DNA of 47,081 bases from Bryobacterales bacterium (GTDB taxonomy: Bacteria > Acidobacteriota > Terriglobia > Bryobacterales > Bryobacteraceae), in assembly GCA_003163855.1 (NCBI GenBank), contig PLRJ01000227.1:12805-59885 (forward strand), in the 5' to 3' direction. Made by a program: the position numbers and the translations under genes. Below are positions 1 through 47,081 of the stretch, piece after piece. Numbering within the stretch: position 1 is the stretch's first letter; every line of letters begins with the position of its first letter. The notes under the pieces are model-generated. The model searched no databases. It was not told the DNA's origin and saw only the letters and a list, made by a program, of their open reading frames with translations.

Positions 1-147
1 GGCCTGGTAGTTGCCAATGCCATGGGACTGCTGTTGCGCGAATGGAAAACCGCGCCTAAATCCGCCGTTACCAGGATGCAGTTGGGCCTGGCTGTGCTGA
101 TAGTGGCCATTCTGCTATGCGCCGCGTCTACCAGGATGAGCGCATGA
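1..147 (+). CDS. RhaT-like sugar/proton symporter, C-terminal end (partial)
   Basis: The reading frame is open from base 1 to a TGA at 145-147 and gives 48 residues. They contain a segment GLLLREWKTAPKSA followed by a hydrophobic helix (about residues 28-42), which resembles the last loop and last transmembrane helix of the L-rhamnose/proton symporter family (RhaT: a GLLTGEWK-type loop before the final helix). The protein would sit in the inner membrane and import a sugar. Its stop overlaps the ATG of the NanE-NanK fusion (ATGA at 144-147), so the two are probably translationally coupled. That context suggests a substrate such as N-acetylmannosamine rather than rhamnose; this is inference. 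Only the tail is visible, so the family call is moderate. Confidence 0.6.
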   Translation, partial: GLVVANAMGLLLREWKTAPKSAVTRMQLGLAVLIVAILLCAASTRMSA

Positions 148-1697
148 TGCCGATACAGGGCGGTTTAATTGTCTCCTGCCAGGCAGATCCCGCTGACGCC
201 TTTTACGGCCTGATGGATCGTTTCGCGCGGGCTGCTTTGGCAGGCGGCGCCAAAGGCATCCGCGCTAACGGACCAGACGACATACGCGCTATTCGAAATG
301 CGGTTGAACTTCCCATCATAGGGATTCAAAAGAGTATCCACGATGACGGCAACATCCTAATTACACCATCGTTTGAATCGGCGCAGGCGCTGGCGTATGC
401 CGGAGCAACTGCGATAGCGCTTGATTGCACGCGCCGCGGCCAGGAGTCAGGAGCATTCGAACGCCTCCGCCGCATTAAAACAGAACTAAAACTTCCCGTT
501 ATGGCGGATATCGCCACCATTGAGGAAGCAACGGCAGCCTTCGAGGCCGGTGCCGATTTCGTTCTTTCCACCATGCGAGGCTATACCGCCGACACGTACC
601 AGGTATCGCACTTTGATCCGCGCTTTATTGAGCAACTGGTGCACGCATTGGGCGTCCCGGTGATAGCCGAGGGACGCGTTGATACTCCCGACCTCGCGCG
701 CCAAGCCATGGAAGCGGGCGCTTTTGCGGTCGTTGTAGGAAGCACTATCACCCGGCCACATCTGGTAACTCGCTTATTCGCGGATGCGGTCAAAACAAGC
801 CAGGAGTTCGTGCTTGGCATCGATTTAGGCGGCACCAATACAAAATACGGCCTGGTAACAACCAGCGGTGAAATGATTTGGCACGATACCGCAACTACGC
901 CGGCCCAGAGCGGCCGAGCAGGTCTGCTGCATCATCTTGAACGCATTGCACAGGCTGGCGTGGCGCGAGCGGCGGAAGCGAAACAGCCTGTTGCCTCCAT
1001 TGGCATTGCCACTGCCGGATGGGTAGATCCCGGGACCGGTCGCGTGGTGTACGCCACCGAGAATCTGCCCGGCTGGACCGGGACTCGCATTGCGGAAACG
1101 ATAAGCGCAACCACATCACTGCCCGTGTTTGTAGAGAACGACGCGAACGCAATGGCCATTGGGGAAAAGCGTTTCGGTGTAGCGCGCCATTTCGACAATT
1201 TTGTCTGCATCACGCTGGGTACCGGTGTTGGCGGCGGGTGCTATGTTGGCGGCCGCCTAAACCATGGCGGCCACTTTTTCGCCAACGCCTTCGGTCATAT
1301 GGTCATTCAACCTGGCGGAAGGGCGTGTTCATGCGGACAATCCGGATGCCTGGAAGCGTACACAAATGCAGCCGCCTTGCTGGATTACGCAAACGGGAGC
1401 TATGCAAATACGCAACTGCTGATAAAAGCCGCGGAGGAAGGCGAGCCAGTCGCCACTGGCGCGCTGGCGGAATATTCTTCGCACTTAGCCGCGGGCTGCG
1501 GTTTGCTGGTTCAGTTGCTTGACCCTGAAGCGCTGATCTTCGCTGGAGGATTGGCGCAAAATAACCCGATGCTCTTGACACTTCTTGAGAACGAGCTTGC
1601 GGGCAGAGTGCCGGTATGGCGGGAACGCAAGTTGAAGCTCCTAATGTCGGGGTTGGGATATCACGCCGGTGTTTTCGGCGCAGCGGCGCTATCGTAA
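144..1697 (+). CDS. Bifunctional NanE-NanK fusion: ManNAc-6-P 2-epimerase + ROK family ManNAc kinase
   Basis: The 517-residue protein joins two steps of N-acetylmannosamine use. Residues 1-220 form a TIM-barrel ManNAc-6-phosphate 2-epimerase (to GlcNAc-6-P); the expected catalytic Lys (IIGIQK, ~63) and Glu (IAEGRVDTP, ~176) are present. Residues 223-517 form a ROK kinase with the ATP motif LGIDLGGTNTKYG, the catalytic Asp in ENDANA (~333), LGTGVGGG, and zinc ligands in GH plus CSCGQSGC (~395-402). The substrate-contacting Glu of the usual GEIGH motif is Ala here (ANAFGH, ~382), which is odd for an active sugar kinase. I chose the ATG at 144 (or the adjacent one at 147) over codon 117, because it follows AGGATGAG and overlaps the upstream stop. 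The usual cellular role is cytoplasmic sialic acid or ManNAc catabolism. No NanA lyase is visible in the window. Confidence 0.88.
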   Translation: MMPIQGGLIVSCQADPADAFYGLMDRFARAALAGGAKGIRANGPDDIRAIRNAVELPIIGIQKSIHDDGNILITPSFESAQALAYAGATAIALDCTRRGQESGAFERLRRIKTELKLPVMADIATIEEATAAFEAGADFVLSTMRGYTADTYQVSHFDPRFIEQLVHALGVPVIAEGRVDTPDLARQAMEAGAFAVVVGSTITRPHLVTRLFADAVKTSQEFVLGIDLGGTNTKYGLVTTSGEMIWHDTATTPAQSGRAGLLHHLERIAQAGVARAAEAKQPVASIGIATAGWVDPGTGRVVYATENLPGWTGTRIAETISATTSLPVFVENDANAMAIGEKRFGVARHFDNFVCITLGTGVGGGCYVGGRLNHGGHFFANAFGHMVIQPGGRACSCGQSGCLEAYTNAAALLDYANGSYANTQLLIKAAEEGEPVATGALAEYSSHLAAGCGLLVQLLDPEALIFAGGLAQNNPMLLTLLENELAGRVPVWRERKLKLLMSGLGYHAGVFGAAALS

Positions 1698-2020
1698 TGT
1701 CCGGCGGATAACCCAGTTTCTCCGCAGCCGATGCCATCTTCAACAACCATGATGGAGAACCTATGGATTTCAGCTTGCCGAACCGACAACCCTCTGCCGG
1801 TTCTACAGGGATCACCTCGCGTCTTTGTCGCTTTGCGTGGGCTGGCCAAGAACATGTAAACCATAATCGGCATCGAGAAAGCTCGCATGCTTTTAAGAGG
1901 CTCGGCTGGTAAGCTGTTCGCCTTCAACTCAAGAGTGATGGCGATGTTAGATCAATAATTTAGCGAGAAGCGCAGTATGCGCGGCAAGAATGCTTTGCCC
2001 ATCATCAATGAAAGAAGATT
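1698..2020. other. Intergenic stretch without a supported gene
   Basis: These 323 bases lie between the NanE-NanK fusion and the 3' end of tRNA-Asn. Open frames here (for example on the minus strand running into the preceding gene) have no start, ribosome site or family signature that I recognise. A short palindrome GCGCA-GTA-TGCGC lies at 1970-1982, downstream of the minus-strand tRNA, but no T-run follows it. A decayed gene is possible but cannot be shown. Confidence 0.5.
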
Positions 2021-2095
<75 letters not shown>

Positions 2096-2222
2096 GCATG
2101 GTTGCTCCTCGTTACACGCTCGTAATTGCGCAAGTCCGTGCAAAGTGGGCCTCCACCATTAAACCACAGTGAGTTCTGACCTTCAATCGCTTCTCGCAAC
2201 CAGGTGCTACGCTGAGTCTTTC

Positions 2223-4883
2223 ATGCAACTTGAGAAGGTTTATGAGCCCCAGCGCTTCGAACCGCACTGGGCTCAGTGGTGGATTGATTCGGGCATTTAT
2301 CGCGCCGATGTCGAAAAGGCCAAACACGGGCGCGTTTTTTCGATAGTCATTCCGCCACCGAATGTAACGGGCCAGCTGCACATTGGCCACATGTTCGAAC
2401 ACACCATGATGGATGTGGCTGTTCGCTGGCATCGAATGAAAGGCGAAGTTACGTTGTGGCTGCCGGGAACGGATCATGCCGGTATCTCCACGCAAATGGT
2501 GGTGGAACGGAAACTCGCTTCCGAAAACCTAACTCGGCGTGGCTTAGGGCGCGAGGCTTTTGAACGGCGCGTGTGGCAGTGGAAGGAAGAATATGGAAAC
2601 CGTATCGTGGCCCAGATTCGGCGAGAGGGTGCCAGTGTTGACTGGTCGCGCGAACGTTTTACGCTCGACGCTGGCTTGTCGCGGGCGGTACGCGAAAACT
2701 TCGTTCACCTCTGGAACAAAGGGCTCATGTACCGGGGTGAGTACATGGTCAACTGGTGCCCGGATTGCCAGACAGCAATTTCGGATCTGGAAACAGTTCA
2801 CGAGGCCGTTGAGGGCCATCTTTGGTACATCCGCTATAAGATTCTAGACAGCGACGAAACGGTGACCGTTGCCACCACACGGCCTGAAACCATGTTGGGC
2901 GATACGGCACTGGTTGTGAATCCGGACGACCCCCGCTACATACATCTGCAAGGGAAGACTGCCATTCTGCCGATTGTGGGTCGCGAGATCCCGATACTGG
3001 CCGATGCCATGGTGGACCCAAAGTTCGGCACCGGCGTGGTCAAGGTAACTCCCGCCCACGACCCTAATGACTTTGAAGCGGGAAAGCGCCTGAAACTGCC
3101 CTCTATAAAGGTTATTGGCGAGGACGCGCGCATGACCGCTGCGGCAGGCGAGTATGCAGGCTTGGATCGCTTTCAAGCGCGAAAGCGAATTCTTGCTGCA
3201 CTTGAATTGTCTGGCGAGTTGGTGAAGATTGAGCCTTACACGCTGAACCTGAGCAAATGCGAACGCAGCCGGACCATCATTGAGCCGCTGGTTTCCACGC
3301 AGTGGTTTGTTCACATGAAGCCGCTGGCGCAGAAAGCCATGGAGGCGGTTCGTGATGGGCGTACCCGGTTTGTGCCCGACGATCGTGAAATTCTTTTCTT
3401 CCAGTGGATGGAAAATATTCGCGATTGGTGTATTTCACGCCAGCTTTGGTGGGGACACCGGATACCCGCCTGGTATTGCAAAAACTGCGGCAAGATGACC
3501 GTGGCGCTGGAGACGCCGGCCACGTGTCCGTACTGTCACTCGACCGAACTCGAGCAGGATCCGGATGTGCTGGATACCTGGTTCAGTTCTGGTTTGTGGC
3601 CGTTTTCCACGTTGGGCTGGCCGGATAAAACAGACGATCTGGCTGCGTTTTATCCAACCTCGCTGATGATTACCGGCTTCGATATCTTGTTCTTCTGGGT
3701 TTCCCGCATGATGATGCTGGGAATTGAGCTTACCGGCGATGTGCCGTTTCGCGAGATCCACATTCATGGCCTGGTGCGTGATGCCGACAAGCAAAAGATG
3801 TCGAAGACCAAAGGCAATGTGATCGATCCGCTGGTAGTGATGGATCGCTTCGGTACCGATGCCGTCCGTATTTCTCTCTTGTTGTCCGCCGCGGCCGGCT
3901 CTGATATTGCGCTCAAAGAAGACCGCATGGAAGCGGGGCGCGGGTTTGCCAATAAGCTTTGGAATGCGTCGCGCTGGCTCTTCATGAACATGGAGCGATC
4001 GGCAATATCGTCCTGGACGCCGTCTGATGAAGCGCTGGATTTAAGTGCCATCGAAGACGCCTGGATTTTCGCGTCACTCGATCGAACCATTGGCGTTGTC
4101 AACCGGGCTTTGGGGCTGCACCGGTATCATGAGGCCGCGCAGGCGCTTTGGGATTTTGCCTGGCATGAGTTTTGCGACTGGTACCTGGAAGTGAAGAAGC
4201 TTCGCTTTCAAGAAGGTTCGGGTTTAGATTCGCACTGGCGGAACACGTTGACGGTCTACGAGACTATGCTGCGCCTGCTGCACCCTTTCATGCCGTTCGT
4301 CACGGAAGAACTTTGGCAGCGGCTGATTCATGGATCGAGCGTAGCAACGAACCAGGCCGCTTCCATTTCCCTCGCAAATTTTCCCGCTGCACAAGAGACC
4401 GGCGTCCCGCGCGAGCGCGTAGAGTCGTTTATACTGCTGCAGCAGGTGGTTAAGGCGGCACGCGAACTCCGTGCCGATAATAAGATTGACCCAAAGGCCA
4501 AGATTGACGCTACGCTTTATCTCCACAAGGCTTTATTTACACCGCAGGATCTGGCCGCGATCTGCGTTCTTGAGAAGTTGAATCTGCAGCAACAGCAGGG
4601 TGCGGTTCGCGAATCCCTGGGATTGATTCGATCGACACCCGACTTCGATCTGCAATTGCATGTTGCCGCCCCCGCGACTCAAGACGGGGCTCTGACTCCG
4701 GAATCGAGGCTTCGCATTGAAAAAGAGAATGAGAAGCTGGAACGCAACATTGCGAATTCCGAGCGCCAGTTGAACGATCCGGTCTTCCTTGGAAAAGCGC
4801 CAGAAAAAGTTATCGTCGGCATCCGAGCAAAGCTGGACGAATACCGGGAACAACTGGCAAAGAACAGAAAACTGCTTGAGTAA
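2223..4883 (+). CDS. valS: Valyl-tRNA synthetase (ValRS)
   Basis: This class I synthetase charges tRNA-Val in the cytoplasm. From ATG 2223 it has 886 residues, normal for the family. It shows the HIGH motif in PPPNVTGQLHIGHM near the N-terminus, the CP1 editing domain, a zinc-type insert with two Cys pairs (WYCKNC and CPYC), DVLDTWFSS, the KMSKS loop as KMSKTKGN, an anticodon-binding region, and a C-terminal coiled coil rich in Glu, Lys and Arg that is typical of ValRS. An in-frame GTG at 2169 would add 18 unconserved residues. ATG 2223 begins the usual MQLEKVYEP-type N-terminus and is preferred, although its ribosome site is weak (AGGTG, 16 nt upstream). It heads a coupled operon: its TAA overlaps the ATG of birA (TAATG). 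Confidence 0.97.
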   Translation: MQLEKVYEPQRFEPHWAQWWIDSGIYRADVEKAKHGRVFSIVIPPPNVTGQLHIGHMFEHTMMDVAVRWHRMKGEVTLWLPGTDHAGISTQMVVERKLASENLTRRGLGREAFERRVWQWKEEYGNRIVAQIRREGASVDWSRERFTLDAGLSRAVRENFVHLWNKGLMYRGEYMVNWCPDCQTAISDLETVHEAVEGHLWYIRYKILDSDETVTVATTRPETMLGDTALVVNPDDPRYIHLQGKTAILPIVGREIPILADAMVDPKFGTGVVKVTPAHDPNDFEAGKRLKLPSIKVIGEDARMTAAAGEYAGLDRFQARKRILAALELSGELVKIEPYTLNLSKCERSRTIIEPLVSTQWFVHMKPLAQKAMEAVRDGRTRFVPDDREILFFQWMENIRDWCISRQLWWGHRIPAWYCKNCGKMTVALETPATCPYCHSTELEQDPDVLDTWFSSGLWPFSTLGWPDKTDDLAAFYPTSLMITGFDILFFWVSRMMMLGIELTGDVPFREIHIHGLVRDADKQKMSKTKGNVIDPLVVMDRFGTDAVRISLLLSAAAGSDIALKEDRMEAGRGFANKLWNASRWLFMNMERSAISSWTPSDEALDLSAIEDAWIFASLDRTIGVVNRALGLHRYHEAAQALWDFAWHEFCDWYLEVKKLRFQEGSGLDSHWRNTLTVYETMLRLLHPFMPFVTEELWQRLIHGSSVATNQAASISLANFPAAQETGVPRERVESFILLQQVVKAARELRADNKIDPKAKIDATLYLHKALFTPQDLAAICVLEKLNLQQQQGAVRESLGLIRSTPDFDLQLHVAAPATQDGALTPESRLRIEKENEKLERNIANSERQLNDPVFLGKAPEKVIVGIRAKLDEYREQLAKNRKLLE

Positions 4884-5641
4884 TGCCTTTCGATATTGAA
4901 GCAGTGCGAGCAAAAGCGCCGGCGCATAAGTTTTATTACTTCGAATCCGTCGGTTCAACCATGGTGGAAGCTGCGCGTTGCGTTGCGTTGGACGATCCTC
5001 ACGGCACCGTTGTCTTAGCTGAAGAGCAGACTGCCGGCATTGGCCGTTTAGGCCGAACCTGGATCTCGGAATCGAGCGTAGGAATTTACGGTTCGGTTTT
5101 GCTGCGGTTGCAGTTGCCGCCCGCACAGCTTCCCATCGCTAGTCTGCTGGTTGGTTTAGCGGTTGCCGAGGCTATAGAAAAGGTAAGTGGTCTTGCTTGC
5201 GATCTGCGCTGGCCCAATGACGTGCTGATTCGCGAGAAGAAAGCATGCGGCATCCTTACGCAGTTGGTTGATTCGTGTGTTATAGCCGGCATTGGACTGA
5301 ACGTCAGTCAAAAAGCTTTCGAAGCAGGATTACGAACGCCTGCTACGTCGCTCCTGCTTGAGAGCGGCGGGATTGTCTATTCGCGTGAGTCGCTTGTTCT
5401 GGCTTTGGTGGAGGCGCTGGATTTGTTCTGCCAAACGCTAGATGAGCAGGGCACGGACGCAATATTACGCGCCTTCGCAGCGCGCTCCAGCTATGTTGCC
5501 GGACGTCGCGTAAGGGTGGAAGAGGGTGACCTGCTGGGTATTACGGCGGGGCTGGATGAGTATGGTTTTCTGCAACTCCGTACGGATGCAGGGGCGTTGA
5601 TGCGGCTATCGGCAGGCGGCATTCGTCCAGTAAACGAATGA
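4883..5641 (+). CDS. birA: Biotin--[acetyl-CoA-carboxylase] ligase (class I, no repressor domain)
   Basis: The 252-residue enzyme activates biotin with ATP and attaches it to the biotin carrier protein of acetyl-CoA carboxylase. The biotinyl-AMP loop appears as AGIGRLGRTW (the GRGRxGR motif). It is followed by the conserved RWPNDV segment with its active-site Lys region (IREKKACGILTQ), GIGLNV and a small C-terminal SH3-like domain. The protein starts directly with the catalytic domain and has no N-terminal helix-turn-helix, so it should not act as the biotin operon repressor. The start ATG overlaps the valS stop by one base, and its own stop overlaps the next gene (ATGA), giving a tight valS-birA-unknown operon. 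Confidence 0.95.
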   Translation: MPFDIEAVRAKAPAHKFYYFESVGSTMVEAARCVALDDPHGTVVLAEEQTAGIGRLGRTWISESSVGIYGSVLLRLQLPPAQLPIASLLVGLAVAEAIEKVSGLACDLRWPNDVLIREKKACGILTQLVDSCVIAGIGLNVSQKAFEAGLRTPATSLLLESGGIVYSRESLVLALVEALDLFCQTLDEQGTDAILRAFAARSSYVAGRRVRVEEGDLLGITAGLDEYGFLQLRTDAGALMRLSAGGIRPVNE

Positions 5642-6327
5642 CAGAAGACGAATCCGATTGGCCTCGCAACTACTTCAATTACTTCACTGAGATCGAGGAG
5701 CATTTCCAGCGAGTCCGCGGTTCAAGTCTGTTTCTGTTGTCGCCGCTTGACTGGGCCATTATTGAGAGCTGGAAAGTGGCTGGCATCCCGCTGGAAGCAG
5801 TCTTGAAGGGAATTGATGACGCGTTCGAGAAATGGCACAGCCGAAAGATCAAACGGCGCCAGGTGAACTCCCTCGCATACTGCTCCCAGGCCGTGTTGGA
5901 GACTGCGCAGCGAATGAGTTCGCGTTCAGCAGCGGCTGCAAGTGTGGACGCGCCGTTTCAAACCGAGGAATTAAGCGCGCACCTGAACCGGGCGGCAGAG
6001 GCTCTGCGAGATCGCCCCGAGATAGCTTTGCATGAAGTTGCGGCATCACTGGAAGGAATGGCGTCTTCGGCAGCGGAACATGCAAAGAACTTAGAGGATC
6101 TGGAGCGCCGTCTGACTGCACTAGAAGACAAAATCGTCGCGATTATTCGAAGCACGCAAACCGACGAGGATCTCTATGAGATTCGAGCGGCGCTCGACCG
6201 GGAGCTGAAACCATACCGTGGAAAGATGTCGGCCGAACAACTGGCTATGCTGGAACGCCGGTATTTGGACACGGCGACTTTGGAGCGAGCCAGTGTGCCC
6301 CGTCTGAGCCTGTTCTACTTGCGTTGA
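5638..6327 (+). CDS. Conserved-looking protein of unknown function in the valS-birA operon
   Basis: This is 229 residues with no signal peptide or membrane segment, so it is probably cytoplasmic. I do not recognise the family with confidence. The N-terminal ~90 residues are helical and contain FLLSPLDWAIIESWKVAGIP and a basic patch RKIKRRQ. The middle is Ala/Glu-rich, and residues ~140-175 look like a coiled coil (EHAKNLEDLERRLTALEDK). The last 40 residues carry many charged and Arg residues. Its ATG overlaps the birA stop (ATGA at 5638-5641), which makes it a real, co-translated gene. The SPLDW-W helix resembles small helical DNA-binding modules only loosely, and no function is assigned. Confidence 0.8.
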   Translation: MTEDESDWPRNYFNYFTEIEEHFQRVRGSSLFLLSPLDWAIIESWKVAGIPLEAVLKGIDDAFEKWHSRKIKRRQVNSLAYCSQAVLETAQRMSSRSAAAASVDAPFQTEELSAHLNRAAEALRDRPEIALHEVAASLEGMASSAAEHAKNLEDLERRLTALEDKIVAIIRSTQTDEDLYEIRAALDRELKPYRGKMSAEQLAMLERRYLDTATLERASVPRLSLFYLR

Positions 6328-6337
6328 GGTTTTTCGA

Positions 6338-6343
6338 TAAAAT
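6338..6343 (+). promoter_or_regulatory. Likely -10 element of a leaderless promoter for the MmcQ/YjbR gene
   Basis: TAAAAT lies exactly 6 nt before the ATG at 6350, which puts the expected transcription start at or next to the A of the start codon. No Shine-Dalgarno sequence fits between them. No clear -35 hexamer is visible at 16-18 bp. Confidence 0.5.
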
Positions 6344-6349
6344 CACGCG

Positions 6350-6709
6350 ATGAGTGATGAATCGGATGAGCAACTTCACCGGCTGCGGCGTCTCTGCTTG
6401 TCGCTGCCCGAAAGTTGGGAGAAGCTATCGCATGGGACGCCTACTTTTTTCGCCGGCAAGCGGGTTTTTGCGATGTTCGATAACAATCACCACAACGCCG
6501 GTCACGTTGGCGTTTGGCTGGCGGCCCATCTGGCAGACCAGCAGATGTTAGTCAATACACAACCGGCTCGATACTATCGTCCGCCGTACGTCGGTTACAA
6601 GGGATGGATAGGCATCGAACTTAGCGAAGCGGATGACGATGTTCTGGCGTTTCACTTGCGGCAGGCATGGGAATTAATCATGCGGCCGCCAATGAAGCGC
6701 TCCTCTTAA
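6350..6709 (+). CDS. MmcQ/YjbR family DNA-binding-fold protein
   Basis: The 119-residue protein matches the MmcQ/YjbR (cyay-like double-wing) family in length and pattern: an N-terminal LCLSLPESWEKLSHGTPTFF segment, the central KRVFAMF strand, a variable loop, and the C-terminal PPYVGYKGWIGIEL plus an amphipathic helix ending the domain. The family is small and cytoplasmic and has no agreed biochemical role; DNA binding is inferred from fold only. It starts 22 bp after the preceding gene behind its own -10-like box, so it may be transcribed separately. Its TAA overlaps the stop of the convergent M20 hydrolase by 4 bp. Confidence 0.88.
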   Translation: MSDESDEQLHRLRRLCLSLPESWEKLSHGTPTFFAGKRVFAMFDNNHHNAGHVGVWLAAHLADQQMLVNTQPARYYRPPYVGYKGWIGIELSEADDDVLAFHLRQAWELIMRPPMKRSS

Positions 6710-8157
6710 TTCTTGCGATAGTCCAATGGAGCTTTCTGATCGGCAGGGATTTGCGACGTATAAGTCTTGCCCTTCATCTGCTTTTCGAAATCGGCCTTGG
6801 CCGCTTCTACCAGCTTCGAATCGGCAAAAAGATCGGATGCGGTCAGCGCCAGCGCCTTCGCAGCAACCAACATGCCGCGCTGGCCGATGCTCATGCCCGC
6901 GCACGCCGTAGCCTGCCAACTGTGGGCCGCAACTCCCGGCACAAACGTCGCCGCTCCGAAGCCAATGGTGGGCACGTTCCAACTAACATCACCAACATCC
7001 GTTGAGGCACTTGGAGCGTTCGGGTCGATAGGCCTTAATGGCAACACCGAAGCGGTGCTATCCAAGTTGCCGGCGTATTCGGGAGGCAGGCTCTTCTGCA
7101 GATTCTGTGCAAAATGCTCTTCTTCCGCCGTGTAATGGTAGCCGCCTACTTCTTCCAGATCTTTCTGTGCGACATGCGCCAGCGCATCGTTCGGAATGAT
7201 ATTGGCGTCGGTGCTGTCAATTTTCGTCTCAAGCGTCGTTTCGGTCATCAGTCCCGCGCCTTGAGCGATTTTCAGGATGCGCTTCCAGATGCCATCGAGC
7301 GTCGTCAATGAAGGGCTGCGCACCATCAACTCCATGGTGGCGGTGTCGGGCACTATATTCACCGCAGCGCCGCCGTTGGTGATGATGTAGTGAATACGAG
7401 TGTTGCTGGGAACGTGCTCACGCAGAAACTCGAGCCCGTTGCCCATCAGCATAATCGCGTCAAGAGCGGAACGGCCGCGGTCGGGGCTGAGCGCGGCATG
7501 GGCGGCAACGCCATGAAAGGTGAACTTGGCTGAAACAACCGCCAGCGCACCCCCATTTGCCACGCTGTTGGCGTTCGACGGGTGCCAGTGCAAAACCACA
7601 TCCACATCTTTAAATAGGCCGGCGCGGATCATATAGATTTTTCCCGAGCCGCCTTCCTCGGCAGGCGTGCCGTAGTAGCGCAGCGTTCCGGCAACGTGAT
7701 TTTTCTCCATATAATCCTTCACCGCGACCACCGCCAGCGCGGCGCCCGATCCAAGCAGATTGTGCCCGCAGCCATGGCCTGGAGCCGACGGCACCACCGG
7801 ACTGCGATCGGGCACGGGAGCTTGCGAGAGCCCGGGCAGGGCATCGAATTCGCCAAGAATCGCGATCAACGGTTTGCCCTGGCCGTACGAAGCGACGAAG
7901 CCGGTTGGTTCATCGGCAACCCCCGATTGAACGGTGAAGCCTGCTGCCTTTAGATCGCGCTGCAACAGAGCCGAGCTTCGGTCTTCGTGATAACCAAGCT
8001 CGGCGTACTGCCATATCTGCTTAGACGTGTCGATATATTCTGCACTGTGCTGATCCACTAGATGTTCCAGTTGCTGATGGGCATTTTCAGCGGCGTGGAG
8101 GTTGCATGCGAAAAAGGCAAAAACACCTGTTACGAGCGAAACGGAAAGAAAGCGCAT
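6706..8157 (-). CDS. Secreted M20-family amidohydrolase (AbgB/PM20D-like)
   Basis: This 483-residue metallohydrolase begins with a clear Sec signal peptide (MRFLSVSLVTGVFAFFACNLHA), so it acts outside the cytoplasm. The M20D/AbgB pattern is present: YAELGYHE, ILGEFDALPGL, metal-binding HGCGHN with the bridging Cys, TPAEEGGSGK, HWHP, and a dimerisation domain containing KFTFHGVAAHAA. Family members cleave amide bonds of N-acyl amino acids or p-aminobenzoyl-glutamate; the exact substrate cannot be read from sequence. The ATG at 8157 has no Shine-Dalgarno and sits 2 nt from an AATAAT box. It diverges from the LarA-like gene across a 58-bp shared intergenic region and converges tail to tail with the MmcQ gene. 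Confidence 0.9.
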   Translation of the reverse strand: MRFLSVSLVTGVFAFFACNLHAAENAHQQLEHLVDQHSAEYIDTSKQIWQYAELGYHEDRSSALLQRDLKAAGFTVQSGVADEPTGFVASYGQGKPLIAILGEFDALPGLSQAPVPDRSPVVPSAPGHGCGHNLLGSGAALAVVAVKDYMEKNHVAGTLRYYGTPAEEGGSGKIYMIRAGLFKDVDVVLHWHPSNANSVANGGALAVVSAKFTFHGVAAHAALSPDRGRSALDAIMLMGNGLEFLREHVPSNTRIHYIITNGGAAVNIVPDTATMELMVRSPSLTTLDGIWKRILKIAQGAGLMTETTLETKIDSTDANIIPNDALAHVAQKDLEEVGGYHYTAEEEHFAQNLQKSLPPEYAGNLDSTASVLPLRPIDPNAPSASTDVGDVSWNVPTIGFGAATFVPGVAAHSWQATACAGMSIGQRGMLVAAKALALTASDLFADSKLVEAAKADFEKQMKGKTYTSQIPADQKAPLDYRKN

Positions 8158-8159
8158 GC

Positions 8160-8209
8160 ATTATTGTGGCGCATTCGCGTCTTGCAATCGATCCCGCCAG
8201 CGATATTCT
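8160..8209. promoter_or_regulatory. Compact divergent promoter region with a palindromic TTGCAA core
   Basis: TTGCAA at 8182-8187 reads the same on both strands. On the plus strand it is followed after 16 bp by TATTCT (8204-8209), which ends 6 nt before the ATG at 8216. On the minus strand it is followed after 16 bp by AATAAT (8165-8160), 2 nt before the ATG at 8157. The plus arrangement fits a leaderless transcript of the LarA-like gene. The minus -10 sits too close to its ATG for a normal start site, so that half is uncertain. Confidence 0.4.
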
Positions 8210-8215
8210 AAAGTG

Positions 8216-9529
8216 ATGAACTTCCCGCGGTTTGTTCTAGCCGAGCAGTCCTTCCCGGATAGAGCCATTAGAAATATCCCTGAGCATATTAGGCAGGAGT
8301 TGGCGAGTGCCGGCTTTGCGGCGCGCGTTCCCAAAGGAGCGCGAATTGCCATTGGCGTCGGTAGCCGGGGCATTTCTAATATTTCAACCATTGTGAAATC
8401 GGTGGTTGAGTTCTGGAAGGCGCAAGGCGCCAACCCGTTCATCATTCCAGCCATGGGCAGCCACGGTGCGGCTTCTGCCGAAGGCCAGTTGGATGTGCTG
8501 GCACATTACGGTATTCACGAAGCCACCATGGGCGTGCCGGTGGTGAGTTCGCTGGAAGTGGTGAAGCTGGGAACGACGCCTGAAGGTATTGAGACGTTCA
8601 TGGATAAAGCCGCCTATGAATCGGATGGCGTGTTCCTGGTGGCGCGCGTGAAGTGGCACACCGATTTTGCAGGCGCTATTGAAAGCGGCTTGTTCAAGAT
8701 GATGGCTATCGGACTTGGCAAGTTCGCCGGAGCCCAGCGCTATCACTCCTATGCCTACCGGATGGGTTTGGAAAAGATGATTCGCGCGGTCGGCGCCAGC
8801 GTGTTTTCCAGCGGCAAGGTTTTAGGTGGCTTAGCCATTCAGGAGAGCGCGCACCATGAAACGGCCGGACTTGTGGCTGTGACCACTTCACAGGGCCTGC
8901 CCGCGATGATCGCACAGGAGGAAAAGATACTGGCTGAAGTGAAGAGCTGGGCGGGTAAACTGCCGGTGCCTGAGATGGACATTCTGATAGTGGATGAGAT
9001 TGGCAAGAACATCAGCGGCGCCGGGATGGACACCAAGGTTATCAATCGCAGCGTGAACGGCGAGTACAATCCATGGCCCAATACTCCGCTAGTGAGGCGT
9101 TTGTACGCGCGCGGTATAAGCGAACTGTCCTATCACAGCGCGGTTGGTCTGGGCATGGCCGATGTGGTTCATGACAGGCTGGTGAACGACGTGGATTGGA
9201 ACCCAACTTATATTAACTCGCTAACCGCATCCACGCCGGCGGCCATTCGCACGCCAATCCATTTCCCCAGTGACCTCGAGGCGTTGGAAGCGATTGCCCC
9301 CACGGTCGGCAAGCTCGACCTTTCTACGGTTACCTATTGCCGCATCAAGAATACTCTGGAGCTTTCGCATTTCATGATCAGTGAGAACCTGATTGCCGAT
9401 TTGCCAGCGGGCGCAAAGGTGCTCTCCGAGCCGTTCGATTTGCAGTTCGATCATAACGGCGACATTCTTGAACCGGAGGCGAATAAAAGTAGAACAGAAC
9501 AGCCGGCTGGTGCATCTACCCACATGTAA
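8216..9529 (+). CDS. LarA-like (DUF2088, nickel-pincer racemase superfamily) protein
   Basis: The 437-residue cytoplasmic protein resembles the DUF2088/LarA superfamily. Visible features are an N-terminal Rossmann-like part (RIAIGVGSRGISN), AMGSHGAAS where LarA has its GTHR histidine, and KWHTDF followed ten residues later by SGLFKMMAIGLGK. The latter aligns with the His and pincer-binding Lys region of LarA. The C-terminal half contains DILIVDEIGKNISGAGMD. LarA relatives racemise or epimerise 2-hydroxy acids with a nickel-pincer nucleotide, but the activity here is unknown and no larB, larC or larE is in the window. I chose ATG 8216 over an upstream in-frame start because the upstream part runs into the divergent gene and has no family similarity. 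The -10 box 6 nt upstream suggests a leaderless mRNA. Confidence 0.75.
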   Translation: MNFPRFVLAEQSFPDRAIRNIPEHIRQELASAGFAARVPKGARIAIGVGSRGISNISTIVKSVVEFWKAQGANPFIIPAMGSHGAASAEGQLDVLAHYGIHEATMGVPVVSSLEVVKLGTTPEGIETFMDKAAYESDGVFLVARVKWHTDFAGAIESGLFKMMAIGLGKFAGAQRYHSYAYRMGLEKMIRAVGASVFSSGKVLGGLAIQESAHHETAGLVAVTTSQGLPAMIAQEEKILAEVKSWAGKLPVPEMDILIVDEIGKNISGAGMDTKVINRSVNGEYNPWPNTPLVRRLYARGISELSYHSAVGLGMADVVHDRLVNDVDWNPTYINSLTASTPAAIRTPIHFPSDLEALEAIAPTVGKLDLSTVTYCRIKNTLELSHFMISENLIADLPAGAKVLSEPFDLQFDHNGDILEPEANKSRTEQPAGASTHM

Positions 9530-9532
9530 ACT

Positions 9533-10786
9533 GTGGATATTCAGCAGAAGTTGCGCGTGCTGGCGGATGCTGCGAAATATGACGCTTCGTGCGCCAGCAG
9601 CGGCTCTCGCAGGGCGCGTGTCGAGGGCGGCCTGGGCAACACCAACGGTGTAGGCATCTGCCACAGCTACACCCCCGACGGCCGCTGCATCTCGTTGCTG
9701 AAACTGCTGCTGACGAACTACTGCGTTTACGATTGCAGCTACTGCATCAACCGCATTTCCAGCGATACTCAGCGGGCTCGCTTCACGCCGGAAGAAGTTG
9801 TCTTTCTCACGACTGAGTTTTACAAGCGCAACTACATAGAGGGCTTATTTCTAAGCTCCGGCGTCATTCAAAGTCCCGACTACACCATGGAGCAAATGGT
9901 GCGCGTGGCTAAGTTGCTGCGGGTAGAGCAGAAATTTGGCGGCTATATCCATTTGAAGGCCGTGCCGGGAGCTTCTGAGGAGTTGCTGCGCGAGGCGGGA
10001 AGCTGGGCCGACAGGCTGAGCGCGAATATGGAACTGGCCGCCGATAGAGATCTGGCCGCGCTGGCTCCGGCGAAATCGCACCGCGAAATTGAAACGTCCA
10101 TGCAGCAGATTGCCTGCGGCATTCTGGAGGCGAAGGATCGGACCACCGCAGCCGGCAAAGGTCCGAAATTTGCCCCTGCGGGACAGAGCACGCAATTCAT
10201 TGTGGGTGCGACGAGTACCCCCGATTCCGAAATGTTGACCAAGTCCGCCGATTTGTATAAGAACTATCGATTAAGACGCGCCTACTATTCGGCCTTCAGT
10301 CCGATACCCCATGCCGATCCTGCCCTGCCGTTGAAAAAGATACCGCTGGTGCGCGAGCACCGGCTTTACCAGGCCGACTGGCTGATCCGCTTCTATGGTT
10401 TTTCGGCGGACGAGTTGACAACGCCGGCCGACCGGAACCTGGCTTTGGATAAAGACCCTAAGCTGGCCTGGGCGCTGCGCAATCGCGAATTCTTCCCTGT
10501 GGATGTCAACAAGGCGGGCGAAGCCGCCTTGCTGCGAGTGCCGGGGTTCGGCGTTCGTAACGTCAAGCGCATGGTTCGGATAAGGCGCTATCGCAAACTG
10601 ACGCTGGGCGATTTAGCCAAGCTGAAAATTTCAGTGAAGAAGTCACAATATTTTATTGTCGCCGCCGGCCACAATCCAGCTGTGCATGAGATTGATTCGC
10701 AGAAACTGCCGAAGAAATTCGAACTCGCGTCACAGCAGATGGGCCTGTTTGAGGCTGCTGAGGTGGCGCGTACAGGCGAGCTATGA
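9533..10786 (+). CDS. Putative DNA modification/repair radical SAM protein (TIGR03916 type)
   Basis: This is a 417-residue radical SAM enzyme. The [4Fe-4S] cluster motif is C64-x3-C68-x2-C71 (CVYDCSYC), preceded by the family-typical N-terminus KYDASCASSGS and GICHSYTPDGRC. The C-terminal ~100 residues contain a helix-hairpin-helix DNA-binding element (ALLRVPGFGVRNVKRMVRIR). This combination matches the family described as putative DNA modification/repair radical SAM proteins; the chemistry has not been established to my knowledge. The GTG at 9533 gives the conserved MDIQQKLRVLADAAKYD start. It lies 3 bp after the LarA-like gene and has no good ribosome site. It overlaps the next gene by 4 bp (ATGA), and that gene is the usual partner family, so the two probably act together. 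Confidence 0.92.
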   Translation: MDIQQKLRVLADAAKYDASCASSGSRRARVEGGLGNTNGVGICHSYTPDGRCISLLKLLLTNYCVYDCSYCINRISSDTQRARFTPEEVVFLTTEFYKRNYIEGLFLSSGVIQSPDYTMEQMVRVAKLLRVEQKFGGYIHLKAVPGASEELLREAGSWADRLSANMELAADRDLAALAPAKSHREIETSMQQIACGILEAKDRTTAAGKGPKFAPAGQSTQFIVGATSTPDSEMLTKSADLYKNYRLRRAYYSAFSPIPHADPALPLKKIPLVREHRLYQADWLIRFYGFSADELTTPADRNLALDKDPKLAWALRNREFFPVDVNKAGEAALLRVPGFGVRNVKRMVRIRRYRKLTLGDLAKLKISVKKSQYFIVAAGHNPAVHEIDSQKLPKKFELASQQMGLFEAAEVARTGEL

Positions 10787-12159
10787 TCGCGGCGCAAGCG
10801 GAAGATTTTGTCAGCTTCCGCGCCACGGCGCGAACTCTGCTGGCGGCCGGCATTCCTCCTGATCAAGTGGCGTGGGGCGATTCTCTGTTCGCATCCAACG
10901 TCGATTTACCGAACCAAGCCAATCCGGTGGCCGTGCCGAGGGATTTCCTGGCGCTGGCTGAGTTGGTTGCTCTTCATCGTGACTCGGTGAAATGGCCACT
11001 CCTCTATCGAGTCCTCTATCGATTGACGCACGGCGAACGAGATCTCTTGAAAGTGGACGTCGATGACGATGTAAGGGCGCTTCTGTTGATGGAGAAAGCG
11101 CTCCGTCGCGATATGCACAAGATGACGGCGTTTGTTCGCTTTCGCCGTGTACGGGATGCTGAGCCGGAATACTTCGTAGCTTGGCACCGGCCTGAACATT
11201 ACATTGTGGAGCGCATGGCTCCCTGGTTTCGGAACCGTTTTGGGAGCTTTCGCTGGTCTATCCTAACGCCTGATAAAAGTGCGCATTGGGACTTGGAGAA
11301 CCTCACGTTCGGGCCAGGCGTGCCCAGATCTGATGCGCCGGACGAAGACGCTTTAGAAGACCTGTGGCGCGATTATTACCGCTCTATATTCAATCCCGCC
11401 CGTGTCAAGTTCAAGGCAATGAAAGCGGAGATGCCGGTGCGCCACTGGGCGACTTTGCCGGAAACGCAGATCATTCCGAGCTTGCTGCTGGAAGCCGAGG
11501 GGCGAGTGCTGAAGATGGCAAAAGAACAGAAGGGGTCGGCAGCGGCCTATGTTCCCGACGTGCGCGAACTGGCAATGTTGCAAGCGGCTGCCCGGGGCTG
11601 TAAGGGGTGCGACCTCTATGCTCACGCGACCCAGGTGGTGTTTGGCGAAGGCCCAAGTGATGCCGCAGTTGTGATGGTGGGCGAGCAGCCGGGCGATGAA
11701 GAAGACCAGAAAGGGCATCCGTTTGTCGGCCCCGCAGGCAGGTTGTTGAACAAGGCCATGAACGAAGCCGGGCTCGACCGCGAAAAGATCTATGTAACGA
11801 ATGCCGTCAAACACTTCAAGTTCATCGAGCGCGGCAAGAGGCGCATTCATGCCAAGGCAACCGGCATTGAGATATCCGCTTGCCGGCCTTGGCTGGAGGC
11901 CGAACTGATGACGCTGCAGCCGCAGCTCGTCGTCTGTTTAGGCGCCACGGCGGCGCAAAGTTTGATGGGCCGCGATTTCAGGATCACCACCGAGCGCGCT
12001 AAATTTTTCCCTCATCGCTGGGCCAAGGAACTTGTAGCCACCATTCATCCATCCGCTGTCTTGCGCATGCCGGAACGGTTCGACGAAGAGTATGCGCTTC
12101 TGGTGCGAGATTTGACCATCATCGCTGAACGAGTGAAGGAACTGGAAAAAACTAGTTAA
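10783..12159 (+). CDS. TIGR03915/DUF4130 domain fused to UdgX-type uracil-DNA glycosylase
   Basis: The 458-residue protein has two parts. Residues 1-~240 match the probable DNA metabolism family (TIGR03915/DUF4130) with HKMTAFVRFR and FVAWHRPEHYIVERMAPWFRNRF-like segments. Residues ~255-458 are a family-4/UdgX uracil-DNA glycosylase: probable Fe-S cysteines at C273, C276, C367 and C385, motif A GEQPGDEED (~300), the UdgX-specific KRRIH loop (352-356) whose His forms a covalent bond to the abasic sugar in characterised UdgX, and HPSAVLR (422-428). The protein should bind uracil sites in DNA and stay covalently attached. It is translationally coupled to the radical SAM gene upstream, and its stop overlaps the convergent SirB1-like gene by 8 bp. 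Confidence 0.93.
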   Translation: MIAAQAEDFVSFRATARTLLAAGIPPDQVAWGDSLFASNVDLPNQANPVAVPRDFLALAELVALHRDSVKWPLLYRVLYRLTHGERDLLKVDVDDDVRALLLMEKALRRDMHKMTAFVRFRRVRDAEPEYFVAWHRPEHYIVERMAPWFRNRFGSFRWSILTPDKSAHWDLENLTFGPGVPRSDAPDEDALEDLWRDYYRSIFNPARVKFKAMKAEMPVRHWATLPETQIIPSLLLEAEGRVLKMAKEQKGSAAAYVPDVRELAMLQAAARGCKGCDLYAHATQVVFGEGPSDAAVVMVGEQPGDEEDQKGHPFVGPAGRLLNKAMNEAGLDREKIYVTNAVKHFKFIERGKRRIHAKATGIEISACRPWLEAELMTLQPQLVVCLGATAAQSLMGRDFRITTERAKFFPHRWAKELVATIHPSAVLRMPERFDEEYALLVRDLTIIAERVKELEKTS

Positions 12160-12970
12160 GGCCAGCTTTCCAGCGTTCAATCAGCAGCAGTTGCTTTTCC
12201 ACTTGGTCGCGCTCCGGAGCGTCCGGTTCCAAACGCAGATACATTTCAAGGTCTGACTTAGCGGCGCGATGATTCAACTGCCGCAGATGAATTAAACCGC
12301 GATGCCGATACTCTTCGGCATACTCGGGCATGGCGTCGATGAGAAGATCGAGCACCTGGCGAGCCTTATCGAAGGCCTCGCCGCGCAGATAGATGGCTTT
12401 CAGGTTGCTAAGCATGCGCACCATGATCTGGCGGTTATTCACTGGAGCCAAAACGGCTGGGTTGGCGCGCAGATCGACGCCGCCCGTTTCCTTGGCCAGC
12501 GTACATAGATCGGTAAACGAAAGAATGCGGCCGCGATTGAATGGATCAACCCAGTAACGCGCCTCGGAGTCCTGGTAAACGACGATGAAATGCCCGGGCA
12601 AGCCGATGCCGTGAACCGGGCGCGCCAGTCGCCGCGCGATCTCCATATAGACGATAGAAAGCGTAATGGGGATGCCGAGGCGGCGCATCAGAACGGAATT
12701 GAGGCAACTGTTCCGTGGATCGTAATAATCCTCTTCGTTTCCCCGGAACTGCAGCACATCAAAGAGAAGTTCGTTGCAGGCGCTAATAAAATCAAGGCCG
12801 CTGGCGCTTAGTGAGATTTGCGAATCAACCTGCTCCGCCAGGTTGTCGAGGCGAAAATTGGAGGCCTCCATATCGAGGCCCGGGAACTCGATGCTCGCGA
12901 GCTCAAGAGCCGCGACGTCAAGCGTGACAGTAGAGCGATCGTCCCTTAAGACGTCGAGCAGGCGAAGCAC
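12152..12970 (-). CDS. SirB1 family protein (transglutaminase-like core with TPR tail)
   Basis: The 272-residue protein matches the SirB1/transglutaminase-like-with-TPR family. It has NELLFDVLQFRGNEEDYYDPRNS, a Leu/Ile-rich strand RRLGIPITLSIVYMEIARR, GIGLPGHFIV and WVDPFNRG, followed by two TPR-like helix pairs (LKAIYLRGEAFDKARQVLD and HLRQLNHRAAKSDLEMYL). The canonical Cys of true transglutaminases is replaced by Ser in ITLSIVYMEI, as I recall is usual for this family. No export signal is present. Function is not well defined; in enterobacteria it neighbours genes of nucleotide or peptide-chain release. The start is GTG at 12970, with GATAAT 9 nt upstream and no Shine-Dalgarno. Its stop overlaps the UdgX gene stop (ACTAGTTAA). 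Confidence 0.88.
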   Translation of the reverse strand: MLRLLDVLRDDRSTVTLDVAALELASIEFPGLDMEASNFRLDNLAEQVDSQISLSASGLDFISACNELLFDVLQFRGNEEDYYDPRNSCLNSVLMRRLGIPITLSIVYMEIARRLARPVHGIGLPGHFIVVYQDSEARYWVDPFNRGRILSFTDLCTLAKETGGVDLRANPAVLAPVNNRQIMVRMLSNLKAIYLRGEAFDKARQVLDLLIDAMPEYAEEYRHRGLIHLRQLNHRAAKSDLEMYLRLEPDAPERDQVEKQLLLIERWKAGLN

Positions 12971-13031
12971 GCGAATTAGATTATCATTCCGCCGCCAAGG
13001 TGCTCAGCGATCACCTTGTTCTAAGGTCATC

Positions 13032-13061
13032 TTGACACCATTCCGGTAGACAAAGGATACT
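13032..13061 (+). promoter_or_regulatory. Sigma-70-type promoter of the TonB receptor gene
   Basis: A full consensus -35 TTGACA (13032-13037) is followed by an 18-bp spacer and GATACT (13056-13061). A start near 13069 would leave a 5' leader of about 75 nt before the ATG at 13145, which has its own ribosome site GGAAAGGG. This is the best -35/-10 pair I found in the window. Confidence 0.65.
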
Positions 13062-13144
13062 AGATCAATTCACCCTGCTTTCATATCTGTAAGAGAGAAG
13101 TCCTTGTTCGACGCTCGCAGGGGTGCGGTGGAAAGGGTCATTCT

Positions 13145-16100
13145 ATGCTTACTGGACGAAGACTTATTAACAGCGGTTTGCTGTGCGCGTGGCTGGGCGC
13201 GGGATTAGCCCTTTATGGGCAAGCAACAGGTAGCATCTCCGGCACTGTAACGGACGCCACTGGCGCGGCAGCCGGCAACGTGAAGATTACCATCTCCGGC
13301 GAAGTCACGGGAACCAAACGCGAGACGACGACAGACAGCTCCGGCCATTACGTGGTGCCTTTGTTAGGTGTTGCCAACTATGACATCAAAGCGGAACTGA
13401 ATGGCTTTCAAGCTGCCGAGGAGAAGGACGTTCGTCTGCAGACGGATGAACATCGGGAAGTTGATTTTCGGCTGGTTCCGGCGTCAGTCTCGTCTACTGT
13501 CGAGGTGACCGGCACTGCGGTGGCTGTGCAAACCGCAAATCCAACGCTCGGCCAGGTAATTACCTCGCAACAAGTGGCCGACCTGCCGTTAAACGGACGT
13601 GACTTTGTGCAATTGGCTACTCTGACGCCAGGCACTACGGCCGAAACCAATCCGGGAAGTTTTTTTAACGGCGGACCAAGCAGCGAAGTGTCTGCACGCG
13701 GCTCGTTCTCTTTATCCGTCGGAGGTTCGCGCGCGAACTCTACCGACTGGCTGCTGGATGGTAACGACAATAACGAACTTACCGGCGGCGGCATCGCCAT
13801 ATTGCCATCTATTGATGCCATTCAGGAATTCAAAGTTCTTACCTATAACTACTCGGCCGAATTCGGCACGCGCGCCGGCCCGACTGTTCTTGTAACAACC
13901 AAGTCGGGTACAAATGCGCTTCATGGAACACTTTTCGAATTCTTCCGTAATACCAAGCTCGACGCTCGGAGTTTCTTTGCCACTTCAACCGAACAGTTCA
14001 ATCTGAATCAGTTTGGCGGTTCTGTGGGTGCGCCTATTAAGAAGGACAAAACTTTTATCTTCGCCGACATTCAGAATAAGTTTCAGCGGCACGGGATACC
14101 CTTCGAGGGCTTGGTTCCCAGCATAGCGATGCGCAACGGCGACTTCACCGACGACGCCTTCGGCAATAAGCGGAGTGGGTTTCTGACCAATCCCAACGTG
14201 GCCGGCAATCCTCCATTCGAGTGTAATTCAGCTGGAAACGCTATTCCGGCGGCGCCAGACGGTAGTCAATCAGGCGGCGTTCCTTGCAACAAGATTCCTT
14301 CGAACCTGATCAATCCCATTACGCAGAAGCTGATCAATCTGTATCCGCTACCGAACGCCGACAATTCGGCTCTCGGCTACAACTATGTCAGCGAGCCTGT
14401 GCGCAAATTGAATGAAGGCGAATTCGATGGCAGACTAGATCATAACTTCAGCAGCAACGATTACGCTTTCGCGCGCTTCAGCTACGATCAGGCAACCTCC
14501 TATGTTCCTGGCGGTTCACCTGGTTTTGCGGAAGCTAATCCATTTGCTAGTAATCAAGGCATCTTGAATCACGGGCGCAACTTTGCCCTTTCGGAGACGC
14601 ATGTTTTTTCAGGTAACACTGTTAATCAAATCAGCGCCGGCTACAACCGCATCTTCGATTACATCTCGTCGCAGGGAACCGGTAGCTGTATTTCCAAGGC
14701 GCTCGGCATCCCCGGAGCCAATATCGGCGGATATAGCTGCGGGCTTACGAGTGCTCAAATGGACGGGAACTACTGGTCATTGGGTGATCGCGGCTTCTCT
14801 CCTTTCCAGGGAGGCACCAACGTTTTCTCTGCGTCCGACTCTTTAGATATGGTGCGTGGAAATCACGACGTCAAGATTGGCGGAGGTGTTCGGGCCAATC
14901 AGATGAATATCGGGACGGAAGGTTTTCAGGACGGTTACTGGATCTATAGCGGCCTATGGACGAACGAACCAATGGCCGATCTGCTTCTTGGCCTGCCGAG
15001 CCTAGCGATCCACGACACAGCCTTCACCGGACCGGTCACGGGAAGGCGCTGGAAGCTTTTTCGTCCATTCATCGAGGACGACTGGCATGTATCGAAAAAT
15101 CTGACCCTAAACCTTGGCTTGGCCTGGGCGCTGGTTACACCTATTACAGAAGCGCATGACAGACAAGCAGACTTCAATCCAGCAACGGGAACCTTCCTGA
15201 TTGCAGGGCAGAATGCAGGACCTGCCGCAGGAATTCAAATGGATAGGACCGCGCTCGAACCTCGCCTTGGAGTCGCTTGGAAACCGTTTGGGAACTCGAA
15301 TACGGCAATTCGCGGCGGATATGCAATTTTTCACGACTCCTCATGGAATCAGGGTTCGCAAGGTCTATGGCAGAATCCTCCTTACTATGCCGAGTCCAAC
15401 CAATCCGCGTTCGGCTATTATTATCCTGATGGTTCCGGCCCGGTATACTGTACTTTTGCCACTGCAGCCTGCGCCACAAAATCTGGATTACCCCCGTCGG
15501 CTATTAGTGCCTCCAACGGTTTCCCGATTTTTACTGCCGCTCCCACGCCGGCAAGTTTTCAAGGCACTATTCTCTCCCAGAACCTAAACTTCAAACAAGG
15601 CCGAGTTCAGCAGTTCAATGTCAATATTGAGCATCAGTTACCCGGTCAAGTTGTGGTCACTGCCGGTTATGCAGGTTCCGTTAGTTCACATATTCTGATT
15701 GACGGGAATAACATCAATGTCCATTCTCCGTCCGCTTGCGGGATGGCTTCCGGGTATTCACTGGGTTGCGGAACTGGCAACTCCTACTTAGGTATTCCTT
15801 ACACAGCATTTCCTAACTCGATTATCGAAAACATCACAGATCAGGGAAGGGCGCATTACAACTCCTTGCAGATTAAGGCTGAAACCAAGAGTGAGACCAA
15901 AGGTATTTATGCGCTGATCGGTTACACGTATGCGAGAGCCTATGACAACGGGTTCTCCGACGGCTTGGGAAGCACCATCGGTGCAACCTACTATCCGCTC
16001 CCTAACTGGCAGAACCTGGATTGGGGGCTCTCACAAATCAACCTGAATCACAATTTCACTGCTAGCGTGATTTACGATTTACCGGTCGGCAAAGGGAAGA

Positions 16101-16594
16101 AATTCGGGAACTCATGGGCTCCCGCAGCCAACACGATTTTGGGTAACTGGCAGGTTACCGTTATTGAAAAGGCAACTTCGGGCTTCCCGCTGTTTATCGT
16201 AGATAGCGCGAATAACTCCGGTGTTAATTTCGAGAATAACGGAAACAGCCTGAACCGGCCGAATCAGACCTGCGGGCCACAGCCCACAAACCAGACATTG
16301 AGTGAGTTCTTTGTCACTTCCTGCTTCTCGGCGCCAGCGACTGGTCAACTGGGAAATGCTTCTCGCACTCCTTACTCAGGACCGAACTTCATTAATACTG
16401 ACTTTTCAGTGGTAAAGCACTTCCCCATAATGGAAGGCGCCCGTATCGATTTCCGGGCTGAGTTCTTCAACCTGTTTAACCATGCCCAGTTCGGACAGCC
16501 AGGTGTTGATATCAATGCGGGAAATTTCGGCGCCATAAGTTCCACGGTGAATAATCCTCGAGTGATCCAGTTCGCGATTAAGGCCGCTTTCTAA
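13145..16594 (+). CDS. Oar-like TonB-dependent receptor with carboxypeptidase-regulatory domain
   Basis: This 1,149-residue outer-membrane protein imports or binds a ligand, with energy from TonB/ExbBD. It has a signal peptide (~1-27, ending at LYGQA), an Ig-like carboxypeptidase regulatory domain (~28-110, GSISGTVTDATGAA), and a plug domain (~115-250) with LPLNGRDFVQL and the SRANSTDWLLDGNDN segment. A 22-strand-type barrel follows, and the C-terminus VIQFAIKAAF ends in Phe, the usual outer-membrane assembly signal. This is the expanded acidobacterial type likened to Oar and to SusC-like polymer receptors; the substrate is unknown. It has its own promoter at 13032. It ends 2 bp from the convergent TPR gene, leaving no room for a hairpin terminator between them. 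Confidence 0.93.
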   Translation: MLTGRRLINSGLLCAWLGAGLALYGQATGSISGTVTDATGAAAGNVKITISGEVTGTKRETTTDSSGHYVVPLLGVANYDIKAELNGFQAAEEKDVRLQTDEHREVDFRLVPASVSSTVEVTGTAVAVQTANPTLGQVITSQQVADLPLNGRDFVQLATLTPGTTAETNPGSFFNGGPSSEVSARGSFSLSVGGSRANSTDWLLDGNDNNELTGGGIAILPSIDAIQEFKVLTYNYSAEFGTRAGPTVLVTTKSGTNALHGTLFEFFRNTKLDARSFFATSTEQFNLNQFGGSVGAPIKKDKTFIFADIQNKFQRHGIPFEGLVPSIAMRNGDFTDDAFGNKRSGFLTNPNVAGNPPFECNSAGNAIPAAPDGSQSGGVPCNKIPSNLINPITQKLINLYPLPNADNSALGYNYVSEPVRKLNEGEFDGRLDHNFSSNDYAFARFSYDQATSYVPGGSPGFAEANPFASNQGILNHGRNFALSETHVFSGNTVNQISAGYNRIFDYISSQGTGSCISKALGIPGANIGGYSCGLTSAQMDGNYWSLGDRGFSPFQGGTNVFSASDSLDMVRGNHDVKIGGGVRANQMNIGTEGFQDGYWIYSGLWTNEPMADLLLGLPSLAIHDTAFTGPVTGRRWKLFRPFIEDDWHVSKNLTLNLGLAWALVTPITEAHDRQADFNPATGTFLIAGQNAGPAAGIQMDRTALEPRLGVAWKPFGNSNTAIRGGYAIFHDSSWNQGSQGLWQNPPYYAESNQSAFGYYYPDGSGPVYCTFATAACATKSGLPPSAISASNGFPIFTAAPTPASFQGTILSQNLNFKQGRVQQFNVNIEHQLPGQVVVTAGYAGSVSSHILIDGNNINVHSPSACGMASGYSLGCGTGNSYLGIPYTAFPNSIIENITDQGRAHYNSLQIKAETKSETKGIYALIGYTYARAYDNGFSDGLGSTIGATYYPLPNWQNLDWGLSQINLNHNFTASVIYDLPVGKGKKFGNSWAPAANTILGNWQVTVIEKATSGFPLFIVDSANNSGVNFENNGNSLNRPNQTCGPQPTNQTLSEFFVTSCFSAPATGQLGNASRTPYSGPNFINTDFSVVKHFPIMEGARIDFRAEFFNLFNHAQFGQPGVDINAGNFGAISSTVNNPRVIQFAIKAAF

Positions 16595-16596
16595 GG

Positions 16597-17976
16597 CTAT
16601 TGTGATTGACCGCGTAGCGCCACTACAAAGCGCTGCGTCTCACTTCTTTGTTGCTCAGCTTTACGGGCATTCTGCTCTGTCAGGTGCTCGTAAAGTTGGA
16701 ATTCGTGTTTGGCGTCGGAACTTTTCTCCTGAACCTTATAGATTTGAGCCAGCCTGTAATGGGCTTCCGGTTGCCCAGGATCAAGTTCCGCGGCTTTCCG
16801 TAGGCTTAAGAGCGCGGCGGGAAGATCTTTGAGGTCATATTGAACGGTACCCAACAACAGGTAAGCTTCAGCAAACCTCGAATCCAGCTTAACGGCTTTT
16901 TCTAGTAGTTGCATTACTTCTGGAGAGGAGTTCTCTCCATTTTTTGAGGCGACAGCATACAAGTAATTAGCCCATGGGTTGTCCGGTTGGAGTTGCGAAA
17001 AACGGCGCATGCGCGTTAGAAAACCTTGCAAGTGGATAATCTCGGATCGCCGAACTTTCCCCATGAATAGATACGGTTCGGGATTGGCAGGATTCAGGTC
17101 GCACGCTTGGAAGAAACGGGCTGCCGCCTGTTCATAAAAACCACGGGAATACAACGAAGCGGCTAGACCGAGCAACAGCCGAGTTGAAGCTGGATAAAGA
17201 TCATATCCTTTCGTAAAGACCTCGATAGCAGCTTCGGGCGCCAGATGGGTCAGCATCTCCGTACCTAAATCAAAAATGTTGGTCTCAGTCGGCTGAAGTT
17301 TGGCTGCAGTTTGATAAGCGTGAACGGCATCTAAGGATTTACCAACGCGTTCGCTTGCATCTCCCAAGAGATGAAAGGCCGCGGCACTCGATTTATCCAC
17401 GGCCAAAGCGCGCTGAACATAGGGAAGAGCGTCTTTACATTTGCCGTTTGTGACAAGCACTTGCGCAACCTCATAATTTGCCGAGAAACTGTGAGGTTCG
17501 GCTTCAGCGCGGTTAAGAAGTGCTGTTTCATCGACTGAGGTACTCAGGGCCTTATCCTTGCCCAAGGAGGCTGTGGCTTTTGTCAGCGCTTCGGAGGATC
17601 GGAGCACGGTATCAGAACCATGGCCGCCGCGGTATGTATTGTCGGTGACCCCAGCCACTGTGTATTTAGGCTCGTCGAAGAAGGCCGGCTGAAGCGTAAG
17701 ATCAATGGTTCTACTTTGTTGCGGACCAATCGTGAATGGATCAGCGGATTTGATTAAGAAGCCCGCAGCTTCTGCACGCAGGTGAAAAGTGCCATTCGGA
17801 ACCGAGTCAAAACGATAAGCGCCGTCCTTGTCGGTGCGGGTGCTCTGCAACGTTTGGGAGCCATCTTGCTGCAACGAAATGGTTACCGATGGCAGAGGAA
17901 CATTATTCGTGTCGCGAACACTGCCTTGAATCGTTGCTGTTTGGCCCAGCAATAAGAGCAGCAGAATTGAAGTCAT
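16597..17976 (-). CDS. Exported TPR protein with N-terminal carboxypeptidase-regulatory domain
   Basis: The 459-residue protein has a very short hydrophobic start (MTSILLLLLLGQ) that may act as a signal peptide. A carboxypeptidase-regulatory Ig-like domain follows (~14-98: IQGSVRDTNNVPLPSVTISL, GAYRFDSVPNGTFHLRAEAAGF), and then about seven TPR units (~165-450). The fold predicts a protein-protein scaffold at the periplasmic side, with no enzyme motif. Its ATG overlaps the stop of the FG-GAP/ASPIC gene (ATGA at 17976-17973), so it is the last gene of the four-gene minus-strand operon starting at 25694. The same Ig-like domain occurs in the convergent TonB receptor, which could reflect a shared envelope location. 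Confidence 0.85.
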   Translation of the reverse strand: MTSILLLLLLGQTATIQGSVRDTNNVPLPSVTISLQQDGSQTLQSTRTDKDGAYRFDSVPNGTFHLRAEAAGFLIKSADPFTIGPQQSRTIDLTLQPAFFDEPKYTVAGVTDNTYRGGHGSDTVLRSSEALTKATASLGKDKALSTSVDETALLNRAEAEPHSFSANYEVAQVLVTNGKCKDALPYVQRALAVDKSSAAAFHLLGDASERVGKSLDAVHAYQTAAKLQPTETNIFDLGTEMLTHLAPEAAIEVFTKGYDLYPASTRLLLGLAASLYSRGFYEQAAARFFQACDLNPANPEPYLFMGKVRRSEIIHLQGFLTRMRRFSQLQPDNPWANYLYAVASKNGENSSPEVMQLLEKAVKLDSRFAEAYLLLGTVQYDLKDLPAALLSLRKAAELDPGQPEAHYRLAQIYKVQEKSSDAKHEFQLYEHLTEQNARKAEQQRSETQRFVVALRGQSQ

Positions 17977-20900
17977 GGAATTTGCTCCAAGGCACGCTGC
18001 ACCAATGTGTCGCTTGGACTCTTCTTGAGAAACTCGGAGAGGAGAGCGCGAGCCTTGTTTGAATCGCCCTCTAAGACATAAACTCGAGCGAGATTAAGAT
18101 ACGCTTGATTGAATAGAGGCGCAACTCGAATGCACTCCTGGAATGCGGCCACAGCTTCGTCGCGGCGTCTTGTTCGGAGATATAAAATTCCCAGATTATT
18201 TAGCGCCTCCGGGTAATCCGGACGGTACTTCAGAGCTCGCTGCAGATAATCGTACGCCTTAGTGGAATCAGTTTGCGCAAACACCATGGCAAGGCTGTAG
18301 TTCGCTTCTGGATCATCCGGGCTCAGTTGTAGGAGCTGCTCCAGAGTTTTGCGGGCGTCTTCCCAACTTTTCTGCTGTCGATAAGCATTCCCGAGATTTA
18401 AAAGACCTATCGTGTAGTTGGGGTTGTCGTTTAAAGATGACTTGAAATAGCCTATAGCCGTTGCGAATTGGCCGGAACGGGTCGCGATAAGGCCCAGGTT
18501 GTTCCATGCATTGGAAACAGTATCGGGGTAGCCAGCCTTTGTGCTCGCAGCAACCTTGAAACTGGCTTGCGCATCCTCCACCTTCTCGAGCTTTAGATAA
18601 GCACTGCCCAAACCGTAGTGAGCTTCGGCGCTGTCCGGATCGTTTTGGACGGCTGACAAGAAGGCCGACTGGGATTGAAGATAAAGCCTTTTTTGGAAGA
18701 AAGCAGAACCCAGCGTCAGATAATTTCTTCCTCTTTCATATGTCTCACTGTTTCCGGGGAACGGAAGCGCTGACTTCTTGGCACCTTTGCAATCCCGCTC
18801 CACTGCGGCCAAGTCAAGCGAGCCCTGGTAAATCTTGACGATATCCCCCGCCATATTAATAAGAAAGGACGTCGGTAGAGTTAAATCTCGGTGCCGGTCG
18901 AAAAGATATCGATAGATTACCTTGTAGACGGCGATCGTCGTAGGATCGCTCACCTCGACGACCGTGAAAGGAAGGTCCCTTTTTGTCAAATCCAAGGGCG
19001 ATCGGTTGAAATTCAAGAGTAGAAACTTTCCGCGTGAGCTCTCAGGCGACGACAAGGGAGTAACGAGCCAAGTCTCTGCATCTGTTGGCAGTCGCTCGGA
19101 GGGTTGCTCCTGAAGAGCCGGTACTTCATCTGGTGCACGCAACGGCTCCATTAACGAAGGCGCGGGCATCGACTCCTCGAGAAATATTCTGTGGCTCACC
19201 GGAATTTCCGGGAAATGCAGGATCTTGCCGCTAGGCCATCGAACAGAGACGGAAACGGAACCTTTTGTCTCTCCAAGACCAAAGAAAAGCTCCTTACTGT
19301 GCTGTGACAAAAATCCAGAGCCCGCCTGCAGGAACTTCGTCTGCTTGCCGGATGCAGTCTCTACCGTGACGGCCGCGCCTATAGCATCGCGATTGCTACC
19401 GGTGCCACCTCGCAGACGTACAATCAGGGAAGCAGGTAAGTCAGACATAATGTTTCTCAGGAGACGCAACTGGGGCCCGTTGCGATTCTTGAGGAAGATC
19501 TCCTGGCGGCCGTCATGATTGAAGTCGGTTAGCGCAAATGATCGGCCGTCCTCCAGAAAATCAAGACCGATAACGCCAGAAACGTCGGTGAAAGTTCCAT
19601 CGCGGTTGTTGGCATAACAGACATTACGTTCGTAACCGCTCCAGCTGTAGTCGGAGCGGATGAGATCATTGATGGTCTGCCAACCCTGTTCGTACGCGCT
19701 AGCAGGTTTCACAGTGTCAGGAGAATTCGCCACCACCTGTCGCCAGAAGAAGCTGTTCAGGTCATCACGAACGGGACCCGACACCATTCCATTGGTTATG
19801 TACAGATCGGGATAACCATCGTGGTCAAAATCGATGGCGTCACTTGACCACGACCAACGTCCCATGGCGATGCCTGCTCTCGAAGTGACGTCGCGAAAAG
19901 TTCCATCGCCTGAGTTACGAAGCAGTGAGTTGCCCATGGCATGTTTGCGATCGAGCGATCGAGATTGCGGCGAGTTACTCTTCCCGAAGGCTTCCTGCAT
20001 GGTGATGCGCTGTCCTGCCGCAGTCCACATGTTCGCTACGTAAAGGTCCTGAGAACCATTGTTATCGTAATCGAGCCAGCTAACACTCATGCCGGCGCCC
20101 ACATCTTCCACCCCGCAATGCGCGGCAACATCGTCAAAGGTACCGTCGCCCCTGTTGCGATAAAGATTCTTACGGCCGAAGTCGTTTACGACATAAAGGT
20201 CAGGCCAACCGTCGCCATTAGAATCTCCCCAGCCGCAGCAGAAACTGTAGCGCGTATTGTTTTGATTCAAACCTGATTCAGCGGTCGCGTCACGAAATGT
20301 ACCGTCGCCATTGTTGCGCATCAGAAAATTGGGAGGTCCGTTTTCCGCGTCGTAGTAGGGCAGAGGGTAGTTGTACTGACCGCTGCCCTGATAAAAAGCG
20401 TAGAGACAGAAGTAAATATCGAGAAGTCCATCACGATTGTAATCCGCGGCGGCCGCGCCGGTGAATGTGCCCTTCGGAGGCGTGACAAAGCTAAAGGCGT
20501 CCCTCTTGAGCGAGAATTTGCCGTCCCCGTTGTTCTCGAACAGCAGGGGACCGTGATTCCGCACAATCACTACATCCTGTCTGCCTTTGTTGCTGAAGTC
20601 GGCAAATATCGCACACGAAGTGTTGTCCAGCAAGCCGAGATTTGACTTTTCAGTAATGTCTTCAAACGTGCCATCGCCCAGGTTGCGATACAAACGATTG
20701 GGCAAACCGGCGGGCTGACAAACATAGAGGTCGTCGAATCCATTTCCATCTATGTCGGCCACCGAAACGCCATTGTGGCCGTAGATGTCGATGCCGGAGG
20801 CAGCATCCATTACAGTTCGCCAATAATCGACTCCGCGAGCCAACTGCTCAGAAAAAGACGTGATTTTGGAAAAAGCGTGCAAGGCAATATCGACAAAGCA

Positions 20901-21458
20901 TGGTGCTGTAGTTCGAGTGCGAGTTTGTTCAGACACTTGCCAGAGCGACAGTTTGTAATTACGCCAATCCATCCGCCAACGGCCTGACCTTTGCTCACGG
21001 TAGAAGCCTTCTCCGCTACCCACAAACTGAAACTGCACCAGAGTCTCGAGGTTCTCCGGTGTGCCGCTGATCGAGGTGACTTCAAAGTCGGCTGCTTGAA
21101 GTTCCCTGAAACCATTAAAGTAAGCGTGCAAATCCTTCAGAAAGGCATCGGAGGGAACGAGAGACTGCGAATAGGTGTCGAGATGAATTTCGACAGAGCT
21201 TCCAATGCGCCGAACTAGTCTTGAAGTAGACGGCTTAAGCGAGGAACCTGAAAACTCAGGCCGCAGTAAATGCGTGATGGATTCGCCCCGGGTAGCTTTT
21301 AGAGCCGCTAATATCCGGGCAATCGCGTCGTGGTAAGTTTCCGAAACGAAATCATCAGAGCCGACTTGAAGATAATGCGAGTCCGCCCGGATGTTCGGAC
21401 GCAAAAACGCTAATGCAAGGGCCTGACAGCAGCGATGAAGAAAGTTGCGCCTACGAAT
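17973..21458 (-). CDS. Tat-exported CRTAC1-type FG-GAP/ASPIC-UnbV protein with Trx-like domain and TPR tail
   Basis: The product is ~1,161 residues if started at ATT 21458, or 1,143 from TTG 21404. Numbering here is from TTG 21404. Residues ~205-640 hold repeated FG-GAP/VCBS units (GVSVADIDGNGFDDLYV and DYDNNGSQDLYVANM types, each with a DxDxDG-like calcium loop and FRNxGDGTF). An ASPIC/UnbV domain lies at ~665-740 (RDAIGAAVTVET, VSVRWPSGK). Residues ~793-875 resemble a thioredoxin fold (LLLNFN, LPTSFLIN, GDIVKIYQG) but have no CxxC. The tail ~885-1140 is about seven TPRs. Upstream of the TTG the frame stays open and encodes RRRNFL followed by an Ala/Leu helix, a Tat-type signal. The only plausible codon before it is ATT, so I extended the gene and flag the start as unusual. 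It overlaps the downstream TPR gene by 4 bp. Confidence 0.85.
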   Translation of the reverse strand: MRRRNFLHRCCQALALAFLRPNIRADSHYLQVGSDDFVSETYHDAIARILAALKATRGESITHLLRPEFSGSSLKPSTSRLVRRIGSSVEIHLDTYSQSLVPSDAFLKDLHAYFNGFRELQAADFEVTSISGTPENLETLVQFQFVGSGEGFYREQRSGRWRMDWRNYKLSLWQVSEQTRTRTTAPCFVDIALHAFSKITSFSEQLARGVDYWRTVMDAASGIDIYGHNGVSVADIDGNGFDDLYVCQPAGLPNRLYRNLGDGTFEDITEKSNLGLLDNTSCAIFADFSNKGRQDVVIVRNHGPLLFENNGDGKFSLKRDAFSFVTPPKGTFTGAAAADYNRDGLLDIYFCLYAFYQGSGQYNYPLPYYDAENGPPNFLMRNNGDGTFRDATAESGLNQNNTRYSFCCGWGDSNGDGWPDLYVVNDFGRKNLYRNRGDGTFDDVAAHCGVEDVGAGMSVSWLDYDNNGSQDLYVANMWTAAGQRITMQEAFGKSNSPQSRSLDRKHAMGNSLLRNSGDGTFRDVTSRAGIAMGRWSWSSDAIDFDHDGYPDLYITNGMVSGPVRDDLNSFFWRQVVANSPDTVKPASAYEQGWQTINDLIRSDYSWSGYERNVCYANNRDGTFTDVSGVIGLDFLEDGRSFALTDFNHDGRQEIFLKNRNGPQLRLLRNIMSDLPASLIVRLRGGTGSNRDAIGAAVTVETASGKQTKFLQAGSGFLSQHSKELFFGLGETKGSVSVSVRWPSGKILHFPEIPVSHRIFLEESMPAPSLMEPLRAPDEVPALQEQPSERLPTDAETWLVTPLSSPESSRGKFLLLNFNRSPLDLTKRDLPFTVVEVSDPTTIAVYKVIYRYLFDRHRDLTLPTSFLINMAGDIVKIYQGSLDLAAVERDCKGAKKSALPFPGNSETYERGRNYLTLGSAFFQKRLYLQSQSAFLSAVQNDPDSAEAHYGLGSAYLKLEKVEDAQASFKVAASTKAGYPDTVSNAWNNLGLIATRSGQFATAIGYFKSSLNDNPNYTIGLLNLGNAYRQQKSWEDARKTLEQLLQLSPDDPEANYSLAMVFAQTDSTKAYDYLQRALKYRPDYPEALNNLGILYLRTRRRDEAVAAFQECIRVAPLFNQAYLNLARVYVLEGDSNKARALLSEFLKKSPSDTLVQRALEQIP

Positions 21459-21481
21459 AGCAGTTACACCCGGAAACTACG

Positions 21482-21512
21482 ATTGTAAACCGGGATCACT
21501 GCCAATCGGCAA
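21482..21512 (-). promoter_or_regulatory. Weak internal promoter candidate upstream of the FG-GAP/ASPIC gene
   Basis: On the minus strand TTGCCG (21512-21507) is followed after 19 bp by TACAAT (21487-21482), 24 nt before the proposed ATT start. The spacer is longer than usual. The upstream gene ends at 21496 inside this element, so the downstream genes may also simply be read through. Confidence 0.2.
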
Positions 21513-24500
21513 GCGAGTCAACGAAGGCGGCCGAACCGTCGCGCAGCCAAGTGTCGAGTTGCGCCGGTTCTTTCAATTGTTGGCCGCGTTCGCGGGAAAC
21601 TAAGGCATAGCTGCAGCGTAAATCTTGCAGAGCAGTCATATCGACAAACAGCTTTTCAAACTGCGCAACAGGGAAAATGTCCTCCTGGCCTTTGCCCCAG
21701 CGCTTTTTAACGTCCTTCAAGGTGATGTAGCTTGGCATGCGCGCTGCCAGGTGTCGCGTAGCCGTCGCTACTTTTTCATTATCGTCAAGCTCTTCGCGCG
21801 TTAGTAAGAATGTGTTTAACAGTCGATCAATATCAATCCAGAAGGTGTTGCTGTTGTAGTAAGAAAGCAACGATTCCTGACGCTCAGACGGAAGCGCCAG
21901 CCCCTCAACAAGCCGCAAATGGCCGTCGAGCCGCGCTAATCCGCCGCCATGATCATCGATCTGACGGGCAATGACTTCCGCAGTAAGCGCAGATTCTTGT
22001 TTGATATGAAAACCAAGTAATCCCGGTTCGAGATTCGCGCCGACCGTATCGATATTGTGAACCATCAGGTGACGCACCTGCGGACGGATCTGCAATAGTT
22101 GCCGCAGCACGCCATTCCGTAGCATGTTGGCGATTTCATACCAGTGTCCTGTCGGATGCAGACACTGCAGCGGGATATTTTCTGTGTAGTCGGACCCCTC
22201 GCCTGCCATCGTTGCCCATTGAATAAGTGCAGTGCGAAGGCTGTCTCTCACCTTTTGCTTCTGCTCGTCAAGCACCTGTTGAGACATTTCTTCCCAGGCA
22301 AAGCGAAGGTCGCGCGCCATGGGAACAAAGCGCAGACCAATGGAGCGGCCGGGCGATAGAAATATCGGGCCAGTGTAGCCGTAATGATGCGCGCGCTTGA
22401 GGTGGGCTTGAATCGGTGAGTGTGTAAGGTAACTTGTCGTCACGACATGCGGCACGGGAACGCCAAACAAACGGCTGGAGCACCGGCTTTTTGCGAGGTG
22501 TAGTTCTAAGAAGCTGCGGTACTTGCCCGCGAACTTCGTAAAAGGGCTGAGCGCCTTCACTACTCCTGCTCCGCGCGTCCAGCGAGTGCCGGCGCCTCCA
22601 GCCAGCGACACCACCGCCACAGCGCCTGCCCGAAGTGCGTCCGAGCCTAACTCTTCCAACTCGGAGTCGACGCTGCGCTGGCTATCGAAAACATCTCCTG
22701 TAAGCGCGTCTTCAATCCTGGCTGTGATGGGTAGCCGGTTCTGAGCCAGGCCAATGGAACCGTTTTGCATTCCCGCGCGGATCTGTTCATGCTCCAGCGG
22801 ATCGAAGCCATTTTCCTTCAATAGATCTGCGAGGCTCTCGCTTTTTTCCCGGCCGGTTCGTTCGGAGGATGGAAGAAGACGATCAAACAGATCCTGCACA
22901 ATGCCAGAGTAAGCCTGCCGCGAACGTGAGGCGGCGCCAAGTCGATCGAGCTCAGCACGGCGCGAAGGCACCATAAAACGCGGATCCATCCGCAGCAGAG
23001 AAGGAACCACCAGCGAATAATAGCCCTCGGGCATCAAGCTGGCCTGACCAGTCAGGAGTTCGGCGAAAGTTCCGCGTTCATTAATGCGAAAGTCGTAAAC
23101 TAACGGATTGATCGCGAAAGGAACCGCATCTTCAAGCTCTCTCTTAGTTTGGAGCATGATTTCCTGCATCCGATCCTGCGCGTTAGCCTTTTGTTCAGGG
23201 TTGAATATAAAACCCATGCCTCCGCCCGCCATGCCACCCAGCATCCAAAAACCCCAGAAGTCAGCTTGCATCTCGGAGCGAGCACGAGCGATCAAAGTTT
23301 CCGAGTAAAGATTACTGGCCCAGGGAATAATGCTTTGAATCGGGCCGAAGAAATTACGCTCAGTGGCTAATCCGAGGGCAGGTATATCGCCGGCACCCAA
23401 GTCGCGCAAGACGTCATCGAGAATAGCGATAGCCTCATGCCGCGCGCGCCACTCCTTCGGAGATCGCAAAAGATACTTTTCAGTGACCATCTCCAGTACT
23501 GGGCCAACGTCCTGCGCCATGCCCCCATGAACGAGAACCAGACTACTCTGGAGTTTTTCACGGGCCTCTTGCGTGATCTCCGAGATGTGGAGTACCCGGT
23601 GGGTGGGCAAGAGGCGGCCTCGACTGATTCCAAATTCCGGGTCGCCCTCCTGCGCTGCGCTTCCTTCAATAAGCTTGATTCCCGGCCATACGCCGCCCGA
23701 ATCCTGCCAGCCTCCACCGGAACCTCCCAGCCACTCGCCCAGGATGGCGCGGGCGGCAATCAAACGGCGATCCGATTCCGCCAACGCACCGGTAAGCGTA
23801 TGTGTCTGATTGGTGGCTCGCATGCAGACCGACACGATTCCCGCTAGCAAATTGGTAGAGACGGCTAGGCGCGATCCTTTAGGAATGTTTTTCACGCAGC
23901 TAACAATCTCAACCCCTCGACCAGGCCCTGCTAAATGGCTAAGTAACGAACTAACCCGCTGGGAGGCGCCCTCCATGGCCGGCGGCACAAGGCCCGATGC
24001 AATAACAGCAGCCTTAAGAAGGCCCAGGTAATCGCGCGCAAAGTCGAATAACTCTGCAAACGTGGTGATGTCCGCTGTGGCGCCCAAATCAACGCTGGTC
24101 AGGCGTAACACCGGTTCGTCGATGATGCGAAAGTACACCTCCACGGGCGGTTCAGGTGCGCTCGAATTGTCTCCGCGAACACAGAGGTCAATGGAAACGT
24201 TAAGCACTTTCGCGCCTTCTGGAAAATCCATTCCGAGAAAGAAGATGTCGCTCCAGGCGCTATGAGTCAGATCCATGCGCACGGGAGTGGACTCTTTCAG
24301 GATTGGGTAAGAATCGTCGATGGGTGACCGCACCAGAAGTTCAGGACAGACACACAGCGGATAATCGTCAGGATGACCAATGCGCGCCATCCATTGATTG
24401 CCGCGCACGGAACGAACACTGCGGCGGACTTGGTCGGCAAGCGTCTTGAATCCCAGCCCGCGATAAGCGGCGGAAAAAGCGCTGCAGACGGCAGCGTTCA

Positions 24501-24819
24501 GGCCAGCCGACTTCACGTGACGCTGAATTAGGTCGATGGCTTCTTCGAAGCGGCGTTTCAGCAGATGAGCTCGAACCTCAAACCGGATAAATCCAACGGC
24601 GGGAATATCGGTCCGGTGCGACAGATGAAAACGGTAAATGGTAGCGAGAAAAAAGTGTGCGCGAACTCGATGATACAGATTGTCGCTTGATCTCCAGAAG
24701 CGGTCGAGAGCCTCGCACTCCGCGAGCAAATCGCTAGTCGACAAAGCGCTTGCAATTTCGTCCACAGATCGATTTCTAATTGCTGGATCAGCTGAGGTGA
24801 TGGTCCGCAGAAGTTCCAT
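21496..24819 (-). CDS. Fused fucokinase-like GHMP kinase and UDPGP-type sugar-1-phosphate nucleotidyltransferase
   Basis: The protein has ~1,107 residues and is cytoplasmic. After a helical region (~1-150), residues ~180-580 match fucokinase-type GHMP kinases: MDLTHSAWSD and KVLNVSIDL for the first motif, IPKGSRLAVSTN (~312) for the ATP motif PKGSGLGTSS, GGGWQDSGGVWPGIKL (~367), and the glycine-rich LGGMAGGGMGFIF (~528). Residues ~640-1107 match the UDPGP pyrophosphorylase family: AVVSLAGGAGTRW (~735), a Lys in VVKAL (~755), HPTGHWYEI, HNIDTVGANLEP (~921) and NSNTFWI (~990). Together they could phosphorylate a sugar at C1 and then activate it to an NDP-sugar. Known bifunctional FKP/FKGP enzymes have the opposite order and a different pyrophosphorylase domain. 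The kinase ATP motif is degenerate, so kinase activity is uncertain. I chose ATG 24819, which overlaps the GalU-like stop (TGATG). Confidence 0.82.
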   Translation of the reverse strand: MELLRTITSADPAIRNRSVDEIASALSTSDLLAECEALDRFWRSSDNLYHRVRAHFFLATIYRFHLSHRTDIPAVGFIRFEVRAHLLKRRFEEAIDLIQRHVKSAGLNAAVCSAFSAAYRGLGFKTLADQVRRSVRSVRGNQWMARIGHPDDYPLCVCPELLVRSPIDDSYPILKESTPVRMDLTHSAWSDIFFLGMDFPEGAKVLNVSIDLCVRGDNSSAPEPPVEVYFRIIDEPVLRLTSVDLGATADITTFAELFDFARDYLGLLKAAVIASGLVPPAMEGASQRVSSLLSHLAGPGRGVEIVSCVKNIPKGSRLAVSTNLLAGIVSVCMRATNQTHTLTGALAESDRRLIAARAILGEWLGGSGGGWQDSGGVWPGIKLIEGSAAQEGDPEFGISRGRLLPTHRVLHISEITQEAREKLQSSLVLVHGGMAQDVGPVLEMVTEKYLLRSPKEWRARHEAIAILDDVLRDLGAGDIPALGLATERNFFGPIQSIIPWASNLYSETLIARARSEMQADFWGFWMLGGMAGGGMGFIFNPEQKANAQDRMQEIMLQTKRELEDAVPFAINPLVYDFRINERGTFAELLTGQASLMPEGYYSLVVPSLLRMDPRFMVPSRRAELDRLGAASRSRQAYSGIVQDLFDRLLPSSERTGREKSESLADLLKENGFDPLEHEQIRAGMQNGSIGLAQNRLPITARIEDALTGDVFDSQRSVDSELEELGSDALRAGAVAVVSLAGGAGTRWTRGAGVVKALSPFTKFAGKYRSFLELHLAKSRCSSRLFGVPVPHVVTTSYLTHSPIQAHLKRAHHYGYTGPIFLSPGRSIGLRFVPMARDLRFAWEEMSQQVLDEQKQKVRDSLRTALIQWATMAGEGSDYTENIPLQCLHPTGHWYEIANMLRNGVLRQLLQIRPQVRHLMVHNIDTVGANLEPGLLGFHIKQESALTAEVIARQIDDHGGGLARLDGHLRLVEGLALPSERQESLLSYYNSNTFWIDIDRLLNTFLLTREELDDNEKVATATRHLAARMPSYITLKDVKKRWGKGQEDIFPVAQFEKLFVDMTALQDLRCSYALVSRERGQQLKEPAQLDTWLRDGSAAFVDSLADWQ

Positions 24820-25694
24820 CAATGTTCCAGGGGAGAGGCGGGCATGTCGGACTTCTGCAGCGCGATAATCTCAAGCAACTGAGCCAGTACACCGTCACGG
24901 TCGCGGCCGTTCATGGCGAGTGCCAGCTGAGCTTGAAACAGTCCATACTTAGCACCAACGTCGTATCGGCGGCCGGTCTGTTCAAAAGCCAGATACTGTT
25001 CGTGTCCAGCCAGCTCCGACAGTACCTCCGAAACCGTTACTTTACGTCCGGCCTCCTGATGAGTACCCAGGATCTCGAAAAACGTGGGCGTAAGCACATG
25101 CATGCCAAAGAAGCAGAGATAGTGCCCGACTCGCAGGCCGGAAACGATCAAGTTTTGTTCAGCTTCCGTGGGCGTTGGCTTCTCCACCACTCGTTCAATT
25201 CGGTAAAGATTTTGTTTTCCATGAAGCGGTTGCCCTCCTATAGTCCCGTAGAGAGGGAGTAGAGTTTCTCGTGTGGGCACAACCGCCGAAACAGCACAGC
25301 CCTCTTCTGTAGCCGCGCGCACAAGATCGCGCGCCGAGTAAACGCCGTTGCTCGATACATAAAGATGATCTCCAACTAAGTGGAGGAATGGGTCGTCTGC
25401 CGTAAACGGCCTTGCTGAATAGAGGGCGTCGGCGTAACCGGCAGGTTTAACTTGCTGAAGAAAGCGGACGGAAGGATCGCCGGCAGCTTGGGCATACGCG
25501 GATTCGTCGCCGGGCGAGATTACAACTGCAATCTGATCGATACCGGCTCGCCGGATCTCGTCGATAATGATACGAAGCACCGTTTTCTCGGAACCGTCAC
25601 GGTCAATAACTGATTGCAGGGGAAGGGTGCGCTGGTTAGGCGCTGCCGCCGTAACCACGGCTTTGCTAATTTTCATTTCTGGCGCACTTGCCAT
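24819..25694 (-). CDS. GalU/RfbA-like nucleotidyltransferase with degenerate nucleotide-binding loop
   Basis: The 291-residue protein has the length and order of a GalU-type glucose-1-phosphate uridylyltransferase: KAVVTAAAPNQRTLPL at the N-terminus, FLQQVKPAGYADALYSA, FLHLVGDHLYV, RVVEKPTP, a GHYLCFFGMHVLTPTFFEIL strand region and RRYDVGAKYGLFQAQLAL near the C-terminus. The signature loop GxGTRxxPxTK reads APNQRTLPLQS, so both glycines, the Thr and the Lys are missing. The metal Asp-Asp of the active site is GDH. The fold is clear, but the usual catalysis is doubtful; a regulatory or substrate-binding role beside the UDPGP fusion is possible. It is the first gene of the minus-strand operon and is translationally coupled to the fusion. 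It diverges from the ABC exporter across 53 bp. Confidence 0.82.
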   Translation of the reverse strand: MASAPEMKISKAVVTAAAPNQRTLPLQSVIDRDGSEKTVLRIIIDEIRRAGIDQIAVVISPGDESAYAQAAGDPSVRFLQQVKPAGYADALYSARPFTADDPFLHLVGDHLYVSSNGVYSARDLVRAATEEGCAVSAVVPTRETLLPLYGTIGGQPLHGKQNLYRIERVVEKPTPTEAEQNLIVSGLRVGHYLCFFGMHVLTPTFFEILGTHQEAGRKVTVSEVLSELAGHEQYLAFEQTGRRYDVGAKYGLFQAQLALAMNGRDRDGVLAQLLEIIALQKSDMPASPLEH

Positions 25695-25747
25695 TTTAAC
25701 TTGCGTTCGATGCCTAATAACGGGCTTGAGCGATCATGAAGGTTGCG

Positions 25748-27565
25748 ATGAGTAAACCCGTAAATAAGCCAGGTGGTTCGGAACGTTTGAAAACGCTGCT
25801 GCCTGAGGTCTGGGCGCTGATGAAGCCGCGCCGCTACTTGCTGATGGCGGGCGCCGCCTTGATGATAGTGAATCGGGTTTGTGGATTGGCGCTGCCCGTC
25901 AGCTCAAAATACCTGATAGACAATGTGATGCGCAAGGGCCAGATTGCTTTGCTGGCGCCAATCGTTTTCGCCGTGGTCGGCGCCACCGTCATTCAGGGAG
26001 TCACTTCGTTCTGGCTGACACAGCTCCTGTCCAAGTCGGGCCAGCGCCTCATTTATGAAATGCGCGTCCGAATCCAGGAACACATTGGCCGCTTACCTGT
26101 AAGTTTCTACGATGCCAACAAGACAGGAACGCTGGTATCGCGCATTATGAGCGATGTAGAGGGCGTTCGAAACCTTATCGGCACGGGTCTAGTGGAACTG
26201 GTTGGCGGCTTAATTACCGCCGTAATTTCCACCGTGCTGCTGTTTCGAACCAGTGCAACCATGACCGCGCTTGTTTTGGTTGTTGTTGTTGCCTTTGGAA
26301 CCGTTTTGCAGCGCGCGTTTAAAACAGTGCGCCCTATTTTTCGCGAGCGCGGGAAAATCAATGCGGAAGTGACCGGGCGTTTAACAGAAACCCTGGGAGG
26401 CGTGCGAGTCATCAAAGGCTACCACGCGGAGCAGCGTGAGGCGTCGGTGTTCGCCAAAGGAGCGCAGCGCTTGCTCGACAATGTGTTCCAGTCGATCACC
26501 ACCATTTCGCTCATGACCCTGGCGTCCACCGTTCTGATGGGCCTGGTGGGAGCGTTGATCATGTTTATGGGAGCGCGTCAAGTGGCAGCTCACAAGATGG
26601 ATATCGGCGATTTCGTCATGTATACCTCACTGCTGGCGTTCATGATTGCGCCGGTAATTCAAATTGTGAATATCGGCACGCAGATCTCCGAAGCGCTGGC
26701 GGGCTTGGAGCGTACTCGTCAGATTCTGCGTGAAGCTCCTGAAGACGAAGATCCGCTCCGGACCAAGATACTCCCGTCGCTCGCAGGGCTTGTGCAGTTC
26801 CAGAACGTTTCCTTCTCCTATGAAGAGGGCAAACCAGTGCTGAACGACGTTTCCTTCGACGCCGCTCCGGGAACTGTGACGGCGCTGGTCGGATCTTCCG
26901 GTTCCGGCAAGTCAACCATGATCGGGTTGATAAGTGCCTTTCATTCGCCTAAGGAAGGCCAGGTTCTGGTGGATGGTGTTGACTTGTCTACGGTTTCACT
27001 ATCTAGTTATCGCCGCCAGCTTGGATTGGTGCTGCAGGAATCCTTTCTTTTCGATGGCACCATCCGCGAGAACGTATCCTTCTCGCGGCCGGATGCGACT
27101 GAAGAACAAATTATGGACGCATGCCACATTGCACATGTGGATGAATTTGCAATCAGGCTTTCGGATGGCTATAACACCGTTGTAGGCGAGCGAGGTGTCA
27201 AATTAAGCGGCGGCCAGAAGCAGCGCGTCTCCATTGCGCGCGCCATTCTGGCGGATCCACGCATACTCATCCTGGATGAAGCTACCTCGAGCTTGGACTC
27301 CGAATCGGAGGCGCTGATACAAACCGGCCTGGCTTATTTGATGCAAAGCCGGACCACATTCGTTATCGCCCACCGGCTTTCTACTATCCGCAGGGCCGAC
27401 CAAATCTTAGTGGTAGAAGGCGGTCGCATAGTGGAGCGCGGAGATCACGCTGAGTTGTATGCGATGAAAGGCCGCTACTTCGATTTGTATACGCGCCAGC
27501 ATGGACTAGAATCGAATCTGTTTCTGGCGCCTGGTGAAGGTGACAAGCTAGTACCCGTAGGTTAA
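25748..27565 (+). CDS. MsbA-type ABC exporter (fused transmembrane and ATPase domains)
   Basis: The 605-residue inner-membrane half-transporter should dimerise and export a lipid, peptide or drug-like molecule. The N-terminal ~330 residues are the six-helix ABC exporter domain (with SFYDANKTGTLVSRIMSDVE and GVRVIKGYHAE coupling segments). The ATPase domain has Walker A GSSGSGKST, the Q-loop in LGLVLQESFLFDGTI, signature LSGGQKQR, Walker B ILILDEATSSLDSE and the H-loop IAHRLST, so it should be active. ATG 25748 is preferred over the in-frame ATG at 25736, because GAAGG lies 5 nt before 25748. The gene is divergent from the sugar-nucleotide operon, which would fit export of a glycolipid, but sequence alone cannot show the substrate. 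Confidence 0.95.
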   Translation: MSKPVNKPGGSERLKTLLPEVWALMKPRRYLLMAGAALMIVNRVCGLALPVSSKYLIDNVMRKGQIALLAPIVFAVVGATVIQGVTSFWLTQLLSKSGQRLIYEMRVRIQEHIGRLPVSFYDANKTGTLVSRIMSDVEGVRNLIGTGLVELVGGLITAVISTVLLFRTSATMTALVLVVVVAFGTVLQRAFKTVRPIFRERGKINAEVTGRLTETLGGVRVIKGYHAEQREASVFAKGAQRLLDNVFQSITTISLMTLASTVLMGLVGALIMFMGARQVAAHKMDIGDFVMYTSLLAFMIAPVIQIVNIGTQISEALAGLERTRQILREAPEDEDPLRTKILPSLAGLVQFQNVSFSYEEGKPVLNDVSFDAAPGTVTALVGSSGSGKSTMIGLISAFHSPKEGQVLVDGVDLSTVSLSSYRRQLGLVLQESFLFDGTIRENVSFSRPDATEEQIMDACHIAHVDEFAIRLSDGYNTVVGERGVKLSGGQKQRVSIARAILADPRILILDEATSSLDSESEALIQTGLAYLMQSRTTFVIAHRLSTIRRADQILVVEGGRIVERGDHAELYAMKGRYFDLYTRQHGLESNLFLAPGEGDKLVPVG

Positions 27566-27612
27566 TCTTAGCTGCAACCCACTTGGCAAGCGCAACGCCT
27601 AAATAGAAAATC

Positions 27613-28422
27613 ATGGTCACCCGTCGCAACGTTCTTAGATTTGCCGCAGCCGCGCCCTTGTTGCGCCAGACATTCGCCTTCTCGAAAGACGAATTTTGGA
27701 ACTCCAAAGACCCATCGCAATGGAGTGACAAGGAGACAACACAATTGCTGACTAAGTCGCCATGGGCGAAGCAGGCGGCAGTGGAATCGCCCCAAAGCGG
27801 TGGTGGAAACATGGGTTCACAAGGCAGCGGAATGGGACGCTCTGGCGGCATGGGCGGGGGCGGTGGCATGGGTGGCGGCGGCGGAATGGGCGGTGCCGGT
27901 GGCATGGGCGGAGGCGGCATGGGTGGTATGGGCGGCGGAGGTGGTATGGGCGGTGGACGTGGGAACCGCGGCGGTGACACCAGCGGCAGCAGCGGAGGGC
28001 AGGACATTCACGCGCTGGTGCGTTGGGAAAGCGCCATGCCGGTGGCCGCCGCAGAAAAGAAGAATGCGCCTGCTTCGGATTCGTACATCGTTAGCGTGAC
28101 GGGCTTACGCACGCGCCAGCCAAACGCTTACGGCAATTACCCATCTGAAGACGATAGCGCCGCTCCGCGCGAGCCAAGCCAACAGCGAATGTTAGCAGCG
28201 ACCACGCTGGAGCGTAAAGGCAAAGATCCGATTGTTCCCACAAAAGCTGAGATGGCGATGGAGGTGGATGGTCCTGTTTGGAGATTCACTTTCCCGCGCA
28301 GTGGCAATGTCATTGCTCCCGAAGATAAAGAGGTCACGTTTGTCATGCACCTTGGCCGTATGTCTTTGAAAGCGAAGTTCCCGCTCAAAGAGATGATGTA
28401 CAAGAATCAACTCGCGCTTTGA
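27613..28422 (+). CDS. Exported Gly/Met-rich acidobacterial protein of unknown function
   Basis: The 269-residue protein starts with a Tat-like signal (TRRNVLRFAAAAPLLRQTFA). A conserved-looking segment EFWNSKDPSQWSDKETTQLL and TKSPWAKQ follows, then a low-complexity Gly/Met stretch (~70-122; repeats of GMGGGGG). The globular C-terminal part (~128-269) has ALVRWESAMPVAAA and a beta-rich end (VWRFTFPR, VTFVMHLGRMSLKAKFPLKEMMY). I know similar WNxKxPxxW-LLTKSPWAK proteins as an acidobacterial secreted family without assigned role. It precedes the Gly-rich TonB receptor by 50 bp on the same strand and follows the ABC exporter by 47 bp, so these may be co-transcribed. Confidence 0.8.
   Translation: MVTRRNVLRFAAAAPLLRQTFAFSKDEFWNSKDPSQWSDKETTQLLTKSPWAKQAAVESPQSGGGNMGSQGSGMGRSGGMGGGGGMGGGGGMGGAGGMGGGGMGGMGGGGGMGGGRGNRGGDTSGSSGGQDIHALVRWESAMPVAAAEKKNAPASDSYIVSVTGLRTRQPNAYGNYPSEDDSAAPREPSQQRMLAATTLERKGKDPIVPTKAEMAMEVDGPVWRFTFPRSGNVIAPEDKEVTFVMHLGRMSLKAKFPLKEMMYKNQLAL
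27830..27971 (+). repeat. Low-complexity Gly/Met coding repeat
   Basis: Imperfect repeats of a GGCATGGGCGGNGGCGG type unit encode runs of Met-Gly-Gly-Gly. The opposite strand gives long Pro-rich false reading frames. Copy number is likely variable between strains. Confidence 0.75.
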
Positions 28423-28472
28423 TCCGCTGGGGTAAGCGAGTCGCACCGGTACCTTAAAAAGCCGTTGCTGTC

Positions 28473-31400
28473 TTGTTTTACTTTTTGGTGAAATTCCTCT
28501 GCCTGCTAGTGCTGCTGAGTACCGATGGTCTCTCTGCGCAAGCCGTCGTTTCCTACGGCGGATCGGTGCGTGCGGCAGATCAGTTCGTGCCGGGCGCTAC
28601 CGTAACTGCGACGCAAGGCAGTTCCAAAGTAATTGCCTATACGGATGACTCAGGCCGCTTCGCGCTTAAGCTCGCGCCCGGCGTTTGGAACGTGCAGGTG
28701 GACATGTTCGGTTTTACCCCTGTTCACGAAACCGTAACTATCGGCGGTAAGGCTATCTACAAGGATTGGACGCTCGAGATGCCTCGGCTTGACGACGGCG
28801 GTGCTGCAGCCGCAGCGAAACCGAAGACACAGCAGGCGCAAGCGAACGGGCGCACTCGCGGCTACGGGGCGCGCAACCGTCAAGGACAGGGCGGCGACCG
28901 TCCCTCGTTCAGCCGTAACGGAGCCGGGCAAAATCAAACCGCGCCTCCCGTCCTAAATGCGCAAGGACCGCGGCCGGGCTATCAAAGTGCCCAAGTGCGG
29001 GCTGCTGACAACAATACCGAGGCATTGGCGCAAGCGGCGGCCGATGCGGCTGCGCCTGGTTTAGCCGCCGATGCGGACGAATCATTGTTGGTGAATGGCA
29101 GCACCAGCGGAGGCTTAGCGCAATCTAGCGATGACGAAGCGCGCCGGCAACGGATGATGAACGGACCGGGCGGAGGCGGGCCGGGCGGAGGCGGGCCGGG
29201 CGGCGGTGGACCCAACGGTGCGCTCGGTCTCGGCTCCTCGCTTGGTGTCCCGCCGGGCATGAGTGCTCCGGGTGCCGACAGCCTTGGACTCGGTGGATTA
29301 GGAACAAGCGCTTTGAACGCTGGTTTTGGGCAGCAGAGCGGCCCGGGTGGTGGTTTTGGCGGCGGCTTTGGCGGTCCCGATGGCGGTGGTCCGGGTGGGG
29401 CCGGTGGAGGCTTTGGAGGTGGCGGAGGCGGAGGCGGAGCTGGTCGCGGAGGCGGTGGTGGTGGTCGTGGTGGCGGCCGGGGAGGCAACAATGCCAACCG
29501 GCGTGGACCCTATAACGGCCAATACGCCAGCTTCGGCAACCGGAGACGTCAACAGCAGCAGCTCTCGGGTTCGATCTTCGGCAATCTCGAAAATTCTGCG
29601 CTTGATGCCGCGCCTTTTTCTTTGAACGGCAAGCCCGAAGCCAAGCCTTCTTATTCGGACCTGCGCTTCGGTTTGAACATTGGCGGACCAGTGGTGATTC
29701 CCAAAATCATCCATTGGACCCGCGCCAGCTTTTACTTCACCTATCAGGGCACCCGCAACAAGAATCCATACAGTTCAGCTGCGGCGGTTCCAACACTCGC
29801 CGAACGTAGCGGTGATTTCTCCGGCATCTCCAGCATCATTTACGATCCGCTTTCAGGATCGCCATTCGCCGGGAACATTATTCCAGCGTCAAGGATTAAT
29901 TCCGCGTCACTGGGTCTGCTGCCTTTATTTCCTAATCCGATGTTTGCCGGAATCACTCAGAATTATCAGTTGGTCACATCGGTGCCGAACAATTCCAACA
30001 ACATTGGCGTCCGCCTGAATGCGCCGCTCAGCAATAAGGATCGGCTGAATACCAACGTTCAGGTGCAGGAGCGTAATTCAGCGACGCAGCAACTGTTCGG
30101 TTATCGAGACACCGGAAGCGGCCAAGGCCTTAGCTCCTCGCTGGGATGGAGCCACAGCTTCAAACCAAGGTTCAACAACAGTGCCACCCTTACTTTTAGC
30201 CGCAATACCAGCGTCACCACTCCTTACTTCGCCTACAAAGACAACATCGAAGGCAATCTAGGCATCAATGGAACTTTGCAAACTCCATTCGATTACGGAC
30301 CGCCCACTCTTTCATTCACGAATTTCGGTACCTTGAGTGACGGCACGCCGTCGCGCTCAGTGGGCCAGACGGTCAACTTTACTGACACCATCAGCTACGT
30401 GCTGCATCGCAAACACAATCTGCAGTTTGGCTATCTGTTGCGGAAGCTTCAATCGAACACCACCAATTATTCCAACGCACGGGGTTCCTACAGCTTCAGC
30501 GGATTGCTGACCAGCGAATTGAACGCGCAAGGCCAACCGGTGCAGGGTTCAGGTTTCGATTTTGCCGATTATCTTTTGGCGCTGCCGCAATCCACCAGCC
30601 TGAAGTACGGCGAAAACAACGATTACTATCGTGGTTGGTCGACGGGTTGGTACGCGCAGGACGATTGGCGTCCGCTGCGTGGGTTGTCGTTCAACGTCGG
30701 TTTGCGCTATGAGTACTTTGCGCCTTATACCGAGTTGTACAACCATCTCGCGAATTTGGTTGTGAATTCCGATGTGACTGCTGTGACTGTGGTAACTCCG
30801 GGACAGAGTGGAACAAACCTGCCCAGCAGTCTGGTGCGGCCCGATACGCACGCGTTTTCACCCCGCCTTGGCTTCGCATGGCGCCCTGGCGCCAGTCGCG
30901 ACTTGGTCGTTCGAGGTGGTTACAGCATTTTCTACACCGGTTCGGTCTACTCCCAGATCGCCAGCCAGTTAGGTACGCAGCCGCCGTATGCCAACAACCT
31001 GTCGCTTACAACCAGTACGGCCAGTTTGCTGACCCTGCAAAACGGTTTTACGATTATTCCATCGCAGAATATTGTGAATACGTTTGGCATCGATCCGAAT
31101 TTCAAGCTGCCCTATGCGCAAACCTGGGCGCTTGCAGTTCAGAACGCACTGCCGCACGGGTTCCTCGTGGAGACGGAATACATCGGGACTAAAGGCACCG
31201 ACTTGGGCATTGTGGAACAGCCGAATCGCCCCGTGGACGGCGCCTCCGTCTTAAACGCGCAGGAGGTGCTGCGGATTCCCGATGCTACTTCGTTCAGTTA
31301 TGAGAGCTCGCAGGGAAACTCGATATTTCACGCGGGCCAAGTGCGATTGACCAGACGTTTCTCCACCGGCATCTCCGGAAATCTGTTGTACACGTATTCC

Positions 31401-32036
31401 AAGTCGATCGACGACGTCTCGAGTTTCAATGGCCTCGGCGGTACAGATGTGCAGTTCATCAATAATCTACGTCTGGAGCGTGGGCTTTCGTCATTCGACC
31501 AGCGCCATCGTCTTTCCGGCACCTTTCTGCTGTCTTCTCCCGTGGGTGTGCATGGCATGCTGCGCAACGCCGGATGGAAGACCGCAGCGCTGGCAGGCTG
31601 GACCGTGCAAGGAACCTTGACAGCGGCTACGGGAACGCCATTGACAGCGGTTGTCGGCGGTAATTTATCGAACACAGGAGGCCTGGCAAACTCAGGCGGG
31701 TCGCGCGCCGAAGCCACCGGCCTTCCTATCCAATCCAGTGCCTATCCCTATTTCAACCTGCTAGCTTTCACCACGCCTGTATCGGGCCAATTCGGCGACG
31801 CCGGGCGCGATACCATTCCCGGGCCCTTTCAGGTCGGCTTCAACGCCGCTCTTAACAGAGCCTTCCGCTTTGGCGACAGCCGCCGCCAGTTGCAGTTGCG
31901 CCTCAGCACCACCAATGCCCTCAACCACGTGGTTGTAACTAACTTCGGAACCACGGTGAACTCGTCAACATATGGTTTGGCTACGGCCGCTTCGGGTACC
32001 CGCACCGTGCAGTTGCTTTTGCGCTTTAGCTTCTAA
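28473..32036 (+). CDS. Gly-rich acidobacterial TonB-dependent receptor-like outer-membrane protein, plug apparently missing
   Basis: This has 1,187 residues from TTG 28473; a GTG at 28488 is an alternative start and neither has a good ribosome site. A signal peptide (to LSAQA) precedes a carboxypeptidase-regulatory domain (~25-105). A Gln/Ala/Gly-rich low-complexity region runs from ~107 to ~360, including PGGGG repeats and long Gly/Arg runs. The barrel begins at SLNGKPEAKPSYSDLRFGLNIGGP and continues with many amphipathic strands to the C-terminal VQLLLRFSF, a typical outer-membrane end. The conserved plug landmarks of the first receptor (LPLNGRDF, the SRANSTDWLLDG type) are not found; only a short ESLLVNGSTSGGL remains at that place. 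The substrate is unknown. It is followed after 3 bp by the VWFA gene, an arrangement I have seen as typical of Acidobacteria. Confidence 0.88.
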   Translation: MFYFLVKFLCLLVLLSTDGLSAQAVVSYGGSVRAADQFVPGATVTATQGSSKVIAYTDDSGRFALKLAPGVWNVQVDMFGFTPVHETVTIGGKAIYKDWTLEMPRLDDGGAAAAAKPKTQQAQANGRTRGYGARNRQGQGGDRPSFSRNGAGQNQTAPPVLNAQGPRPGYQSAQVRAADNNTEALAQAAADAAAPGLAADADESLLVNGSTSGGLAQSSDDEARRQRMMNGPGGGGPGGGGPGGGGPNGALGLGSSLGVPPGMSAPGADSLGLGGLGTSALNAGFGQQSGPGGGFGGGFGGPDGGGPGGAGGGFGGGGGGGGAGRGGGGGGRGGGRGGNNANRRGPYNGQYASFGNRRRQQQQLSGSIFGNLENSALDAAPFSLNGKPEAKPSYSDLRFGLNIGGPVVIPKIIHWTRASFYFTYQGTRNKNPYSSAAAVPTLAERSGDFSGISSIIYDPLSGSPFAGNIIPASRINSASLGLLPLFPNPMFAGITQNYQLVTSVPNNSNNIGVRLNAPLSNKDRLNTNVQVQERNSATQQLFGYRDTGSGQGLSSSLGWSHSFKPRFNNSATLTFSRNTSVTTPYFAYKDNIEGNLGINGTLQTPFDYGPPTLSFTNFGTLSDGTPSRSVGQTVNFTDTISYVLHRKHNLQFGYLLRKLQSNTTNYSNARGSYSFSGLLTSELNAQGQPVQGSGFDFADYLLALPQSTSLKYGENNDYYRGWSTGWYAQDDWRPLRGLSFNVGLRYEYFAPYTELYNHLANLVVNSDVTAVTVVTPGQSGTNLPSSLVRPDTHAFSPRLGFAWRPGASRDLVVRGGYSIFYTGSVYSQIASQLGTQPPYANNLSLTTSTASLLTLQNGFTIIPSQNIVNTFGIDPNFKLPYAQTWALAVQNALPHGFLVETEYIGTKGTDLGIVEQPNRPVDGASVLNAQEVLRIPDATSFSYESSQGNSIFHAGQVRLTRRFSTGISGNLLYTYSKSIDDVSSFNGLGGTDVQFINNLRLERGLSSFDQRHRLSGTFLLSSPVGVHGMLRNAGWKTAALAGWTVQGTLTAATGTPLTAVVGGNLSNTGGLANSGGSRAEATGLPIQSSAYPYFNLLAFTTPVSGQFGDAGRDTIPGPFQVGFNAALNRAFRFGDSRRQLQLRLSTTNALNHVVVTNFGTTVNSSTYGLATAASGTRTVQLLLRFSF
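29166..29210 (+). repeat. 15-bp tandem repeat, three copies, encoding PGGGG
   Basis: Two identical units CCGGGCGGAGGCGGG (29166-29180 and 29181-29195) are followed by a third diverged unit ending GGCGGTGGA (29196-29210). They lie in frame in the Gly-rich linker of the TonB receptor, so unit gain or loss would keep the frame. Confidence 0.9.
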
Positions 32037-32039
32037 CTT

Positions 32040-34163
32040 ATGCGTCTTGCTTTCTTGTTCGCATTCAACATCGTTGCAGTTGCCGGGCAGTTGCCCACCG
32101 CGCCGCCTCCGCCTCCCCCTGCTGTGCCCGCTAACGCCCCGGTAGTGAAGTTTACAGCTAATAGCAACCTGGTAATTGTCGACGTTGTTGTTCGCGACAA
32201 AGCGGGCAAGCCGATTGAAGGTCTGAAGCAGAGCGATTTCACGGTGCTTGAGGATGGAAAGCTGCAAAAGGTCTCGGTTTTCGAGTATCAGCAGTTGAGT
32301 TATCAACCGCAACCTCCGCCTAAACTGAGTCTTTCAGATGAACTGAAACTGCCCGATGCTCCGAAAACAAGCATCACTGCCGAACAGCCAGGCCAGTCGC
32401 TCTATCACGACAAACGCCTGATGGTCTTCTTTCTTGACTTCTCATCCATGGGCATGAATGAACAACTGCGCGCGCAGGAAGCGGCCATCGAATATGTGGA
32501 AAAACACATCACCAAAGACGACATGGTGGCTATCATGCTATACACCAGCATCGTCCAGGTCTTGACGGACTTTACTAATAACAGGGACGTTCTTACCACC
32601 ATTTTGAAGGCTCTACCCATCGGCGAAATGAGCGAACTAGCCGGACTTGCCGACACCGCCGGCGATAACGGAGAAGACACCGGCGCGGCCTTTGTGGCCG
32701 ATGAGACCGAGTTCAATATTTTCAATACAGATCAGAAACTGGCGGCGATTGAACAGGCCGCCCGCATGCTGTCGCCACTGCCGGAAAAGAAGGCGTTAAT
32801 CTACTTCTCCGCCGGCGTCAGCAAGACCGGCATCGACAACCAGGCCCAGTTAGAAGCCAGTGTGAATGCGGCGGCGAAAGCGAATCTTGCTATTTACGCC
32901 GTGGATGCGCGTGGCTTGATGGCGGACCCTCCCGGGGCGGCCGCAAGTTCAGCCGGGCCCCGCGGAACCACGCTTTACAACGGCGGCTTTTACAACAATC
33001 AGCGGGCCACCATTAACGATTCGCAAGAGACACTTTATACGCTGGCAGCAGATACAGGCGGCAAGGCATACTTCGACAGCAACGACATCACCGGTGAAAT
33101 CGTTCAAGCCCAGCGAGACATGCGCAGCTATTACCTGCTCGGGTATTACAGCTCAAACTCGGCTTTGGATGGCAAATATCGCCGAATCAGCGTAAAGCTG
33201 AACAGTAAATTACAGGCAAAATTGGAGCACCGTCCTGGTTACTATGCAGACAAAGTCTGGGGCAAGCTAAACGGGCAGGAGAAAGAACAGCAGCTTAAAG
33301 AGGCATTGTCGGCTGGCAACCCGGTTACAGATATTCCATTGGCGTTGCAAATAGACTATTTTCGAGTTTCCGCGTCCAGCTATTTTGTACCCGTCTCCAT
33401 CAAGATTCCGAAATCAGTCATAGCCATGGCGAGCAAAGGTGGCGCTGACGTAACTCAATTTGCGTTTGCCGGACAGATTCAGGACGAACAGCATGCCGTA
33501 GTCGGTAATGTTCGCGACGACATTCGGATTAAGCTCGATCAGGGTGACGCTTCCAAGGCGGCGCGCAAGAGTTTTCAGTACGACGCTGGCTTCACGCTCG
33601 AACCGGGCAAATATCACATGAAATTTGTGGTGCGTGAGAACGTAACTGGCAAGATGGGTACTTTCGAAACCCGTTTCACGATCCCCGATCTAAGCGCCGA
33701 TACGCCCGGTTTGAAGATTAGCTCCATCATTTGGAGCAATCAACGTGAACCGTTGCAGCAGGCCGTTGGTGCAGCGGAAAAAATCTCGCGCAAAGAAGTT
33801 TTCGCTAACCCGCTAATTGCAGACAACCAGAAGATTGTGCCGAATATAACGCATGTATTCCGGCGGGACCAGAATCTCTATGTCACTTTCGATGTTTACG
33901 ATTCGCTGCCTGATCCCGGCGCGCCTAAAACCCGGCGGGTGAAGGTCAGCATGAGCCTGTTCACATCGAAAGGCGCAAAAGCCTTCGACATTGGTCCGAT
34001 TTCCGCTTCGCAGGTGGTCGAGACACGTCCTGAAGCCGTGCCCGTTCAAGTGCAGGTTCCTCTGAAGAACATGACGCCCGGCCGCTATGTTTGCCAGATC
34101 AACGTGGTAGATGAATTTGGCCGCAAGTTTGCCTTCCGGCGTGTACCACTTGTCGTCCTTTAA
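32040..34163 (+). CDS. VWFA-related acidobacterial domain protein (TIGR03436 type)
   Basis: The 707-residue exported protein has a signal peptide (~1-16) and then a poly-Pro stretch (~21-28). The acidobacterial VWFA-related module (~37-340) starts with LVIVDVVVRDKAGKPIEGL and SDFTVLEDGK. The MIDAS-like metal site reads D133-F-S-S-M137, so the third residue of DxSxS is Met; a later VDARGLM and YYLLGYYSSN fit the family. The C-terminal half (~380-707) is beta-rich without a named domain. Family members are secreted or outer-membrane proteins thought to mediate protein contacts. It starts 3 bp after the receptor stop, so the two are surely co-expressed. Its TAA shares TTAA with the stop of the convergent S46 gene. 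Confidence 0.92.
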   Translation: MRLAFLFAFNIVAVAGQLPTAPPPPPPAVPANAPVVKFTANSNLVIVDVVVRDKAGKPIEGLKQSDFTVLEDGKLQKVSVFEYQQLSYQPQPPPKLSLSDELKLPDAPKTSITAEQPGQSLYHDKRLMVFFLDFSSMGMNEQLRAQEAAIEYVEKHITKDDMVAIMLYTSIVQVLTDFTNNRDVLTTILKALPIGEMSELAGLADTAGDNGEDTGAAFVADETEFNIFNTDQKLAAIEQAARMLSPLPEKKALIYFSAGVSKTGIDNQAQLEASVNAAAKANLAIYAVDARGLMADPPGAAASSAGPRGTTLYNGGFYNNQRATINDSQETLYTLAADTGGKAYFDSNDITGEIVQAQRDMRSYYLLGYYSSNSALDGKYRRISVKLNSKLQAKLEHRPGYYADKVWGKLNGQEKEQQLKEALSAGNPVTDIPLALQIDYFRVSASSYFVPVSIKIPKSVIAMASKGGADVTQFAFAGQIQDEQHAVVGNVRDDIRIKLDQGDASKAARKSFQYDAGFTLEPGKYHMKFVVRENVTGKMGTFETRFTIPDLSADTPGLKISSIIWSNQREPLQQAVGAAEKISRKEVFANPLIADNQKIVPNITHVFRRDQNLYVTFDVYDSLPDPGAPKTRRVKVSMSLFTSKGAKAFDIGPISASQVVETRPEAVPVQVQVPLKNMTPGRYVCQINVVDEFGRKFAFRRVPLVVL

Positions 34164-36130
34164 GGTACGATGTCGCTCATCTTAGGCAGCGCCAGTTCTT
34201 TTACCAACGCTTCCGCTTTGTAGACCTTCTCCAGCGCCTCGGCAATCCCATCCGCCGCCACATGCACGGCTCGAGCCTGTTCGTCCGTGTAGAGATAGGT
34301 ATTAGGCAGGCTCTCCAGATTACCGTCGAATAGAACGCCGACCAGTTCGCCCGCGCGATTCACGGTCGGGCTGCCTGCGTCCCCGCCGCCCACATCGCAA
34401 GTGCTGACAAAATCAAGATCGGTGACGGAATTGAGAAACGGCTTGGCATCGATCCACCGCTGCGGCACTTGGTACGGCCCCTGGTTGTTCCGGCGATAGT
34501 AAAGTCCACTAAAAGTAGCGGCGTAGGGTTCGTTTACCCCCGCTCGATCGGTGTAACTCTTCAAAACACCGAATTCAACCCGCGGTGTTCCCGTGGCATC
34601 CGGATACTCCGCGTCGCCGAATAGCCGATAACGATACTGCGCGATTTGCGCCGAGGCGGACGCTTCCACCGCACTCAAAATCTCCTCATGCTTCTTGCGA
34701 ATGCGTTGGGCGGGTGGTTCAAGCAATTCCGCAAGTTGAATCATGCCGTCTTCGGAATCGGCTAGGGCATCGTGATTCATTGCCAGGCGTCGCCGCTGGC
34801 CAGGGTTGCGCAGATTACTGGAGCGAACAAACGCCTCGGCTGCCGCCTGCGGCGTACGGCCGGCTAAGATCGCTTTCAGCGGAACATCTTTATCGTGCTC
34901 GCCCAGGCTCTTCAGTTCTTCCAGATACAACGTCAGGAACGTCGTCTCCATCGCCTCGTCGAAGCCAAATTCTTCGTCAACCGGTTGCGATCTTACCAGT
35001 TGCCGGGCGATCCGGAATAATCGCGAGCCTGGCGCAGGTTCCGCTTCCAATATCTGGTAGGCCCTTTCATTCGGAGCCCAGCTCTTGTACGCGGTGGCGA
35101 CTTGGTCCCACACTTTTCCTGCCTCGGTGCCAAGCTTCGGATCGGCCTCCACCGCTCGGCGTATTTTTCCGTCGAAAATCGTCTTGCGCGTGACCAGTCG
35201 ATCGTCGCGCAGCCCGATCAATTTCCCAGCTGCGGCTTTGTACGTCTCCAGGAATTGAATACGCTGCGGATCCCCAGCAGTCTTGAAGGCCGCAATCCGC
35301 TTTGCAAGACGCGCAAGCTGCAGCGGCAATGCTGTGTCGCGATAAAAGGTTAGCTGCGCCGCGGTAGTTTCCCGCACGGTGAGTCGCGGGTCGCCGGCGG
35401 CGAAAACCAAGTCACCTTCACGTACTCCGCTTACATTCCACTTCAGAAAATGCGGCGTGGCAGCAGGTTTGCCGTCTTCGTAGGCGCGGGCAAAAGCAAT
35501 ATCCATCCCATAGCGCAGATAGGTAATAGCATCCCGTTCTCGTCCGAAGAAAGCGAGCTGCTGCTCTGGTGCAAAGACCAGGCGGATATCAGTGTAGCGC
35601 TTATAACGATACAGTGCGAAGCGGCTGCCGGAAAACAGATTGACTACTTCGCACGATTCACCAGTTCGGGCTGCGCATTCCGCTTCAATCCGCTTAGCTG
35701 TGGCTTCACGCTGCTGCATCTCCTTCGCGGTGACACCTTTTTTCGGTGGCAGCGGAAACTGTGCCGTGACATCTTCTATCGCCATCAGGACCTTGGCATC
35801 CAGATTAGGGCAGCGTAGTTCGGCCTTGTCAGAAGATGCGTAGAAGCCATCGCTGAGATAGTCGTGTTCGTTGAAACTCAGCTTTGCCAGGCAAGGGGCG
35901 ACGATGTGCTGATTGGTGACCAACAAACCTTGCCCCGAAACAAAAGCACCCGCAGCGCCGCCAATCCGGACCGACGCCAGCCGCAAATTGTCCAGGAACT
36001 CCGGAGTTACGTCGGCGCCGTATTTCTGCGTGACCGTGTCATGAGGGAAACGGTCGAAAAGCCACATCCCCTCATCGGCCGCAGACGGCAGGGACACCAG
36101 AATTAGGAGGACAAGCGGACGCCAGTGCAT
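34160..36130 (-). CDS. S46-family dipeptidyl-peptidase homologue with predicted nucleophile Ser replaced by Ala
   Basis: The 656-residue exported protein (signal MHWRPLVLLILVSLPSA) aligns over its length with S46 peptidases (DPP7/DPP11 type). It shows EGMWLFDRFP, ASVRIGG.GAFVSGQGLLVTNQH, YEDGKPAATPHFLKWN, GELVGVLFDGN and YTDEQARAV. The catalytic His (TNQH, ~75; usually TNHH) and Asp (YGMD, ~210) appear kept. The nucleophile motif GNSGSP reads GDAGSP with Ala at ~585 (codon GCA at 34378-34376), and the FGGDxDNxxxPR motif is FGRERDAITYLR. It therefore looks like a pseudopeptidase that may bind rather than cut peptides. I chose ATG 36130 because a longer frame from 36205 would run into nirB and bury the signal peptide. 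It starts 11 bp after nirB and may be co-transcribed with it. Confidence 0.87.
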   Translation of the reverse strand: MHWRPLVLLILVSLPSAADEGMWLFDRFPHDTVTQKYGADVTPEFLDNLRLASVRIGGAAGAFVSGQGLLVTNQHIVAPCLAKLSFNEHDYLSDGFYASSDKAELRCPNLDAKVLMAIEDVTAQFPLPPKKGVTAKEMQQREATAKRIEAECAARTGESCEVVNLFSGSRFALYRYKRYTDIRLVFAPEQQLAFFGRERDAITYLRYGMDIAFARAYEDGKPAATPHFLKWNVSGVREGDLVFAAGDPRLTVRETTAAQLTFYRDTALPLQLARLAKRIAAFKTAGDPQRIQFLETYKAAAGKLIGLRDDRLVTRKTIFDGKIRRAVEADPKLGTEAGKVWDQVATAYKSWAPNERAYQILEAEPAPGSRLFRIARQLVRSQPVDEEFGFDEAMETTFLTLYLEELKSLGEHDKDVPLKAILAGRTPQAAAEAFVRSSNLRNPGQRRRLAMNHDALADSEDGMIQLAELLEPPAQRIRKKHEEILSAVEASASAQIAQYRYRLFGDAEYPDATGTPRVEFGVLKSYTDRAGVNEPYAATFSGLYYRRNNQGPYQVPQRWIDAKPFLNSVTDLDFVSTCDVGGGDAGSPTVNRAGELVGVLFDGNLESLPNTYLYTDEQARAVHVAADGIAEALEKVYKAEALVKELALPKMSDIVP

Positions 36131-36141
36131 CACTATCCAGT

Positions 36142-38580
36142 TTAAGAGAGTACAGGCAACAGCGACTGGAACTGTTCCGGCGTCTTCGTATAGGCTTCCT
36201 TCCATGGGTCCTTATAAGCACCTGAGCTCTTCATCAGGTTTGCCTCCAGTTGAGCCGCGATGCCTTCGCTGTCCTGCACCACAATCGCCTGAATCTTTTC
36301 AATTCCAAGCCGTGCGACAAAGCTGTAAGTCCGCTCCAGGTAGCGCGCATTCTCGCGATAGTATTGAACGAAACGCGATAAATACTTCATCACCTCGTCC
36401 TGACTATTCACCGTACAAAGAACGTCGCCTTTGCGGATATGTGCTCCTGCTGCGCCGCCAATATAGATTTCCCACTTGCCGCCTTCCACTGCCACGACGC
36501 CAACATCTTTCACCATCGCTTCCGAGCAGTTACGAGGACAGCCGGCGGTTGCTAGCTTCATTTTGCCGGGCGAATCGATGCCTTTCAGATAGTGTTCAAT
36601 CCGGATAGCCAGTCCGGTGCTGTCGCCTAAGCCGAAGCGGCAGAAATCAGTGCCTACGCAACTTTTGCATGTTCGATAGGTTTTGCCATAGGCGTGGCCC
36701 GACGGCATATCCAGATCGCGCCACATGTTCGGGAGGTCGTCCTTCTTAACACCCAGCAAGTCAATGCGCTGGCCACCGGTCAATTTGACCAATGGCACAT
36801 TGTATTTTTCCGCAACGTCGGCAATGCGTCGCAATTGATCCGGAGACGTGACGCCGCCCGCCATCTGCGGCACCACCGAGAACGTGCCGTCTTTCTGAAT
36901 GTTGGCATGCAGTCTTTCGTTGACGAAGCGTGCGTCTGGCTCCGGGATGTATTCGCCGGCCCAGATCGTGCTCAACAGCGACGCCAGGCCTGGTTTGCTT
37001 GCAGGATCTTCCACTCCGCCCGACAACGCGCCAAAGACCGCTGAAACAGATTTCAGATTCTGCTCAAAACAGGCGCGAATGAGTTCAGGTTTAGTCAGCG
37101 GAACGCCCGGCACGTAGTAATGGACCGATGGATCTTCCTCCACCTCGCCGCCGCACGCCCACTCAATCACTTCCCCAACCACACTCTTACACGAACCGCA
37201 TCCCATCCCGGCGCGCGTCGCCTCCATCACTGCCTTCGCTGTTCTGCGGCCGTTCTTCACGCAGGTCACAATGGCGCCCTTACTCACGCCGTTGCAGTTA
37301 CAAACCTGTGTGTCGGCGGGCATCTCCTCAATCGTGAGTTTTTTCGATGGGCTGCCTATGTCAAATAACAACGCCAGCCGCTCTTCAGGCAAGGGCGTGG
37401 CGCGGTCAAATGTCTGCGTCAGATAGGCCGACTTGCTGATATCTCCCAGCAGAATGGCGCCAATCAGCCGGCCATCGCGTACCACCAATTTCTTATACGT
37501 GCCCTTGCGAGGTTCCGAGAATTGAACGATTTCATCACGCTCGTTCTCAGCATCGATGACGCCCATCGATGCCATTTCCACACCCATGACTTTTAGCTTG
37601 GTGGCGACCTTCGAGCCGTGGTAAGCCGCCTCGGGGTTGTGATCGGTTATGTGATCGGCCAGTACTTTAGCCTGCTCCCACAAGGGCGCCACTAAGCCGT
37701 AGACGTTGCCGCGGTGCTGCGCGCACTCGCCGACGACGTAGATATCCGGATCGTCAACGGAGCGCATCTGGTTATCTACCACAATGGCGCGTTCTACTGT
37801 GAGCCCGCTGCGCGCGGCAATCTCGGCATTCGGGCTGATGCCGGTGGCGATAACCACCATGTCACAGGGCAGGGAAGTGCCATCGGCAAAAGCCACTCCG
37901 GTTACGTGCTCTTCACCCAGAATCTTGGTCGTGTTTTTTCGCAAATGGACTTTTATGTCCATTCCTTCGATTGTCGTTTTGAGAATGGCTCCGGCGCTCG
38001 AGTCGAGTTGCTGACCCATCAGATGGCCGCCGCGATGCACAACCTCGACAGTCAACCCGAAGTTCTGCAGACCGCGCGCAGCTTCCAGACCGAGTAAGCC
38101 TCCGCCGATGACAATAGCCTTGGCGCGCCCCTCCGTATAGGCGGCAATGGCGCGGCAATCGTCAAGACTTCGGAAAACGAAGATGCCGGGCTTATTGGTT
38201 CCCTTGCCATTAAGCGTTACGCCTTCAATAGGAGGTATGTAAGACCTGCTGCCCGTGGCGATGATCAACTTGTCGTAGCGGACCGCCAGCGGTCCAGCCT
38301 TCACCGCCTTGGCGCGGCGTTTTATATCGTCCACCCTTTGGCCGCTATAAAGCTTAATGTTGTTTTCTTCGTACCAGGAAAGAGGATTAATGAAAATCTC
38401 GTCCTCATCCTGAGTGCCGTTCAAGACATTCGAAAGAAGAATGCGGTTGTAGTTGCCATAAGGCTCGTCGCCGAACATGGTGATGTCAAACATGTCCGCT
38501 CCGCCCCGCGCCAGAATTTCCTCTACCGTGCGCGCTCCGGCCATGCCGTTGCCAATTACTACCAGGCGCTTTTTTTGCAT
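36142..38580 (-). CDS. nirB: Assimilatory nitrite reductase [NAD(P)H], large subunit NirB
   Basis: The 812-residue cytoplasmic enzyme reduces nitrite to ammonium with NAD(P)H. In order it has an FAD-binding Rossmann domain (VVIGNGMAGARTVE), an NAD-binding domain (AIVIGGGLLGLEAARGL), a BFD-like [2Fe-2S] domain with C427, C429, C461 and C464, ferredoxin-type nitrite/sulfite reductase repeats, and the sirohaem/[4Fe-4S] ligands C641-x5-C647 and C681-x3-C685 (ATAGCPRNC). All cofactor ligands are present. The ATG directly follows the stop of the small upstream gene, with GGAG 6 nt ahead. It forms the nitrate assimilation operon with nasA. No Rieske-type nirD is seen next to it. Confidence 0.96.
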   Translation of the reverse strand: MQKKRLVVIGNGMAGARTVEEILARGGADMFDITMFGDEPYGNYNRILLSNVLNGTQDEDEIFINPLSWYEENNIKLYSGQRVDDIKRRAKAVKAGPLAVRYDKLIIATGSRSYIPPIEGVTLNGKGTNKPGIFVFRSLDDCRAIAAYTEGRAKAIVIGGGLLGLEAARGLQNFGLTVEVVHRGGHLMGQQLDSSAGAILKTTIEGMDIKVHLRKNTTKILGEEHVTGVAFADGTSLPCDMVVIATGISPNAEIAARSGLTVERAIVVDNQMRSVDDPDIYVVGECAQHRGNVYGLVAPLWEQAKVLADHITDHNPEAAYHGSKVATKLKVMGVEMASMGVIDAENERDEIVQFSEPRKGTYKKLVVRDGRLIGAILLGDISKSAYLTQTFDRATPLPEERLALLFDIGSPSKKLTIEEMPADTQVCNCNGVSKGAIVTCVKNGRRTAKAVMEATRAGMGCGSCKSVVGEVIEWACGGEVEEDPSVHYYVPGVPLTKPELIRACFEQNLKSVSAVFGALSGGVEDPASKPGLASLLSTIWAGEYIPEPDARFVNERLHANIQKDGTFSVVPQMAGGVTSPDQLRRIADVAEKYNVPLVKLTGGQRIDLLGVKKDDLPNMWRDLDMPSGHAYGKTYRTCKSCVGTDFCRFGLGDSTGLAIRIEHYLKGIDSPGKMKLATAGCPRNCSEAMVKDVGVVAVEGGKWEIYIGGAAGAHIRKGDVLCTVNSQDEVMKYLSRFVQYYRENARYLERTYSFVARLGIEKIQAIVVQDSEGIAAQLEANLMKSSGAYKDPWKEAYTKTPEQFQSLLPVLS

Positions 38581-38928
38581 TTAAAACTCCATCATGCCTA
38601 CGTCGAGAACTACCATTCCGCTTGTACCCGCTGGTGCCCCAATCTTCAACTCCACCGTAGTTTCAGGTTCCAAATCTTCGACAACGGCAAGCGGCACATG
38701 TACCGATGCTTTTGCTCCAACTGGGAAGTAGCGCATGGGCTTGCCACCCTTTAGCAGCACTATATAAATAAGCTCCGAGGAGGAATTTCCGGCGCGAAAA
38801 TAAATAAATTGAGATCGCTTGTCAAAAGGAACTGTATAGACAAGCGGAGTTGAAAACGGCTGAGGAGAATCCAGACCGTTTCCTTGAAATGGAAAAATAC
38901 CTTGCAGGAATTGGGGTTGTTCTAACAT
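38581..38928 (-). CDS. Small unknown protein between nasA and nirB
   Basis: The 115-residue product begins MLEQPQFLQGIFPFQG and has no signal peptide. It is mostly predicted beta-strand (FIYFRAGNSS, ELIYIVLLKGG, ASVHVPLAVV, TTVELKIGA, GMVVLDVGMMEF), so a small beta-sandwich is likely. It has no Cys and no His pairs, so it is not the Rieske-type NirD that usually partners NirB. The start at 38928 lies 2 bp after the nasA TAG, and its TAA abuts the nirB ATG, which makes it an integral member of the operon. A role in assembling or linking the two reductases is a guess from position only. I do not recognise the family. Confidence 0.8.
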   Translation of the reverse strand: MLEQPQFLQGIFPFQGNGLDSPQPFSTPLVYTVPFDKRSQFIYFRAGNSSSELIYIVLLKGGKPMRYFPVGAKASVHVPLAVVEDLEPETTVELKIGAPAGTSGMVVLDVGMMEF

Positions 38929-38930
38929 GG

Positions 38931-41042
38931 CTAAGCTTTTTCTATGCGCGCTGCGCAAACTTTAAACTCCGGCATCTTCGACGTCGGATCGAGTGCCGGA
39001 TTGGTGAGGAGATTGGCGCGGCCGGTCCCCGCAAAGTGGAAGGGGACGAAAATTGTATCCATACGAATGGTGTTTGTCAGCACGGCTTTCACCGTGATAG
39101 TGCCGCGGCGCGTGGTGACGCGCACTTCGTCTTGTGCACCAACGCCATAACTGCGAGCGGTGATGGGATGAATCTCGGCGAATGCCGCGGGTGACTTTTC
39201 ATTCAGTTCTTCGACTCGACGAGTTTGTGTGCCCGACTGGTATTGAGCCATTACTCTGCCGGTGGTCAAATAGAGCGGGTATTCCGCATCGGGTTCCTCT
39301 GCGGAGGCGCGGGTTTCCACTTTATGAAAACGAGCTTTGCCGTCCTCCGTTGCAAAACGTTCCAGGAACAGGCGCGGCGTTCCGGCATGATCTTCATTAG
39401 GGCACGGCCAGAACACACCATCTTCCCGCTGAATGCGCTGGTAACTGATGCCGGCATAATCGGCAACACCGCCGGCCGATGCGCGGCGTAACTCATCGAA
39501 GACAACTTCGGGTGTCGTTGCGAATTGTGAGGGAGAGTTCAGCCTGTCGGCCAACGCAGCCATAATCTGGAGATCGGAACGAACGTTCGGCGGAGGCGCT
39601 ATAGCGGCGCGCCGTAACAGCACACGGCCCTCAACGTTGGTCATGGTGCCATCTTCTTCCGCCCACTGCGTTGAAGGCAGCACCACATCAGCCAGTTGCC
39701 CGGTCTCGGACAGAAAAAAATCGGAGACTACCAGCAAATCCATCTTACGAAGCTTCGCTTCAATCTCTGCCGATTTAGGCGCCGACATCATCAGGTTCGA
39801 ACCAAAAACCAGCAGGCCGCGAACCCCGCCGTCCGTCCCAATCTGCTTCAACATTTCGTAGGCCGATTTACCCGCAATCGGAATACTGGACTCCGGCACG
39901 TTCCACACGGAAGCAATATAGCGGCGGTGCTCAGGGTTGGCAATACTTCGGTATCCGGGCAGTTGATCTGCTTTCTGGCCATGTTCTCGACCGCCTTGGC
40001 CGTTGCCTTGCCCGGTGATGCAGCCATAGCCGCAATAGCGTTTGCCCACTTTGCCTAACGCCAGCGCCAGATTAATAAAGCCAAGCACATTATCCACGCC
40101 CTTGCTTTGCTGTTCAGGCCCGCGCGCCGTCAGGATCATAGCCGTAGCAGCGGTACCTAGCAGATCGGCGCATTGCACCAATTGCTTTTCAGAGATGCCG
40201 GTGATGCGTTCCACCCGATCCGGCCAATAGGTAGCCACAGATCGCTTAACCTGGTCGAAACCTGAAGTCCGCGATGCAATGAACCCTTCATCTATGTAGC
40301 GCTTGCGAATGGCTATATTCAGTAGTCCGTTCGCGAGCGCTACATCGGTGCCCGGCGTAATCTGCAGGTGCAATTTCGCAGTGGCCGCCGTGGGTGTCAG
40401 GCGTGGGTCGACCACAATCAGCGATCCCCCGTTTTTCGCTTGCTCCTGGAAATACTGCATCACGGGGGGCATAGTCTCGGCAACGTTGCTGCCCACCAGC
40501 ATGATGGTCTCGGCGCGCGGAATATCGGCCAGCGGAAAGGGCAGACCCCGGTCCAGACCTAGAGCTTTAATAGAAGCAGCTGCGGCAGAGGCCATGCAAA
40601 AGCGCCCGTTGTAGTCGATTTGCGGGGTCTGCAGCGCGACACGCGCAAACTTGCCCAGCATGTAGGCTTTCTCGTTCGTTAAACCTCCGCCGCCAAAAAC
40701 GCCGATGCTGCCTTTGCCATATTCACGCTGCGTCTTGCGAATGAATGTGGCAATTCGATCAAGCGCCTCGTCCCAGCTCGCTGCGCGCAGCGGACCATCC
40801 TTACTGTCACGCAGCAGCGGCGCGGTGAGACGGTCGGGATGATGCAGTAGCGAAGCCGATGTCCAGCCTTTCTGGCACAAACCACCCTTGTTAGTAGGAA
40901 AATCGCGCGAGGTGACGGTCGTTTTTTCGCCTTCCACAACTAGCGTCATTCCACATTGCAGAGCACAATAAGGGCAGTGCGTCATACTGGCCGCTAGTTC
41001 GGGTCGAATTACTTCGAGATGTGTGAAGGAATGGGCCGCCAT
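38931..41042 (-). CDS. nasA: Assimilatory nitrate reductase catalytic subunit (molybdopterin oxidoreductase)
   Basis: The 703-residue protein reduces nitrate to nitrite with a bis-MGD molybdenum cofactor. The N-terminal [4Fe-4S] site is C23-x2-C26-x3-C30 and C56 (CPYCALQC, GGLCQKGW). It is followed by the typical assimilatory NasA/NarB sequence: YNGRFCMASAAAAS around the Mo site, MLVGSNVAETMPP, GRGPEQ-type and CGYGCITGQGNGQGGREHGQ segments, and a C-terminal molydopterin dinucleotide-binding domain (YPLYLTTGRVMAQYQSGT, FVPFHFAGTGRANLLT). There is no Tat signal, so it is cytoplasmic. No second NasB-like flavoprotein gene or nitrate transporter is visible. It heads the nasA-unknown-nirB operon. 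No obvious Shine-Dalgarno precedes ATG 41042. Confidence 0.94.
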   Translation of the reverse strand: MAAHSFTHLEVIRPELAASMTHCPYCALQCGMTLVVEGEKTTVTSRDFPTNKGGLCQKGWTSASLLHHPDRLTAPLLRDSKDGPLRAASWDEALDRIATFIRKTQREYGKGSIGVFGGGGLTNEKAYMLGKFARVALQTPQIDYNGRFCMASAAAASIKALGLDRGLPFPLADIPRAETIMLVGSNVAETMPPVMQYFQEQAKNGGSLIVVDPRLTPTAATAKLHLQITPGTDVALANGLLNIAIRKRYIDEGFIASRTSGFDQVKRSVATYWPDRVERITGISEKQLVQCADLLGTAATAMILTARGPEQQSKGVDNVLGFINLALALGKVGKRYCGYGCITGQGNGQGGREHGQKADQLPGYRSIANPEHRRYIASVWNVPESSIPIAGKSAYEMLKQIGTDGGVRGLLVFGSNLMMSAPKSAEIEAKLRKMDLLVVSDFFLSETGQLADVVLPSTQWAEEDGTMTNVEGRVLLRRAAIAPPPNVRSDLQIMAALADRLNSPSQFATTPEVVFDELRRASAGGVADYAGISYQRIQREDGVFWPCPNEDHAGTPRLFLERFATEDGKARFHKVETRASAEEPDAEYPLYLTTGRVMAQYQSGTQTRRVEELNEKSPAAFAEIHPITARSYGVGAQDEVRVTTRRGTITVKAVLTNTIRMDTIFVPFHFAGTGRANLLTNPALDPTSKMPEFKVCAARIEKA

Positions 41043-41167
41043 GCTTAGAAGGACAAAGCGCTGAGTTCAGGCGGAGAACTCGGTAAGCCCGGCAACGCTG
41101 CGAGGCTTGCTATTTAGGGTAGCGGATGCGATTTTACGAAGCAAGAAATTAGCTTTCCGTAAAGTGC

Positions 41168-41173
41168 TACCCT
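41168..41173 (+). promoter_or_regulatory. Possible extended -10 of a leaderless promoter for the M20 dipeptidase
   Basis: TACCCT, preceded by TG one base upstream (TGC-TACCCT), ends 6 nt before ATG 41180. No Shine-Dalgarno is present. The box matches the TAnnnT pattern only loosely. Confidence 0.35.
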
Positions 41174-41179
41174 CCCGTA

Positions 41180-42640
41180 ATGCATCTGCTACGCGTCTTA
41201 CTGCTGGCATCTCTTACTTCGCTCTGGGCGGCAGCGCAAAATCCGGTGGAGGCTGCCCATCAATGGCGCGTTCAGCACCAACCTGAAATTTTGCAGGGCT
41301 TTACCGATCTGCTTCGGATTCCCAACGTCGCCGCCGATCCAACGAACTTGTCGCGCAATGCTGACACTCTGGTGGCGATGCTTCGCCAGCGGCATTTCGA
41401 TACGCGCTTACTAACGATGCCGGGCGTGCCGCCGGTCGTATTCGGCGAACACCTCACCCCTGGCGCGCTCCACACCATCGTTTTTTATGCCCATTACGAC
41501 GGCCAGCCCATTACGCCGTCTGAATGGAAAACGCCGCCGTTTGAGCCCACTTTGCGCGATGTTGACGGAGAAAAGCGGATCTACGCGCGCTCGGCCGGCG
41601 ACGACAAAGCCGCCATTTACGCACAACTTGTAGCACTGGACGCATTAGAGGCTGACAAAATCCCGTTCCGCGCCAACATCCGCTTTGTCTGGGAGGGCGA
41701 AGAGGAGGCCGGTTCGCCGCATCTTGAACAAATCCTGAGCGCCAACCACGACCTGGTGCATGGCGACGTTTGGCTCATCTGCGATGGGCCGGTGGATCAA
41801 AGCCGCAAACAGACGCTGGTATTCGGCGCGCGCGGCGACACGCATCTTGAAATCACCGTCTACGGACCAAACCACGGGCTGCATAGCGGTCATTACGGCA
41901 ACTGGGCTCCCAATCCTGCCATGATGCTGGCGCAGCTTCTGGCTGGCATGAAAGACGAACAGGGTCACGTGCTGATTCCGCATTTCTACGACGGTATTGA
42001 ACCCCTTGGCCCGCTGGAAAAGAAAGCGCTGGCGCTTGCTCCTGTGAATGACGATCGCCTCCGTCAGGAACTTTCGCTTGGCCACGTGGATGGCGGCGGC
42101 CAGCATCTGCTGGACCTGCTCAATTTGCCCAGCCTTAACGTCAACGGCCTGTCCTCCGGCCAAACCGGAGCACACGCCAACAACGTGATTCCTCCCACAG
42201 CGACGGCCGACCTGGACCTGCGCCTGGTCGTTGGTATCGACTGGCAGCAGCAGCAAAACCGGGTCATCGATTACATCCGCTCACAAGGCTACTTCGTGGT
42301 TGATACGCCGCCTGGCGCGGACGTCCTGCTGCAGCACTCCAAAGTTGCGCTGGTTAAGAAAGATACCGTAGGCTACAACGCTGTGCGCACGCCTATGGAT
42401 CTGCCCATAGCCGAAGAGGTTCTTACCGCCGTGCAAAATGCCAGAGGGCCGGTCATTGAGTGGCCGACCATGGGCGGCAGCGTTCCGCTGGGAGCGATGG
42501 AACGCGCCGCCGGGACGCGCACCATCACCGTGCCGATTGCCAACCACGACGACAACCAGCATGCCGCTAATGAGAATCTGCGGCTGCAGAATTTATGGGA
42601 TGGCATCGAAACTATGGCGTCGCTGCTGTATATGCGCTGA
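41180..42640 (+). CDS. Secreted M20-family dipeptidase (CNDP/ArgE-like)
   Basis: The 486-residue zinc hydrolase starts with a Sec signal peptide (MHLLRVLLLASLTSLWAAA). The two-metal site of the M20 family is complete: HYDGQP, SAGDDKAA with the bridging Asp, the catalytic EGEEEAGS, ICDGP, and a late His in PIANHDDNQHAANE. The dimerisation domain contains LHSGHYGNWAPNP. It probably removes C-terminal residues from dipeptides or cleaves N-acyl groups outside the cytoplasm. It is unrelated in close family to the AbgB-like M20 protein at 6706, which uses a Cys-His metal motif. It converges with the aldo/keto reductase gene, the stops being 2 bp apart. Confidence 0.92.
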   Translation: MHLLRVLLLASLTSLWAAAQNPVEAAHQWRVQHQPEILQGFTDLLRIPNVAADPTNLSRNADTLVAMLRQRHFDTRLLTMPGVPPVVFGEHLTPGALHTIVFYAHYDGQPITPSEWKTPPFEPTLRDVDGEKRIYARSAGDDKAAIYAQLVALDALEADKIPFRANIRFVWEGEEEAGSPHLEQILSANHDLVHGDVWLICDGPVDQSRKQTLVFGARGDTHLEITVYGPNHGLHSGHYGNWAPNPAMMLAQLLAGMKDEQGHVLIPHFYDGIEPLGPLEKKALALAPVNDDRLRQELSLGHVDGGGQHLLDLLNLPSLNVNGLSSGQTGAHANNVIPPTATADLDLRLVVGIDWQQQQNRVIDYIRSQGYFVVDTPPGADVLLQHSKVALVKKDTVGYNAVRTPMDLPIAEEVLTAVQNARGPVIEWPTMGGSVPLGAMERAAGTRTITVPIANHDDNQHAANENLRLQNLWDGIETMASLLYMR

Positions 42641-42642
42641 AG

Positions 42643-43680
42643 TCAAAAGCGCGGCACGTCGGCCAGGCGGTTCGCATTCTGCACGGGAATCATCCAACCC
42701 GGATACTCGGGCGGCAGCGCGCTCACTTCGTCCAGTTTTTTCATCTCCGACGCATCCAATTTCAACTCAGCCGCCGCCAGATTGTCGTTCAGCTGGTCCA
42801 AGCGCTTCGCCCCGATAATCACCGAAGTCACAAACGGCTTAGCCAAAACCCAAGCCAAAGCTAGCGTCGCCACCGAGACGCCGCGTTCTTTTGCCATGGG
42901 AATCAACACGTCCAGAATCTTCCAGGTCCGCTCCTTATCCACAATCGGAAAGTCGAAGCCGGAGCGGCGCGAACCTTCCGGCTTCTGATTCTCGCGCGTG
43001 AATTTCCCAGATAAAAGGCCGCCTGCCAGCGGACTCCAAACCAGCAGACCTGTCTTCTGGTCTTCCAGCAGCGGCACAATTTCGCGTTCCAAATCGCGCC
43101 CGGCAATCGAATAGTAAGCCTGTAGCGTGTCGTACTTTACGAGATTCTTGTGTTCAGAAATCCCCAGCGCTTTCATAAGACGCCACGCCTGCCAATTGGA
43201 GCAGCCGACGTAGCGAACTTTGCCCTGCCGCACCAGCGTGTCCAAAGCTCGCAGCGTTTCCTCAATAGGCGTATATAAATCAGTGGCGTGGATCTGGTAG
43301 AGATCCACGTAATCCATTTGCAAGCGGCGCAGCGAACCATCAATCGCATCCATAAGGTGACCGCGTGACGCGCCGACGTCGTTCTTCCCGGGACCCATCC
43401 GCCCGTAAGCCTTTGTAGCTATGACAATATCCTTGCGGGCGATGTTCAGATTCTTGAGAGACTGGCCGAGAATCCGCTCCGAGTGACCTTCCGAGTAAAC
43501 ATCCGCGGTATCAATGAAGTTAACGCCGCTTTCGACCGACGTCTTTATCAGTTCGTCGGCACCTGCCTGATCCACTTGGCCGACGGCTTTCCAGAAACCT
43601 TCACCGCCAGAGAAGGTCATGGTACCGAGGCAGATTTCGGACACCAACAGTCCTGTATTTCCTAAATTTTTGTAACGCAT
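42643..43680 (-). CDS. Aldo/keto reductase
   Basis: This is a 345-residue NADPH-dependent TIM-barrel oxidoreductase. The AKR catalytic tetrad region is visible: FIDTADVYSEGHSE (Asp, Tyr), VIATKAYG (Lys) and DLYQIHATD (His). NADP-binding signatures are also present: VRYVGCSNW, WSPLAGGLLSGKF and VIIGAKRLDQLNDNLAA. It belongs to the YajO/Tas-like group acting on small aldehydes or ketones; the substrate is unknown. I chose ATG 43680 over an adjacent in-frame TTG. It follows the unknown 208-residue gene by 36 bp on the same strand. Confidence 0.93.
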   Translation of the reverse strand: MRYKNLGNTGLLVSEICLGTMTFSGGEGFWKAVGQVDQAGADELIKTSVESGVNFIDTADVYSEGHSERILGQSLKNLNIARKDIVIATKAYGRMGPGKNDVGASRGHLMDAIDGSLRRLQMDYVDLYQIHATDLYTPIEETLRALDTLVRQGKVRYVGCSNWQAWRLMKALGISEHKNLVKYDTLQAYYSIAGRDLEREIVPLLEDQKTGLLVWSPLAGGLLSGKFTRENQKPEGSRRSGFDFPIVDKERTWKILDVLIPMAKERGVSVATLALAWVLAKPFVTSVIIGAKRLDQLNDNLAAAELKLDASEMKKLDEVSALPPEYPGWMIPVQNANRLADVPRF

Positions 43681-43716
43681 CAAGTATTGGACTGATGCGC
43701 CGGGCGGAAGTTGCGG

Positions 43717-44343
43717 CTACTTCGAAGGCGATTCCTGGCCGTTATCGTTGCTCCAGCTTTGTTCCAGCATCAAAGCATACTCACCAGAAGCATACAGGTC
43801 GAAGGTGAACTCGTCGGCTCGAGGACGGTCGAATACCCAATCGCGTAAGCGCTGCTCGTACCATTGGTCCAGATGACGGTGATACCGCCGTAGGAAGTCC
43901 GGGGCGAAATCCTGCGCTTTGGGCATTTCGTTGAACACCGCATGCAGACCGATGGAGCGCCTGAAGAGAGCGCAGAAATCCAGCACTCCCCAGCCCTCCA
44001 GTTTCAGCCGGACGTGGGCGGGAACATGCTGCACCAGTAGTACCGCGAAAGTTTCCGCACGCATCTTGCGATCTTCATATCCGCCATTAAGCGTCAGGGT
44101 CTCTAAACACTGCTCCGTCCAGCGGGTAACATCTTTGCCGATGTAGTAGAGCATACGCAGTTCGGCATACCGGCCGCGCAACAGTTGACGGTCTAAATCG
44201 AGCGATGGCGTTTCGTCGCGCGGCAAAAAGCCTTGTAAAGCCAGGCTTGCTCGCGAACTTTCCATCAGCACCGAAGTGTCCTCAGGCGTCGAGAATGGAT
44301 GCAGGATAAGAGGCGGGAGCCGGAATGCCATGGCGCTTTTCAT
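43717..44343 (-). CDS. Hypothetical helical protein
   Basis: The 208-residue product has no signal peptide or membrane helix and I recognise no family. It is mainly helical: RYAELRMLYYIGKDVTRWTEQCLETL, a segment HVPAHVRLKLEGWGVLDFCALFRRSIGLHA, and a C-terminal FLRRYHRHLDQWYEQRLRDWVFDRP rich in Arg, Tyr and Trp. ATG 44343 (with GGAAAA just upstream) is preferred over a TTG at 44367. It sits between the DsbA-like gene and the aldo/keto reductase in the same direction; a perfect inverted repeat lies 48-73 bp upstream of its start. Confidence 0.7.
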   Translation of the reverse strand: MKSAMAFRLPPLILHPFSTPEDTSVLMESSRASLALQGFLPRDETPSLDLDRQLLRGRYAELRMLYYIGKDVTRWTEQCLETLTLNGGYEDRKMRAETFAVLLVQHVPAHVRLKLEGWGVLDFCALFRRSIGLHAVFNEMPKAQDFAPDFLRRYHRHLDQWYEQRLRDWVFDRPRADEFTFDLYASGEYALMLEQSWSNDNGQESPSK

Positions 44344-44390
44344 CAGATTTTCCGAAGTTGCTATCAAGACGTTTACCTACTAAAAGCCAC

Positions 44391-44416
44391 CAGGTGTTGT
44401 TTACGCAAAACACCTG
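44391..44416. repeat. Inverted repeat, 8-bp perfect arms with 10-nt spacer
   Basis: CAGGTGTT (44391-44398) is mirrored by AACACCTG (44409-44416). It lies between the DsbA-like gene (ends 44497) and the unknown gene (starts 44343). A hairpin terminator for the DsbA-like transcript is possible, though only a short TTTT follows on the minus strand. An operator for the downstream gene is the alternative. Confidence 0.5.
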
Positions 44417-44496
44417 CAATTTCTCTATCGGCATTAATTCCCAAACAACTAGCCCTAGTGTGGCCGGATTCTCAACTACGCGCAATACCACCCAGC

Positions 44497-45420
44497 CTAT
44501 TTCTTGCCTATTACCGGAACAGTTACCTGACAGCAGTCCGCCTTCTTTCCATCAGGAATTGAAGCCGGACGGTGCAACTCCAACTGTATGACCGTATCGA
44601 GCGAGGGCCAGGGAAGCGCTCCCGGTACCATGCGGCCGTTAATAAAGAATGTCGGCGTTTGCGAGACTTGCAACTGCCTTCCCGCCGCAAGATTCGCTTC
44701 TATGGCCGCCGCATCCTCGTGTGTGTCCATGCACGTTTGAAGTTTGGCAACGTCCAGATTTTGGTCTTTTGCGAAGCCGAGTACCTTCTCGCGCAGATTG
44801 TCCTTCTTTACCTCCGCCTGGTGTTGGAAAATCCAATCGTGGAATGCCCAGAAAGCAGCAGGATTCTGATCTCCCACACAGTGGGACGCTTCCGCAGCCG
44901 CGCGCGCCCAGGGATGCAGACTATCTATCGGAAAGTCGACAAACAGAACACGCACATCCTTCGGATATTTCTGAGCCACGTTGTCCCGCACCACCTTAGC
45001 GAACTCCCTGCAATAGGGGCATTGGAAGTCGCTAAAGATCACCAACTTCACCTTTGCATCTTCAGGTCCAAACCCGTAACCGCTATCGGGCATATGCGAC
45101 AACGACTCGGCGAAAGGGGACATCTTCAAATCCCAAAGCGACCCGTTGACCAACTTCTGTCCGTCGGCTGTCAAGTAGTAGACGCGATCCAGTTTCCCGC
45201 CCGCGTCGGTCGTCAAATGTAGCGTCAAGCGATAAAAGCCGGGGTAAGGACTCGGTACCGGCTCGTCGAACTTGAAGTGGACGTCCTGCGTAAAACCTTC
45301 GGCGTACCGCAAATACTGTTCCAACTGCGCTTTGTCCAGCACAGGAACGGGCGGAGCTGTTACGGCAGCCACCATCGGCGGCACGAAAACAGCCGCCAAA
45401 GCTAGCCAGTTAATCCGCAT
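44497..45420 (-). CDS. DsbA-like periplasmic thiol-disulfide oxidoreductase
   Basis: This is a 307-residue exported protein: the signal peptide (~1-22) is followed by a ~100-residue N-terminal domain (FDEPVPSPYPGFYRLTLHLTT), then a DsbA-type thioredoxin domain. The active site is CPYC in SDFQCPYCREFAK, the alpha-helical insert contains the AAAEASHC and FWAFHDWIFQ segments usual for DsbA_4/thioredoxin_4 proteins, and the cis-Pro loop is SQTPTFFINGR. It should form or reshuffle disulfides in exported proteins. A ribosome site GAAGGA sits 5 nt before ATG 45420, and no partner DsbB/VKOR gene is in the window. Confidence 0.92.
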   Translation of the reverse strand: MRINWLALAAVFVPPMVAAVTAPPVPVLDKAQLEQYLRYAEGFTQDVHFKFDEPVPSPYPGFYRLTLHLTTDAGGKLDRVYYLTADGQKLVNGSLWDLKMSPFAESLSHMPDSGYGFGPEDAKVKLVIFSDFQCPYCREFAKVVRDNVAQKYPKDVRVLFVDFPIDSLHPWARAAAEASHCVGDQNPAAFWAFHDWIFQHQAEVKKDNLREKVLGFAKDQNLDVAKLQTCMDTHEDAAAIEANLAAGRQLQVSQTPTFFINGRMVPGALPWPSLDTVIQLELHRPASIPDGKKADCCQVTVPVIGKK

Positions 45421-45532
45421 ATTCGTCCTTCAGTGTACACGCCGCACTACAGTTAGAACGTGGGCAGCGCACGTCGCAACGGCTGGGCGTTTACGGCCCC
45501 TGACAACCACGCGCCGCCAGGGCTGCCCGCTC

Positions 45533-45538
45533 TATACT
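45533..45538 (+). promoter_or_regulatory. -10 box immediately before the glycosyltransferase start
   Basis: TATACT (five of six consensus bases) lies 5 nt before the TTG start codon at 45544. The start site would fall on or beside the TTG, as in leaderless genes. AGGAA between them is too close to act as a ribosome site. Confidence 0.45.
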
Positions 45539-45543
45539 AGGAA

Positions 45544-47037
45544 TTGTCCCTCCTCCGCCGTTATCTGCCTCTCGCCACGTTGTTTCTTTCCATCGTCAGT
45601 CTCTACCTCTATAACCTTGACGGAGTAGGGGTGCTACTCCCAGATGAACCTCGCTATGCAGCCATAGGAAGGGCCATGTCTCAGACCGGCGATTGGATAA
45701 CCCCGCATCTTTGGGGGCAGCCCTGGTTCGAAAAACCGCCGCTGCTTTACTGGATGACCGCTACCGCTACGTCGCTCGGTCTCGGTCCTGAGATGTCGGC
45801 CCGCTTGCCGGTCGCGCTCCTCAGCCTGGCTTTTCTTGTCGTTTCCTTCTTGCTGGCGTCCGTCTCCTTTGGCGGATTCGCCGCGGCCGTCTCAAGTCTC
45901 CTGCTCGCTACCAGCGCCTCCTGGATTGTTTTTAGCAGTCTCTCGCTAACAGATATTCCACTAGCCTGCTTCTTTTCCCTCGCTATCCTTGTCCTGCTGC
46001 CCATGTTGCGGCCGGGTGCTTCCTCGTCCCGTTGGCGCTGGTTATTCTGTGGCTTTTTTTTAGGATCGGCAGTTCTGGCCAAGGGTCTGGTGCCGCTGGT
46101 TCTTATTCTTCCGGTAGCCTTGTTCTTCCGGCGTTTCTGGCATCACTGGTGGATTGCTGCCGCTGCGTTTTGCGTAACAGCCATCCCCTGGTATCTTGCC
46201 GTGTACGCTCGCAACGGCTGGCCCTTTGTGCAGGAGTTCTTTCTCAAGCACCATCTGGAGCGCCTCTATTCAAAGTCGCTTCAACATGTCCAGCCTTGGT
46301 ACTTTTACTTTCCAATTCTGCTGGGCGCTGTTTTCCCCTGGACGCCTCTGTTGGGCTTGCTTGCGCGCATCCCCCATTGGGATCAGCGCCGCGTTTTCCT
46401 CCTAACCACCGTCGTCTTTGGATTCGCTTTCTTCAGCCTGTCGTTGAATAAACTGCCAGGCTATTTGTTGCCCTTGCTGCCGGCGATCTTTGTGCTAATC
46501 GGGTCCTATTTTGAAGGCGCTCATCACTTTCCTCTGCGGAAGGTCTGGCTCTTTCCCTGCGCCGTTCTAATTGCAACCATTCCCCTGATGGCGCAGGCTC
46601 TGCCGGTCTTGCTCAGTGCCGGCCGCCTGATCGCGCTTAATCCTTTCAGCGCCGCCTCACCCACCGTTATTTTCTACATTGCGGCGCCCTTGGCTATCGT
46701 CATCCTCGCGCGCCGTTCCTGGGCCGGCAGTTTGCTGATTCTGTGCGTGGTACTGGCGGCATTTTTCCTCAAACTAACCACCTATCCACTGCTCGACCGG
46801 CGCGTTTCTGCGCGCGTCTTCTGGCGCGAACAAATTGAACCCATCCGAAACCAGGTTTGCGAAGAATGGATCAAACGCGATTGGGTCTATGGCCTCAGCT
46901 TCTATCGCGGCGCGCTGATTCCTTCGTGCTACAACGCCACGTTTCGCTACCATCTGATGCCCAAACCGCGCGACCTGCCCACCATCCGGGACGTGCAGGA
47001 GCGCCAAGGGCACGAGGCCGAGCCGCTGAACAGGTGA
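45544..47037 (+). CDS. ArnT/PMT-type (GT39/GT83) polyprenyl-linked membrane glycosyltransferase
   Basis: The 497-residue protein has about 11-13 transmembrane helices. The first periplasmic loop carries the catalytic-type LPDEPRYAAIGRAM (conserved Asp-Glu and Arg), followed by PWFEKPPLLYWM, FSSLSLTDIPLACF and the KLPGYLLPLLPA segment, all typical of ArnT-like enzymes. Such enzymes move a sugar from an undecaprenyl carrier to lipid A, protein or another envelope acceptor at the outer face of the inner membrane. The C-terminal soluble domain is short. TTG 45544 is the first in-frame start, behind a TATACT box. The stop overlaps a possible GTG of the next gene (GTGA at 47034-47037). Confidence 0.9.
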   Translation: MSLLRRYLPLATLFLSIVSLYLYNLDGVGVLLPDEPRYAAIGRAMSQTGDWITPHLWGQPWFEKPPLLYWMTATATSLGLGPEMSARLPVALLSLAFLVVSFLLASVSFGGFAAAVSSLLLATSASWIVFSSLSLTDIPLACFFSLAILVLLPMLRPGASSSRWRWLFCGFFLGSAVLAKGLVPLVLILPVALFFRRFWHHWWIAAAAFCVTAIPWYLAVYARNGWPFVQEFFLKHHLERLYSKSLQHVQPWYFYFPILLGAVFPWTPLLGLLARIPHWDQRRVFLLTTVVFGFAFFSLSLNKLPGYLLPLLPAIFVLIGSYFEGAHHFPLRKVWLFPCAVLIATIPLMAQALPVLLSAGRLIALNPFSAASPTVIFYIAAPLAIVILARRSWAGSLLILCVVLAAFFLKLTTYPLLDRRVSARVFWREQIEPIRNQVCEEWIKRDWVYGLSFYRGALIPSCYNATFRYHLMPKPRDLPTIRDVQERQGHEAEPLNR

Positions 47038-47081
47038 AGAACCCGTTTACAGAGGCGGCCTCGGCGTGCCCGTTTTGCGCG
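47034..47081 (+). CDS. Start of a further gene (partial, 16 codons)
   Basis: A GTG at 47034 overlaps the glycosyltransferase stop as GTGA and opens a frame to the window end beginning MKNPFTEAASACPFCA. The CPFC pair could be a redox or metal site. Too little is present to assign a family, and the start is inferred from the coupling pattern common in this window. Confidence 0.35.
   Translation, partial: MKNPFTEAASACPFCA

Follow-up and report, generated by a model that had tools for sequence, protein, structure and literature searches.

A fusion of an FKP-type kinase with a UDPGP-type pyrophosphorylase, conserved across six bacterial phyla with a co-occurring GalU-like partner

The window, the 47,081-nucleotide stretch of Bryobacterales DNA analyzed here, carries on its minus strand a gene of 1107 codons that couples a kinase half to a UDPGP-type pyrophosphorylase half. 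Its ATG overlaps by one base (TGATG) the stop codon of an upstream gene coding for a GalU-like protein (Table 1). The motifs quoted in the preliminary description, which had proposed a kinase-then-UDPGP protein of about 1,107 residues, are all found in this frame, and both the length and the C-terminal placement of the UDPGP domain hold. The same domain order recurs in 83 further homologues aligned across more than 1000 residues, giving 84 with the window's own (four rows are shorter than 1080 amino acids). They span six phyla, namely Verrucomicrobiota, Planctomycetota, Acidobacteriota, Chloroflexota, Bacteroidota and Fibrobacterota. One frame and one architecture throughout this set rule out an assembly or frame artefact. 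A decaying pseudogene is likewise ruled out, as 241 of the 1107 columns hold a single residue in 83 or more of the 84 rows, the whole of the altered loop discussed below included. Judged by this conservation, the fusion is a genuine protein family. A copy on a Hymenobacter plasmid is split across three reading frames and was left out of the 84.

Table 1. Features of the fusion gene and its upstream partner (positions in the window)
Feature	Position	Strand	Remarks
Kinase-UDPGP fusion gene	21496..24819	(-)	1107 aa; ATG at 24819, stop 21496-21498
All-helical N-terminal region, residues 1-170	24310..24819	(-)	model secondary structure; conserved
FKP-type (GHMP fold) kinase half, residues 171-635	22915..24309	(-)	approximate limits; profile and fold matches
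KGSRLAVST, residues 314-322, in place of FKP ATP loop AGSGLGTSS	23854..23880	(-)	invariant, 84/84
GGGWQD, residues 368-373, sugar and catalytic-base motif (FKP G759, Q761, D762)	23701..23718	(-)	
UDPGP-type pyrophosphorylase half, residues 663-1107	21499..22833	(-)	approximate start; PF01704, Foldseek to UAP/UGP
GxG[ST]R loop and K755, residues 742-755, aligning with UGP nucleotide loop and Lys	22555..22596	(-)	
HNID, residues 921-924, aligning with UGP (S)NAD	22048..22059	(-)	
PVA, residues 1050-1052, at the site of the UGP 'PVK' lysine	21664..21672	(-)	
GalU-like partner gene	24819..25694	(-)	291 aa; upstream; one-base overlap with fusion gene
Partner residues 15-34, GxG[TS]R loop and relatives' lysine-bearing segment both gone	25593..25652	(-)	

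The kinase half is identifiable solely via FKP and by its fold. Residues 177-393 (a range numbered one higher than a count from the ATG) match the kinase chains of the solved FKP structures 9iip, 5yys and 9iit with E-values of 3.8e-13 to 2e-12. The FKP model NF009948 is recovered with an E-value of 4.6e-21, its whole-protein score of 74.3 bits lying below the curated cut-off of 721 bits. When this half was scanned alone at E-values up to 1, no Pfam GHMP model (GHMP_kinases_N/C) was reached. An AlphaFold2 model of the fusion (pLDDT 87.5, pTM 0.87) retrieves both FKP and UAP/UGP structures in Foldseek searches, with matches to the GHMP fold of 9iip (TMt 0.82) and of the heptokinase WcbL (4usk, TMt 0.81); the kinase part of FKP itself adopts this fold (PMC11982464). 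The earlier assignment of the N-terminal half to the GHMP class is thus upheld by structure prediction and Foldseek, without any Pfam GHMP match. More broadly, the identification of a fucokinase-type kinase and a UDPGP pyrophosphorylase is borne out by the FKP chains, NF009948, PF01704 and Foldseek.

When the kinase half is compared with the catalytic and sugar-binding positions and the ATP loop (712-720) of FKP (PMC11982464), R181, W189, D191, E362, Q372 and D373 (FKP R592, W599, D601, E751, Q761 and D762) prove identical in all 84 fusions. Conservation of the fucose contacts among them suggests a substrate resembling fucose; a further fucose contact, T602, is replaced by isoleucine in 84/84. 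The ATP loop departs from that of FKP in every member: GSRLAVST occurs in 84/84 fusions and the canonical form in 0/84, as against GSGLGTSS in 10/10 FKP-type controls. The changes are FKP G715 to R, G717 to A and T718 to V, and the loop hydroxyl residues S321 and T322 (FKP S719 and S720) are retained throughout the 84. Model confidence is low in the loop (residues 316-319 below pLDDT 50).

The C-terminal half matches the Pfam UDPGP domain (PF01704) with an E-value of 1.7e-13 and 50.5 bits, against a gathering cut-off of 22. G742, R746, K755, G891, H892, N922 and D924 are identical in 84/84; G744, the second glycine of the loop, is kept in 81/84. In UGP both the loop lysine and the PVK lysine have roles in catalysis. 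At the latter position the residue is A, T, C, S, M or V, with no lysine in any of the 83 rows extending that far. The second glycine of UGP's GHG is W (63/84) or F (21/84), and an insertion lies between the loop and the GH motif. Ahead of the kinase half, the N-terminal FKP-type pyrophosphorylase is absent, and the 170 helical residues found there have no Pfam or family match at E-values up to 1.

The GalU-like protein scores 83.4 bits against the GalU model TIGR01099, short of the curated cut-off of 326.8. The GxG[TS]R loop occurs in 0/65 partner sequences and the lysine-bearing segment retained by its relatives is absent; EKP and R243 are present in 65/65. The partner looks catalytically dead. 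Its relatives also keep company with GHMP kinases: two of the three scanned are fused to one (the third, L118, is truncated by the contig start), and a GHMP kinase gene adjoins in all six with scanned neighbours. In a separate bacterial family a GHMP kinase comes first and a GalU-like transferase second (L119, L122). Hence the reverse domain order noted in the preliminary description is real in the fusion, but a kinase-first arrangement is not unique to it.

The partner ORF lies upstream of the fusion at 65 of the 84 loci, one more being truncated by the contig end, and in the unlinked cases it was found at another location of the genome in 12/12. In Chthoniobacter flavus (L026), a laboratory strain, the two genes are neighbours. 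Every fusion genome sampled (31/31) also has the partner: the two occur in the same genomes, 26 of 288 in one phylum (that of genome G401) and 5 of 396 in the phylum of the window. Fusion and partner distances are correlated (Mantel r 0.865, with 0/2000 shuffles as high). Sequence comparison thereby establishes the fusion and its GalU-like partner as one conserved, co-occurring unit, and therefore as a two-protein unit rather than a one-protein route. The earlier idea of such a one-protein route is weakened by this constant association and by an ATP loop unlike FKP's in every fusion. Weaker partner-like transferases share a single genome (G495) with the fusion, out of 40 and 26 genomes, respectively. 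This is below expectation, but functional exchange between them was rejected, the shortfall not being significant (Fisher p 0.15).

No third conserved neighbour naming a pathway was seen around the pair, nor a larger cluster at these loci that would reveal the sugar. The recurrent neighbour groups are the pair itself (76 and 51 loci), followed by two ORF groups found at 8 and 7 loci, with no member on the fusion strand; the latter are taken for antisense ORFs because examples overlap one or the other gene of the pair. Further groups reach at most four loci each. The flanking genes are mixed, going by names assigned from the starts of their sequences. Around unlinked partners, recurrence of a gene is limited to a handful of genomes (no more than four others), which look closely related. 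The pair is unlikely to be the cell's source of UDP-glucose, as a canonical GalU, scoring 374 bits (cut-off 326.8), is encoded in the same genome, and a PADLOC search for anti-phage defence gave no match.

By sequence, the fusions retain the FKP catalytic and most sugar-contact residues together with the UDPGP nucleotide loop, and the partner lacks the nucleotidyltransferase loop and lysine segment. We tentatively propose, with slightly less than even confidence, that the two proteins turn a fucose-like sugar into an NDP-sugar. In this scheme the kinase half would phosphorylate the C1 hydroxyl of a sugar whose hydroxyls are arranged much as in L-fucose, with D373 as the base and the remodelled loop as the phosphate-donor site. 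In the next step the UDPGP half would use a nucleoside triphosphate, probably UTP, to convert the sugar-1-phosphate into the NDP-sugar. The partner would serve as a non-catalytic subunit, binding either sugar-phosphate or NDP-sugar and acting on the fusion as a regulator or scaffold, much as GMPPA does for GMPPB; GMPPA is a reported case of a non-catalytic nucleotidyltransferase paralogue that regulates a pyrophosphorylase (PMC11228364). Points against this proposal are the altered ATP loop with its low model confidence, the missing PVK lysine, the T602 replacement, the lack of a Pfam GHMP match and the absence of a third neighbour.

The first of these points also feeds a possible, though rather doubtful, alternative, in which the kinase half is no longer an ATP kinase: R317 would serve another donor (e.g. 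pyrophosphate) or sense sugar-1-phosphate, leaving nucleotide chemistry to the UDPGP half only. The uniform contrast with the FKP-type controls and the loss of the partner's nucleotide loop as well are in line with this, whereas D373 (the general base), E362, R181, S321 and T322 are invariant, as for phosphoryl-transfer catalysis. An isofunctional replacement of FKP, in which GDP-fucose is formed from L-fucose and the UDPGP half takes GTP as its nucleotide, would account for the retained sugar contacts and FKP-like fold, but is quite improbable given the T602 change and the distribution of FKP itself. In the phylum of G401, matches to the FKP model of at least 400 bits, a line of our own choosing, occur in 11/26 fusion genomes versus 35/262 others (Fisher p 0.0007; 9/26 versus 22/262 over the curated cut-off). 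A second, FKP-type match is present in 3/5 fusion genomes of the window's phylum; searches of the window's own genome showed none besides the fusion. The fusion is therefore not a mutually exclusive substitute for FKP, and the association may stem from lineage or genome size. Pyrophosphorylases are reversible, and the altered nucleotide loops of kinase half and partner would fit a catabolic unit running in reverse, in which the UDPGP half uses pyrophosphate to cleave an NDP-sugar and the sugar-1-phosphate is dealt with by the kinase-like half. This is very improbable, with no third conserved gene, catabolic or other, adjoining the pair and no support from the sequence for this direction.

If the two-protein sugar-activation proposal is true, an unnamed whole system is common to six phyla, a fucokinase-type enzyme operates with an altered donor loop, and its constant partner is a retained pseudo-nucleotidyltransferase. 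It is also directly testable, each protein having a single gene and the two occurring together in all sampled fusion genomes. A bolder version, which we consider somewhat unlikely, is a complex with remodelled nucleotide sites. It would use a donor other than ATP or channel from bound sugar-phosphate, dispense with one of two conserved lysines in the UDPGP half and depend on an obligate dead GalU subunit to yield an NDP-sugar new to these phyla. The parts of the literature available to us hold no description of a kinase-then-UDPGP family or its partner.

Among the closest known systems is FKP (PRK13412, PDB 5YYS/9IIT/9IIP; L-fucokinase/GDP-fucose pyrophosphorylase). Its kinase half is homologous, with the catalytic residues and most of the sugar contacts in common, and the fusion would resemble it as a single protein taking a sugar to an NDP-sugar. 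FKP differs in placing a pyrophosphorylase of another family first, where the fusion has its UDPGP domain last, in its GSGLGTSS loop in contrast to GSRLAVST, and in having neither the extra helical N-terminus nor the co-occurring partner. The C-terminal half resembles the UDPGP family (UGP, UAP/AGX) in exceeding the PF01704 gathering cut-off and in its GxG[ST] loop, Lys, GH and NxD motifs, and is set apart by the PVK position, W/F in GHG, the insertion and the kinase fusion. The partner shares its fold, EKP and R243 with GalU/YngB (UTP-glucose-1-phosphate uridylyltransferase), but both GxG[TS]R and the lysine segment are missing from it. The GMPPA-GMPPB pair has no kinase domain and belongs to a different subfamily. 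It nevertheless offers an analogy for the partner, a non-catalytic nucleotidyltransferase paralogue being reported there as paired with a pyrophosphorylase (PMC11228364). The zebrafish glucuronokinase/putative UDP-glucuronic acid pyrophosphorylase is, like the fusion, a GHMP kinase joined to a nucleotidyltransferase, there of bacterial type and for UDP-sugar salvage, but its transferase is of the short bacterial type and comes first, and its kinase is of the glucuronokinase type (PMC3938481).

The preliminary description took a 1107-residue protein, encoded by a gene whose ATG begins on the last base of the preceding stop codon (TGATG, a one-base overlap), to be a kinase-then-UDPGP fusion offering a one-protein route to an NDP-sugar. 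All the motifs it quoted are found in the protein, and the proposed architecture holds in profile searches and in a structural model. Residues 178-395 match the L-fucokinase/GDP-fucose pyrophosphorylase (FKP) model NF009948 (E 4.6e-21; 74 bits versus the 721 required) and the C-terminal half matches Pfam PF01704 (UDPGP; E 1.7e-13), the solved relatives being FKP structures (9iip, 5yys, 9iit) on the kinase side and UGP structures (8c0b and others) on the UDPGP side. The AlphaFold2 model, built from 50 aligned sequences (pLDDT 87.5, pTM 0.87), resembles the FKP kinase 9iip (TMt 0.82) and the heptokinase WcbL (TMt 0.81), as well as UAP/UGP structures. Residues 1-170 are helical in the model and returned no family match in profile searches. 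Judged by its sequence, the fusion is a putative bifunctional sugar kinase/pyrophosphorylase, a variant of the known kind. The architecture appears undescribed in the titles and abstract openings of the open PMC papers searched, and a term search of PMC6329318 brought up nothing relevant.

Coordinates of the fusion gene, its neighbors and related loci
Feature	Location	Strand	Remarks
NanE + ROK	window 117-1697	+	N-acetylmannosamine-6-phosphate epimerase and ROK domain in one 526-aa protein
Radical SAM-like	window 9533-12159	+	below Pfam cut-off; adjoined by a DUF4130 + uracil-DNA-glycosylase fusion
Outer-membrane beta-barrel	window 13145-16594	+	large; flanks the pair; PF25183 with carboxypeptidase-regulatory domain
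FG-GAP/UnbV_ASPIC/TPR	window 17973-21404	-	1143 aa; next gene downstream of the fusion
Fusion	window 21496-24819	-	ATG at 24819, stop 21496-21498
GalU-like partner	window 24819-25694	-	upstream of the fusion
Outer-membrane beta-barrel	window 28473-32036	+	large; flanks the pair; PF25183 with carboxypeptidase-regulatory domain
Fusion + partner copy (L139)	NZ_CP095065.1 51136-54447		Hymenobacter volaticus plasmid
GHMP kinase + GalU-like	L119 645-2567	-	transferase intact; Pfam supports both domains
GHMP kinase + GalU-like	L122 454-2376	+	transferase intact; Pfam supports both domains

The fusion is a real family. A scan of genome contigs retained 80 of 149 confirmed loci, with 55-72% identity in the best segment; the window's phylum gave five loci, the window's own gene among them, and one locus (L098) was left out, its local match spanning fewer than 1000 residues. 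The alignment comprises 84 sequences including the window's (four shorter than 1080 aa), which by record title come from Verrucomicrobiota (50), Planctomycetota (10), Acidobacteriota (8), Chloroflexota (5), Bacteroidota (5) and Fibrobacterota (1), the ungrouped five being the window and its own-phylum loci. Their FastTree tree largely tracks phyla (seven changes versus a minimum of five). The plasmid copy has a 41% identical partner and a 52% identical fusion, the latter matched in four pieces across three reading frames, and thus looks broken; the incomplete plasmid gene table lists the partner alone, as "sugar phosphate nucleotidyltransferase".

Two surprises lay beyond the reach of the preliminary description: the donor loop is non-canonical and invariant, and the fusion has a constant GalU partner that appears to be dead. 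Using FKP active-site residues from PMC11982464, R592, W599, D601, E751, Q761 and D762 correspond to R181, W189, D191, E362, Q372 and D373 of the fusion, identical in all 84 rows, while the T602 position is uniformly isoleucine. The glycine-rich loop AGSGLGTSS (FKP 712-720) reads KGSRLAVST in every row, and the canonical form occurs in none of the 84; GSGLGTSS is present in all of 10 aligned FKP-type control ORFs from the same phylum. Decay is ruled out as the cause of the change by this invariance, and the hydroxyls of S719 and S720 are preserved as S321 and T322, so the predicted donor loop is altered yet strongly constrained. When the UDPGP half is aligned with five bacterial UGP-like proteins, its GxG[ST]R loop and K755 coincide with the corresponding loop and lysine of UGP: G742, R746 and K755 are identical in 84 of 84 rows, G744 is found in 81, and position 745 is occupied by S in 78 rows and by T in the other six. 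The GH and NxD motifs are retained. We take this loop lysine and the "PVK" lysine to be important in UGP; the latter position holds A, T, C, S, M or V in all 83 rows that reach it.

The partner, a 291-residue protein, is predicted to adopt the GalU/YngB fold (AlphaFold2 pLDDT 95) but reaches just 83 bits with the GalU model, whose cut-off is 327. The GxG[TS]R motif is found in none of 65 aligned partner homologs, and the segment bearing the presumably catalytic lysine (as in ...SKATKKELFP...) is absent when compared with its relatives; EKP and R243 are retained in all 65. The partner is most likely catalytically dead.

A partner ORF of adequate length lies upstream at 65 of the 84 fusion loci and a truncated one at another; six are too close to a contig end for a call (one, L087, has a partial match at the edge), and 12 lack it despite at least 736 bases of upstream sequence. 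All 12 genomes with an unlinked fusion carry the partner elsewhere (E <1e-127). Among 288 genomes sampled from the phylum of G401, a genome titled Verrucomicrobiales that carries locus L059, 26 have the fusion (E up to 1e-30) and exactly these carry the partner at E 1.8e-99 or better, the next matches being 4.4e-58 or weaker. In the window's phylum, the fusion occurs in five of 396 genomes and the partner in the same five (next match 1.3e-58). The corresponding Fisher p values, uncorrected for kinship, are 1.5e-37 and 1.3e-11. Since the partner profile was built from fusion-adjacent partners, some out of these same genomes, the informative half of this co-occurrence is that no fusion-less genome has a match approaching that profile. 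The distances of the two proteins also correlate (r 0.865).

No third gene conserved beside the pair was found across the loci examined, and the FG-GAP/UnbV_ASPIC/TPR neighbor does not recur beside it elsewhere. The window's own genome carries a regular GalU. FKP-model matches of at least 400 bits (a line of our choosing) occur in 11 of the 26 fusion-bearing genomes versus 35 of 262 others, and those above the curated cut-off in nine versus 22, with kinship and genome size uncontrolled; in the window's phylum, three of five fusion genomes also have an FKP-type match. Hence, the fusion-partner unit is no simple replacement of FKP.

The weaker matches to the partner profile are other proteins. 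Some are ~640-residue fusions with a GHMP kinase first and GalU second, as in L119 and L122, a separate bacterial family whose domain order is opposite to that of the zebrafish glucuronokinase fusion (PMC3938481); in L118, cut by the contig start, the transferase alone was detected. GFGTR and the lysine are intact in L118-L122. Others are free transferases adjoining a GHMP kinase gene (L140, L141, L142, L145, L147 and L148), a neighbor confirmed by Pfam at all six loci scanned; the neighborhood listing gives no such gene beside L143, L144 and L146. Transferases of the partner's kin are thus repeatedly found together with a GHMP sugar kinase, a pattern in favor of the fusion-partner pair having a sugar-1-phosphate role. 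Nucleotidyl transfer may have shifted to the UDPGP half, with the partner left as a regulator. A precedent for such a regulator is GMPPA, a non-catalytic, GDP-mannose-binding paralog that interacts with GMPPB (PMC11228364).
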